DNA of 64,000 nucleotides, from the NCBI RefSeq assembly GCF_963576615.1, contig NC_088714.1, positions 65,418,667 to 65,482,666 on the forward strand. The letters are read 5' to 3'. The DNA comes from Watersipora subatra (taxonomy: Eukaryota; Bryozoa; Gymnolaemata; Cheilostomatida; Watersiporidae). Of this stretch, positions 1-64,000 are shown one piece after another. The translations under genes and the position numbers were made by a program. Positions within the stretch are counted from its first letter, which is position 1, and the number at the start of each line of letters is the position of its first letter. Under the pieces are notes generated by a model that saw nothing but the letters and a program-made list of their open reading frames with translations, did not search any database and was not told the origin of the DNA.

Positions 1-176
1 ATAACTTACCTCATATATAATGATATAATACTAGTATACCTTACCTAATATATAATGATATAATACTAGTATACTTTACCTCATATATAATGATATAATA
101 CTAGTGTACCTTACCTAATATATAATGATATAATACTAGCATACCTTACCTCATATATAATGATATAATACTAGTA
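1..176. repeat. 35-bp tandem array, left segment (BIRC6 intron 10)
   Basis: Five AT-rich units of 35 bp, the left part of the array continued at 1616-2035. It is separated from the rest by the Tigger-like insertion at 177-1615. It starts at or before position 1, so the full length is unknown. On the BIRC6 strand each unit contains AG|GTAAG. Confidence 0.95.
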
Positions 177-635
177 CAGTCATACTTCGACTTGCGAGCT
201 TAATGCGTTCCGAGACTGAGCTCGTATGTCAATTTACTCGCATGTTAGTGCAATTTATTTATATATAGAACAATTAAATATATTTTGATTGGTTTCCATA
301 CTCTAAAAAATTCAAATAAAACACTCAAAACAAGATATTGTAACAGGAAGAACGTGTTGGTTATTGTTCTAACTTAGCACATGCTTTCAAAAAACAACAA
401 ATAAAAAATAATGCAAAGAAATGTGATTAATTAAAATGTAAAATTAAATACCTACAATAGCAGCTAACGCTAGAATTTGCCAGAGAGGGAGATATAAGTT
501 ATCCTTCATTACAACAGTTGACTTTGATAAATTTAAAATAAATCAAAGTCTTAAAAGACAAACTTAGAAGCAAACCTAAAAGCAAACTTTCATTTTTAAC
601 TTAACGTAATTAAAATTTCTTCGGCGTTCATAATT

Positions 636-1228
636 TTAAGTTGCTCGCTGGTTAGCTAATTTTTCCTTTGTTTCGCTTTCACGACTAGCCGGCCGTTTTA
701 AGATAAACCTATCTAAGGACGTTTGTTTTTGTCGCCCTTTCAACATGTTGCGATTAGGGCGAACACAGGTGTCGTCACAAAGTGTTAATGCACGACCACT
801 AGCCAACTTGCTCGAATGTCTATTTTTATTGTTTTGATATATAGCACCGGCCTTTTCACATAGCATCGTTTCAGTTACGCTGTTACCAGCCAATTGTTTA
901 TCGTTTATCCCATGCTTGAGCAGTCCCTCCATCAGCGGTCGTAAAGATCGCTGCGCCGTTTAGAAACTATGGTTAGTCCTTTTGTGAAATAAATGCCCTG
1001 AAAATAATCCATCTGTTTGATCATTGTGGATATATTTCGGTTACATTGCTGAGCTAGCTCAATCACGCATACACATTTCGCATATTTTTCAATAATTTTC
1101 CGTTTAATATCAATTGTTATCACATGCTTTTTCTTTGCATTATCTTTCATTTTACTGGCAAACTGTCGGACTACGCACAGTACTTTTAATTCACATAACT
1201 CTGCACTGAAAATCGCACACAAAAACAC
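636..1228 (-). pseudogene. Tigger transposase remnant
   Basis: Two overlapping frames. The first (1228-932) carries a CENP-B-type N-terminal helix-turn-helix (ITIDIKRKIIEKYA ... VIELAQQCN). The second (932-636) carries the second DNA-binding helix region (GINDKQLAGNSVTETMLCEK) and then a C-terminal tail (KQTSLDRFILKRPASRESE) that in intact relatives lies past the DDE nuclease. A frameshift joins the frames and the nuclease region has been deleted between domain and tail. Confidence 0.8.
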
Positions 1229-1324
1229 GGTACAAACATATTATAACCTGAGCAATTAAAAATACAGAGTGATGCTGTTCTCATAAAACATCTCTGGCAT
1301 ACTTGGCAACTGACTCACGTGCAG

Positions 1325-1497
1325 ACCTGCCAACCCAAGAGTGGGGCAATGCATGGGATTTGGTTTTGGGGCAATTGATGTATCAATGATAGTATATATA
1401 AAATTGTGGAAATTGGGGCCAAAATCTCACGCATTTCCATTTTTTCTTTGGGGTGATTGCGTGAGTCTCACGCCCAATGCGTGAGAGTTGGCAGGTA
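1325..1497 (-). mobile_element. small MITE, copy 1 (nested in Tigger)
   Basis: About 173 bp with ACCTGCC/GGCAGGT ends and repeated TCACGCA motifs. A second copy in opposite orientation lies at 24636-24807 with high similarity along its length, which defines the family boundaries. No coding capacity. Confidence 0.75.
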
Positions 1498-1615
1498 TGC
1501 TCACGTGCTCATATCTCAAACATGGCTCGTATGTTAGTGCTAAAACTTGCTTTAAAGCTGACTCGTATCTCAAGTTTCTCGTAAGTTGGAGCACTCGTAA
1601 GTTGCAGTATTACTG

Positions 1616-2035
1616 TATATCTTACCTAATATATAATGATATAATACTAGTATACCTTACCTAATATATAATGATGTAATACTAGTGTACCTTACCTCAT
1701 ATATAATGATATAATACTAGTATACCTTACCTCATATATAATGATATAATACTAGCATACCTTACCTCATATATAATGATATAATACTAGTGTACCTTAC
1801 CTAATATATAATGATATAATACTAGTATATTTTATCTCATATATAATGATATAATACTAGCATACCTTACCTCATATATAATGATATAATACTAGCATAC
1901 CTTACCTCATATATAATGATATAATACTAGTGTACCTCACCTAATATATAATGATATAATACTAGTATATTTTACCTCATATATAATGATATAATACTAG
2001 CATACTTTACCTCATATGTAATGATGGCTCCACAG
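1616..2035. repeat. 35-bp tandem array carrying exon 10 splice donor
   Basis: About eleven units of 35 bp running up to BIRC6 exon 10, which supplies the last unit. Read on the minus strand each unit ends ATATATGAG|GTAAGG or ATATTAG|GTAAGG, against the genuine boundary ACATATGAG|GTAAAG at 2011/2010. The 15 exonic bases before the true donor are copied in the units with one change. Many copies match the donor consensus at +5 better than the real site does. Confidence 0.93.
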
Positions 2036-2152
2036 CGCAAGCCCGAGTGACAAGGGAAGTTATTTAGGTCCTTGAAGGCTATGTAAGCAATTAGATACCG
2101 TCGGTCTAGACTTTGTTCCAAGATTTCTATCTCAAACCCAGGATAACAAAAG
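2011..2152 (-). CDS. BIRC6: BIRC6 exon 10
   Basis: Acceptor TTGCAG|C, donor GAG|GTAAAG, 47 codons and one base. The strand-turn-strand LEQSLDRRYLIAYIAF parallels the vertebrate blade containing DGIHLLVGLRT. The intron that follows begins with a 35-bp tandem array whose units copy this exon end and donor. Later exons lie beyond the left edge. Confidence 0.72.
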
Positions 2153-5100
2153 CTGCAATGTAAAAATACCGTGAAGTGATATATGTACAGTGATATATGT
2201 ACATGTATATATATAGTTACATGTACAGTTGAATGAGGCCTGTCTAAGACAACCACTAAACTACACATCTACTCCGACACTGACTTGAAATCTATACCAA
2301 ATACAGTGGTAAATCTGTAATAACCTTCTTGCCTCTTACCATTCAGGAATTTCGATAGTATGAGTTCGCTTGGCATTGCATGGCATGACATGTCCTTTTT
2401 CACTCTTTTCTTTAGGAGGTTCTGAGACTAGATAATGCTGCTCCAAGTAAATGGCTTCGGCAAGAGCCTCTGGAGAGCTAAGACAAACAGACAACCATTA
2501 GAACCTAATACATGAAGAAATCGATAGAGCTATGCTTCGAACCAACTTCTATATTGACACCCTTAAATGTGACAAAACTACAATCTCTACGTATATATTT
2601 CTCAAAGTTTGTGTGCCTGTCTGTGTCGGTGTATGTCCAGCTATAGCTATTTATATATTGGCATTAAAATTCCGCATTCTGGTGGATTTGAACTCATGGA
2701 GATTGCAATTGCAAGTTTTAAATCCACACACTCGACTACTGAGCTATATAAGTGTATTGATCAAGGACACTATCATATACTGTACAGAGTATGCACACCC
2801 TAAATGATGTATTATTTGAGTATTACGCGTTACGACGCCCCTGTTATAAAGTATTTTTCCCCTAACTCTAGGAAACATGACGCTTTTTCGTTGAGGCGAA
2901 TTATTTCTGCCACACGATATTAACAATAATTTCTCTCAAAATAAAAATTTGGCGATTTGGGTACTAATTATTTACAATATTAAGAGATGAATGTTGCTCG
3001 CTGTGGTGAGTTCAGAGTTATCTTTTATGGTAAAAACGGATTCGCAAACGAATAAATAAAATTTTAGTACCAAGTTTGAAGTTTACTAAAATACATACTA
3101 AAACTTCTTTCAAGTATGTGTTTAGTAAACTAAATTTATTTAGGTTAGATTCAGCGTTTATGTTACACGTCTGTCTCGAAGGTGAGAACTCTCCACGTAG
3201 TACATGGTAATGTTATATTATCTTGCAGATAATAACCACAAAATGCACTAAAGTTAATGTAGGTACCTATAGTTACTAAAAGTTAACATATTATTTTGTT
3301 ACTATTTGATAATGATGATTTTTACCAGGAGGTGATTGCATTAGATAATTACTATGGATTTCTATATCACTCTATGTACGTCTATAACCTACGATATTTT
3401 CGAATGCCAACACTGACATGCAATCGTTGCAAACCAGACCATATCTAGGCATTACTTGCCAATGATTTTACATTTAAACACCTTTACATTTTATTTTTCC
3501 TCCTAATCTCTAATTTTTTCTCTAATCTTTTTTCCTGGTATGAAGTTTAAAAGTTAGAACGTTAAATGTTTTATATGTTGGAAAAAAAATTTTTTTTTAA
3601 ATGTTTTACTACCCGGGCAACGCCGGCTGGTACAGCTAGTATTGGTAAAATAAGAAGAAGAACTGCTAATCAGTACTCACTAATAATACTAAGATAGCTT
3701 GGAGTTCAACAGCCTTTGGCTCCAACCTTCCCTTTGTAAATGTCATAACTCTCTTATTTCGACTTTATGATACATACCTAAAGGAAGCGGCGTAGGCATC
3801 GTCAAGGTCAACCTGGCCAACTGTGGAAGACATGTATCCTGTCTCATATGAGGCTAGCTGTGCCATCTAAAACCAAACAGTGAAAAGCGTAGAGATAGAT
3901 TACTTGGTCGCAATAAATAAAGAAGGGTATGCTGCCGATGGTAAGTTTATAGTGACAGGAAGCAGCAGGCGAATGTCTTGGCATGTCAGGGCTCTTGGAA
4001 ACTCAAGAGAAAATGGGAAGCTTCATATCTTTATGAAACTGTCTGCATCCCGAGGTGACAGAAATACGTGTCAGAGCGATAAATTGACTCTGGTTTATTT
4101 GAAGTCAGGTAATAAGATCAAGTAAAAATACCAGAATTTGTCCATTGTGTAGCAGGACATTAGAGAGCTCGTCTAGCGATGGAGAGCTACTACTTTTACA
4201 TAGTCAAAACCTCTCACATGAAAGTCCACTTGAAGACATTGGAGATTCCTGCGTGCTTATACAGCTGCATGTTCACACGTGTACGTCCATACTTGTTTGT
4301 CTACTTTAATACTCCTCTTTCATGCACTCTAATTTAAGCAAAATACAGTTTAAATCAATTTAAATCAAACTTTTTAGCGCTTTTTAACTTTCACTTACAA
4401 TAAATATTGCAATTTTCCAAGCAATTTCTGACACTATGTTTAAAACCGCTATACATGTCGAGACAGAATATTCGCTCAAATTTCATGCAGGTCAAATTAC
4501 TCATATACACTGCACCCCTGGTTACGACGCCCCTTTTGTATACACCCCTGTTTTACAGTTTTTTGTCTTACCATGTTTTTTCATCCCCTCCTAACGAAAA
4601 ATTTTATCGCGAGTCAACATCAACAAAAATGTCTCTCTAAGTTCAAATTTGGCGGTCGGTGTGCTGAATACATCGATATAACGAGAATGACAATATGTTA
4701 TTCTATGGCAATATGAGTGGCAATGTATTATTATATGCTATCCTTCGAATACCCTCCCACATTGCCTGACAGAGATACGATGTTCAATTTCTGTATTTCA
4801 GTTCAGACTTATTTGTTAAAAGTTGAAGTGAAAACGAAGCTGGAAACCGGTAATAAAGATTACGGCAATGACAAAATTAAAGTTTAGTAAAATACATACT
4901 AAAACTTATTTTCAAGTGTGTGTTTAGTAAACTAAATTAATTGAAGTTAAATTCAAAGTTTATGTTATACGTCTGTCTCGAAGGTAAGAGCTCCATATGG
5001 TACGCACTAGTGCTGGGCACGGGTAGTAATACTCGTTGAACTCGCGGGTTTATCTTCTCTCGAGTATCGGGTAATAGAGATTTCGGGTATTCCGGTCCTT

Positions 5101-8100
5101 CGGGTTCGGGTTTTGACTTTCAAGTTCAGGTTTTGGTACACGGATCCGTCGGGTAGTGTTAACAAAAACCCGGTCTATTGCATCCTGCGCTCTTAGTCTG
5201 GGACCACAGGGCATCTCTGTGTCATTTTTGCTAAGGAAGCATGACAATGGAGTTTAACGAGTCTTTAATTTAATAGATAGAATAAAATATATCATACCTT
5301 ATTTACTATGCCTACTAGAAATATTGTAGTCAAGCAGTGATTACTTGTCATTAAAAGGTGAGAAGAAATACTTACATCACATTTTATTTGCGCAATTAGC
5401 CAAATCGGCTTCGTAAACAAATCTATGCCATTTTTAATACGGCGCGTGTTCGCTATCACTGATAACACATAGGTCCTTAGTCTGTTTCCGCTATCGCCTT
5501 GTTAGAAACAGCTATCAGCGTTGATAGTAGCTTTGATAGCAGCGTTGATAGCAGCGCTGATAGTGAAAATTTAATAACTCTGTTTAAAATTATTACCACA
5601 GCTAGCTATGATGGATTACATAATTCATTATAACCAAGTTCTACTAAGCCAACAAGCCTTACTAACGGAAAAAGCCGATAATGTAAAGTTTTTTATGATA
5701 TTTGGAGCACCATCTACAAAAAGTCAGAGGTACATAGAACATGCTTAAGTATTAAGCTACCATAGACCCTATCTTCTGCCACCTGTTGACACGAAAATGC
5801 CCTGTAGCCCCAGACTATCTTGACTGTTTAACAATCCACCTGTTAACGCTGCGAGTACGAATGTTAGTCAATAAAAATTGTGAAAAATGATAAATAAATT
5901 GAAAAGAAATATAATTGCTTTGTAAATTTGAAGATAAATCTGTTTAGAAAATTTAAACATAAAATCCATATCAATAAACCCGATACCCGAAAAACCCGTA
6001 GGCAAAGAAATACCCGAGCCTAGCACTACTAGCTACCCGATACTCGAAAAACCCGAACAGAAGGGGGCGGGTCTAAACCCGTTGACCAAGAAGTACTCGT
6101 GCCCAGCACTAGTACGCACTGTACATTGTAATGTTACATTTCATTGCAGATCATAACCAATGCGTACACTAAAGTTACTGTAGGTAACTATGGTTACTAA
6201 GGTTAATATACTATTCCATTACTAATTTTTAATGTGTACATTACATTAAAATTTTGAATTGAATCAAAATATAAAATTTTGATGTTTTTAACAGGTGTTT
6301 GCATTAGATAATTACTATGGGTTTTTTATACCCCTCTATACGACATTTCGCCTTGCGATGCCAACACCGAAACAAATTAATATCATATGACGGCGGGGGG
6401 GGGGGGGGGGGGGGGGTCGTCCATTGTACAGAGGTTATCGCAAGTCAAAAGTCGAGCCTATTAGTGACGCTAGAATAAAGCAAAGGTCTCACTCTTTTTA
6501 CCTCGCTAAACCTTGGCAAGTAGACATTGCACCAGAGGCACATGTATCACTAGGTTACTAACATGTATCACTAGCATATAATTCAACTTCCTCTGTTACA
6601 TCAAAGGCTGACCTAGAGACTGTAAAGACATATCGCAATGGAAAGACACAACATACGTTATTATAGAGTGAGGCTACAATCAGGGACATGCCACTGGTGT
6701 CATCCTCCTTCGTGATTAGACACAGAGCTGTCAGCCGGTAAGAGAAGATAATGTGCTCCATTACATGCGACTCCACTTCTGGCATCTCCAGAGATGTAGA
6801 AGGATCTCCAATAGCGTCTAGGTCAATAAACAACATCATAAGACTGTGGGGGCCACCCAACTGTTCGGTGATCAAACTAACTTGGCAAGATATATTCATG
6901 GTCTATCACAAATAAAAATTACAAGTATTATAACAGCATAGGTATATTCTAGTACTACTTACACGATTTTGGTTCTATCTGGAAATGCCTACATAAATCC
7001 AGTTGTCTCCCCATGCTGTACATCTTAACCGAGTTCTCATCTGGCTTAGCGATAGCGAGGAATACACTATCTCCATACCTACAGGTTGTCATCAGCTAGA
7101 AAGAGAAATATTTCACTCCATAACAGCTGCAGCTCTAGGTCTCTGACCAATATTATTATTATTATTGCTATCAGTGTTCTCATTTCCGACTCCAACATAT
7201 TTTCATATTGTTTAACGAGCAAATCCGTAGCTCTTTGTTCACTAGAACACAACTAACGCAGCCCTCAAAATCTGTTACACGCGGGCGAAATGCATTGCTG
7301 ACACATGGTGCACATACTTGTTGTGGTTGCATGAAAGGATGTTACAAAACGCCGCGCTGTTTTGTAGCATCCTTTCACGCACAATAGATCCTTCCAATAG
7401 ATTTCCATCTTTTCTTTGAACAATAGATGGACCAATGAGAATTAGCTTCAGTGTTGTGAAGGCTATGAAACCCTTACAAAATTTTCCAGTACCAACATTG
7501 AAGTACTGTCAGAATATACAGAGTGTGTATATGGATGACCAACAGTATGTAATCACAGTAATATTTGTGCAGCTATTCGTATTACTATATTTTGCTTTAA
7601 AAAATTCGTTGCGTGTCAGCGATAAAAACAACGAAGCACAATATATTTTTATGTTCATAATAAACAAATTTAACTATAAAAAAGGATTTTCACATATTTA
7701 ATCACCCAGAATATTATCTGAAAAGTTTTTAAGTCGTTCCAATTTACACTAGTGACTATTATATTCATGCTACTAGTGATAATATTGTTGCCCATATATG
7801 AATAGCCATTTGTGTGAAGCTCTTACCTACCATTAACCTTTCAGGAAACAGAGCTAAGTTTTAGAAGAAGGCAAGTTTCAAGGTCAGAGTTGGTATGTAA
7901 CAGTTAATTTATGTTACCATTGCCTAGTCTGATTTGGAACCTTTCTATAATTCATTAGCATGAATGCTGTGTGTTATTATATGTATTATATGGGTCGTCG
8001 TCACAGAAACCATGGTTAAGTCACAAATCACAAAGTTGAGTTATCCGACTTTAAAGTTACACTAACTGAATTTATAATATTGGTAACAATTTTTGTAACA

Positions 8101-11100
8101 CGTGCATCTGGACCAATCAAAGAGTGATCTTTCTGAATCTGAAGTCAGTTTAGATAATAAATGTCTTTAACCCTCGGAAAAAAAACTTAAAACCACTGCT
8201 ATGCTAAACAGGAAGTACTGAATAATGGCGTCCAACAAACATAATCGTTTCTTTTTGCCGGTTTGAAAGATGATTCTGACATTGTGGACACTTATAATGA
8301 GTACTTTGGTATTCCAACTGATGTCAAAAGCAGTGAAAGTAAAGGGAATGATGATGATATATTCCTAACGATTCTTATAAGATTACAATATTTAATTATA
8401 AGAATAATTATTCGATATTATAAGATTTAATTATAAGAATAATTATTCGAATTTACAAGATCGAAGTATATAGTGACCGATGGTGTGCAATATGTTACTG
8501 TTATTATTTTTTTAAAGATTTTGTTGATCATACTACGATTGTGCTCAATATCGCGGTACTGCCAAGCCGCTTTTAATATCTGCAAAATTAAGTAATACAT
8601 TTTCTTATAAATATACAGCTATTTCTATGACAACCAGCTAAAATTTGTTAAGATTTTTAAATTCAGCATAATGTTTTGGATATAAAGACAGAAATCTAGA
8701 TTAATATCACAACTTCTTGATATTGGTTGCTATGATGTTTTGAAATGTAAACAAAATCATGCATTGGTTTTCGTTTCTCAAACTTGAACACCAGTTTTCT
8801 CGGAACTATGTTTTCGCACTAATGGTAAACGTGTATTCAGTCTATTGACCATAAAATCTGCTGTAATTAAGCTTGAATCAAAATTTTTTATTACAAAATA
8901 ACAGAATTTTTTTTCTTCTGTTAGTGTAGATAACTCTAAATCTTATAATCCCGACTTAACCATGGTTTAGGTGGTCATGACATATATGTGTGTTGTAAAA
9001 TGTACATATATGTGTGTTATTGTATGTGCGGTATTATATGTATTATATGTGTGTTATTATATTATTTATGGAGGGCTATTTTAGGTGTTTGGACTGGAAC
9101 AAATCAAATGAAGTAGCGTATTCTTACAAGGATACTTGGGCCAAAGTACAGACGGCTGTAACACGCTCGGCATATCTCTAAATGGAGTAAATGCATACAA
9201 GCAGTGAGCCCAACGATGCCCACGATTCCCTTTATTTTCATTCAGACAGACCCGCAGGTGGGTGTTTGAGAGGCTGCTTCTCAGGAGCTAGACAGACTTT
9301 CAAAACCAAATATTTTAGCAGCCTAGCGGAAGGAACAGGGTATAGGCAATCAACCAAAAAATTTGGGCATGCAAAGCATTTGCACGGACTAACACGTAGA
9401 CACGCAATGACAAGTGGTAGACACGCAATGACAAGTGGTAGACACGCAATGACAAGTGGTAGACACGCAATGACAAGTGGTAGACACGCAATGACAAGTG
9501 GTAGACACGCAATGACAAGTGGTAGACACGCAATGACAAGTGGTAGACACGCAATGACAAGTGGTAGACACGCAATGACAAGTGGTAGACACGCAATGAC
9601 AAGTGGTAGACACGCAATGACAAGTGGTAGACACGCAATGACAAGTGGTAGACACGCAATGACAAGTGGTAGACACGCAATGACAAGTGGTAGACACGCA
9701 ATGACAAGTGGTAGACACGCAATGACAAGTGGTAGACACGCAATGACAAGTGGTAGACACGCAATGACAAGTGGTAGACACGCAATGACAAGTGGTAGAC
9801 ACGCAATGACAAGTGGTAGACACGCAATGACAAGTGGTAGACACGCAATGACAAATGGTAGACACGCAATGACAAATGGTGGACACGCAATGACAAATGG
9901 TGGACACGCAATGACAAGTGGTAGACACGCAATGACAAGTGGTAGACAAGCAATGACAAGTGGTATTTATGAATGTAGATATAAAGGTTTTGCTGTGCAC
10001 AGGTGATGAAGATTGGGCAAGTTATAGCGACATGTAAAACTTTGCGTTTACCCGAGAGCCGAGGCGTGGAAAGAGAAATAGACTAACAACTCGGCATGGA
10101 AGAAGAGACGGAGACTCTCCCGTATCCAATCAAATGATACACTCATCACATCGGACTTACCTTGTGTGGCGCGTGTATCGCGGGCTGCGAGGCATAGTAT
10201 ACAGCTAAAGGTACATTTTGAGTTGGAACATTCTTGATAAACGGACAGTTAGGCTGGTGTCGTTCGTGCTCCGACCAAGGTTCATCAGTTTTCTCCCAAC
10301 ACACGAGGCAGACATTGCATGTAAAGCACATGCTTCTGTCATCATTACTAGAAGTCGGCTCGTGGTAAAAGCCAGCCCGTGACATTGTTTCTGGTTTGGC
10401 CCATCTACAACCAAAAGCATGAGAAATGCGAGCGTAAGTTAATGAAGAGTCGCCTTACCCTGTGACTATGAACCTACTTTGAACCTAGCAATCTACTATA
10501 CTATATCCTATTTTTTCCTAGTATTTCCTAATCCTACTCTTGGATGTAATGGCAACAATATGTAACATGTAATATGATTCAGACCAGTGTCATATATATG
10601 GCATGCGAGGTGCTGCAACCTGCTATGGAAGCTTATGCAGATGTGTGGTGTGATGTGAACCAAATAGTTATGAAATCGTCAGATGACCAACTGAATCTTG
10701 TGCGCACTCCACGAGAGCAGTGTTCTGCGCGGCCTGACGATTTATCGAAAAATATTGGTCCTAATCAGGCATTAAAGTCAATGGCTGGCTTCTTAAACAT
10801 CTACCAACATGCAAATATTCTGATGCGCCTACATGCATTGACTGCACATTTTCTGAGGATTTGTGACAAACTAAACACATATTTAGATTGTCAGCCATGA
10901 CAGAAGGACGTGATGGAGATTAGGGTGTCTTGACAAACTGCTGTTTTTGGGGAGTTGTCCCCCGTCGAGCGGAGAGAGCAAAACAACAGCTTGTCACAAT
11001 ACGCACTGCCCCTGATGCATCAGCTGCACTGAAAGGGAGTTGTTCTCTTCCGTCTATGCAGCTTGGCTGCGATGTTATGTCGGTCGCTCCATTGGTAACC

Positions 11101-14100
11101 TTAACAGATTTAGCCCAAAAGTTTATGTAGAAATAAGATAAAAACATTTGACCAGCGACCAGTCTCTGCGGTAAACTTTAGTAGAACTTAAGAACTTAGG
11201 CAACAACAGCAACTAAACATGTCATTATTTGTGCGCTCAGTCAGTTTTATTTCTATTTTTGTCTTAGTCAGTTTTATTTGTTCTTATTGATTTTATTTTT
11301 AATTTATTTTATTCTTAAGTTTTACTAAAGTTTACCGCAGAGACTGGTCTCTGGTTAAACGTTTATATCTTATTTTTCTTCATAAATTTTTGGGCTAAAT
11401 CCGTTGATTATCAATGGATCGACCGACATAATGTCACAGCCAAGCCGCATAGACAAAAGAGAACAACTCCCTTTCAGTGCAGCTGATGCATCAGGTGCAG
11501 TGCGTATTGTGACAAGCTGTAGTTTTGCTCACTTCGCTCGCCAGGGGACAACTCCGCAAAAACAACAGCTCGCCAAGACAGGCTAGACGGAGATATGAGC
11601 TGTCTCGATTAACCTGTTCAGTAAATGCAGAAAGTGACAATAAGACATTATTGCCTAAATGCCATGAGCTGATGTCAGTCAAGTCCCCACTACTAGCATC
11701 ACTGTGATCCCAAAGCTATCACATGACACCCATAGAATATATGGAATTTCCAACTACTCAACAATGCATAGGGAGAAGGAAAATATCCAACAGTCCACAG
11801 GTACATTATAGATGTTTAACAAGCCGTGAAGTACTAGTTATTGGTGAGAGGGATACAATCTGGAATGGCAATGGCGCCAGAACCATCTATGCTAGTAACC
11901 AGATTGGTGAAGACACTCCTATATAGAGCTTCCACATACCCAGCTTATTTACATAAGTAAAAGTGCGTTTACACAAGATTACGGCATTTGACCTTACAGT
12001 AAATCTTATGAAGAAAGAACTGCGAATTGGCATACGACTCGCGAATTACACAAGCAATACCTGAAGGAAGATCTGCAAGGTGGACCTAGTTTACTCTCAA
12101 CATTGGAAATAAATATCACTACGGTATTCATGTCTGGCATATTTGTTAATTGTTAAAAGTAAATTACTAGCAATGATAGTGATGTGCTAATGGAATGGTC
12201 ATGCAACAAAACTAATGAATGGGAAAAGTGTAACAGCTAAAAAAGTTGTTATTGGAGTTCTGCTGAGGACCACTTTTACTATTGACGTAGCACCCAGCTC
12301 ACTACATAAAGTATTTGCTGATAAAATCATCTAATAATGTGAACACTATGATAACGAAATAAGCAAACTTTACATTGTGCAACAGAAAATAAACCAGAAA
12401 GAACTACGGCTACTAAAAAGATAGATGGAGATATGTTGCACAAAAAGCTGTCGACGACAATCAACGATTCCCTGTATAGGTTCCCACCAAGTGCTAGAAA
12501 GCACGGAAAAATAGCTACATGTGATAGACATTCACATAAGTCTATCACACAATTAGTATCTCTCCCGTACATGAGTATTACGAGAGATTGATAGCTAAGG
12601 CTATTACTGATGCGTCGATGGAGGAACCTTACCGTTTGAAGTCCCAACAACATATGACAAAATTCAAAGAAATTAACTGAATAAACGGGTCTAGCAACTC
12701 TACTAAACTAAGCTGCATGTAGTTTGCGCATTATTATTTTATATGGCTGTTGAATGCAAGAAATAATGGAATTTGACAAATTAAATCATGGAAGTCATTA
12801 ACACTGAAAATTAGGTTCACCAGCAATTTGATTTGTAATGCAATACCCAGACAATTTACGTGAGCAAAAATGAGTGAAAAAATCACATGTATCAAAAAAT
12901 TATAAAAAATTCAAAAAATAAATTTAGGTTTAAAACACTGGAATTTGTCATAAAAAATCCAATTTATCAAAAAATCATAAACAAAAAAATTAATTTAAAT
13001 TGAAAAGATCAAATTTTTTTCGGAAACATCTTTTTCAGCCTGCTTGTAGCTATATTTTCAACTTTGATCATGCTTTTCATTGGCTATCACCTCGCACACT
13101 CTCTTCCGCATTGAAAAGAACAACAGCAAGAGAGGAAAGAACTAAATTTACTTGAATACTCGAAGCAGACAACGTGGTGCGATGCATGTTTGCATAAATA
13201 ACAACAACCATAGTAAAGCCAATAACTAAGAACATGTAAAAACGAGTTTCAGAGAGTGAAATTCTCCATCAAATCACATGTTACGCGGTTCAAGTTAAGT
13301 GGTTCTAGTTTTCAAACTTATCTGAAATCCAGTAACACTACCATGAAAGCCCACCACTTCCCATTACTCATCTGAAATCTAGTGACACTTACATGAAAGC
13401 CCACCACCTCCCTTTACTAGATATAAAACCTTAAAACACGAACAAGTTTTCCACTTCTCATTTCAGCTTTATGTTGAATGGTAAGTTGATACAGCAACAT
13501 TGGCAAATGTAGTAAATGTACACCAACACATTGGTTACATGTAGTAAGTGTCCAAAGACACATTGGCTAATGTAGTAAATGTCCAAAGACACATTGGCTA
13601 ATGTAGTAAGTGTCCAAAGACACATTGGCTATATGTAGTAAGTGTCCAAAGACACATTGGCTACATGTAGTAAGTGTCCAAAGACACATTGGCTATATGT
13701 AGTAAGTGTCCAAAGACACATTGGCTAATGTAGTAAATGTCCAAAGACACATTGGCTAATGTAGTAAGTGTCCAAAGACACATTGGCTGATGTAGTAAAT
13801 GTCCAGATACACATTGGCTACATGTAGTAAGTGCCCAAAGACACATTGGCTATATGTAGTAAGTGTCCAAAGACACATTGGCTAATGTAGTAAATGTCCA
13901 AAGACACATTGACTATATGTAGTAAGTGTCCAAAGACACATTGGCTGATGTAGTAAATGTCCAAAGACACATTGGCTACATGTAGTAAGTGCCCAAAGAC
14001 ACATTGGCTATATGTAGTAAGTGTCCAAAGACACATTGGCTATATGAAGTAAGTGTCCAAAGACACATTGACTATGTAGTAAGTGCCCAAAGACACATTG

Positions 14101-17100
14101 GCTAATGTAGTAAGTGTCCAAAGACACATTGGCTAATGCAGTAAATGTCCAAAGACACATTGGCTACATGTAGTAAGTGCCCAAAGACACATTGGCTACA
14201 TGTAGTAAGTGTCCAAAGACACATTGGCTAATGTAGTAAGTGTCCAAAGACACATTGACTAATGTAGTAAGTGTCCAAAGACACATTGGCTAATGTAGTA
14301 AGTGTCCAAAGACACATTGGCTACATGTAGTAAGTGTCCAAAGACACATTGGCTAATGTAGTAAATGTCCAAAGACACATTGGCTACATGTAGTAAGTGT
14401 CCAAAGACACATTGGCTAATGTAGTAAATGTCCAAAGACACATTGGCTAATGTAGTAAGTGTCCAAAGACACATTGGCTAATGTAGTAAGTGTCCAAAGA
14501 CACATTGGCTAATGTAGTAAGTGTCCAAAGACACATTGGCTAATGTAGTAAGTGTCCAAAGACACATTGGCTATATGTAGTAAGTGCCCAAAGACACATT
14601 GGCTAATGTAGTAAGTGTCCAAAGACACATTGGCTATATGTAGTAAGTGTCCAAAGACACATTGGCTAATGTAGTAAATGTCCAAAGACACATTGGCTAA
14701 TGTAGTAAATGTCCAAAGACACATTGGCTAATGTAGTAAGTGTCCAAAGACACATTGGCTAATGTAGTAAATGTCCAAAGACACATTGACTATATGTAGT
14801 AAGTGCCCAAAGACACATTGGCTAATGTAGTAAGTGTCCAAAGACACATTGGCTATATGAAGTGAGTGTAAAAAGACACATTGGCTAATGTAGTAAGTGT
14901 CCAAAGACACATTGACTATATGTAGTAAGTGTCCAAAGACATATTGGCTATATGTAGTAAATGTCCAAAGACACATTGGCTATATGAAGTGAGTGTAAAA
15001 AGACACATTGGCTAATGTAGTAAGTGTCCAAAGACACATTGACTATATGTAGTAAGTGTCCAAAGACATATTGGCTATATGTAGTAAATGTCCAAAGACA
15101 CATTGGCTAATGTAGTAAGTGTCCAAAGACACATTGGCTATATGTAGTAAGTGCCCAAAGACACATTGGCTATATGTAGTAAATGTCCAAAGACACATTG
15201 GCTAATGTAGTAAGTGTCCAAAGACACATTGGCTAATGTAGTAAATGTCCAAAGACACATTGGCTAATGTAGTAAGTGTCCAAAGACACATTGGCTAATG
15301 TAGTAAGTGTCCAAAGACACATTGGCTATATGTAGTAAGTGTCCAAAGACACATTGGCTATATGAAGTGAGTGTAAAAAGACACATTGGCTAATGTAGTA
15401 AGTGTCCAAAGACACATTGACTATATGTAGTAAGTGTCCAAAGACATATTGGCTATATGTAGTAAATGTCCAAAGACACATTGGCTAATGTAGTAAGTGT
15501 CCAAAGACACATTGGCTAATGTAGTAAATGTCCAAAGACACATTGACTATATGTAGTAAGTGCCCAAAGACACATTGGCTATATGTAGTAAGTGCCCAAA
15601 GACACATTGGCTAATGTAGTAAGTGTCCAAAGACACATTGGCTAATGTAGTAAATGTCCAAAGACACATTGGCTAATGTAGTAAGTGTCCAAAGACACAT
15701 TGGCTAATGTAGTAAATGTCCAAAGACACATTGGCTAATGTAGTAAGTGTCCAAAGACACATTGGCTAATGTAGTAAGTGTCCAAAGACACATTGGCTAC
15801 ATGTAGTAAGTGTCCAAAGACACATTGGCTATATGTAGTAAGTGTCCAAAGACACATTGGCTATATGAAGTGAGTGTAAAAAGACACATTGGCTAATGTA
15901 GTAAGTGTCCAAAGACACATTGACTATATGTAGTAAGTGTCCAAAGACATATTGGCTATATGTAGTAAATGTCCAAAGACACATTGGCTAATGTAGTAAG
16001 TGTCCAAAGACACATTGGCTAATGTAGTAAATGTCCAAAGACACATTGGCTAATGTAGTAAGTGTCCAAAGACACATTGGCTAATGTAGTAAGTGTCCAA
16101 AGACACATTGGCTACATGTAGTAAGTGTCCAAAGACACATTGGCTATATGTAGTAAGTGTCCAAAGACACATTGGCTATATGAAGTGAGTGTAAAAAGAC
16201 ACATTGGCTAATGTAGTAAGTGTCCAAAGACACATTGACTATATGTAGTAAGTGTCCAAAGACATATTGGCTACATGTAGTACATGCTTTCCCATTATCC
16301 AACTTGCAATACTCGTCAAGATTCTACATGGATTAAATGACTTGTTTATTTAATCAGCAAACTTGCTGTGAATCAGTCCTTCCTAGCAGTACAGGCTACT
16401 AGTACCAACTACTAGTAATGGTGGATAGACTTGTGTTGGTACAAGGTAAGACCTTGCAAATATAATGCTCAGAATAGGAAATCAGATGAGTTTGAGGTGG
16501 TAAGAGATGCTGCAGTAGCCAGTCCTGCTATTAGTTCGACTCTTACAACATGAAATCAAACGCTCCGAGGAAAATGGAAAAGTGAAATCCCCTAATTGCT
16601 TAACTATTGGACTACTGATATGCAATTAAATTTGAAAGAGCATAAGCACTTTTTCTTTTGTTTGTGAAACCTAAAATCATGACACCAAATTCAACATGAA
16701 ACTCAATGATAATTTTGCACAATGTATAAGCAAAAAGAGCATGTATCCCATGTAAAGTACAATACTTACTGACATTCCATGTAAGATACAGTACTTACTG
16801 ATATCCCATGTAAGGTACAGTACTTACTGATATCCCATGTAAGGTACAGTACTTACTGGTATCCCATGTAAGGTACAGTACTTACTGATACCCCATGTAA
16901 GATACAGTACTTACTGATATCCCATGTAAGGTACAGTACTTACTGGTATCCCATGTAAGGTACAGTACTTACTGGTATCCCATGTAAGGTACAGTACTTA
17001 CTGGTATCCCATGTAAAATACAACACTTACTGGTATCCCATGTAAAATACAGCACTTACTGGTATCGCATGTAAAGTACAGCACTTACTGGTATCCCATG

Positions 17101-20100
17101 TAAAATACAGCACTTACTGGTATCCCATGTGTGGCCAGCTTTCAAAGGTGGCGAGACGCGCAGCCTCGCTATACATGAGAGCCCTGTCTAGTGGCACCGG
17201 TGTATCTATATGAAACTCTGGAGCATAATATCCGCTACGTTCAGTCATGGCAGCTGCTATAGGTAGAGCAGTAGAGTTGTCTCCTTTCGTCTTCAGCTGC
17301 ATCATGATATGTTGAAAGACGTATAGAAAGACATTCTGTGAGTGTTCCAGGGTTATCGTAGCCCACTAAAACACAAGACAAATAAATAAGAGTCATAATC
17401 ACAGTAGAAAAGCATCAGAAGCAGGCATGATTTTCATAGATAGCAAAGTACTAACAGTCTAGGTTTAGAAAGACGACTAGTCTAATAACGATTGGTCTAA
17501 TAAAGATTGGTCTAATGACGATTGGTCCAATGACGATTGGTCCAATGACGATTGGTCCAATGACGATTGGTCCAATGACGATTGGTCTAATGACGATTAG
17601 TTTAATGACGATTAGTTTGATGACGATTAGTCTGATGACGATTAGTCTGATGACGATTAGTCTGATGACGATTAGTCTGATGACGATTAGTCTGATGACG
17701 ATTAGTGTAATGACGACTGGTCTAATGTCGACTGGTCTAACATAAACTCATCTAATAGTATGATTGGTCCAACTGCATTATTGGTCAAATGACGATCAGC
17801 CCAAATATACAGATTTGTCTAATTACCGTGATGAATTTCTTTATTCCAGCTAACCCTATTTTTCATGTTATCGTTAGAAAAACTTCGAAGCATGGCATCG
17901 ACGGTTAGAGATATTAGTAGGCTCTGTACATGTTGAAATTTTTTAGTTAATTTCTAAAAATAAAACAATGGAGTTGAATTTTGTATTTTGAAAGCTTTTC
18001 TGTACCCAAAAATTGCCTGGATTTACATTTAATCTAATAAAATTTCCGCCATTTTAACTCGAGTGTACTGAATGCAAGTCTTTTCTATCATAGTCTTTAC
18101 ATCAATTTTAGAATGATCGAAATTGTACATTGGGCAAACCAGATTTATACTGAATGTCTTTGGACGAATTGGTCTATTAAACCAATTGGACTTTAGACCA
18201 ATTGGTGTTAGACCAATCTGTATAAGTCCAATTGGTGTAAGTTAGACCAATTGCACCGAACCCCTTAGAATTATCGATAAGAATAATGGCATGAGACCGA
18301 CAGAGATTTACAATTACAAATAAGTATCTTACTTTAGCTTTTTTCTGATTGTCCTCCTCAGGTCTCGATGCTTCCACTGCTTGTTTGATTTTTTCAACTA
18401 CTTCATCCATTTTATCCACTTTAAGGATATCATGGGATTGAATCCCTTTAAGTAATATCTCAGCCTGCAAACACACCAATACACTAGCTATAAGTCAGTA
18501 TTAAACAGGTTGAAACAACCTACTTGATTAAGGTGACATGATGTTAAATACTAAGACTATTCAAAGCAACCTGCAGCTGTTTCTTGGAACATTCACAATA
18601 ACATATAACGACGTGTCGGAAAACATATCCAGCAACTTCTACCCTACAGAATAAAAATATTCGATAGATTTAATAATTTGCGATTTCGCGAACAGTCGAT
18701 TCCGCTACTTATTAAATTTTGCGAATAATTAGTTCTATTTTTAAACACAAGAAAGAATAACTACTGCCTCAAATTAAAAACTAGTCGCGAGGCAGAAGTA
18801 GTAAACGTAGCAGAGTTTCAATTTTTTTTAAATCATCGCAAGGGCTTTGACTTAACCCCATTGTCAATGCATCACACTTCTTTACGAAATTATTCAAGGT
18901 TGTCTCAAGTTATTCTGAATTTGACACGGCATCATCATCAAAATAATTCTCCTGCAGTTCTTCACATTGAAAAAACTCAACTTCCCACAAGTTGTTGGTT
19001 CACCAAAGGTCTCCAAATCGATGAACATTCATGAGAATCTCTGGATGAAGCCAAAAATTTATAGCTTAGCATGATCGACATAAAATTCTTAGCTAAACAG
19101 AAACCTAAACAAGTGGCATACGCAAGTGAAGGTTTTACTTTATTGCTAGCAGCTTTCATTGATTAATTTATTCGCAAATATGTTCATCCGCGAATATGTT
19201 TGAAAAACAATTCTCGCGAAATTTAACTCTACGAATAATTTCATCCTGTAGGGTATATTAGATGTCAAAGATATACCCAGCATTTTGGGATAAACTTCGC
19301 ATGAGCAATAAAAAACAGATTCAATTGAAGAATTGTGCAAACAGAGAACATACATCTGAGAGAGGAAGCTCCAACTGGATGACATCTGTTACTTTTGGAT
19401 CCTTGATTTTTGGTTTTAAGGCAGTGTCAAGCAAGTATGCTCCATTCAAATCTTTTCTCAATGTCATATATTCTCCATCACTAATGAATAAGCCATCTTT
19501 CTCTTGAATGTATTTGCAAGTGAGACATTGTGCTTCGGTAGCTACAACATTTACAAAAACTGCAGACTTCAATCTTTAATCATATCTTATAGAATGTGCA
19601 TTAACATGCAAAGAGAAAAATAGGTTTGAAAACTAACGAATGGTCAAGTTTATGTCTCGATTGAGTGAATTATGAATTTGCTAGTTGTTAAAACAATGGT
19701 AACATCGTAATTACAACGACCACGAGCTTCATGACCTAATCAGTAGTAAATACAAATCAAATAATAATATCAGACTAAAAACGCATTCATGGCTAGTTGT
19801 CTACAAAAAGCTCTTTCCAACCGGAGTATAAATTAGTATTGTATAGCAAGCTTTTTATGAAGATTACACAGAAAACGTTAGGAATAATGAAATTAATTAA
19901 ATTCAACGTATCACATACTTAATTATTATTCGTTTAAACAACAGCTCCAACAATATACCATTCATCACACAATTAATAATCGTCATTGTACCAATTTTTT
20001 CTGTACAATGACCATATAACTAACCAATATCCGATTTCTTTAGCAACGTTGAAGATGTTGAATCGTACACTTTTATGCCAGAGTCACAGGACGTAACAAA

Positions 20101-20202
20101 TAGCAAATTTAATTTCTGGTGGTACTCCACTCCACTTAGGTTACTACCAGCATAGTAGTATCCATCAGTGGAGACACGCCATTGCGACCCACGATCTGTC
20201 AT
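2011..20202 (-). CDS. BIRC6: BIRC6 (BRUCE/Apollon), 5' part, ten coding exons
   Basis: BIRC6 is a giant cytoplasmic/trans-Golgi protein with an N-terminal BIR domain and a C-terminal ubiquitin-conjugating (UBC) domain; it binds and ubiquitinates caspases, SMAC and autophagy factors. Only the N-terminal third of its architecture can be here: about 572 codons in ten exons, read right to left (20025-20202, 19354-19541, 18333-18464, 17118-17365, 10161-10404, 6963-7095, about 6657-6880, 3778-3866, 2340-2477, 2011-2152). Exons 1-5 match vertebrate BIRC6 in order, and all their junction phases agree. Exons 8-10 also join in phase. The exon 6/7 junction is uncertain. The UBC end lies beyond position 1. 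Introns hold most of the arrays and transposons in the first 20 kb. Family assignment is firm for exons 1-5 and good for 6 and 8-10. Confidence 0.93.
2340..2477 (-). CDS. BIRC6: BIRC6 exon 9
   Basis: Acceptor TCTTAG|C and donor TG|GTAAGA, entering and leaving in phase 2. The encoded EALAEAIYLEQHY segment and the final THTIEIPE strand align loosely with the vertebrate segment that runs from YIQQFADAAANL to TLVQCLRLP. Confidence 0.68.
2560..2790 (-). repeat. tRNA-derived SINE-like repeat
   Basis: On the minus strand it has a B-box-like GAGTTCAAATCC and, downstream, a GCTGGACATAC ... GACAGACA-type tail. The same arrangement recurs on the plus strand at 34890-35085. Located in BIRC6 intron 8. 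No product expected. Confidence 0.5.
2824..3419. repeat. unclassified dispersed repeat, copy A
   Basis: Shares several blocks with 4524-6374: a TTACGACGCCCC start, a TAGTAAACTAAAT block, ACGTCTGTCTCGAAGGT, and GCATTAGATAATTACTATGG near the end. Copy A has no insertion where copy B carries the hAT-type element, so it serves as an empty-site paralogue. In BIRC6 intron 8. Class unknown; no coding capacity. Confidence 0.75.
3605..3645. repeat. short dispersed-repeat terminus
   Basis: ACCCGGGCAACGCCGG followed by CAGCTAGTA resembles a terminal motif seen in many invertebrate dispersed repeats. The rest of the element is not recognisable. Low confidence. Confidence 0.3.
3778..3866 (-). CDS. BIRC6: BIRC6 exon 8
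   Basis: A 29-codon exon plus two bases with acceptor TTTTAG|ATG and donor AG|GTATGT. Entry phase 0 and exit phase 2 agree with exons 7 and 9. The product is short and acidic at its end (VDLDDAY). Similarity to vertebrate BIRC6 is too weak to use; support is from splice sites and phase. Confidence 0.6.
4524..6374. repeat. unclassified dispersed repeat, copy B, interrupted
   Basis: Second copy of the 2824-3419 family, in BIRC6 intron 7. It is split after CTCCATATG by the hAT-type element at 5008-6111 and resumes with TGTACATTGTAATG, which aligns with the uninterrupted copy A. Confidence 0.75.
5008..6111. mobile_element. non-autonomous hAT-type transposon
   Basis: 1104 bp with inverted ends TAGTGCTGGGCAC and a perfect 8-bp target duplication GTACGCAC at 5000-5007 and 6112-6119, the hallmark of hAT insertion. 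Both ends are rich in CGGGT/ACCCG motifs. There is no transposase; the longest frame (65 codons, minus strand) is low-complexity. A short run of GATAG-type repeats lies at about 5510-5565. Confidence 0.9.
6395..6416. repeat. poly-G run (22 G)
   Basis: An uninterrupted run of G in an AT-rich intron. It may form a G-quadruplex or may be a sequencing/assembly slippage point; the exact length should not be trusted. Confidence 0.9.
6657..6902 (-). CDS. BIRC6: probable BIRC6 exon 7, lineage-specific sequence
   Basis: Open stretch of up to 82 codons ending at a good donor (AAC|GTATGT, phase 0) that fits exon 8. The 5' edge is unsure: the strongest acceptor (TGATAG|ACC at 6904-6903) does not match the phase of exon 6, while an AG at 6882-6881 does and would start the exon at 6880. 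I recognise no vertebrate counterpart. The composition looks like beta-strand protein sequence, consistent with propeller blades. Confidence 0.6.
6963..7095 (-). CDS. BIRC6: BIRC6 exon 6
   Basis: Enters in phase 0 (acceptor CTAG|CTG), matching the end of exon 5, and encodes about 44 residues. A SVFLAIAKPDENSVKMYSM stretch resembles the propeller blade that follows the BIR domain in vertebrate BIRC6. The donor is most likely CGT|GTAAGT; a GTGTAA site two bases earlier is possible and would change the phase. Confidence 0.7.
7332..7377. repeat. perfect-stem hairpin in BIRC6 intron 5
   Basis: Two 19-base arms (TGAAAGGATGTTACAAAAC and its near-reverse complement, one mismatch) separated by an 8-base loop. 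Probably the remnant of a foldback insertion; a role in RNA folding cannot be judged. Confidence 0.8.
8005..8970. mobile_element. putative non-autonomous DNA transposon
   Basis: Bounded by inverted 18-base ends, AGAAACCATGGTTAAGTC on the left and CTAAACCATGGTTAAGTC reversed on the right. Flanking octamers GTCGTCAC and GTGGTCAT may be a decayed target duplication. It contains a 38-bp direct duplication near 8371-8460 and no credible frame. Superfamily not assigned. Confidence 0.5.
9190..9395. repeat. dispersed repeat, copy 1 (next to 21-bp array)
   Basis: Shares GCAGGTGGGTGTT, GGTTCTCAG-like, AGACCAAATA-like and GCCAAAAA blocks in order with 33080-33285. In BIRC6 intron 5 it abuts the 21-bp tandem array. 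Confidence 0.55.
9396..9965. repeat. 21-bp minisatellite, about 27 units
   Basis: Unit ACACGCAATGACAAGTGGTAG, nearly perfect apart from G/A changes in the last units. Because 21 is divisible by three, open frames cross it on both strands (271 codons on plus, 214 and 203 on minus); these are not taken as genes. In BIRC6 intron 5. Confidence 0.97.
10161..10404 (-). CDS. BIRC6: BIRC6 exon 5 (BIR zinc core)
   Basis: Completes Gln249 and encodes residues 250-330. It holds the zinc-binding core of the BIR domain, with ligands Cys275, Cys278, His295 and Cys302 (C-x2-C ... H-x6-C) and the WSEHERH signature; all four ligands are intact. The acceptor is TTGTAG|A and the donor AAG|GTAAGT. The BIR domain normally binds IAP-binding motifs of caspases and SMAC-type partners, so an intact core argues for a functional gene. 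Confidence 0.97.
10926..11581. mobile_element. foldback element with ~280-bp inverted arms
   Basis: The left arm (about 10926-11210) is the reverse complement of the right arm (about 11300-11581), around an AT-rich centre of about 90 bp. Ends read TGTCTTGACAAACTG and, reversed, TGTCTTGGCGAGCTG. No transposase. It lies in BIRC6 intron 4 and could form a long RNA hairpin in the pre-mRNA. Confidence 0.85.
11590..13500. other. BIRC6 intron 4 sequence without recognised features
   Basis: AT-rich sequence with several A/T runs (12880-13020). No conserved frame, repeat pair or RNA gene was seen. Small open frames at 11723-11926 (plus) and 12327-12653 (minus) have no coding character. Confidence 0.6.
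13502..16282. repeat. 31/33-bp satellite array, ~2.8 kb
   Basis: Roughly 85-90 units built on GTGTCCAAAGACACATTGGC. Two length classes alternate: one with CTAATGTAG (31 bp) and one with CTACATGTAG or CTATATGTAG (33 bp). Each unit has a small internal inverted repeat, TGTC-CAAA-GACA. A longer block including GAAGTGAGTGTAAAAAG recurs several times between 14850 and 16200, showing higher-order duplication. In BIRC6 intron 4. Confidence 0.95.
16742..17128. repeat. 29-bp array carrying exon 4 splice donor
   Basis: Thirteen units of 29 bp. On the minus strand each has CATGGGATACCA|GTAAGT (or CATGGGATATCA|GTAAGT), i.e. the last 12 bases of BIRC6 exon 4 plus its donor; the unit nearest the exon is the real boundary at 17118/17117. 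All units keep AGTAAGT. Use of any copy would read CAG TAA at the old junction and stop translation before the BIR zinc core. Confidence 0.95.
17118..17365 (-). CDS. BIRC6: BIRC6 exon 4 (start of BIR domain)
   Basis: Encodes residues 167-248 plus two bases of Gln249. It opens with the conserved WAT motif. The RALMYSEAARLATFESWP segment (residues 227-244) is the first helix of the BIR domain and is nearly identical to vertebrate BIRC6. The donor is TACCA|GTAAGT. Immediately downstream in the intron the last 12 exon bases and this donor are repeated in a 29-bp tandem array (separate entry). Confidence 0.95.
17475..17760. repeat. 15-bp minisatellite, about 18 units
   Basis: Unit TGACGATTGGTCTAA with variants (TTAGTCTGA). 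It lies in BIRC6 intron 3, about 110 bp upstream of the exon 4 acceptor on the coding strand. Scattered inverted motifs of the same type (GACCAATTG) recur at 18170-18255 near exon 3, suggesting an older, larger array. Confidence 0.93.
18333..18464 (-). CDS. BIRC6: BIRC6 exon 3
   Basis: Exactly 44 codons (residues 123-166), phase 0 at both ends, with acceptor TTTGCAG|GCT and donor AAA|GTAAGA. It corresponds to the helical linker of vertebrate BIRC6 that ends just before the conserved WAT motif. It is Lys/Glu-rich and probably a short helix pair. Confidence 0.88.
19354..19541 (-). CDS. BIRC6: BIRC6 exon 2
   Basis: Encodes about residues 60-122. It contains RKDLNGAYLLDTAL followed by a VIQLELPLSD stretch, both close to vertebrate BIRC6 at the same place. 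The acceptor is TTGTAG|CT and the donor GAT|GTATGT. The phase-1 entry and phase-0 exit agree with neighbouring exons. Confidence 0.92.
20025..20202 (-). CDS. BIRC6: BIRC6 exon 1 (start codon, beta-propeller start)
   Basis: Encodes residues 1-59 plus one base. The start is the ATG at 20202-20200, preceded by an A-run. The residues from about 14 to 48 resemble the first WD-like blade of BIRC6, where a short strand pattern ending in an IKVYDSTS-type motif parallels the vertebrate IKVIDGTS. The donor is G|GTTAGT, and the phase-1 junction joins exon 2 exactly. No upstream in-frame ATG was preferred because similarity to the family begins right after this one. Confidence 0.85.
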
Positions 20203-21999
20203 TTTTTCATCTTTTCACAAGCGTCAAAGGTTGCGAAATGAACGTGTTAGCGAAATACGTTTGCGTTCCGGCTAGGTCAATACTTCTGCCCTTTCGCCTT
20301 TGCCGTCGATTTATTCGCCAAGTCCCCTGATCCCTCCATACTGTCAGTTACCATGAAAGCACAACTTCTACACTAACCTAGTGCAACTAATTGTTATCGT
20401 TTACATCTCTTGTTTCAAATAACATGGTTGCAGTATATGATTGATGTTAGTTGTAATAATTAATGCATATCTTTCATTTTAAAAAAAACTACAGACAGAC
20501 TGTTTACAACTGAAAATGCGCGTTAAACTTCAAAACGTATTGATTTACATTCCAAAGCTGTACAAAAAGTTTGAAGTTTTACAATTAATGATGCCTTGGT
20601 AAGCTGTGTCTGAGCACTTTACATGGTTTGATTGTACTTGATATGCATAGCTCTTAAACCTTAAAAGCAGATAGACAAAAATTGCAAAGATATTGCATTA
20701 CATGTTTAATTTAAGATTAACGGGCTGAGATACAAGCACCATTGGCAGGTTACATGATAAAGTTTTGCCTAGTACTAGTGGCTGAGAGCTATTGCAAATA
20801 GCTTGTGCTCCCTAGCAGTAATTTTTTTACAGTGTCATTGTGCTTTTTGATTTTTTGTAAAAATCACAAACTAAACAAACTACTCAATCATTTTCTATCC
20901 ACGACAAAATTACAGCACCAGTTGAAAGTTTAACAGGCACACAAAAACAACCCCTTTAACGTTTATACTTTCTTTATTTTGCTTATTTTATGCCATCGTT
21001 TAGCAAAGTTGTTCAAACTGGTGTTATGGCACATTTAGGGTTTGACCAAATACAATACACACAGTTTGGTCTTAAAACATTTTCCTCTATTCTCTTGACA
21101 TGATTAAAGGTTGTATAGGGTGTTTTTATAACACTCTTTTAGGGTGTCATAGCGAAAGAATTGATAAGATGTTGTGACTTATATAACAATTGACAGGTGG
21201 AATGAAAGACAAGTAAAACAAGTATTAGTCATAAACCTATGAATTGAAGATATTGCTAGCAGATTTTTAAAAGAAAGTTTTCAGTGAATTTAGTGTTTTA
21301 GGTTTGCTCATATATCGGGATTTTGGCGGAGAGTTAATGTTAGTCAGAAGAAGGTAAATGCAATGTAAAACATTTAACGAGGTGGTCAGCTAAAGTAGCT
21401 TTCTATTACAATTGTAAAAATCTTTACCTTTAATCTGAAGTTAGCAAAGCGCAGTAAGGCCTTCGAATCGTACACTCAAATATTGGAGTTGTCTTTTTAT
21501 TGAACATTGAAGATTAACGAACATTGCCGTTAATCCTAATGACGTTTTACTTCCGGGAGTGGATAAATCGTGCTTATTTAGTCTTACCGGCGAAATCGTG
21601 CGTTGTAGTAATGGACTAGACCTTCACCAAACGGGCCGCACGTGCTTGTTCCTGCGCCCGTTGACCAGCTTCCCCACATGTTGCTTAAATCTGCGACTAG
21701 CGGACGATTTGGTCTGTAATTCATTAGCTTTTTGTAATTTGAAGTAGCTTGGAGTACTGCGATGATATAAATTAGATATGGTGTTAGGTTAAAAAGAGTA
21801 AGCCGACTGGCAAAGCAACATTTCTGTTGGTGGCTTGTATCTGAAGTGTCTGATGATTTTTATTCTTTAATAATTTCATTTTTGTCAACACTTCTAATGA
21901 TTGGTAATATTTTTGTTTTGTGTATATGTAGCGTTACTCCGTAGCAATACAATGTTACAAAACTTTGCTTGGATAGTGGTGCCAAAAGTATCCTCATAG
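20203..21999. other. intergenic: BIRC6 upstream region to LTR element
   Basis: The first 150 bp upstream of the BIRC6 start (20203-20350) are more GC-rich than the surroundings and are the likely promoter/5' UTR, but no core element is certain. The rest is AT-rich. A 62-codon frame at 21559-21747 has no recognised similarity. Confidence 0.5.
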
Positions 22000-22483
22000 T
22001 GTGATGGATTTGCTAAACTCAACTATTTCTAATAGCCTTATGCATCCAGCTGTCCTGGGAATAGCATAGTAATATGCAAGCCAGCTTTCATGGAAAGCCA
22101 ATGGACTATCACAGAACACTGTATATAAGGATATGTAAAGCGTTGTAGAGCAGAATGGGTAATAATAAGTAACGAGGAAGATACGCTTATGAAACAGAAG
22201 AACAAAGAGTACAGAGCACCAGATACTGTCTACAAGCGACGAGACTATATATGGACATTCGTGGATTATTTGAACATTAATTCATTTCTGTGCATCTTTA
22301 GCTTGCATAATAAAGAGCCATACTCATCATTCACCAGTCATCTTGCTTGCAACAATTACAGTTGTGCATGAGAACTAATACTCATTCAGTATAAGACAAC
22401 TTGTAACCAGAACCCACTTAGTAGTGATTGCAAGTGCCGTAAGTCGCTATATTAGCGAGAGGCAAGCGCAAAAATTCACTACA
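22000..22483 (+). repeat. left LTR
   Basis: 484 bp, TG...CA ends. Contains a TATA-like TATATAAGG at 22122-22130 and a polyadenylation signal AATAAA at 22309-22314, giving a plausible U3-R-U5 order. Confidence 0.9.
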
Positions 22484-22484
22484 T

Positions 22485-22502
22485 TGGTGGCAGCAGTGGG
22501 AT
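22485..22502 (+). promoter_or_regulatory. primer-binding site, tRNA-Leu type
   Basis: TGGTGGCAGCAGTGGGAT begins one base after the left LTR and is complementary to the 3' end of an animal tRNA-Leu including CCA, allowing one wobble pair. This is where reverse transcription would be primed. Confidence 0.75.
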
Positions 22503-22578
22503 ATCTGTAATCTTGTTGCTACTGAAAGTTTAGCTGTACGCACAACCCAGTAATTGTTAAACAGCTCTCTGGAGAGAG

Positions 22579-23145
22579 ATGGCTCAAGGCAGAGACTCCG
22601 GAATGTCTACTAATCCATTCCTGCCTATCAGTAACCCATTCTTGGACGCAGCTAATCCATTTGCTGATACTGCAGAGAAACAGCCAAAAGAGGTCATGCA
22701 TTCCGATACATCAGTACACATTGATGCGGCAACATTCATTGACGATATGTACCAGAAGTATGTGCTGGAACTGCAGGACAGACAGGCTGCCAGCAATCGC
22801 ATATCGTATCTAGCAGAAGATGAATTAGCTGAGCGTCAACCTGTGCGACCATCAAGAGATCTTCCCAAAGTTACTCAAATAGACAGTTTGAGCAGTGTTA
22901 GTTGCGGGACTGCAGAAAACTACACTGACTGCAATGAGACAAACCTAGTTGATGCACTACGTTTAATTGCAATAGAAATGGCTAAACAGACCAAGCTGAT
23001 AAAAGATCAGTCTGCCGGAATTGCTGCTCTAGAGCAAAAGAGACGAAGCTATAACAAAACCAATGGAAAATCTCCAAGAGTGAAACGTTGTTTCCGATGT
23101 AGAGACAACTCACATCTAATAAGGAGTTGTACGGTACCAAAGTAA
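22579..23145 (+). CDS. gag-like protein with CCHC zinc knuckle
   Basis: 188 codons starting at the ATG 22579, 77 bp after the primer-binding site. The N-terminus has repeated NPF motifs. The middle is helical and charged. The C-terminus has one knuckle, Cys171-x2-Cys174-x4-His179-x4-Cys184, typical of retroelement nucleocapsid for RNA binding. It lacks a recognisable full capsid domain, so it may be a shortened gag. It ends in TAA, but the frame stays open for a further 220 codons. Confidence 0.7.
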   Translation: MAQGRDSGMSTNPFLPISNPFLDAANPFADTAEKQPKEVMHSDTSVHIDAATFIDDMYQKYVLELQDRQAASNRISYLAEDELAERQPVRPSRDLPKVTQIDSLSSVSCGTAENYTDCNETNLVDALRLIAIEMAKQTKLIKDQSAGIAALEQKRRSYNKTNGKSPRVKRCFRCRDNSHLIRSCTVPK

Positions 23146-23808
23146 AGGTCACAGCCATCCATAAGCTCTAATCAAGAGAAACCACAAAGGTTCGCTCCTA
23201 AGATTATGAGTAAATTGGTTGAACCTGTGCCCTATACCAGTTACAACAAATTGGATAAACCATGTAAAAGACCAAAAACAAGGGTAAACCATGCGGACAG
23301 GCCTGCCACTACCTCGACGCTCAATGTTCCAGTAATGGAGGAGCAGCTGCATGTCGGTTCAGAAAAACGACTTCAATTTGCATCAGCAAAGGAGGTTGGC
23401 GGTAAACAAGAACAATACCAGTCAAGGCTCCTACATTGCAGAAGACACCCACAAAATCATGCTGGGCATAATTCTTGCGGCAACAGTAGTCCTTTCACAG
23501 GAAAGGTACAGCATTGTGGAGCAACCAGTAACTCTCGTAAGCGTTTGATTGCTAGCACAGCTGGTAGCAGCAGGGTGTATTCGAGTAGCAAAGCTACTCA
23601 TGCACCTGCAACAGCCTATCAGCTGCATGCTAAAAAATATGCAAAGCAACCTCATGACTACAAAAGTACACTGGAATCTCGCCTTGATGAAGTCATCCAA
23701 GAAAAGAATGAAATTCAACACCGCTACCTGAACCTGCTTATCCAATATGATGACCTAAAGTATCACTTCGACTCAGGCCAAAAGAACATTCTAAGTTACA
23801 CTACGTAA
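23146..23808 (+). pseudogene. downstream in-frame extension of the gag-like frame
   Basis: Same reading frame as the gag-like CDS, separated only by its single TAA stop. It is basic in the first half and has a coiled-coil-like segment (LDEVIQEKNEIQHRYL) near the end. No protease or polymerase motif. The first ATG is at 23206. It may be expressed by readthrough, or be the rest of one longer gag broken by a point mutation. Confidence 0.5.
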
Positions 23809-23878
23809 ATCCATAATTGCCTTATCAATGCTGGTAAACCATTATTTGAAAACTGGCACCGCATCTAGAGGTGGAGTA

Positions 23879-24386
23879 TGTGATGGATTTGCTAAACTCA
23901 ACTATTTCTAATAGCCTTATGCATCCAGCTGTCCTGGGATTAGCATAGTAATATGCAAGCCAGATTTCATGGAAAGCCAATGGACTATCACAGAACACTG
24001 TATATAAGGATATGTAAAGCGTTGTAAACAAGAATGGGTAAGAATAAGTAACGAGGAAGATACGCTTATGAAACAGAAGAACAAAGAGTACAGAGCACCA
24101 GATACTGTCTACAAGCGACGAGGCTATATATGGACATTTGTGGAGTACTATATATAGACATTCATGGATTATTTGAAAATTAATTCATCTCTGTGCATCT
24201 TTAGCTTGCGTACTAAAGAGCCATAATCATCATTCACCAGTCATCTTGCTTGCAACAATTATAGTTGTTCATGAGAGCTAATACTCATTCAGTATAAGAC
24301 AACTTGTAACCAGAACCCACTTAGTAATGATTGCAAGTGCCGTAAGTCGCTATATTAGCGAGAGGCAAGCGCAAAAATTCACTACA
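23879..24386 (+). repeat. right LTR
   Basis: 508 bp, very similar to the left LTR but with a local partial duplication of about 25-30 bp near 24140-24175. The AATAAA of the left LTR is ACTAAA here (about 24212), which would weaken 3' end formation in the copy where it matters. Confidence 0.9.
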
Positions 24387-24635
24387 ATAGTACTGCAGTA
24401 TATTTACGTGATCTCAAAACTGTTGTAACGGGGTTGTAATACTTTCTATTAAGGAGTATCAAGACTTTAGTATCCAAGAATGAGCATCCCGTTTTGTTTG
24501 AACTTTGCAGTGAATGGCCTTCATTTAAAAGAGTAGATAGTTAGCTTTCACATGTTATACTGAGTTTTACTATGGATTATATGAAGTTAGTTTTGTGTCC
24601 AGCAACGGCAATTGTTACTCAGCATTACTGTTCAT

Positions 24636-24807
24636 ACCTGCCAACTCTCACGCATTGGGTGTGAGACTCACGCAATCACCCTAAAGAGAAAATGGAAATG
24701 CGTGAGATTTTTGCCCCAATTTCCACAATTTTATATATACTATCATTGATACATCAATTGCCCCAAAACCAAATCTCACGCATTGCCTCACTCTTGGGTT
24801 GGCAGGT
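24636..24807 (+). mobile_element. small MITE, copy 2
   Basis: Plus-oriented copy of the element at 1325-1497; ends ACCTGCC and GGCAGGT. High similarity between copies suggests fairly recent spread. Intergenic. Confidence 0.75.
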
Positions 24808-24964
24808 CTGTTACTGTTTGTATTTGCATTGCCTGATAGCTGATGAGGAAATCAACTACTTCAAAAAAACAACAAGTAGTAACATTAGTACAAATTTATT
24901 TGTTTAAATCCATATACACGTATGACTAAACTAGTCTAATCAGTCAAGATTTACATCTCTTACT

Positions 24965-25016
24965 ATAGACCTGTTAACTATACCTATAACTATATAAATA
25001 TAGTTAATAGGTCTAT
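24965..25016. repeat. 18-bp-arm palindrome
   Basis: ATAGACCTGTTAACTATA is followed after a 16-base loop by its reverse complement with one mismatch. A second partial arm (ATAGACCTATT) follows. No further function visible. Confidence 0.75.
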
Positions 25017-25479
25017 ATCATAGACCTATTCAACAGAAATTAACTGCTCTAGATGTAATGAGCATGGTTTTGGCCATTTTTGCATGCGGAGCACTTTTTA
25101 TTCAAGCATCTAAATAGCCCTTCGTCATAAAATAAAGTGATCTGCTCTTTTATCGTATTAAAACAACTGAAAAAATAAACTCCTATCGCAATCAGTCAGC
25201 TGTATTTGCCCGGATCAGCCCAGCTATTATCTTAGGTTGTTTCCAGTTGCTGGTAGTAATGCTGGTTACTAGGAGATTACTGGCTGGTGAAGCAGTTCAT
25301 TGCCACAAGCAGAATCATGTGTAATACTCTAGTAGTAAATACAGTTAGTAAATTGTAAATTGAGCTATATGCAAGACATACGATTTTTGTAAGATTGAGC
25401 TAAAGCTGAGCTACAAATTGATTATTTGAGGAGAATGATGGGTACGTCAGGCTTCTGCAATAGTTTGAGATGCCCCTGT

Positions 25480-26612
25480 GTACAGCAATGACACTGTTGT
25501 CTATGTAGTCACAAGTGGTCTACCTTGTGTCTAGCAATGGCGCTGTTGTCTATGTAGTCACAAGTGGTCTACCTTGTGTACAGCAATGGCGCTGTTTTCT
25601 ACGTAGTTACAAGTGGTCTACCTTGTGTGTAGCAATGACACTGTTGTCTACGTAGTTACAAGTGGTCTACCTTGTGTGTAGCAATGACACTGTTGTCTAC
25701 GTAGTTACAAGTGGTCTACCTTGTGTGTAGCAATGACACTGTTGTCTACGTAGTTACAAGTGGTCTACCTTGTGTGTAGCAATGGCGCTGTCGTCTACGT
25801 AGTTACAAGTGGTCTACCCTGTGTGTAGCAATGGCGCTGTTGTCTATGTCCTTACAAGTGGTCTACCTTGTGTGTAGCAATGGCGCTGTCGTCTACGTAG
25901 TTACAAGTGGTCTACCTTGTGTGTAGCAATGACACTGTTGTCTACGTAGTCACAAGTGGTCTACCTTGTGTGTAGCAATGGCACTGTTGTCTACGTAGTC
26001 ACAAGTGGTCTACCTTGTGTGTAGCAATGACACTGTTGTCTACGTAGTTACAAGTGGTCTACCTTGTGTGTAGCAATGGCGCTGTCGTCTACGTAGTTAC
26101 AAGTGGTCTACCCTGTGTGTAGCAATGGCGCTGTTGTCTACGTCCTTACAAGTGGTCTACCCTGTGTCTAGCAATGGCGCTGTTGTCTACGTAGTTACGA
26201 GTGGTCTACCTTGTGTGTAGCAATGGCGCTGTCGTCTACGTAGTTGCGAGTGGTCTACCCTGTGTGTAGCAATGACACTGTTGTCTACGTAGTTACAAGT
26301 TGTCTACCTTGTGTGTAGCAATGACACTGTTGTCTACGTAGTTACAAGTGGTCTACCTTGTGTGTAGCAATGACACTGTTGTCTACGTAGTTACAAGTGG
26401 TCTACCTTGTGTGTAGCAATGACACTGTTGTCTACGTAGTTAACAAGTGGTCTACCCTGTGTGTAGAAATGACACTGTTGTCTACGTAGTTACAAGTTGT
26501 CTACCTTGTGTGTAGCAATGACAATGTTGTCTACGTAGTTACAAGCGGTCTACCCTGTGTGTAGCAATGGCGCTGTTGCTTACGTAGCTAGTTACAAGTG
26601 GTAACTGACGTA
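25480..26612. repeat. 49-bp satellite upstream of NDUFAF6
   Basis: About 23 units built on GTCTACGTAGTTACAAGTGG and TGTGTGTAGCAATGACACTG. Unit classes alternate between GACACTG and GGCGCTG. The array stops about 225 bp before the NDUFAF6 start codon, so it occupies promoter-proximal DNA. The TACGTA palindrome occurs in nearly every unit. Confidence 0.95.
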
Positions 26613-26836
26613 GTCTGCCCTGTGTGGAACAATATTACTGCGCTCCATGTAGTTACAGAGGGTCTGTCTTATGTGAGGCAATGAGTCTGCTGTCCACATA
26701 GTTACAGATGGCTTACTGTATTTAATCAGTTTACCCTTCTAAATCTCTGCAATCCTAGTTTGCCTTGCCAGAGTGGTTTGTCATCCACTGTTTAAAGTAC
26801 CTTCCTATCTGATCATGTATTTCTACACCTCCAGGA

Positions 26837-28790
26837 ATGCTGCTAACGGGTGTGTGTCAGCATTGCTTCAAAAGGCAGATTTTGAAGGTGGGAGCTGCCA
26901 GAAGGTTTAGTGTCACTCAGCGGGTTTTGACAAACGGGAAGAACACGGCTGCCCAATACATCCTTAATAGAGTTCGAACATATGATTATCAAAGTTACCT
27001 GATGTGTTTGCTCAGTCCCAAGGCATTCAGGTGTGCAGACAATTCTGTTTTGACTGTATATCAGTGATCTCTGCTATCTTGTTGTATTAATATATATTGA
27101 AAATTTGACAATTTAATAACAGGATAACTGATAATAGTAGTAATATATTTTACTATTATAGATAACTTGGACTGCTCGGTTGTATACTGGAACATGAAAG
27201 GCGTTCCTACAATTGCAATCAGTTGTTCTATTGTTTTACTTGGTTTCAGCTTTTTTGTTAATAACCTATTTAATTCTGGTTCTAGCAAGTTTGACTAGGT
27301 CGGTGGATACACTGCCTACATTTACTTTGTTGCTTCCATCATATCTATAAAGTTTTAGCTGGCGCTTTAGAATAAGGCGGGAGTTGTTCTCTCTTCTAAG
27401 TGTAGATAATTATGAACTATTTTGAAGTAAAATTCAAAAATGTGTTCTGCATAAAAGGTATTTTAAACTTTGTTGAAAAAGAATATCAATGCATATAATA
27501 GATAAGTCTCTGGTGCTTTAATAGATTGGAGTTGTCTTTGTTATGCTCATCATAGCCTGTATTCACAGCGCAGTCCGTGTTTATTATTGCGTTCCTTTTT
27601 AGTTTCTTCGTTCATTTATTACTTTATTGGCATTAATATCATTTTGAACAGAAATGTTTTTTAAGTTATGCTATAAAAAGATAAAAAAGTAACAGTTAGT
27701 CACTCAAATCAAATAAATGGTTTGACAATTCATTGTCAATTGTTTCTGAGCACCTATCAGTGTTCCATTACTACATTTCTATGTTCATATTATTGACCAG
27801 TTCAGAGTTGTAAGCAGTCTTAACTTCAACAAGTCAGGCCTTTCAGATATCTTTATTTCTTGAAAGACAATCATTCACCATTCAAGGACCAGATAGTTCT
27901 CTGTCATATTACAGACAAAGTCTGTTTGTGGTACATGCATACAACGTGGAGCTCTCCCTCGTTTTGGAGTTAGCCTCAGAGCGAAAAGCCTCAGCGGGCA
28001 GGTTGGTAATTATCGATCGTCACACAAAATTCAGGATCATGACTCATACAAATGGGACAAACATTTTGAGCTAGTAATTTATTGTTGTAATTTTGTTTTA
28101 TAATCTTATTATCTATTTACTAGGTTCGCCTTTTGGACGGCAGCACTTGATGCTATTTATGATGGCAGCAGGCCGTATGACCACCCAGTCGTGCAGCAAC
28201 TGGCAGCTCTTCACTCTCGAGGCCTTATCAATTCACAACAAACCAAGCATTCACTCTATCAGATGCTCAACTCTCGCAGGGAGTTTAGCACCCTTACCCA
28301 TGTGGACACTCTCACTCAATTGGAGACGTATGCAGAGCACACTCAATCCTCTCTTCTCCTTTTAGCCTTAGCCTTTGCTCAACAATCAACAGTAGATTCA
28401 GATCATGCAGCCAGTCATCTTGGTCGCTGTGGGGGTTTGCTGAACGCCCTGAGAGCCACTCCCTATTTGACATCAAGGAATCAGCTACTGTTGCCACAGG
28501 ATGTACTAAGCAAGCATGGCGTCTCTCAGACAGACGTGCTGCGGGGAAGAGACGTAGTTACGGAGCCTGTTTATGAAATAGCGTCAACAGCTCACAGTCA
28601 CTTAGAGACAGCGAATGGCATCATTTCACGACTGCCGAAAGAGGCCAGCAGGTGCTTTCTGTTGGCAAGAATCTATGCATACCAACTTGAGCAGCTACAG
28701 CTGTGTGATTTCAACATATTTCATAGCAAGTTCCAAAAGAAAGATCGCTTGCTAGCTTGGAGAATGTGGAAGGCCCGGAGGAGTTTGTGA
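26837..28790 (+). CDS. NDUFAF6: NDUFAF6, complex I assembly factor 6
   Basis: Mitochondrial assembly factor of respiratory complex I, needed early for the ND1 module; it has the squalene/phytoene synthase fold without known enzyme activity. Three exons: 26837-27030, 27915-28001 and 28124-28790, joined in phase 2 at both introns (CAG|GTGTGC, ACAG|A; CAG|GTTGGT, CTAG|G), giving 315 residues against 333 in human. The first ~40 residues are Arg/Lys-rich with almost no acid, a mitochondrial presequence. Family landmarks are in order: DYQSYLMCLL, AYNVEL, FWTAALDAIYD, ETYAEHTQSSLL, DHAASHLG, LRATPY, LPQDVLSKHGVSQ and the late FNIFHSKFQKKDRLL. The frame is intact, so the gene looks functional. Confidence 0.95.
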
Positions 28791-28794
28791 CGAC

Positions 28795-29110
28795 ACTATG
28801 CTCATATGTACCTCGTAGTACCTATTGCTTGGTGTTCAGTTTTTTTGTCGTGTCACAGATGCTGTTTCAGGTTGTTTTGTGTGTTTGTGATGGCATTTTT
28901 AGGCCTATATATACCGTGTAGTACCTGCTACTCTGTCTGTTTCTCTTGACATGTTACAGAAACTGTTTTGCATTGTGTAATGTATTTATGAAGGTGCTAT
29001 GCTTGTACATTGTATGTACCTTGAAGTACCTGCTACTTCATGTCTGGTTCTCTTGGTATGTCGCAAATACTGTTTTAGGTTGTCTTGCGTTATATTTACT
29101 TAGCGCGGTA
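28795..29110. repeat. three degenerate ~115-bp repeats after NDUFAF6
   Basis: Blocks with GTACCTCGTAGTACCT or GTAGTACCTGCTACT, then CTCTTGACATGT, then CTGTTTTGCATTGTGT occur three times. They begin right after the NDUFAF6 stop, so they probably form part of its 3' UTR. Confidence 0.6.
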
Positions 29111-29133
29111 TGTTCTGAACATTTATTTGCACG

Positions 29134-29185
29134 GTTTGTGCTCTTTACTAAACATTACGTTTTATACATGAAAATAATATCAGCT
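29134..29185. repeat. 52-bp direct repeat, left copy
   Basis: GGTTTGTG ... AAAATAATATCAGCT recurs at 32763-32815 with a handful of changes. The two copies bracket the segment that holds the BEL/Pao relic. Confidence 0.75.
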
Positions 29186-30006
29186 TCATAGTGAAACCTT
29201 TTCTCTATGAACACGGGATTCCATCTACAACTACAGCCGACGCTCTTCCTCTGACAATTAAACTCTCTACTAGAGCTCGAACTCTACTAGAACTCTCTGC
29301 TCATGCAATAGCTAACAATCAACACACCTGTACAGAAGAACAATCGAATCTAAAATAAACAAGCACAAATCACCTACCAGGCATCAACCATTTGCACAGA
29401 AAGCCTTTAAGACTACACACCAATAAACAATTATCTACACACAGTCTAATCGAGCCAGTCAGCCCAGAGCCACGCAGCCGACAAGACTTCTGCATAGATA
29501 AGTTGCAATTCTGTATTGTGTTAATTTTAACTTTCCTATTTGATTATCACCTAGGTAGTGATTGCACGCTGCTTAAATTAAAGATTTTTCTGATAGCTGC
29601 CACGCTATATTATTTGAGATTAATTTTGTCAATCAGTTCAATTGAAAAGTAACTTTGCAAGTTGAAATAGTTTTTTTAGGTTTCCCACATTCCTTGTTGT
29701 AACATCGGTATTGAACGAGTGACTACATAAAGCAGCACTGTGTTTAAATTCCGGCAATAATTAGAACATCACCTCAATCGTCTCATTCTTGCCTCATTAG
29801 GGCCATCTAATTTAGGTAGCGGCTGTATGTGTGTGTAATTCAGCTGTTTTGAATGTACAACACAGCACAGGCATTCTGAGAGCTCATAAAATAATTAAAA
29901 CCGCTTGCCATAGCATCACAGTTTCCTACTAAACTTAGGTTTTGTGCTACCTACCTTTTGTTTCTAAAAACTTGCTAATTTGTGCCGTTAGATTACTAGG
30001 TTAATC

Positions 30007-31820
30007 ATGTCTGAGATGCATGTCAACGCACCAGATGCCTCAGTTAATGAACTTTCTCGATCTGACTTTAGCCAGCCGACTTTTTCAAAAATAGCTGTAG
30101 AATCCTCAAGCCCGCTATCTCAGTCAAATAATAAAACATATTGTGCTAAAAGAACTGAGATTAGAAGTAAAACTGAAGAACTAGACTATGTTGTTGAAAA
30201 TTGCAGTAGCTTTCATAGGTTGTTAGCTGCTGATCTTTCTTCCCAGAAACAATTGTCTTATGACAACTGGGAATGCTTGAAAAAACAATTATCTGAATGT
30301 AAAGCCAATGTCATACAAGTGTATGAGCAATGGAAAATCATGCGCGGGGCGCTCTCAAGCCAAACTTGAAAATGCGCAGCACAATGGATAGAGTGGTGGC
30401 GGATAACGAACAACTGATGGAAAGAATTTTGCAACAAATAAGTCAGTTTTCAGCTAAAGCTAATACCAATTGTTCGAGCAACTCTAGTGTGGCTGTTTTA
30501 CCAAACGGCCAGTTGTACCTTCATTCGCCCGCATCAGCGAGCCGCTCATTTAATATCCCGATCCAGGTCTTCAGTTTCTAGATCTTCGCAAGCAAGTTCA
30601 AAAATTAAAAAGATGTAAATAGAAGCTAAAGCAAATGCAGCTCTAAAAAAGAAATTGGAAGCATCAAAAACCACTCAAGCTCTGGAACAACGAGTTCAGC
30701 AACTTACAATGGCCGTTGAACAAAGCAAGTTGCAAGCTGAATTAGATGCTGCTGAAGCTCAAGAGCATGTCATCTCTCAGGCTTTAGAGGAAGACGCTAG
30801 TTCTCTCTTTCACCCACCTTCTCAAGGCATGACACCATTTATTATTTCTCAAGGCCCGACACCGGACACTCATAGGGTTTGCAATTTGCTGCACCACCAG
30901 CCATTGAGCACGTAAAAAGATATATCTCTGAGCAGTAGCCCAATCTCGGAAATCTTGATGAAACGCTTCCTACTCAACCTGACATCAAAGTGCAAGTTAA
31001 TTTCACTCCCAACCTGCAAAAAATACAGAAACTCTTACACCACTACCAAAGCTACCGCCTGACTGGTCCAACCAAGCCTCTTCTCCTCAAACCATTTATC
31101 TACCACCAGATACCATGAAGCAGAACCCTATTTCAGGTTCAATTATCTTGGGTTCGTCTATGCCTGAACATCAAACCTTTGCAGCTACGCTTGCCCAAGC
31201 CATCCACACCATCAAACTGAAACCAGCTGAACCCACTATATTTTATGGCGATCCATTAACCTATTTAGACTAGAAAGTAGCATTTGAAGGACTCATCGAA
31301 GGCGGCAATCACTCACCTCTTCAAAAACTAGCATTTTTACAGCAATGCCTAAGCGGAAGGGCTAAGGATGCTGTAACCTGTTATTTTCGGTTAGGAACTG
31401 AAGAAGCCTTGCAAGATGCTAAAAGGGAGCTTGACAAAAGATTTGGGCAACCACATATTTTAGCTGAAGCTTACCGATCAAAGCTGGGATGTTGGCCCAC
31501 CATCACAGAACATGACGGCGAATCCTTACAGAAACTTGCAGACTTCCTCGAATCATGCAAAACAGCTGTGAGAACTCTGCCCGAGTTGAATTGTTTTAAT
31601 GATCGATATGAAAATCGATCGCCCATCGCCTGCCTCTTTCTGTAGGCAGGCGATGGGCTAAAGAAGCAACAAAAATTGAAGCAAACATTTTCAAGTTTCC
31701 TACTTTCTGTGATTTCCTCACACAAAAATCAAACATCGCCACAAATAGCCTTAGCGTGGCTTTGGTCAAAAGAGCCACATCAAGTCGAAGATATGACAAT
31801 AGTAGCAACCAAAACAAACC
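30007..31820 (+). pseudogene. BEL/Pao-type gag relic
   Basis: A broken gag read in several frames (30007-30369, 30330-30581, 30655-30915, then about 31140-31645). Early parts are Ser/Gln-rich; a long coiled coil (KKLEASKTTQALEQRVQQL) follows. Then comes a block typical of BEL/Pao gag (DUF1759-like) with FYGDPLTYLD, QKLAFLQQCLSGRA and ELDKRFGQPHILAEAY. Stops and frameshifts interrupt it, for example a stop after TYLD at about 31272. No pol and no clear LTR pair remain. It is only described; no joined product is given. Confidence 0.75.
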
Positions 31821-31899
31821 ACCTTACAAGACGAAAACTCGCATAAAAATCAGTGGTCTCGTGGGAAAGTTAAGGAATGCTTTAAGTCAAAAGATAGAC

Positions 31900-32760
31900 T
31901 GGTACGATCTGCTAAAATTTTAGTAGGAAACCGGCGCGAGGGTGCAAAATCACATAAATACTTAACTAGACCTGTGTCAAAACTGATTACCTTAATTGAA
32001 AGCTAAAATCCAACTAAAACTTTTGCCAACGATTTTTATAAAATTTTAGGTGAGAGTGTAATGATTTTAATAATAATTGTAAAATTTTATAACGTCAATT
32101 CTGGCTAACTTGTTTATTATCAGCTAGCTGCCAATCCATCAATGTAATGATATAACCACAAGTGCAAATCAGTCTGCAATCAGGTGCAATGCCTTATCGC
32201 TGCCGATTCATGTGCAAATGGACAAAAACAAGCTGCTCCAATTGTTTACTTAGTAAGATTCACCACTCTTCAGCATCCTCCTACCTTTAAAAATAGCTGT
32301 TTTTAATATTGCCCCACAAAGTAAAAGAAATAAATGAAAGCACTGCTGCCCTTATGTTGTCACTATTCACAATACGATGATTCTCCTCCAGTTTTATATA
32401 AATTGCCAGCAACCGTTTTCTTATTCATTTCATATTATATTCTCAGAGATTGTAGACTTCTTTATAACTAGATAGAACAGAAACTTATTGTACACCTAAC
32501 TCTCTCCTGGAAAGGGGTAAAAAAGGTATGTCTATCTATATGTATGCCTTTATTTTTTAGATTAATGTTGTTTATTCATGTCTTTAGTTTTTGCAATTCT
32601 TGTCAACACTTAACATTATATTTTATTAGCTATATGTCATATGTTAATCAAGTTTTAAAAACTTTTAGTGTCACGGTATTAAGATGTAAATATACCACAA
32701 CAAATACATCTATATACATCTGTGCGGAACTTCATTACTAATTCCGGGAGGGCAGTTACA
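31900..32760. other. intergenic, AT-rich, no gene seen
   Basis: May include 3' remains of the BEL/Pao element, but no LTR partner was found. No conserved frame. Confidence 0.5.
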
Positions 32761-32762
32761 CA

Positions 32763-32815
32763 CGGTTTGTGATTTTTACCAAACATTATGTTTTATACAT
32801 AAAAATAATATCAGC
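32763..32815. repeat. 52-bp direct repeat, right copy
   Basis: Second copy of the 29134-29185 sequence. Sequence on either side of the two copies is unrelated. Confidence 0.75.
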
Positions 32816-33079
32816 TGGTAAATTTTCTTGCCAAAGGAAACGTAGGAGCGCATTCATACAGACCAGGTAGTGTCTTGCAAGATTATGCGAAAGTGCTGTT
32901 GAGTAAGCCGTGGAAATGAAGATGTCATTATTGCTAGAAGTTGCCCGCTCACACTTGAAGCTAATTTGTGAAGGATATTACAACGTAGAACATCCTGCGC
33001 TGCTAATCCAGGAGTGGTGGTTGTTGGTTACAAGCAGATTATAGTTGAGTTTTAGTAAAGACTGACAGTAAGCCTGAAG

Positions 33080-33285
33080 ATGGGCGGGGAATTATTTCCT
33101 TTCTCATCAGATAGCCTGCAGGTGGGTGTTCAAGTAGGTGGTTCTCAGCAACCTGCTGTAAGACCAAATACATGTATTTTTAGTGACCTGGTGGAAGGCA
33201 CTAAGCATATGCGTTAGAAATATGGATAAGATCAGCCAAAAATGTGGAAATGCATAGACTTCCATGCCAATGCTAAATGACGGGC
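33080..33285. repeat. dispersed repeat, copy 2
   Basis: Diverged copy of 9190-9395, sharing GCAGGTGGGTGTT, the GGTGGAAGGCAC/GCGGAAGGAAC block and CCAAAAA. No array follows this copy. Confidence 0.5.
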
Positions 33286-33393
33286 GTTCCAACTTACATT
33301 AATTCTAGTGAGCTTCATTTTTATATATATTTATGAATGACGTTAGAAGGTGAAACAATGTCATCTTAGAATTTAAAGCCGGACACTGACATA

Positions 33394-33395
<2 letters not shown>

Positions 33396-33481
<86 letters not shown>
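33396..33481. repeat. (TA)n microsatellite
   Basis: About 42 uninterrupted TA repeats ending in ACATGTATATATA. Length is likely polymorphic. Confidence 0.97.
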
Positions 33482-33487
<6 letters not shown>

Positions 33488-33974
33488 ATATATTAATGCT
33501 AATGTGACATCTGGCATCATAACATGTCAGCTCTAATAGGGAAACCTGTTTATACAAAGGACATTTATCTTTGTTTGCTTATTGTCTCTGTGTGTTTGAA
33601 AAAAATTAGTTCTCTAATGTTGTTTTTTTTGTATCTTGCGTTTGATTCATGTCATGTATAGCTTGGTATATATAAGCAAATGATACTCTTTAATATGCGT
33701 CAATCGTTCAGTCAGTTTTCAACTCGATACATCTGCATGTCGCACTTTTACAAATAGACTTTATAATTTGGAACTCCGTCTTATTCCATTGAATAAGCAA
33801 TTCGACACAACACGGGGCTTTCATAGAATGCCCCTTAGGATAGCATAGTGAGAATAACGTGCTATCACAAACTCAATGACCCGCAGACTATAAACAAATC
33901 AAATATATTTTTATATTATATGTTTACATATATCATGTAAATATATGTAGCATATAATGCATTTTAGCATATAT

Positions 33975-34110
33975 ATATGCATTTACATGATATCGTTTGA
34001 TATACCATGTAAATGCATATGAGTTTGCGTGGCATATCAAACAATACCATGTAAATGCATATGAATTTGCGTGGCATATCAAACAATACCATGTAAATGC
34101 ATATATATGC
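33975..34110. repeat. 42-bp tandem repeat, ~3 units
   Basis: ATACCATGTAAATGCATATG is followed by GTTTGCGTGGCATATCAAAC, repeated with few changes. The TGCATATATATGCA palindromes at the edges add local self-complementarity. Confidence 0.85.
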
Positions 34111-34889
34111 TTAAATACATATTGTATCACATTCGTGCTCTCCTATTCCGACTCAACACTGCATGTTTTTATGATGAATTAATTTCTTACTGTTGCGCTC
34201 CGATAGAATTGCTGAGACAATTTGTGGATCCATTGCCAATGACAGAGGCTAGCAGGAACAACTAGTATAATATCGAGTTTTGTCCCAAAAATCATACATG
34301 CTGACGCTGCTTAGAGAATTTCTTACAAAGCAACTTATCAAAATTTGTTTTTAAAAAAGTAAGTCTAACGCAAATTTTATTAAGACCAGTAGACGTGGAA
34401 AGAATTTTCCTTTTGATCCATACAACGCACCACATTTGGCGCCATGTTTTGTAAATATGCTTAGCTATTCTGAACAATTTCATATGTGTCCAAAGCTGGG
34501 TTTTACCAGAAATGGTCATTATTGTCACTATTTCTGGTGAGCAATACAAATGGGAAAGGACAATGAATTCTAATAGACTATTTGCTACATTATGCCCCAG
34601 AGCAATGTAAATATCTCAGACAATATAGCGTTACCGATAAGCTTTTCCGATACCCTAGAAAATACCAGATTTCTAAGTAGCTGGAGTCTCAAATATACCC
34701 ATACTAGGTGAATGACTCGCATTGCACAGGTAATAACTACCCAATGACTTTGAGTAACTTACCTGGTAAGCTAGTAACTTAAGCTAAATCTTTACTATAA
34801 TAATAGCCGTGAAGCCAGCTTGAAGTTATGCGTAACATCAAGCTGGCCAATAGTATTTCCACTAGCGCTGGATAAATATGTGCCCTATT

Positions 34890-35085
34890 ATGTCACAGTA
34901 TGGTAAGAACAGTCTTGTGTATTAGGTTAGCTTGCTAGTTTATAACAGACCTAGAAATTTTGAGTTCAAATCCAGTGGGAAACAGATTTTTTGATTTTTC
35001 CTATCTAAAGCTCTATTGCTATAACTGGACACACGGATGACAGACAAACCCTGAGATTTATATACACTTATATACTAGTATGATC
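34890..35085 (+). repeat. tRNA-derived SINE-like repeat
   Basis: TAGGTTAGCTTGCTAG (A-box-like) and GAGTTCAAATCC (B box) are spaced as in a Pol III promoter. The tail ATAACTGGACACAC ... GACAGACAAACC ends in TATATAC. Same family as 2560-2790. Confidence 0.6.
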
Positions 35086-35311
35086 GAATTTTGTAGAATC
35101 GTTTACAAAGGAAGGAGCAAAATATGTATGAAATATGGCTTTGATCTACATTTGATGCAGCATTTAGTCAAATGGAGATATGATAATGGTACCTTCAAGA
35201 AATATTCATTTGAGATGCGTGCAACTCTATTCTCAGAAGCGAGCAAATGACCAACTCTCCCAGTATTTATTAGACTGGCAAGAAGTTGTATACTACAAGT
35301 TTGCTTGTTGG

Positions 35312-35570
35312 TAACAGTATCACACAGGGGTGTAGACAACAGTATAACACAGGGGTGTAGACAACAGTTTAACACAGGGGTGTAGACAACAGTATAACAC
35401 AGGGGTATAGATAACAGTATACACAGGGGTGTAGACAACAGTATATCAGAGGGGTGTAGATAAAAGTATAACACAGGGGTGTAGATAACAGTATGACACA
35501 AGGGTGTCAATAACAGTATAACACAGGAGTGTAGATAACAATATAACTTAAGGGGTGTAGATTAATGTGG
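35312..35570. repeat. 25-bp minisatellite, ~10 units
   Basis: Unit ACACAGGGGTGTAGACAACAGTATA with small length changes. It lies about 600 bp upstream of the deaminase-like gene at 36161. Confidence 0.93.
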
Positions 35571-36160
35571 CTTTAGGGGATGTACAAACAGATAGCCTTC
35601 CCACATGTTCATTGGGATGTGGTAGGAGAGGCTGGTGACAACACTTAATTGATTATTAATTGAAACACCCCTATTATCTGTAACTCGCAGTGTGTATTCT
35701 CTTAGGATTCAGTAAGATTTGACGAATGAAGGGATTGACTGTGCTAAAAATTCTGAATTGCATTTCAGTCACTAATAGCCCTGCACTTGGAACGCTGACA
35801 TATTGAGGGTAGAGTCAGCATGCCTCATTCAAAAGCTCACAATTCGATATGTTTACATTGGTCGTTTAACAATGTGTCTAATGCTAGCCATTATTTGAAC
35901 TGGTAATTGATTTTGCTGTTGGAAAAGTAGTGCCTCGAAACTTCCTTTTATCACCAATAGACTAGAGGACAAGCTGACGCAAACTGATCGCCTTATTCAA
36001 AACTTTAAGTCATCAGGCTGCCTGTTGGGCATGCTGAATTTAAGATGAGGAGAATTTTGTCAATAATTTTCCAAGAGTTACGTTTATACAAAATTTGTTT
36101 GCATTTTTGAGGTAGGGGAACATTTCTTCATCGTAAGGCTATGCTAAAAGAGCTCACAAA

Positions 36161-37010
36161 ATGGCTGACGTTTCTAATGTTAGAAACGATGATTTGTTAG
36201 AAAAAGGTAAGTAATCATATGATCTTTGCTTAACTAGATACGCCTTTGGTACTACGGCTAGACCAGAAAGCTTTTGCAGATAGTGTGATTCTGCATTTAG
36301 TGGTTAAGTTTTTTTTGTCAAAAGTTGCAAGGTTTGCGCTGTTTACCAAATTTGGCATTTGGCATAAGAGTAGTATAAACTGGCAGATTTTTTTGACAGA
36401 TGAAACATGGTTTAAGTTACTTTTATCGTATGTCCAGTTTCCTATTGCAGATGGCGTGTACGAGCTCTTTGAGAAATCTAGCTTGTCTCAGCGAAGGACA
36501 AGGAGAGAGTATTGTATAGCTCAGCTTCGGTTGGATCCAGATTTAAACTTGGAGGAGTTTCATGCCATTTACGCTGAACCCAATCACAGAGGCAAGTCTT
36601 CTGCTGAGAGGGTCTGTGAACTCTTTGCTAAACGTTACCAAGATGTTCAAACACCCGACATGGTTTTTCGAGTTTACACAAATTACGCACCTACAAAAAG
36701 AAGCGTAAAAATATGGAAGTCTTTCCAAAAGCGGTACAAGATGAAGATAGACATGCGGGCAGTCTGCCCCGATAGTCAAGGGGAAAATGAGCTGAAAGAA
36801 ATGTTACAGGAGAACGGAAACATTCGGTTGCGCGCTTTCAAGAAGTCTGATTGGTCCAAATTAGCCAAGATGATACAAAAAGCTCCCATTCCAGGAACAT
36901 TGCCAGATGTTGCTGCGCCATCGAACGAAAGGCTGGCAGCAGATGCTGCTGCCAAGAAAGTTTTTGCGAGGTTGCGACCAGCTCGTGTGAAAAGTAATAT
37001 TAAAAAGTGA
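36161..37010 (+). CDS. AID/APOBEC-like deaminase-fold protein, zinc site degenerate (gene A)
   Basis: Two exons, 36161-36206 and 36451-37010 (AAAG|GTAAGT, TTGCAG|AT, phase 1), 201 residues. Paralogue of 57930-58972 with the same 46-bp first exon and phase. The family call rests on layout: conserved YCIAQL (36-41), then Ser66-Ala-Glu68 where deaminases have His-x-Glu, 27 residues, then TNYAP with Pro96 where Pro-Cys-x2-4-Cys is expected, then a Trp/helix/strand pattern ending in a DWSKLAKMI segment. His is replaced by Ser66, the first Cys by Thr97 and the second by Ser100, so zinc binding and catalysis are not expected. No signal peptide or membrane segment. The C-terminal NERLAADA motif is shared with the paralogue. 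Function is unknown; deaminase ancestry is inference. Confidence 0.75.
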
Positions 37011-37893
37011 TTCAAGCAAAAACATTTGTTGCTATGGCTGCCCGAAAGGTGACAGGAAGTACATGTGATCGTTATAGACGTATTTACTCTCACAATATAT
37101 AGCGCACTGCACAATACCTTTGTGTCCTTGATCTTTGTGTCCTTGACATATTAACAGAAAGTGTGACAGTAATCCTTAAACGCTGCTGCTGCCTTTAGCT
37201 GTTTCTAATATAAATAGAGAAAGTACCACTAGGCTAGTAATCTATTTACTAAATGATTTCTACAGACATGAATGTTTTACTCAATATAACATTTATACTG
37301 TATAACCATACTTGTCTCTGAATACTGAGTGTAGACGCCAGCATCGTCGATGCAGTCACCAATCATTGCATCTCAGAGGCAATTCTTTTTAATCAATTTT
37401 TTTCTGCAAGTCGGCCATCTTAAATATGGAAACAAAATACTGTAACATCTATATGTGAGCTTCTCAGTGAGCTTCTCGGTGAGCCATTCAAAAAAGACAC
37501 AAATGACAAAATCCGTTGTTTGGTTAGGATATCAGTGACTCTTCTACTCGAGGTTATCAGTAATGTTTTCAAGTAGGCAGATAAAGCGAGTGAGTTATTG
37601 ATTATGGGTTATGCCATCAACACACCACTATTATTATTATGTCAAGCGTTTTAATACGGTCGACGTATTGTGCATCATGCTCCAAATACTTGAAGGGTTG
37701 TCCACCCCTCGTCTCACCAGTCTTCATTCGACTAGCACTATCATATTAGTAAGATCCGTGTAGTCAACCATGACATAGTCAGCATGATTATAGAACAGAA
37801 TAACTTCAGGTTAATTACATCCGTCAGTGCAGCCTAAGCTATGCAGATTGCACAATCGATCTTCGAGGGATTTCTGACACACCCCAACAGCAT
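37011..37893. other. intergenic, no feature seen
   Basis: 3' flank of gene A. No AATAAA was found close to the stop and no other coding frame was recognised. Confidence 0.5.
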
Positions 37894-38766
37894 TTGACTT
37901 GCAACAAAATTCACATTACAGTTATTTGATATCAAAAGATTCACCATGTCTTAATCTGCTGTGTTGAAGGTGCAAAATATGTGGAAATGTGATTACAAGT
38001 TCTTAAAAGCTAAAAAACGAACAGTTAATCGCAGCCACACGAGACCGCCGTAGTTTGGATTCTCTTTCCAAAACGGCTTAAATGTGATGCAGTTGTGGTA
38101 GATGGTTTCTGTTTACACTTTCATGCAACCTTATTCGTCGAAATATTTTCACAAATATACTTCACGCATTCAATAAAACCATGTCTATTGTTCTTACGCA
38201 TCTGTTTTATCGTCATTGTAATGCTGTCACTTTTAGCACTGATATCTTATAACTTGCCGTAAAAATTCATTTGATTTTTTCACCTTAGATCGAAGGAGTA
38301 CATATCATTGTCTGATAATCAAGACAAGCCTATTAGTTACCTGTGATAATCGAAAAATGCTGCAAAAATTATTTTTGAAGTATTGGGTCACATGATCAGA
38401 TTACGACTTGACGATTAGATCAAGCCGAAACAAAACTGTAAAGTAGCAAGCATCTATATTTGATACGGGGTCTTCGGTAAACCCGAAGTGTTTGTCATAA
38501 AATAGTGCTACGATAAGTTTTATATTGAACTTTTTATTGGCCTTTTAATTCACGTGAGAACATCATGTGACAAGACAATAACCAAACTGTAATGACTACA
38601 TCAGAAAAATAAGCAGATTCAATCTACGGCAGCTTTTCATTTTTGAGTTTTTAAGAGCTTGTAATCACATTTCCACGTATTTGGCACCTACAACACAACA
38701 TAGTAAGACTTGGTGAATCTTTTGATACCAAATAACTGTAACGTGAATTTTGTTGCAAGTCAACCC
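37894..38766. mobile_element. foldback MITE, copy 1 (~125-bp inverted ends)
   Basis: Begins TTGACTTGCAACAAAATTCA and ends with its reverse complement. Inverted ends extend through ATATGTGGAAATGTGATTAC. The whole element matches 42871-43776. No coding capacity. Confidence 0.88.
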
Positions 38767-39679
38767 TTAACATTAGTTCAGCTTACTTGGAGAAATTTAA
38801 AATAAATTTTTTGTAAAAGTTAAGTATTCCCGGTGCTGAATGTAAGGCTCTGTTTGTGGGCAAAGGAATCTTCTTAGTTTTCTCTATCAAATCCGGTGAC
38901 CCAACCTTCTGTTACGTCTCATGGCAATAAGTAAGCTCAAGTGCTTAACCTTAGGCCACACTAGCACAGTTTTTGACCCAGTAATGAATGAATTTATCTT
39001 GCGACTTTCCTAATCGCTGCAGGTGTTCATTCAAGCAGGGCTTAGGAAACACAAGAATTTCATCCAGCAACACCTGACATGCTACAACTGTCACATTTTT
39101 CTAGCATGACAGCGATTACTCGTTGAAAAGCGAATATACTGTTTTTAACATCAAAAGGCATAATTTCATATGAATAAATGTCATATGAAGTAGTCCTGTC
39201 TTCATATCATATAAAATTTTATATACACCTTCAAATTTCATGTAAAGTTTTATATGAAATTCTGACCTCATGCTCTAAGGGTTTGGAGAAAAGCTTCGTG
39301 TAAACAAGATTTTCAACCAACACTTGAAGAAAGATAATATATTCGAGTAATGTACACTCTGCATTTAACAATCACATGTAAAAGACTGAGTCATTATGAA
39401 AATGTTTTTTTCATATAAAAAACTATGATAGTTTGATTGATGTCGAAGCATAAACTTTGCCAAACACAACTTGGTACATGTATATGCAAAGCACACCATT
39501 AACCAAAATATATATTTCATGTTTTAGGCACTGAAGGCAAGACTGAAGATTGCAGACAAATGTGTTATTACGTTTGGTGGAGTGTATAGAGGATAAACCT
39601 AGAAAGCAGACATAGGAGAAGGTTGATAACTTTAGATATAGTTTAGAGAAATGTATGTCAGCAATGACTGTCATTATTT

Positions 39680-39850
39680 ATCTTTACTATAATAAGATCC
39701 ATGTCTGTCTGTCTGCAGCTACACCCTTAGCATTAGGATAAAACGGTTGCACCACACGGGAGTCAAATCAGATATCAAATTTAAAGTCAAGCGCGCCACC
39801 ACTGCGTGACTCGACCACCTTTCCACACCTAAGAATAACTATGCGCATAC
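39680..39850 (-). repeat. SINE-like repeat, second family
   Basis: On the minus strand it starts near GTGGCGCGCTTGAC and ends in GCAGACAGACAGACATGG followed by ATCTTATTATAGTA, a tail style common to invertebrate SINEs. The B box is degenerate. Confidence 0.4.
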
Positions 39851-40157
39851 TTACTATGTATGACTGTTTCTCACAGCCAGCGCACAAGACTGCCATCGTA
39901 CTAGTATGAATAAAAACAGTAAGTAAGCCTTGTGTAAATTAGTGACTTTCCTGGAAATGTTACAACAATATTGTTATAACAAGATAATGGTTGTCAAATA
40001 AATGTCTAGCTGGCAGCTATCGCTAAGTCTGACATGTTCAGTTCATCTATCTTTAAAAAAATGTTTAACGCAACCACTAGGTCAGGCATTGTTATAACTA
40101 ACTCATCTGAGAACAGAGTGTTCACCATTTTAGAAAAAAAATTCCGAATTTGAAAGA

Positions 40158-40580
40158 AAAATTTCCCACATGTTTTGACGTTTTAAAATAAACGTGCTTG
40201 AAAATATTTTTAAAACATGTGCGTTGAAAACAGAGCTGCGTAGGAATGATGTAAGGATGTCACCAATGAGTACGATGAAAATTCAACTTCCGATCGCAAA
40301 GATTTTTGCAATAATACGAATATTGATATTTACATGATACGTAGTACTTTTTTGTTGCTACGTTGTTTTCAAAAATACCCTCATCTCCTTAAACCGGAGG
40401 GTTGAATCGCTTCGAAAAATTAAACATGCGATGGTTGAAACACTTTACACGCTACAAAGATTAAAAATATGACAAAAATTCACAGTATGTAACACTAGTG
40501 AAAGTGCCAGTTGAGTCATGTTAGGATATAAGGCCTTTGTTGCAGCTTTAGTACTAAACTCTGGGGTCAAGACATTCTCT
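40158..40580. repeat. dispersed repeat, copy 1
   Basis: Long block shared with 63630-64000, including CGTTTTAAAATAAACGTG, AAAACAGAGCTGCG, GTCACCAATGAGTACGATGA and AAACCGGAGGGTTGAATCGC. Class unknown. Confidence 0.8.
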
Positions 40581-41008
40581 TTAGCTTGCAGGTCACATAC
40601 AAAGGTGCTTTTATGAGCTTAACCTTTCTATCTTGTCAAAGTAACTAAAGCGCCTTGAAAACCCTTGATTCAGGGTGTTGATATGGTCACAGTAGCGTTG
40701 TCCTCCCTGTCTTCTCACAAAAACTTGAAGCAAGGAAAGTGCAGCATATCCGCTCGAATGTCACTTGTGAATAATAATAGCCGCTGGCTTCACAGTCAAA
40801 TGAAAGTCAATTATTGATTTGTCCTCCCTTGCAGCTTCAAATTGAGTGTGTTGAGTGCAGTGTACCTGGATTTGATCCAGGGCTTGTTTTATGAAACAAG
40901 TACATGTAATGTACTTGGGCTTGGCCCCAGGGGTCATCTATAATAGAACAGATGAAGTCAGTCTAGCTCTGCCAACCAAAGTGAACAGATGCTCGCTCCT
41001 ATACTCAA

Positions 41009-41450
41009 TGTTTCCATGACGACATAATTTGCAAACTTGAGCCAATCCGCAAGCTAATCATGGAAACAGCATAAATTCACTAGCTAAGCGAGTTTTGTGA
41101 TTCGCAAAACTTTATCGAATCCATCATGCTTGCGAATAATGGAAACAGCACTTGCGAATGATGCGCATTAAAATACCGCGCCAGCTATTCAATTTTAAGC
41201 ATTTTCAATACTTCCGGTGTCCTTTCTCGATCGAGTTTCACGGATTTGCGTCACCGATACTTGCGGCGTTAATTACTAACCTAATAGCGTAGACTTCCTC
41301 ACCTTTTTTCAACATGGCGCCGGCATTAATCCGCATCATGCGAATGTCTATAGAAACATTAAATTCATTCGATAACAGAACTTGTACACAACTCCAAATC
41401 CGCATGATGCGCTTCATCTGTGTCATCAGTTGTCATGGAAACTGCAAACA
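41009..41450. repeat. putative MITE with GTTTCCATGAC ends
   Basis: Left ATGTTTCCATGACGAC and right GTCATGGAAACTGCAAACAT are inverted. ATGGAAACAGCA and CGCATCATGCG motifs recur inside. Target duplication not established. Confidence 0.4.
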
Positions 41451-42555
41451 TGCGAAGCAAAATACAGACATAAATTGCATCCCTTGCAGCTTCCTGTTGA
41501 GTGTTTTAAAATGTTTTCCTGATTTTCAACAGGAAAACCATATCATTCATGCATGCGTTCATCACTTTTTTGGCATGAAAACAAACATCTCAGCGCTTGA
41601 GCCACATGTTTCAAGCAACACAAGCGAGTCTTATAGTAACTGCCATTTTCTGCTGAGAGCATTTGTTTTACTGAGCTGACTCACGTTGTCATGGGTGAAA
41701 AGCTCATCATACTGGGCATCAGTATCTCTTAGAAACTGTTTTAGTTTCCTGCGATGACACGCCGCTTCTCTCTTGAGGTAGTTGATCATCTTCATTGCAT
41801 CTACCATCAACCATGGAAATCTTCACTGAGCTTGCCACAGAGCAGTGTTAGGTAAATTGTGCAATGGAGAGCAATGCATAGTCCTAGTCAGAGCCTGCCA
41901 TTGCTCTCCATGGCTCCAATCATGAGAGCATAATTCCTTGCATAATTCATTATGCAATGATTCCATGACAAAGCGTAATTTCATGAAATTTAGAGATGTT
42001 GATTATTTAAATAAAATTTTATGCCAAGGCTTGTGTTCATGATATTCTGTGATATACCATATTTTAATAAGATTTTAAGCCAGTGCATATTTTTATGAAA
42101 TTGCGAGATGTGGAATAATTTAATAAGAATTCATGACAAAGTGTAATTTCATGAAGTTCTGAGTTGTCTGACTCATTATCAGTCGCTCCAACAATCCCTA
42201 CTCCTTTTCAGTCAGAGCTGGTGCTCCATCAGTAGTAACAGAAATACAATTGGTAAGAGACAGTCCTGCTTCCCTTAGTTTCTCTAAGGTAACTGTATAT
42301 ATTATAGATCCTGTTGTATTTCCCCTTTAATGCCAACAAGAGTTAACAACCTCTCTACAATTCTTTTTACATTAAAGAATCTGCAAACAATGCTTTGCAA
42401 ATATTAGAAACAAAAACCACATTTTACAAACAGCTAGCACATGATGCAACTGTCTACTTATATTCAATGCATTTTATATGTTGTATTTTATAAGCACATC
42501 TATAAACATTCAGCTAAATTGTACTTTTATGTAACAAATCATGAAAACCGAAATA

Positions 42556-44164
42556 CAGGCAAACTCGGATAACTGAAACTTCACGGGACCGAACGAAAGT
42601 GTTCGAGTTATCAGAGCGTTCAAGTTATCAGAGCACTGTCACAAGTTCATTTATTTATTAGTAGTTGAATGTACATATACAACCTATATATAAATCAACT
42701 GCATAGATGGCTTGTTGAAAATTAAAAGGCTTCTACTGTAAAGTTTAAAAAAACTTTCATCAGAAAGTATGGAGACTTTTCTATAGCTTGATTGCTGGTG
42801 AAATGCTCAGAAAAAAAGACATCTTTTTCTTTTGAGCGTTTTAACTAAGATCAAGTTTGCCTATTTTTCTTTAAAGGTTGACTTGCAACAAAATTCACAT
42901 TACAGTTATTTGATATCAAAAGATTCACCATGTTTTACTCTGCTGTTTTGTAGGTGCAAAATATGTGGAAATGTGATTACAAGCTCTTAAAAGCTAAAAA
43001 AACGAACAGTTTATCGCATCCATCACAAAACCGCCGTAGATTGGAATATCTTTCCAAAACGGCTCAAATGGGACGTAGTTGTACAAGATGGCTTCTGTTT
43101 ACACTTTCACACAACCTAATTCGTCGAAATAATTTCACAAATATACTTCACGCATTCAATAAAACCATGTCTATTGTTCTTACGCATCTATTTTATCGTT
43201 ATTGTAATGCTGTCACTTTCAGCACTGATATCCTATAGCCTGCCGTAAAAATTCGTTTAATTTTTCAACCTTAGCTCTAAGGAGTACATATCATTGCCTG
43301 ATAAACATGACAAGCCTTTTGGTCACATGTGATAATCGAAAAATGCTGCAGAAATTATTCGCGAAGTATGGGTCACATGATCAGATTACGACTAGACGAT
43401 TAGACCAAGCCGAAACAAAACTGTAAAGTAGCGAGCATCTATATTTGATACGGGCTTTTTGGTAAAACCCGAAGTGTTTGTCATTAACTAGTGCTACGAG
43501 AAGTTTTATATCGAGCCTTTTATTGGCCTTTCAATTTACATGAGAACGTCTCGTGACAAAACAATAACCAAATGTAATGACTACGTCAGAAAATAAATTA
43601 ATTCCGATCTACGGCGGTTTCGTGATGGCTGCGATTAACTGTTCATTTTTAAGCTTTTAAGAGCTTGTAATCACATTTCCACATATTTTGCACCTACAAC
43701 ACAACAGAGTAAGACATGGTAAATCTTTCGATGCCAAATAACTGTAATGTGAATTTTGTTGCAAGCCAACCTTTAAGTTTATTCGAAGGTTAGCTCATTT
43801 TTCCTTGCTTTCGGAGGGAGGAGGAGGGCCATCGCTAAGGAGGGCCATCGCTAAACGGATGTTTGGTAAAATTTGATTTTTCCCAAACCTTTAGAAAAGT
43901 CGTTAACAAAAATATTTTGCCGATGATGGTAATAACGACGTCTAGGAACTACTAAAAGTTGAGGTTTATCTTTATGTCTTGGAATAAAGTGATATTCTAA
44001 AGCGATAACAACCGTCACAGTAGCTGTTGAGCAAAAAACTGTTCGAGTTAACCAAACTGCGTTATCTGAATCAATTTATCATTGCGTGTGAACAAACCAA
44101 ACACATCCGTTTGAGTTAACCATGTGTTCGAGCTATCCGAGGGCGAATTATTCATGTTTGACTG
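42556..44164. mobile_element. Tigger/pogo-like non-autonomous transposon
   Basis: Left end CAGGCAAACTCGGATAAC, right end reversed CAGTCAAACATGAATAATTC, with TA duplications at 42554-42555 and 44165-44166. FGAGTTA-like motifs (TTCGAGTTATC, TTCGAGTTAAC) repeat near both ends. No transposase. It interrupts the hAT relic and contains the foldback MITE copy 2. Confidence 0.75.
42871..43776. mobile_element. foldback MITE, copy 2, TTAA-flanked
   Basis: TTAAAGGTTGACTTGCAAC ... GTTGCAAGCCAACCTTTAA. The TTAA at both edges suggests piggyBac-type target choice. Inverted ends of about 125 bp; central part shared with copy 1 (TGATACGGG, GAAGTGTTTGTCAT, TTTATTGGCCTTT). Confidence 0.88.
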
Positions 44165-45212
44165 TATTTTTACCTGATATGTCTAGTTGTACCACATCTC
44201 AAATATCTGTTGACTCATCTAGGACAGCTAACAAATTCACTTACCATTGTGCATTATGCACTTCTACATGTAGTTGCCTTACTAGGTCACTAGCTAATTC
44301 ATCCATGCGCCATGTAGGCCTACGTGTTTACAGAGATAGCAGGACTGAAAGCGTTTTGTCAACAATGTCTTTTTCTCAGGAAAGGTTGTCTCCGGACAAA
44401 AAGACATTGTTTTGCGTGTTGACTTCCAACACGCAAGGCAACTTGAACAGTATGATTGTATGGTGCCACAGCTTCTGCAAGCGACCTTGACACACACTAG
44501 AAGCTTCTGTAACTCTCTTCTCCAGTGAAGAGAAGTTTTGTAACATTGCAGTCTATGGCATGAATACCATTCTCAAGATTTTGACTTTCTCTTTTCTGGC
44601 TTGATAACTTGATGGAAACATTTGATCAAACTTCTCTCTGTGCTTAGCATGGTAGTGTCTCTGAATATTAGTTTTTTTGATAACAGCAACTGTATCACGG
44701 CATTGAGGTTTAGCATAATGCAGTATAAAAAGAAACTCCATCGCCCAGTCATCATTAAATATTAGAGTAGCAAGCTGTAACTTCTGCTTTTCTCTACTTC
44801 AGCCATTATCAATATGTCCATTTACAGATTAATAGAAGTATATGAAACAAAACTGAGTTTTCAACATACTTATAGGTAAGCGACAGTAAGTTACTAGCCA
44901 ATGAAACACAGATGAAATTACATGTATAAGTAAGTACATTACCAAATGAGCCATGCAGAGAGAGGTGATAGAGAATTGAAGTACTTAGAATAGAAATCCT
45001 ATTTATACAGTCTATATATACATGTATATTTAACTGTAGATCTGGCCAGAACATTATGTTGTGTGATGCAGTATTTTGGATGCTTACAATAAATATACAG
45101 CACATAGGTTATGCAGAACAGATCCAGTGAGTTTCACTAACTATTTCACCCACGAAAATTAGCACAAGCAAGTGGGCCACAGACCATAGTTTGGCGATCC
45201 TTGTTCTAGGTA

Positions 45213-45930
45213 ATAGTCTTCGCTCTAATTTTCTCCCTCAGAATCCCTCCATAGTTTTCTTTACAACTGAGATAGTTCGTTGAGTACTTGGTTACTGCAT
45301 GCAAGTAGTGATGTAGTGGTAACCTTTTTTTTAACCATAACTGTAAAGTTGAAATAAGTGGATATAGGCGACTAAGAGTCGCAACACAACTCTTGGTTGG
45401 AACAGCTGGGGGCCTGGGGGTGCTGTAAGCCCCCCAGTGAGGTCCGGGGTGAAGCCCCGCCACCAAAGCCTACAGGACTTTAAAATTATGTATATGATAT
45501 GAGAAATGAGCACATCTGTAGTAATAAATAAGTTGAGAAAATAATAAAATTTTGGGAATATAGTGTTGCCAGAAGCCCTGAGAAAGACATGCAACTATTG
45601 AATGTATGGTTCAAAGTATTTATTGTAAAACACCATCAGACGCAAAAAGATGGGTTCTTTGGAAGAATAATATACTAGGGAACTTTACTAGTGGCTTACT
45701 AGTGAAAAAGAGCATAAAAACAAGATATTTTAAAGCACCTCTGGTATAACTCTACTATGAATATCTATACATATGAGGATATTAACTCCAGCCAAAAAGT
45801 TTGTAACAAATCTTTCAAAGCCACAGAACAAACTAAAGGTTCTTTGTACAAATAAAGAAATGAGCAAAAAATGCGTTCCTGATTAAATTACACAAACAAG
45901 CTAGAAAAAGTTCCATAACTTCTCATACCT
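45213..45930. other. intergenic with a GC-rich dispersed-repeat fragment
   Basis: GGGGGTGCTGTAAGCCCCCC and GTCCGGGGTGAAGCCCCG (45416-45460) form GC-rich inverted motifs typical of repeat ends. The rest is unremarkable. Confidence 0.45.
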
Positions 45931-48900
45931 CTTATTATATGAGTATCTAGTGACTCGTGTCTGCTCTTCATCAGCAGTCTTATTATATGAGTATCTAGTG
46001 ACTCGTGTCTGCTCTTCATCAGCAGTCTTATTATATGAGTATCTAGTGACTCGTGTCTGCTGTTCATCAGTAGTCTTATTATATGAGTAACTAGTGACTC
46101 GTGTCTGTTCTTCATCAGCAGTCTTATTATATGAGTATCTAGCGACTCGTGTCTGCTCTTCATCAGTCGTCTTATTATATGAGTATCTAGCGACTCGTGT
46201 CTGATCTTCATCAGTAGTCTTATTATATGAGTATCTAAAGACTCGTGTCTGCTCTTCATCAGCAGTCTTATTATATGAGTATCTAGTGACTCGTGTCTGC
46301 TCTTCATCAGCAGTCTTATTATATGAGTATCTAGCGACTCGTGTCTGCTCTTTATCAGCAGTCTTATTATATGAGTAACTAGTGACTCGTGTCTGCTCTT
46401 CATCAGTAGTCTTATTATATGAGTATCTAGTGACTCATGTCTGTTCTTCATCAGCAGTCTTATTATATGAGTATCTAGTGACTCATGTCTGCTCTTCATC
46501 AGCAGTCTTATTATATGAGTATCTAGTGACTCGTGTCTGTTCTTCATCAGCAGTCTTATTATATGAGTATCTAGTGACTCGTGTCTGTTCTTCATCAGCA
46601 GTCTTATTATATGAGTATCTAGTGACTCATGTCTGCTCTTCATCAGCAGTCTTATTATATGAGTATCTAGTGACTCGTGTCTGCTCTTCATCAGCAGTCT
46701 TATTATATGAGTATCTAGCGACTCGTGTCTGCTCTTCATCAGCAGTCTTATTATATGAGTATCTAGTGACTCGTGTCTGCTTTTCATCAGCAGTCTTATT
46801 ATATGAGTATCTAGTGACTCGTGTCTGCTCTTCATCAGCAGTCTTATTATATGAGTACCTAGTGACTCGTGTCTGCTCTTCATCAGCAGTCTTATTATAT
46901 GAGTATCTAGTGACTCGTGTCTGTTCTTCATCAGCAGTCTTATTATATGAGTATCTAGTGACTAGTGTCTGCTCTTCATCAGCAGTCTTATTATATGAGT
47001 ATCTAGTGACTCGTGTCTGTTCTTCATCAGCAGTCTTATTATATGAGTATCTAGTGACTCGTGTCTGTTCTTCATCAGCAGTCTTATTATATGAGTATCT
47101 AGTGACTCGTGTCTGCTCTTCATCAGCAGTCTTATTATATGAGTATCTAGTGACTCGTGTCTGCTCTTCATCAGCAGTCTTATTATATGAGTATCTAGCG
47201 ACTCGTGTCTGCTCTTCATCAGTCGTCTTATTATATGAGTATCTAGTGACTCGTGTCTGCTCTTCATCAGTAGTCTTATTATATGAGTATCTAAAGACTC
47301 GTGTCTGCTCTTCATCAGCAGTCTTATTATATGAGTATCTAGTGACTCGTGTCTGCTCTTCATCAGCAGTCTTATTATATGAGTATCTAGCGACTCGTGT
47401 CTGCTCTTCATCAGCAGTCTTATTATATGAGTATCTAGTGACTCGTGTCTGTTCTTCATCAGCAGTCTTATTATATGAGTATCTAGTGACTCGTGTCTGC
47501 TCTTCATCAGCAGTCTTATTATATGAGTATCTAGTGACTCGTGTCTGTTCTTCATCAGCAGTCTTATTATATGAGTATCTAGTGACTCGTGTCTGCTCTT
47601 CATCAGCAGTCTTATTATATGAGTATCTAGTGACTCGTGTCTGCTCTTCATCAGCAGTCTTATTATATGAGTAACTAGTGACTCATGTCTGTTTTTCATC
47701 AGCAGTCTTATTATATGAGTATCTAGTGACTCGTGTCTGCTCTTCATCAGCAGTCTTATTATATGAGTAACTAGTGACTCGTGTCTGTTCTTCATCAGCA
47801 GTCTTATTATATGAGTAACTAGTGACTCGTGTCTGTTCTTCATCAGCAGTCTTATTATATGAGTATCTAGTGACTCGTGTCTGTTCATCATCAGCAGTCT
47901 TATTATATGAGTATCTAGTGACTCATGTCTGCTCTTCATCAGCAGTCTTATTATATGAGTAACTAGTGACTCGTGTCTGCTCTTCATCAGCAGTCTTATT
48001 ATATGAGTATCTAGTGACTCGTGTCTGCTCTTCATCAGCAGTCTTATTATATGAGTATCTAGTGACTCGTGTCTGCTCTTCATCAGTAGTCTTATTATAT
48101 GAGTAACTAGTGACTCGTGTCTGTTCTTCATCAGCAGTCTTATTATATGAGTATCTAGCGACTCGTGTCTGCTCTTCATCAGCAGTCTTATTATATGAGT
48201 ATCTAGTGACTCGTGTCTGCTCTTCATCAGCAGTCTTATTATATGAGTATCTAGCGACTCGTGTCTGTTCTTCATCAGCAGTCTTATTATATGAGTATCT
48301 AGTGACTCGTGTCTGTTCTTCATCAGCAGTCTTATTATATGAGTATCTAGTGACTCGTGTCTGCTCTTCATCAGCAGTCTTATTATATGAGTATCTAGTG
48401 ACTCGTGTCTGCTCTTCATCAGCAGTCTTATTATATGAGTATCTAGCGACTCGTGTCTGCTCTTCATCAGTCGTCTTATTATATGAGTATCTAGTGACTC
48501 GTGTCTGCTCTTCATCAGTAGTCTTATTATATGAGTATCTAAAGACTCGTGTCTGCTCTTCATCAGCAGTCTTATTATATGAGTATCTAGTGACTCGTGT
48601 CTGCTCTTCATCAGCAGTCTTATTATATGAGTATCTAGCGACTCGTGTCTGCTCTTCATCAGCAGTCTTATTATATGAGTATCTAGTGACTCGTGTCTGT
48701 TCTTCATCAGCAGTCTTATTATATGAGTATCTAGTGACTCGTGTCTGCTCTTCATCAGCAGTCTTATTATATGAGTATCTAGTGACTCGTGTCTGTTCTT
48801 CATCAGCAGTCTTATTATATGAGTATCTAGTGACTCGTGTCTGCTCTTCATCAGCAGTCTTATTATATGAGTATCTAGTGACTCGTGTCTGCTCTTCATC

Positions 48901-51881
48901 AGCAGTCTTATTATATGAGTAACTAGTGACTCATGTCTGTTTTTCATCAGCAGTCTTATTATATGAGTATCTAGTGACTCGTGTCTGCTCTTCATCAGCA
49001 GTCTTATTATATGAGTAACTAGTGACTCGTGTCTGTTCTTCATCAGCAGTCTTATTATATGAGTAACTAGTGACTCGTGTCTGTTCTTCATCAGCAGTCT
49101 TATTATATGAGTATCTAGTGACTCGTGTCTGTTCATCATCAGCAGTCTTATTATATGAGTATCTAGTGACTCATGTCTGCTCTTCATCAGCAGTCTTATT
49201 ATATGAGTAACTAGTGACTCGTGTCTGCTCTTCATCAGCAGTCTTATTATATGAGTATCTAGTGACTCGTGTCTGCTCTTCATCAGCAGTCTTATTATAT
49301 GAGTATCTAGTGACTCGTGTCTGCTCTTCATCAGTAGTCTTATTATATGAGTAACTAGTGACTCGTGTCTGTTCTTCATCAGCAGTCTTATTATATGAGT
49401 ATCTAGCGACTCGTGTCTGCTCTTCATCAGCAGTCTTATTATATGAGTATCTAGTGACTCGTGTCTGCTCTTCATCAGCAGTCTTATTATATGAGTATCT
49501 AGCGACTCGTGTCTGCTCTTCATCAGCAGTCTTATTATATGAGTATCTAGTGACTCGTGTCTGATCTTCATCAGCAGTCTTATTATATGAGTATCTAGTG
49601 ACTCGTGTCTGCTCTTCATCAGCAGTCTTATTATATGAGTATCTAGTGACTCGTGTCTGATCTTCATCAGCAGTCTTATTATATGAGTATCTAGTGACTA
49701 GTGTCTGCTCTTCATCAGCAGTCTTATTATATGAGTATCTGGTGACTCGTGTCTGATCTTCATCAGCAGTCTTATTATATGAGTATCTAGTGACTCGTGT
49801 CTGCTCTTCATCAGCAGTCTTATTATATGAGTATCTAGTGACTCGTGTCTGCTGTTCATCAGTAGTCTTATTATATGAGTAACTAGTGACTCGTGTCTGT
49901 TCTTCATCAGCAGTCTTATTATATGAGTATCTAGCGACTCGTGTCTGCTCTTCATCAGTCGTCTTATTATATGAGTATCTAGCGACTCGTGTCTGCTCTT
50001 CATCAGTAGTCTTATTATATGAGTATCTAAAGACTCGTGTCTGCTCTTCATCAGCAGTCTTATTATATGAGTATCTAGTGACTCGTGTCTGCTCTTCATC
50101 AGCAGTCTTATTATATGAGTATCTAGCGACTCGTGTCTGCTCTTTATCAGCAGTCTTATTATATGAGTAACTAGTGACTCGTGTCTGCTCTTCATCAGTA
50201 GTCTTATTATATGAGTATCTAGTGACTCATGTCTGTTCTTCATCAGCAGTCTTATTATATGAGTATCTAGTGACTCGTGTCTGCTCTTCATCAGCAGTCT
50301 TATTATATGAGTAACTAGTGACTCGTGTCTGTTCTTCATCAGCAGTCTTATTATATGAGTATCTAGTGACTCGTGTCTGCTCTTCATCAGCAGTCTTATT
50401 ATATGAGTATCTAGTGACTCGTGTCTGTTCTTCATCAGCAGTCTTATTATATGAGTATCTAGTGACTCATGTCTGCTCTTCATCAGCAGTCTTATTATAT
50501 GAGTAACTAGTGACTCGTGTCTGCTCTTCATCAGCAGTCTTATTATATGAGTATCTAGTGACTCGTGTCTGCTCTTCATCAGCAGTCTTATTATATGAGT
50601 ATCTAGTGACTCGTGTCTGCTCTTCATCAGTAGTCTTATTATATGAGTAACTAGTGACTCGTGTCTGTTCTTCATCAGCAGTCTTATTATATGAGTATCT
50701 AGCGACTCGTGTCTGCTCTTCATCAGCAGTCTTATTATATGAGTATCTAGTGACTCGTGTCTGCTCTTCATCAGCAGTCTTATTATATGAGTATCTAGCG
50801 ACTCGTGTCTGCTCTTCATCAGCAGTCTTATTATATGAGTATCTAGTGACTCGTGTCTGATCTTCATCAGCAGTCTTATTATATGAGTATCTAGTGACTC
50901 GTGTCTGCTCTTCATCAGCAGTCTTATTATATGAGTATCTAGTGACACGTGTCTGATCTTCATCAGCAGTCTTATTATATGAGTATCTAGTGACTAGTGT
51001 CTGCTCTTCATCAGCAGTCTTATTATATGAGTATCTAGTGACTCGTGTCTGATCTTCATCAGCAGTCTTATTATATGAGTATCTAGTGACTCGTGTCTGC
51101 TCTTCATCAGCAGTCTTATTATATGAGTATCTAGTGACTCGTGTCTGCTGTTCATCAGTAGTCTTATTATATGAGTAACTAGTGACTCGTGTCTGTTCTT
51201 CATCAGCAGTCTTATTATATGAGTATCTAGCGACTCGTGTCTGCTCTTCATCAGTCGTCTTATTATATGAGTATCTAGCGACTCGTGTCTGCTCTTCATC
51301 AGTAGTCTTATTATATGAGTATCTAAAGACTCGTGTCTGCTCTTCATCAGCAGTCTTATTATATGAGTATCTAGTGACTCGTGTCTGCTCTTCATCAGCA
51401 GTCTTATTATATGAGTATCTAGCGACTCGTGTCTGCTCTTTATCAGCAGTCTTATTATATGAGTAACTAGTGACTCGTGTCTGCTCTTCATCAGTAGTCT
51501 TATTATATGAGTATCTAGTGACTCATGTCTGTTCTTCATCAGCAGTCTTATTATATGAGTATCTAGTGACTCGTGTCTGCTCTTCATCAGCAGTCTTATT
51601 ATATGAGTAACTAGTGACTCGTGTCTGTTCTTCATCAGCAGTCTTATTATATGAGTATCTAGTGACTCATGTCTGCTCTTCATCAGCAGTCTTATTATAT
51701 GAGTATCTAGTGACTCGTGTCTGTTCTTCATCAGTAGTCTTATTATATGAGTAACTAGTGACTCATGTTTGCTCTTCATCAGCAGTCTTATTATATGAGT
51801 ATCTAGTGACTCATGTCTGCTCTTCATCAGCAGTCTTATTATATGAGTATCTAGTGACTCGTGTCTGCTCTTCATCAGCAG
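45931..51881. repeat. 48-bp satellite array, ~124 units, ~6 kb
   Basis: Unit GTGACTCGTGTCTGCTCTTC + ATCAGCAGTCTTATTATATG + AGTATCTA. Variants (TCATGT, CTGTTC, CTGATC, AGTAACTA, CTAAAG, TCGTCT) mark positions. The rare CTAAAG unit occurs at about 46235, 47291, 48539, 50027 and 51323, spaced by 22, 26, 31 and 27 units, which reveals kilobase-scale duplication. The right edge lies inside the 3' coding end of the hAT transposase relic. Period 48 keeps long frames open (901 and 430 codons); they are not genes. Confidence 0.97.
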
Positions 51882-53514
51882 AACGATGAGATTTCAACCA
51901 CACCTTCACACATTTGTCTGGATTAAACAATGATACAGGAGGGCCCACAAGAGAAATTAAGAGAAGGTTGTTAGTGTGTGGGACAGTAGGGCGGTTTCTG
52001 ATGTCACTACAGATTAAGTTTATGGTGCTGAAACCCCTCTCACAATCTGCGCTTGATCTAGGTAGTGTGTTTACAATGCTTTCAAGTTTCAATATTTGCT
52101 CTAGTACTAATGTATCTCAGAGGCGTCAACATAATCTCGGAAATGAGAGAGATAATGGGCAAAATCTAGGCTAAAGTGTGCACAAAGGGCCTTCAGTACA
52201 CCCTTTCCATGTAGCCATGGACTCTCAACACCACTTAGCCAGAACTGAACAATTTTCTTGGACGCCAGAGTCTTTGCCATGCCATGATATGTAGCAGCTT
52301 GCTTGCCAGACTTGGCAGACTCCAACTCCGTGAAATGATTATATAATGCTTTGTAACTCTTCCAAACATCAGTGAGATTTCGAAAACTTGATGCCACCCA
52401 TCTCACATCTAATACTCGGCCAATCTTGAGTACCTCTGACTCGACCACAGCAGCACACTCCCTTAGTTTTCTTTGAGCTTTTGGACTTTGACTATATATC
52501 GAATACAGTTTGTCCAGGAAAATTTTTACATGATTCACTTGCGAAACAGATTTAACAGCATCACCAATAGCAAGCTCGACTCGATGACACATACAATGCC
52601 ATAGAAAAATGCTGGGGAACAAACTTTTCAATCTCGACAAAACACCAGAAGAAGAGCCAAGCATCACAGATGCACCATCAGATCAAGCACCAACCAAGTT
52701 TTTTTTCAAGAAAGTCTATGGTAAACCCATTTTTGTTGAGTAATGCCAAGCAAGCATCTGTTATGGGCCCAGCACACAAACTCTCAAGCTCTACAAGCTC
52801 TAAAGGGAAAGCAAAGAATTCTTAACTAGCAAGAGTTGTCTCTGGCAATGCTGTTCTCAAGTATAAAATAAGAGATGACTTTTTTTCTATTGTGGTAGAC
52901 TCGTCCATCATAATACTAATCTTACAAGAGTTTTTCAGTATTTCTGAACAAAGAGAAGACTTCATTTCCTTAGATATACAATCAACTATGTTAGTTGCAG
53001 AGAATCTTGAACGCAGGCCTTTGCCAAGGTTTGTGCCATTGCTTTCTTGTAACTCACACAATTCTTGGTATGAAGTGTAAGGTCTATTATGCGTCTATGT
53101 GTCTATTATGTGTCTATGAAGTGGTCTATTATGCTTTGCAAGGGAATGTGCAGCTTTCGTTAGCTTGGCAGTAGTTGAGGCATACTTTGTTTTGCTAGCA
53201 AGCACTTGATTAGGAAGTATATCTTTCTTAGACTGGTCTTTTATGGTTTGTACATGTTTATGGCAAGCAGACTTTGCATGATTGAAAATATTTACCCTCA
53301 ATGAAGCAAGCTGTTGGCCATATGTAACTCCACTGTGGGTGACACCATCTTTGGCCCTTTCTCCTCTGATGTACACTCCTTTTGCAGAGTCAAGTGACTC
53401 TGAGCCAGCATAAATGCAAACTTTACACATTAGTTTTCCTTCAGCGTTACTAGTGAGCCAGGGATAGTCTTGTTTTCTTTTTATTAACTGTGACTCGTCC
53501 AGATAGAAGGACAC
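51811..53514 (-). pseudogene. decayed hAT transposase, KIAA1586-like
   Basis: Read right to left. A TTF-type zinc segment (YPWLTSNAEGKLMCKVC ... NIFNHAKSACHKH) starts after an acceptor TTTTCAG at about 53515. RNase-H-like core pieces follow: ISIMMDESTTIEKKSSLILY, SDGASVMLG, WHCMCHRVELAIGDAV and RVLDVRWVASS. The last is the hAT C-terminal dimerisation motif, LPRSSADCERGFSTINLI. The frame is broken by stops near 53093, 52822 and 52680, a shift in an A-run near 52703 and another near 52100. A small direct repeat (CATAATAGACACATAGA) sits at 53070-53115. The tail KSHRSADEEQTR runs straight into the 48-bp satellite. An acidic stretch at 54050-54118 could be an upstream exon but does not join cleanly. 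Confidence 0.85.
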
Positions 53515-53529
53515 TGAAAAGTAAAGAGC

Positions 53530-55070
53530 TCAATCAATTGATAAGAATAATGATTATAACATGTTATAGTAAGAAAAAGCCTGGGATTGGTGAGGCACAA
53601 ATGATGAGCCATTTGTAGGCAAATTAAAATTTGAAATGATATTATACTTGGCCAGTTGGTTGGCTAAATGAAAATTTAGCAGTAGGGGTTGCTCCATTAA
53701 GTGGCATACAATTTAGTCCACTGCTTTGTTTACAATGCTGCCTGGAACATTGAGGATGATCAATCATAGTCAGATAACCGCATTACAGAGATTGCACACC
53801 AAATTTCACAAAAGTTGGTCAATCGACCTTTTTCTGTCTGACTGCTGTAGCTGTAGGGGCATACAAAGTGATGGTGGTAAAATCTGTGTCTGTCAGCATA
53901 GTGATTTCAGTACCAATCTGCGTAAGGTAATCATATTGATAGTTAAACACTTAATAAATAGAATATAAAAAAAAAAGATCGAATAGGTGTATTTGGCTAT
54001 GTTTATACAAACAGAATCACATTGAATTTTAAAATATTATTCACCTAAAAAGTTTCAGTATCAGGGCCATCAGATAGTTCTCCTGGAGCATCTTCATGGT
54101 TAGTCTTCCTGTAAAAGTTTCAACAGTGCTTTCAACACAAAGTCAAACAATTTATTGCTAGACGCTAATGCAATGTTTCTATGATATCTTGACCCCGTGT
54201 CTCATCCTTAAACTACCCAGTACGTGGCAGTGGTTCAAAAGCCAGCTGGCTCAATGCACTAATACCCGGACACAAGTAACCAAGGCTTGTATAGATCTAA
54301 TTTGATTCAATGGACTAGGTGAGGTCTATATTGTGCATAACATTTTATTTGAATTGTATTGTGACTGACTTGGTTTTGATTTTGTAAAGGCGAAGTCCAT
54401 AAGAGATTTTCTCTTGTCATCCATCGTCTATGAGCAGCAGGACTTGGGAGGCGTTCTCATGACAGAGAAAAGTTGCAATTGCTATTTGAAAAGTTGCTGG
54501 CATATCTCATATCAGAACTGCCTGAACTGAACTGTTGAAATGCTGCTTCTGGTTTGCTGTCATTGGTGTAATTATCCAATTAGTCTCATTGCCTTGACCT
54601 TTGTTCTTGATAAGATATGCTGCCATTGGTTGCTGTCATTTGTTTAGTGAGACAGCCAAATAGGATCAATGCCTTTGACATTTGTCCTTTGTTCCTTGGT
54701 ACATATGCTGACTGCCATTGGTTTGCTGTAATCTGATCTTAGCCTTTGTTGTAGACAACCAATTAGGATCACAATCTTGTCACGTTACAAGAACATTACA
54801 TCACTGTATTGTACTGCATGCTGCTTTTATATTGAATGGCCATTGAGTGTCAACTATAATGATATTAGTGTACTTGAATCAACGAAATAGCGCTATAATA
54901 TACCTGGAGAATTGGCAAGGTCTAAAATCTTTTAACCTCAACTATAGTTATAGGCCTACTTAAAAAGCACAAATTTTCTAACCATAGCTTAGTTAGGGAG
55001 AGTTAGGGTAGCACTACATCACTGCATGCAAGCGTTTAGGGAATTCCCCTTTCCACCGACCTTCATTTAC
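53530..55070. other. intergenic, no gene seen
   Basis: AT-rich. A degenerate ~90-100-bp direct repeat with TTTGCTGTCATTGG and CCAATTAGGATCA lies at about 54545-54775. No conserved frame. Confidence 0.5.
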
Positions 55071-55084
55071 GTGTATGGATTTTC

Positions 55085-57609
55085 TATTGAATCCTCAAAG
55101 TGACTATTATTTTGGTCAATCAACATTTTACAACCAGTTCTACTTGGGCGCTGTCTTTGTATCACTACATCTACTTTTGAATCCTCAAAGTGACTATTAT
55201 TTTGGTCAATCAACATTTTACAACCAGTTCTACTTGGGCGCTGTCTTTGTATCACTACATCTACTTTTGAATCCTCAAAGTGACTATTATTTTGGTCAAT
55301 CAACATTTTACAACCAGTTCTACTTGGGCGCTGTCTTTGTATCACTACATCTACTTTTGAATCCTCAAAGTGACTATTATTTTGGTCAATCAACATTTTA
55401 CAACCAGTTCTACTTGGGCGCTGTCTTTGTATCACTACATCTACTTTTGAATCCTCAAAGTGACTATTATTTTGGTCAATCAACATTTTACAACCAGTTC
55501 TACTTGGGCGCTGTCTTTGTATCACTACATCTACTTTTGAATCCTCAAAGTGACTATTATTTTGGTCAATCAACATTTTACAACCAGTTCTACTTGGGCG
55601 CTGTCTTTGTATCACTACATCTACTTTTGAATCCTCAAAGTGACTATTATTTTGGTCAATCAACATTTTACAACCAGTTCTACTTGGGCGCTGTCTTTGT
55701 ATCACTACATCTACTTTTGAATCCTCAAAGTGACTATTATTTTGGTCAATCAACATTTTACAACCAGTTCTACTTGGGCGCTGTCTTTGTATCACTACAT
55801 CTACTTTTGAATCCTCAAAGTGACTATTATTTTGGTCAATCAACATTTTACAACCAGTTCTACTTGGGCGCTGTCTTTGTATCACTACATCTACTTTTGA
55901 ATCCTCAAAGTGACTATTATTTTGGTCAATCAACATTTTACAACCAGTTCTACTTGGGCGCTGTCTTTGTATCACTACATCTACTTTTGAATCCTCAAAG
56001 TGACTATTATTTTGGTCAATCAACATTTTACAACCAGTTCTACTTGGGCGCTGTCTTTGTATCACTACATCTACTTTTGAATCCTCAAAGTGACTATTAT
56101 TTTGGTCAATCAACATTTTACAACCAGTTCTACTTGGGCGCTGTCTTTGTATCACTACATCTACTTTTGAATCCTCAAAGTGACTATTATTTTGGTCAAT
56201 CAACATTTTACAACCAGTTCTACTTGGGCGCTGTCTTTGTATCACTACATCTACTTTTGAATCCTCAAAGTGACTATTATTTTGGTCAATCAACATTTTA
56301 CAACCAGTTCTACTTGGGCGCTGTCTTTGTATCACTACATCTACTTTTGAATCCTCAAAGTGACTATTATTTTGGTCAATCAACATTTTACAACCAGTTC
56401 TACTTGGGCGCTGTCTTTGTATCACTACATCTACTTTTGAATCCTCAAAGTGACTATTATTTTGGTCAATCAACATTTTACAACCAGTTCTACTTGGGCG
56501 CTGTCTTTGTATCACTACATCTACTTTTGAATCCTCAAAGTGACTATTATTTTGGTCAATCAACATTTTACAACCAGTTCTACTTGGGCGCTGTCTTTGT
56601 ATCGCTACATCTACTTTTGAATCCTCAAAGTGACTATTATTTTGGTCAATCAACATTTTACAACCAGTTCTACTTGGGCGCTGTCTTTGTATCACTACAT
56701 CTACTTTTGAATCCTCAAAGTGACTATTATTTTGGTCAATCAACATTTTACAACCAGTTCTACTTGGGCGCTGTCTTTGTATCACTACATCTACTTTTGA
56801 ATCCTCAAAGTGACTATTATTTTGGTCAATCAACATTTTACAACCAGTTCTACTTGGGCGCTGTCTTTGTATCACTACATCTACTTTTGAATCCTCAAAG
56901 TGACTATTATTTTGGTCAATCAACATTTTACAACCAGTTCTACTTGGGCGCTGTCTTTGTATCACTACATCTACTTTTGAATCCTCAAAGTGACTATTAT
57001 TTTGGTCAATCAACATTTTACAACCAGTTCTACTTGGGCGCTGTCTCTGTATCACTACATCTACTTTTGAATCCTCAAAGTGACTATTATTTTGGTCAAT
57101 CAACATTTTACAACCAGTTCTACTTGGGCGCTGTCTTTGTATCACTACATCTACTTTTGAATCCTCAAAGTGACTATTATTTTGGTCAATCAACATTTTA
57201 CAACCAGTTCTACTTGGGCGCTGTCTTTGTATCGCTACATCTACTTTTGAATCCTCAAAGTGACTATTATTTTGGTCAATCAACATTTTACAACCAGTTC
57301 TACTTGGGCGCTGTCTTTGTATCGCTACATCTACTTTTGAATCCTCAAAGTGACTATTATTTTGGTCAATCAACATTTTACAACCAGTTCTACTTGGGCG
57401 CTGTCTTTGTATCGCTACATCTACTTTTGAATCCTCAAAGTGACTATTATTTTGGTCAATCAACATTTTACAACCAGTTCTACTTGGGCGCTGTCTTTGT
57501 ATCACTACATCTACTTTTGAATCCTCAAAGTGACTATTATTTTGGTCAATCAACATTTTACAACCAGTTCTACTTGGGCGCTGTCTTTGTATCACTACAT
57601 CTACTTTTG
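55085..57609. repeat. 90-bp satellite, 28 near-identical units
   Basis: Unit starts TTGAATCCTCAAAGTGACTA and includes TTGGTCAATCAACATTTTAC and TTGGGCGCTGTCTTTGTATC. Across 28 units only two kinds of change were seen: TCACTA to TCGCTA in four, and CTTTGT to CTCTGT in one. Both strands have a frame crossing the whole array (852 codons plus, starting at a real ATG at 55075; 848 minus with no ATG). On the plus strand the common change is silent; on the minus strand it is Val to Ala. Confidence 0.97.
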
Positions 57610-57929
57610 ACAAAAAGTGTGTGTTTCATCTAGTGCAGTTGAATGGGCAAAACAAGTAGCAGAAGTTATCTTCCTCCGCTAGTCTGCATTATTTTCTCTC
57701 AGCTAGCTGACTCCCATCTCTGTGGTGGTTTAAGTTATGATATTTGATTGTGCGGAAACTTTGTATGACTACTGACTAACTATTCAATTATCTGGAAAAG
57801 GGCATTTTCTAGAACATTCTATCAAGCGCTCTCACTTCAAACAGCTCGCAAGCCGCTCATAATACTCTAGTATCGCTTACTGTGACATCTGTTGACCTCA
57901 CAACCAACTTTTTGGGTAAGAAAGTGAAG

Positions 57930-58972
57930 ATGTCAGACGTTTATGATTGCAGAGATAATGATGATTTGACGAATGGTAAGTTATTAGAAATGTTCGCTGT
58001 GAAGTAAGTGCATAGGTGCTTACACAAGTGCCTTGTTACCCGATGGATAAGATGAACACCATTGGTCTACATTAGAATATAACTAAATTTATTTACATGT
58101 TACATATTTAAATTTATTCATGTCTAGTGTCTCGGCAAGTCATGTGCAAAGCATATCCAATTAAACTATGCAGCAGTCACAGTAAACCATGCTATATGTC
58201 TAACAAACAACACAAAGTGCCCTACAGTCAAATTATTAAAATAAGAGCAAAGCTGCATAATAAGAAAACTAAATATACATGTCCATACACTATAGGACTG
58301 TTTAGGTAATCCTAGAATCTGTAACGCACTGAATGAGGAGATGACACCTTATTGGTCAATTTAAAGCTTTATCTTGTACGTACTTCTCTAGTAGAATTGT
58401 ACAAAAAAAGATTAAACCTTTCTACATAGAACGATTGCCTATCATAGGTTAGCTCTATTGCCATTTTGCTTTTAGATGAACACTTCGACAATTTTAAAAT
58501 TGCTGGCTTGCCAGGTGAAACGACACAGAGATCGTACTGCGTAGCTCAGCTTCAGTCAGAGTCGGGAGAGCCTGAACAGATCTTCACCAGACCTAATGCG
58601 TCAGGAGTATTCACTTCAGAAAGGATTTGTGATGATTTTGCTAAATACTACAAAGATAATAAACAGTCAGGCAAGACACTGATAGTGTATACCAATTATT
58701 CTCCAACATGGAGGTGCCCAGAGGTTTGGATGGATCTGCAAGAAAAGTACGACATAGAAATAGAGATGAGAGCGGCTAGCCCATATGCCAGAGGAGAATC
58801 TGAAGTGAAAGAAATGTTAAGAAGCAATAAACACATTCGGCTGAATGCTTTCAGACCTAATGATTGGCAAGTTGTGGCTAATATGATAAAGGAACCACAT
58901 ATTCCACCATCAGCAGAAAGGTTGGCAGCGGATGCTAAGGCTCAAGCAGTTTTTAATAGTTGGCGCAATTAA
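57930..58972 (+). CDS. AID/APOBEC-like deaminase-fold protein, zinc site degenerate (gene B)
   Basis: Two exons, 57930-57975 and 58476-58972 (ATG|GTAAGT, TTTTAG|AT, phase 1), 180 residues; the exon plan equals that of 36161-37010. The ATG follows GTGAAG. Landmarks: YCVAQL (36-41), Thr62-Ser-Glu64 at the His-x-Glu position, exactly 27 residues to Pro92, then Thr93-Trp-Arg-Cys96 at the Pro-Cys-x2-Cys position, followed by helix/strand pattern and a NDWQVVANMI segment. Glu64 and the second zinc Cys (Cys96) are kept; His and first Cys are lost, so it is predicted inactive but is less changed than gene A. The C-terminal AERLAADA motif is shared. No signal peptide. Intact frame and conserved exon boundaries argue for a real gene. 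Deaminase ancestry is inference from spacing and motifs. Confidence 0.75.
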
Positions 58973-59258
58973 CTGGATAGAAGATTGTCTCATGCTTGCT
59001 GTTTGTGTGTGTAGAAAACTATTACTTGGATCAGAATACATGATACTTTTCCAGACAATACTATGACATTGCGCCTGCTGGCAGACAATAACTAAGGTAG
59101 TGAAGACAACTCCTACTGAGTAGCTTTTTAATGAGATAAATAGGTTAGTCTATTGAGCTATTTATTCAAACTTGTCTGTATAGTCAGCAAGAATGTATTA
59201 ATTATTATATTACTATTTATATCTCTTCATTTTTTTAATATCTGGGTCCATCAGGACG

Positions 59259-61015
59259 CCTGTTTCACTCCATCTAAACAGCAATGACCTGAGTGTGGCT
59301 GTCAAAAGGCTTGCAACCTTATGATTGTAACAACAAGTATGTTTTACTCCAGCTGAACAGCAATGACCTGAGTGTGGCTGACCAAAAGCTTGCAACATTA
59401 TGATTGTAACAACAAGTATGTTTTACTCCAGCTGAACAGCAATGACCTGTTGTGGCTGTCCAAAAGCTTGCAACATTATGATTGTAACAACATGTCTGTT
59501 TTACCCCAGCTAAACAGCAATGACCTGTTTGTGGCTGCCAACAGGTTTGCAGCCTTATGATTGTAACAACTTGCCTGTTTCACTCCATCTAAACAGCAAT
59601 GACCTGAGTGTGGCTGTCAAAAAGCTTGCAACCTTATGATTGTAACAACAAGTATGTTTTACTCCAGCTGAACAGCAATGACCTGAGTGTGGCTGTCCAA
59701 AAGCTTGCAACATTATGATTGTAACAACAAGTATGTTTTACTCCAGCTGAACAGCAATGACCTGTTGTGGCTGTCCAAAAACTTGCAACATTATGATTGT
59801 AACAACATGTCTGTTTTACTCCTGCTGAACAGCAATGACCTGTTTGTGGCTGTCAACAGGTTTGCAGCCTCATGATTGTAACAACTTGCCTGTTTCACTC
59901 CATCTAAACAGCAATGACCTGAGTGTGGCTGTCAAAAAGCTTGCAACCTTATGATTGTAACAACAAGTATGTTTTACTCCAGCTGAACAGCAATGACCTG
60001 AGTGTGGCTGTCCAAAAGCTTGCAACATTATGATTGTAACAACAAGTATGTTTTACTCCAGCTGAACAGCAATGACCTGTTGTGGCTGTCCAAAAGCTTG
60101 CAACATTATGATTGTAACAACATGTCTGTTTTACTCCTGCTAAACAGCAATGACCTGATTGTGGCTGTCAAAAAGCTTGCAACCTTATGATTGTAACAAT
60201 ATGTCTGTTTTACCCCAGCTAAACAGCAATGACCTGTTTGCGGCTGTCAAAAAGCTTGCAACCTTATGATTGTAACAATATGTCTGTTTTACTCCAGCTG
60301 AACAGCAATGACCTGTTTGTGGCTGTCAACAGGTTTGCAGCCTTATGATTGTAACAACTTGCCTGTTTCACTCCAGCTAAACAGCAATGACCTGATTGTG
60401 GCTGTCAAAAAGCTTGCAACCTTATGATTGTAACAATATGTCTGTTTTACCCCAGCTAAACAGCAATGACCTGTTTGCGGCTGTCAAAAAGCTTGCAACC
60501 TTATGATTGTAACAATACGTCTGTTTTACTCCAACTGAACAGCAATGACCTGTTTGTGGCTGTCAACAGGTTTGCAGCCTTATGATTGTAACAACTTGTC
60601 TGTTTTACTCCAGCTAAACAGCAATGACCTGATTGTGGCTGTCAAAAAGCTTGCAACCTTATGATTGTAACAATATGTCTGTTTCACCCCAGCTAAACAA
60701 CAATGACCTGTTTGTGGCTGTCAAAAAGCTTGCAATCTTATGATTGTAACAATATGTCTGTTTTGCTCCAGCTAAACAGCAATGTCCTGTTTGTAGGTGT
60801 CAACAGGTTTGCAGCCTTATGATTGTAACAACTTGTCTGTTTTACTCCAGCTAAACAGCAATGACCTGATTGTGGTTGTCAAAAAGCTTGCAACCTTATG
60901 ATTGTAACAATATGTCTGTTTTACCCCAGCTAAACAGCAATGACCTGTTTGTGGCTGTCAACAAGCTTGCAGCCTTACGATTGTAACAACATGTTTATTT
61001 TACTCCAGCTAAACA
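59259..61015. repeat. 79-bp satellite, ~22 units, with 315-bp higher-order unit
   Basis: Unit built on CTCCAGCTAAACAGCAATGA, CCTGTTTGTGGCTGTCAA and GCTTGCAACCTTATGATTGT. Four-unit blocks of 315 bp repeat between 59260 and 60200. Begins about 290 bp after gene B. Confidence 0.95.
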
Positions 61016-61056
61016 ACTGACTTAAAAACCACTGCTTAAACTGAAGCCTAGACAAA

Positions 61057-61205
61057 ATGTTAAACTTGATGACTTATAACAATTACTTATACTGTACTCT
61101 AGATAAGAGGTCAAATTTGATGACTTATAACAACTACTTTTACTGTACTCTAGATAAGAGGTCAAACTTGATGACTTATGACAACTACTTACACTGTATT
61201 TTAGA
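61057..61205. repeat. ~57-bp tandem repeat, 3 units
   Basis: AACTTGATGACTTATAACAA and TGTACTCTAGATAAGAGGTC repeat three times. GTCAAACTTGATGACTTATG resembles the start of the 51-bp unit downstream, so the two arrays are probably related. Confidence 0.85.
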
Positions 61206-61534
61206 GAAGGGATAGATCCATGAAAACATCTAGTTGTGCTGACCTCTTTTTTCTCGATGAGCAGAGAACAGATTTCTCTAGAAGGGTCCATGAGAGTCCA
61301 TTACTCAAAGCAATCGCCTCTCTGTTGCTTCAGCACAGTCATCGGAGACCACAGATGGGCTGGCTGAGCAAATAAACATGACTTAGGTAGACAACTCCAA
61401 GCTCAAAAGCAAGATTGTGTTGAAACTAGTCATGGCATTAACTTTTACATTCACATAAAGAAAGCAGCTGAGAATGGCTTAAATGGTTCAATATATAGTA
61501 GATGTTTGTAGTGCTCATAGACTTACAAGTCTAA

Positions 61535-63170
61535 TAATAGTCAAACCTTGACTTATGATCACTACTACATATACACTATCATAATATACAGTCAAACCTT
61601 GATTTATGATCACCACTAAATTTGCACTATCATAATATACAGTCAAACCTTGACTTATGATCACTACTACATATACACTATCATAATATACAGTCAAACC
61701 TTGACTTATGATCCCACTACATATACACTATCATAATATACAGTCAAACTTTGACTTATGATCACTACTACATATACACTATCATAATGTACAGTCAAAC
61801 CTTGACTTATGATCACCACTACATATACACTATCATAATATACAGTCAAACCTTGACTTATGATCACCACTACATATATACTATCATAATATACAGTCAA
61901 ACCTTGACTCATGATCACTACTACATATACACTATCATAATGTACAGTCAAACCTTGACTTATGATCACCACTACATATACACTATCATAATATACAGTC
62001 AAACCTTGACTTATGATCACCACTGCATATACACTATCATAATATACAGTCAAACCTTGACTTATGATCACCACTACATTTACACTATCATAATATACAG
62101 TCACACCCTGACTTATGATCACCAGTACATATACACTATCATAATATACAGTCAAACCTTGACTTATGATCACTGCTATATATACACTATCATAATACAC
62201 AGTCAAACCTTGACTTATGATCACCACTATATATACACTATCATAATATACCGTCAAACCTTGACTTATGATCACTACTACATTTACACTATCATAATAT
62301 ACAGTCAAACCTTGACTTATGATCACTACTACATATACACTATCATAATATACCGTCAAACCTTGACTTATGATCACTACTACATATACACTATCATAAT
62401 ATACAGTCACACCCTGACTTATGATCACCAGTACATATACACTATCATAATATACAGTCAAACCTTGACTTATGATCACCACTATATATACACTATCATA
62501 ATATACTGTCAAACCTTGACTTATGATCACTACTACATTTACACTATCATAATATACAGTCAAACCTTGACTTATGATCACTACTACATATACACTATCA
62601 TAATATACCGTCAAACCTTGACTGATGATCACCACTACATATACACTATCATAATATACAGTCAAACCTTGACTTATGATCACCACTGCGTATACACTAT
62701 CATAATATACAGTCAAACCTTGACTTATGATCACCACTACATGTATACTATCATAATATACAGTCAAACCTTGACTTATGTTCACCGCTACATATACACT
62801 ATCATAATATACAGTCAAACCTTGACTTATGATCACTGCTAGATATACACTATCATAATACACAGTCAAACCTTGACTTATGATCACCACTATATATACA
62901 CTATCATAATATACCGTCAAACCTTGACTTATGATCACTACTACATTTACACTATCATAATATACAGTCACACCCTGACTTATGATCACCAGTACATATA
63001 CACTATCATAATATACAGTCAAACCTTGACTGATGATCACCACTACATATACACTATCATAATATACAGTCAAACCCTGACTTATGGTCACTACTACATA
63101 TACATTATCATAATCTACAGTCAAACCTTGACTTATGATCCCCATTACATGCGCATTATCATAATATCCA
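61535..63170. repeat. 51-bp satellite, ~32 units
   Basis: Unit ACAGTCAAACCTTGACTTAT + GATCACTACTACATATACAC + TATCATAATAT. Variant subtypes (CACACCCTG, CCGTCAAACC, CACCAGTAC) recur at larger spacing, showing block duplication around 62090-62460 and 62940. Period 51 leaves long frames open (521 codons minus, 363 plus); not taken as genes. Confidence 0.96.
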
Positions 63171-63629
63171 GTTAGCAATTCCATGTAAAAGACTGAGTCA
63201 TTATAGGTAAAAATGCTTTTTTGATCCGACTGCTCGATTTCAGAAGTCAAGCAGTCAGATGGGTCAAACATTTTTCTCTTTTATAACTACATGTATTTTC
63301 ACATAAAACAATAGTGATACAACCAATGAGCACAGGTGAATGAACAATATTTTTTTCTGCTTTCAAACAAAATATAATTTAATATAAATGATGCATATAC
63401 ACTACAATACATCAATAATATGTAACTATACACACGTTAATGCAGTCACACAAAGTACAGACTCACACCAAAATTTTAATGACTAGGATGGAATTGGGTT
63501 TTAGCACTCAGAATATGTTTTATAGTACGGTTCCATCTGGGTACATGCCAATCTCATTGTTTGGTAAAGGTGGTCTTGTATACTCACATGAATATGTTGA
63601 TGAGAATATTGTACACAGCCACCACGTGC

Positions 63630-64000
63630 TGAGTCATGTTTTTACGTTTTAAAATAAACGTGTTTTAAAACTTTTAAAACATTTGCGTTGAAAACAGAGC
63701 TGCGGAAGGATGCTGTAAGGATGTCACCAATGAGTACGATGAAAATTCAACCTCCGATCACAAATATTTGTGCAATTATACGAATAGTGATGCTTACATC
63801 TTATGCAGTACTTCGTTGTTAATAGGAAGTTTTCAAAAATACCTCCCTTGAACCGGAGGGTTGAATCGCTTCAAAGAATTGAACATGCTACATTTGAAAC
63901 ACTTTACACGCTATGAAGATTTAAAATATGACAAAAATTCATTGCGTGTAACACTAGTGAAAGTGCTAGCTGAGTCATGTTAGGATACAATGCCTTTATT
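63630..64000. repeat. dispersed repeat, copy 2 (runs off the edge)
   Basis: Second copy of 40158-40580, same orientation, continuing past the end of the window. Confidence 0.8.

Follow-up and report, generated by a model that had tools for sequence, protein, structure and literature searches.

APOBEC2 and APOBEC4 are members of the AID/APOBEC family in which the zinc motif is kept. No deaminase activity has been seen for either protein (PMC8201067), and among the sea urchin AID-like genes five are frame-broken and some were inactive in assay (PMC5956068). Inactive A3 domains take part in RNA binding (PMC7764128), and yeast ADAT3 retains its zinc, the double ligand mutant being insoluble (PMC7713142). 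SNAD1 is covered by PMC11004436, and PMC13428168 is a further source cited on role.

The window, a 64,000-nucleotide stretch of the Watersipora subatra genome (C7:65418667-65482666 in a 783.7-Mb assembly of 239 contigs), carries two genes, A and B, that resemble each of these systems in part. Like the metazoan AID/APOBEC-like deaminases (Pfam NAD1, SNAD4 and APOBEC4; sea urchin SpAIDL, PMC5956068), A and B have the family's domain order in their models, and related zinc-bearing paralogues from their own genome score above several of the Pfam cut-offs; unlike these deaminases, A and B lack the His, the catalytic Glu and the first Cys, and B falls below every Pfam cut-off. In APOBEC3G and other double-domain A3 proteins, the inactive N-terminal domain is also a non-catalytic AID/APOBEC domain, one that has a role in RNA binding (PMC7764128), but in A3G this domain still carries HxE and PCxxC and is joined to a second domain, while A and B are single-domain proteins without the motif. 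ADAT3 is similarly a pseudo-enzyme of the deaminase superfamily that exists alongside an active relative, but its zinc site is kept (PMC7713142) and it belongs to a different family of the superfamily. Also in the family are APOBEC2 and APOBEC4, for which deaminase activity was not seen (PMC8201067), but A and B have lost the zinc motif. By computation, we find that A and B have a common gene structure, that their models adopt an AID/APOBEC fold, and that they are homologous to zinc-bearing genes arrayed on the same chromosome; each of the six distinct proteins in their group has lost the His, the first Cys and the catalytic Glu.

Both genes lie on the forward strand. Exon 1 of gene A (36161-36206, 46 bp) begins with ATG, has an open frame that encodes MADVSNVRNDDLLEK plus the first base of a split codon, and ends at a GTAAGT donor; it is followed by a phase-1 GT-AG intron (36207-36450) and by the main exon with its stop (exon 2, 36451-37010), which encodes the entire AID/APOBEC-like domain and a basic C-terminal tail. 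Gene B likewise has a 46-bp exon 1 (57930-57975; MSDVYDCRDNDDLTN plus the first base of a split codon, GTAAGT donor), a phase-1 GT-AG intron (57976-58475) and a main exon with its stop (exon 2, 58476-58972) that encodes the AID/APOBEC-like domain. The first-pass annotation had described two-exon paralogues with a common 46-bp first exon, a phase-1 intron and a single main exon, and the exon coordinates together with the 43% identity of A and B over 180 aligned codons bear this out. Its claim of co-conserved protein ends also holds: the two proteins, which are 201 (A) and 180 (B) residues long, have a conserved start and a conserved helix, (N/A)-E-R-L-A-A-D-A, at the C-terminus. The main ORFs match each other by BLASTP with an E of 7e-45. 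When the gene A region was compared to the gene B region by BLASTN, three of the matches listed had E < 0.01, all of them in the main exons; among the matches listed, none at this threshold fell in the introns or flanks.

Structure prediction recovers the AID/APOBEC-type fold that had been proposed for A and B. In the AlphaFold2 models of both proteins the predicted order is a1-b1-b2-a2-b3-a3-b4-a4-b5-a5-a6, with a helix between b4 and b5, and AID/APOBEC structures account for 50 of the 50 PDB matches listed. Among the Foldseek matches listed, the query-normalised TM-scores are middling, at 0.42-0.62 for B and 0.37-0.52 for A, and the rmsd often exceeds 10.

Sequence evidence for deaminase kinship from the window alone is weak. 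Gene B matches several Pfam models (NAD1 8.8e-4, APOBEC4 1.9e-3, SNAD4 3.6e-3, Toxin-deaminase 4e-3, APOBEC2 0.044), all below their curated cut-offs; its best NAD1 score is 19.9 bits against a cut-off of 27. Several models (NAD1, SNAD4, APOBEC4 and others) give similar scores, with no single named clade standing out. Gene A has no Pfam deaminase match; a DUF3456 match was rejected (16.7 bits versus a cut-off of 21.1). Searches of PDB sequences by phmmer with B, and with a two-sequence profile, gave chance matches only. Aligned locally to human AID, neither protein outperforms shuffled sequences, 185 of 1000 (A) and 154 of 1000 (B) of which score as high; against the two A3G domains, the corresponding numbers are 7 and 4 of 1000 for B, and 60 and 797 of 1000 for A. 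Alignment of two shallow profiles by hhalign gave a probability of 5.3%, in what we judged to be the wrong register. Nothing relevant was found in PHROGs or NCBIfam, and none of 195 pattern matches in an IMG/VR scan encodes a relative. A weak third match within the window (63678-63848, E 0.084 among 1919 segments) was inspected and judged to be due to chance.

The zinc-less group that includes A and B comprises seven loci, all on C7, that encode six distinct proteins. Besides the two genes in the window, it contains another copy of B (65.488 Mb), L004 (65.495 Mb), L005 (49.65 Mb), L006 (20.489 Mb) and L007 (20.426 Mb; L008 is a second piece of the L007 frame). Queried against the genome with all 14 candidates scored, gene A gave 11 matches, all on C7, and L005 also gave 11, all on C7, which comprise the seven zinc-less loci and four of the zinc-bearing group. 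The second B copy encodes a protein identical to that of B and differs at 9 of 1635 compared bases, none of them in exons; with 543 coding bases among the 1635, the chance of this is ∼0.03 (a binomial worked by hand), which is mild support. In five of the seven loci (A, the two B copies, L005 and L007), the main exon is open and is preceded by a candidate first exon of like kind. The frame of L004 is broken near b1, and L006 is short, with no first exon found in the DNA examined around it. A scan of 12 loci gave candidate first exons in nine (A, both B copies, L004, L005, L007, L009, L010 and L011) and none in L006, L018 and L019; the candidates span 46 to 121 bp, and many end N-D-D-L- or D-D-S-E-like. 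Since the scan sought only ATG-to-GTRAG stretches at phase 1, the phase is partly by construction; acceptors read by eye fit phase 1 in A, B, L005, L007, L011, L018 and L019.

Paralogues with HxE and PCxxC, for which the first-pass annotation had suggested a search of the same genome, are found in an array at C7:54.47-54.64 Mb. With L010 from this array as query, at least 20 matches were obtained, all on C7: 14 lie on the minus strand at 54.476-54.639 Mb and correspond to about 12 loci (grouped by hand), and the remaining six are zinc-less loci (E 2.9e-5 to 0.065), with L006 not among the matches listed. A genome search with Pfam SNAD4 gave 11 matches above the cut-off, all within the 54.476-54.639 Mb stretch, and lists none of the seven zinc-less loci. 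One SNAD4 match on C3 is below the cut-off (20.5 bits, E 0.21). In 14 control genomes, SNAD4 has matches in eight, none of them above the cut-off. HAE and P-C are present in all nine of the 12 array loci that were aligned and PCxxC in eight, counts that leave out the loci at 54.5357, 54.598 and 54.639 Mb; the ninth, L035, has ∼18 extra residues between its two Cys. The locus at 54.5357 Mb consists of broken pieces. L009 has a TGA past the domain; read by eye, the start of its exon 2 is apparently out of frame, and the frame of L010 is apparently interrupted between the acceptor and the domain. The main exons of L011, L018 and L019 are open. The domains of all five of these loci score above the cut-offs of NAD1, SNAD4, APOBEC_N and APOBEC3.

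Profiles built from the array connect the two groups. With a profile of L009, L010 and L011, the six zinc-less proteins score 26.1-38.9 bits, compared to a maximum of 8.3 in 12,000 shuffles (2000 for each protein); addition of AID and A3G to the profile gives 23.5-31.4 bits versus a shuffle maximum of 10.7. A five-paralogue profile gives 27.9-52.4 bits for all six distinct proteins, the shuffle control being that of the three-paralogue profile. A profile of three vertebrate stretches gives no separation, with zinc-less proteins at 2.2-9.1 bits and the best shuffle at 9.5. A deaminase profile search, proposed with the original description, has a divided outcome: paralogue profiles match all of the zinc-less proteins, but in curated Pfam B stays below the cut-offs and A has no match. 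The zinc-less and zinc-bearing proteins separate at 100/100 in each of three trees, of 9, 11 and 15 proteins; the tree program gave long-branch warnings for L006, with a possible long-branch join, in the 9-protein tree and for L019 in the 11- and 15-protein trees. When the three vertebrate stretches are added, the zinc-less group is still whole (100/100), but no single branch now sets off the zinc-bearing proteins from the rest (two changes; forks 78/81 and 84/91). The simplest reading of these trees, which have no firm root and do not amount to proof, would be a single loss before the zinc-less group split. The resemblance of A and B to AID/APOBEC proteins, as first claimed, is upheld by the model fold and by this relationship to the genome's own zinc-bearing deaminases. 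We regard it as extremely improbable that A and B are not derived from deaminases and resemble them by chance: the alignments to human AID at shuffle level, the failed hhalign comparison, the vertebrate profile and the poor Pfam results would be in keeping with such an origin, but the paralogue profile scores, the structure searches with the models and the shared gene structure all argue against it. The zinc-less group is real and mostly open, and is AID/APOBEC kin by descent, not deaminase by motif.

The residues lost from the zinc site are defined by alignment with the zinc-bearing paralogues. In gene A, S-S-A-E (36597-36608) places Ser at the zinc His position and Ala at the catalytic Glu position, with Glu as the next residue, and P-T-K-R-S (36690-36704) has Thr in place of the first zinc Cys and Ser in place of the second. 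In gene B, F-T-S-E (58610-58621) has Phe for the His and Ser for the catalytic Glu, again with Glu next, and P-T-W-R-C (58703-58717) has Thr for the first Cys and retains the second. The replacement of the zinc His and first Cys in both proteins, and the presence of the second Cys in B and its replacement in A, had been correctly read from the sequence. By contrast, the earlier claim that the deaminase Glu is retained in x-x-E, 27 residues ahead of the Pro, reflects a register slip: the visible Glu is at the catalytic position + 1, and a Glu-to-Glu reading, by which the deaminase Glu would survive in the zinc-less proteins, is rejected on the alignments with zinc-bearing paralogues. These alignments (MAFFT at five settings; MAFFT and hmmalign with five paralogues; MAFFT with nine paralogues, 15 proteins) all gave the same outcome, with Ser or Ala in the catalytic Glu column and the visible Glu one residue later. 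N-A-Y-G-E-H-A-E-K-R-L of L018 lies ungapped over N-A-S-G-V-F-T-S-E-R-I of gene B, and the zinc-bearing H-A-E-x-R-L aligns over F-T-S-E-R-I (B), S-S-A-E-R-V (A), Y-T-A-E-R-L (L005, L007), S-S-A-E-R-L (L006) and F-T-S-K-R-I (L004). Similarly, in Pfam Toxin-deaminase coordinates (residues counted by hand), the match of L009 begins at its His, profile position 89, and those of B and L004 at their Thr, profile position 90. From these coordinates and the alignments it follows that none of the six distinct proteins retains the His, the first Cys or the catalytic Glu. The H-x-E and P-C-x-x-C of zinc-dependent cytidine deaminases are thus absent, with F-T-S, S-S-A or Y-T-A in the columns of the former and PTKRS in A and PTWRC in B for the latter. 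From sequence, we infer that A and B would bind no catalytic zinc and would not deaminate. The proteins could still be enzymes, if another ligand set or partner residues complete a metal site or if a different chemistry is carried out by the conserved Glu, Ser/Thr and Cys, and they do keep the adjacent Glu (five of six, with Lys in L004), the second Cys (five of six) and Ser/Thr at the first Cys (six of six). We consider this very unlikely, as the three key residues are missing in all six proteins, with Phe, Tyr or Ser at the His position, and the second Cys is gone from A as well.

If catalysis had simply been lost, the copies might be drifting to pseudogenes, with the open frames being young or lucky. 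The loci themselves differ in how well they fit such decay. Over 180 aligned codons, A and B have dN 0.47 and dS 1.60 by NG86, 0.45 and 1.08 by LWL85, and 0.50 and 1.42 by ML, which corresponds to a dN/dS of 0.27-0.42 at dS above 1. NG86 dN/dS on main exons is 0.27 for A-B, 0.63 for B-L004, 0.71 for L005-L006, 0.85 for L005-L007 and 0.86 for L006-L007; among zinc-bearing pairs it is 0.36 (L009-L010), 0.46 (L009-L011) and 0.87 (L010-L011), and many other pairs are saturated. In simulated neutral substitution, the probability of no stop is 0.0002 for A, 0.0014 for B, 0.051 for L005, 0.046 for L007 and 0.021 for L006, given substitutions without indels, the present sequences as start and divergences assumed at about half of dS. 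The intact frames reported initially are found in five of the seven loci, while L004 and L006 look decayed, and the selection expected from paralogue dN/dS is seen for A-B but not in the values of 0.71-0.86 among L005, L006 and L007, which relaxed constraint fits too. Decay would account for these values, for the broken frame of L004 with its Lys in place of the kept Glu, and for the short L006 that has no found first exon; it is at odds with the open frames, candidate first exons and donors of A, both B copies, L005 and L007, with the low A-B dN/dS, and with the no-stop probabilities of A, B, L005 and L007. On balance, we think decay unlikely as an explanation for the group.

We consider it probable that A and B are non-catalytic, AID/APOBEC-derived pseudo-enzymes that are intracellular and may bind nucleic acid or partner proteins, a role that is less certain than the lost catalysis. 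By eye, the exon-1 peptides are acidic, not hydrophobic, and no signal peptide is evident in A or B, which makes an intracellular protein likely. The charges of the two proteins differ (pI 9.7 for A and 5.0 for B), and nucleic-acid binding is thus not obvious for B. Moreover, as the yeast ADAT3 double ligand mutant is insoluble (PMC7713142), a zinc-less deaminase fold must be stable by other means. The decayed appearance of L004 and L006 speaks against this explanation, as do the dN/dS values among L005, L006 and L007, the middling TM-scores and the lack of zinc-less loci among the SNAD4 matches listed. As such pseudo-enzymes, A and B might be deaminase-independent restriction factors, or they might be non-catalytic partners or decoys of the array products, in the manner of ADAT3 with ADAT2 or of the inactive N-terminal domain of A3G and RNA. 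A special case, in which the zinc-less proteins are ADAT3-like subunits needed for the activity or aim of the array products, seems doubtful to us. It is consistent with the presence of both groups on one chromosome of one genome with first exons of the same kind, and with an R-x-x-A-D-A-type C-terminal helix that is common to A, B, L004, L005 and L007 and was not seen in L009-L011. But ADAT3 retains its zinc (PMC7713142), and the array is separated from A and B by ∼11 Mb and from the remaining zinc-less loci by 5 to 34 Mb.

A literature search, with the principal survey of the family (Krishnan et al. 2018) outside its scope, found no earlier notice of a zinc-less AID/APOBEC group. The inactive deaminase domains used for comparison, ADAT3 (PMC7713142) and the A3G N-terminal domain, keep the zinc site or motif. 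A group without metal ligands and proton shuttle, yet with open genes, could show the use of the AID/APOBEC fold without catalysis, and the motif-bearing paralogues in the same genome make a direct comparison possible. More tentatively, and in a reading that we consider unlikely, the entire zinc-less clade may have abandoned zinc and catalysis and may consist of maintained non-catalytic regulators or decoys of the array, itself mutagenic, on their chromosome; if so, these proteins would represent a built-in brake or targeting arm on an invertebrate mutator system.

The contig that carries the window (C7) also bears an array of AID/APOBEC-like loci at 54.476-54.639 Mb, in which about 12 loci, a lower bound counted among the matches listed, are found on a single strand. 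Several of these loci are in pieces or carry stops, and two of them, L018 and L033, form a near-identical pair. In the alignment, approximately 18 additional residues separate the two zinc Cys residues of L035 (C7:54614350-54615050), and Asp/Glu-rich inserts are found directly ahead of the HAE motif in three other loci, L010, L011 and L032.

Within the window, an open frame on the minus strand (10149-10454) encodes an inhibitor-of-apoptosis (BIR) domain (E = 1.5e-18), and an exon on the plus strand (28104-28787) encodes a squalene/phytoene synthase domain (E = 1.5e-33), which we take to be NDUFAF6-like. There is a DUF1759 match at 31274-31642 on the plus strand (E = 3.5e-7), presumably from a retroelement gag-like frame (BEL/Pao). 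Separate open frames on the minus strand at 51811-53529 resemble a hAT/ZBED-type transposase; the two pieces scanned against Pfam gave only matches below the cut-off.

Minisatellites occur at 13 places in the 64-kb window. One, with a 48-bp unit (45930-51881; 124 copies, 95% matches), retains long open reading frames in both directions. Another, with a 90-bp unit (55087-57610; 28 copies, 99% matches), lies upstream of gene B and ends roughly 0.3 kb short of it. The 90-bp unit is also present upstream of the second gene B copy (positions 1-430 of L003, the stretch that holds that copy), which argues that the duplication carried part of the minisatellite along.
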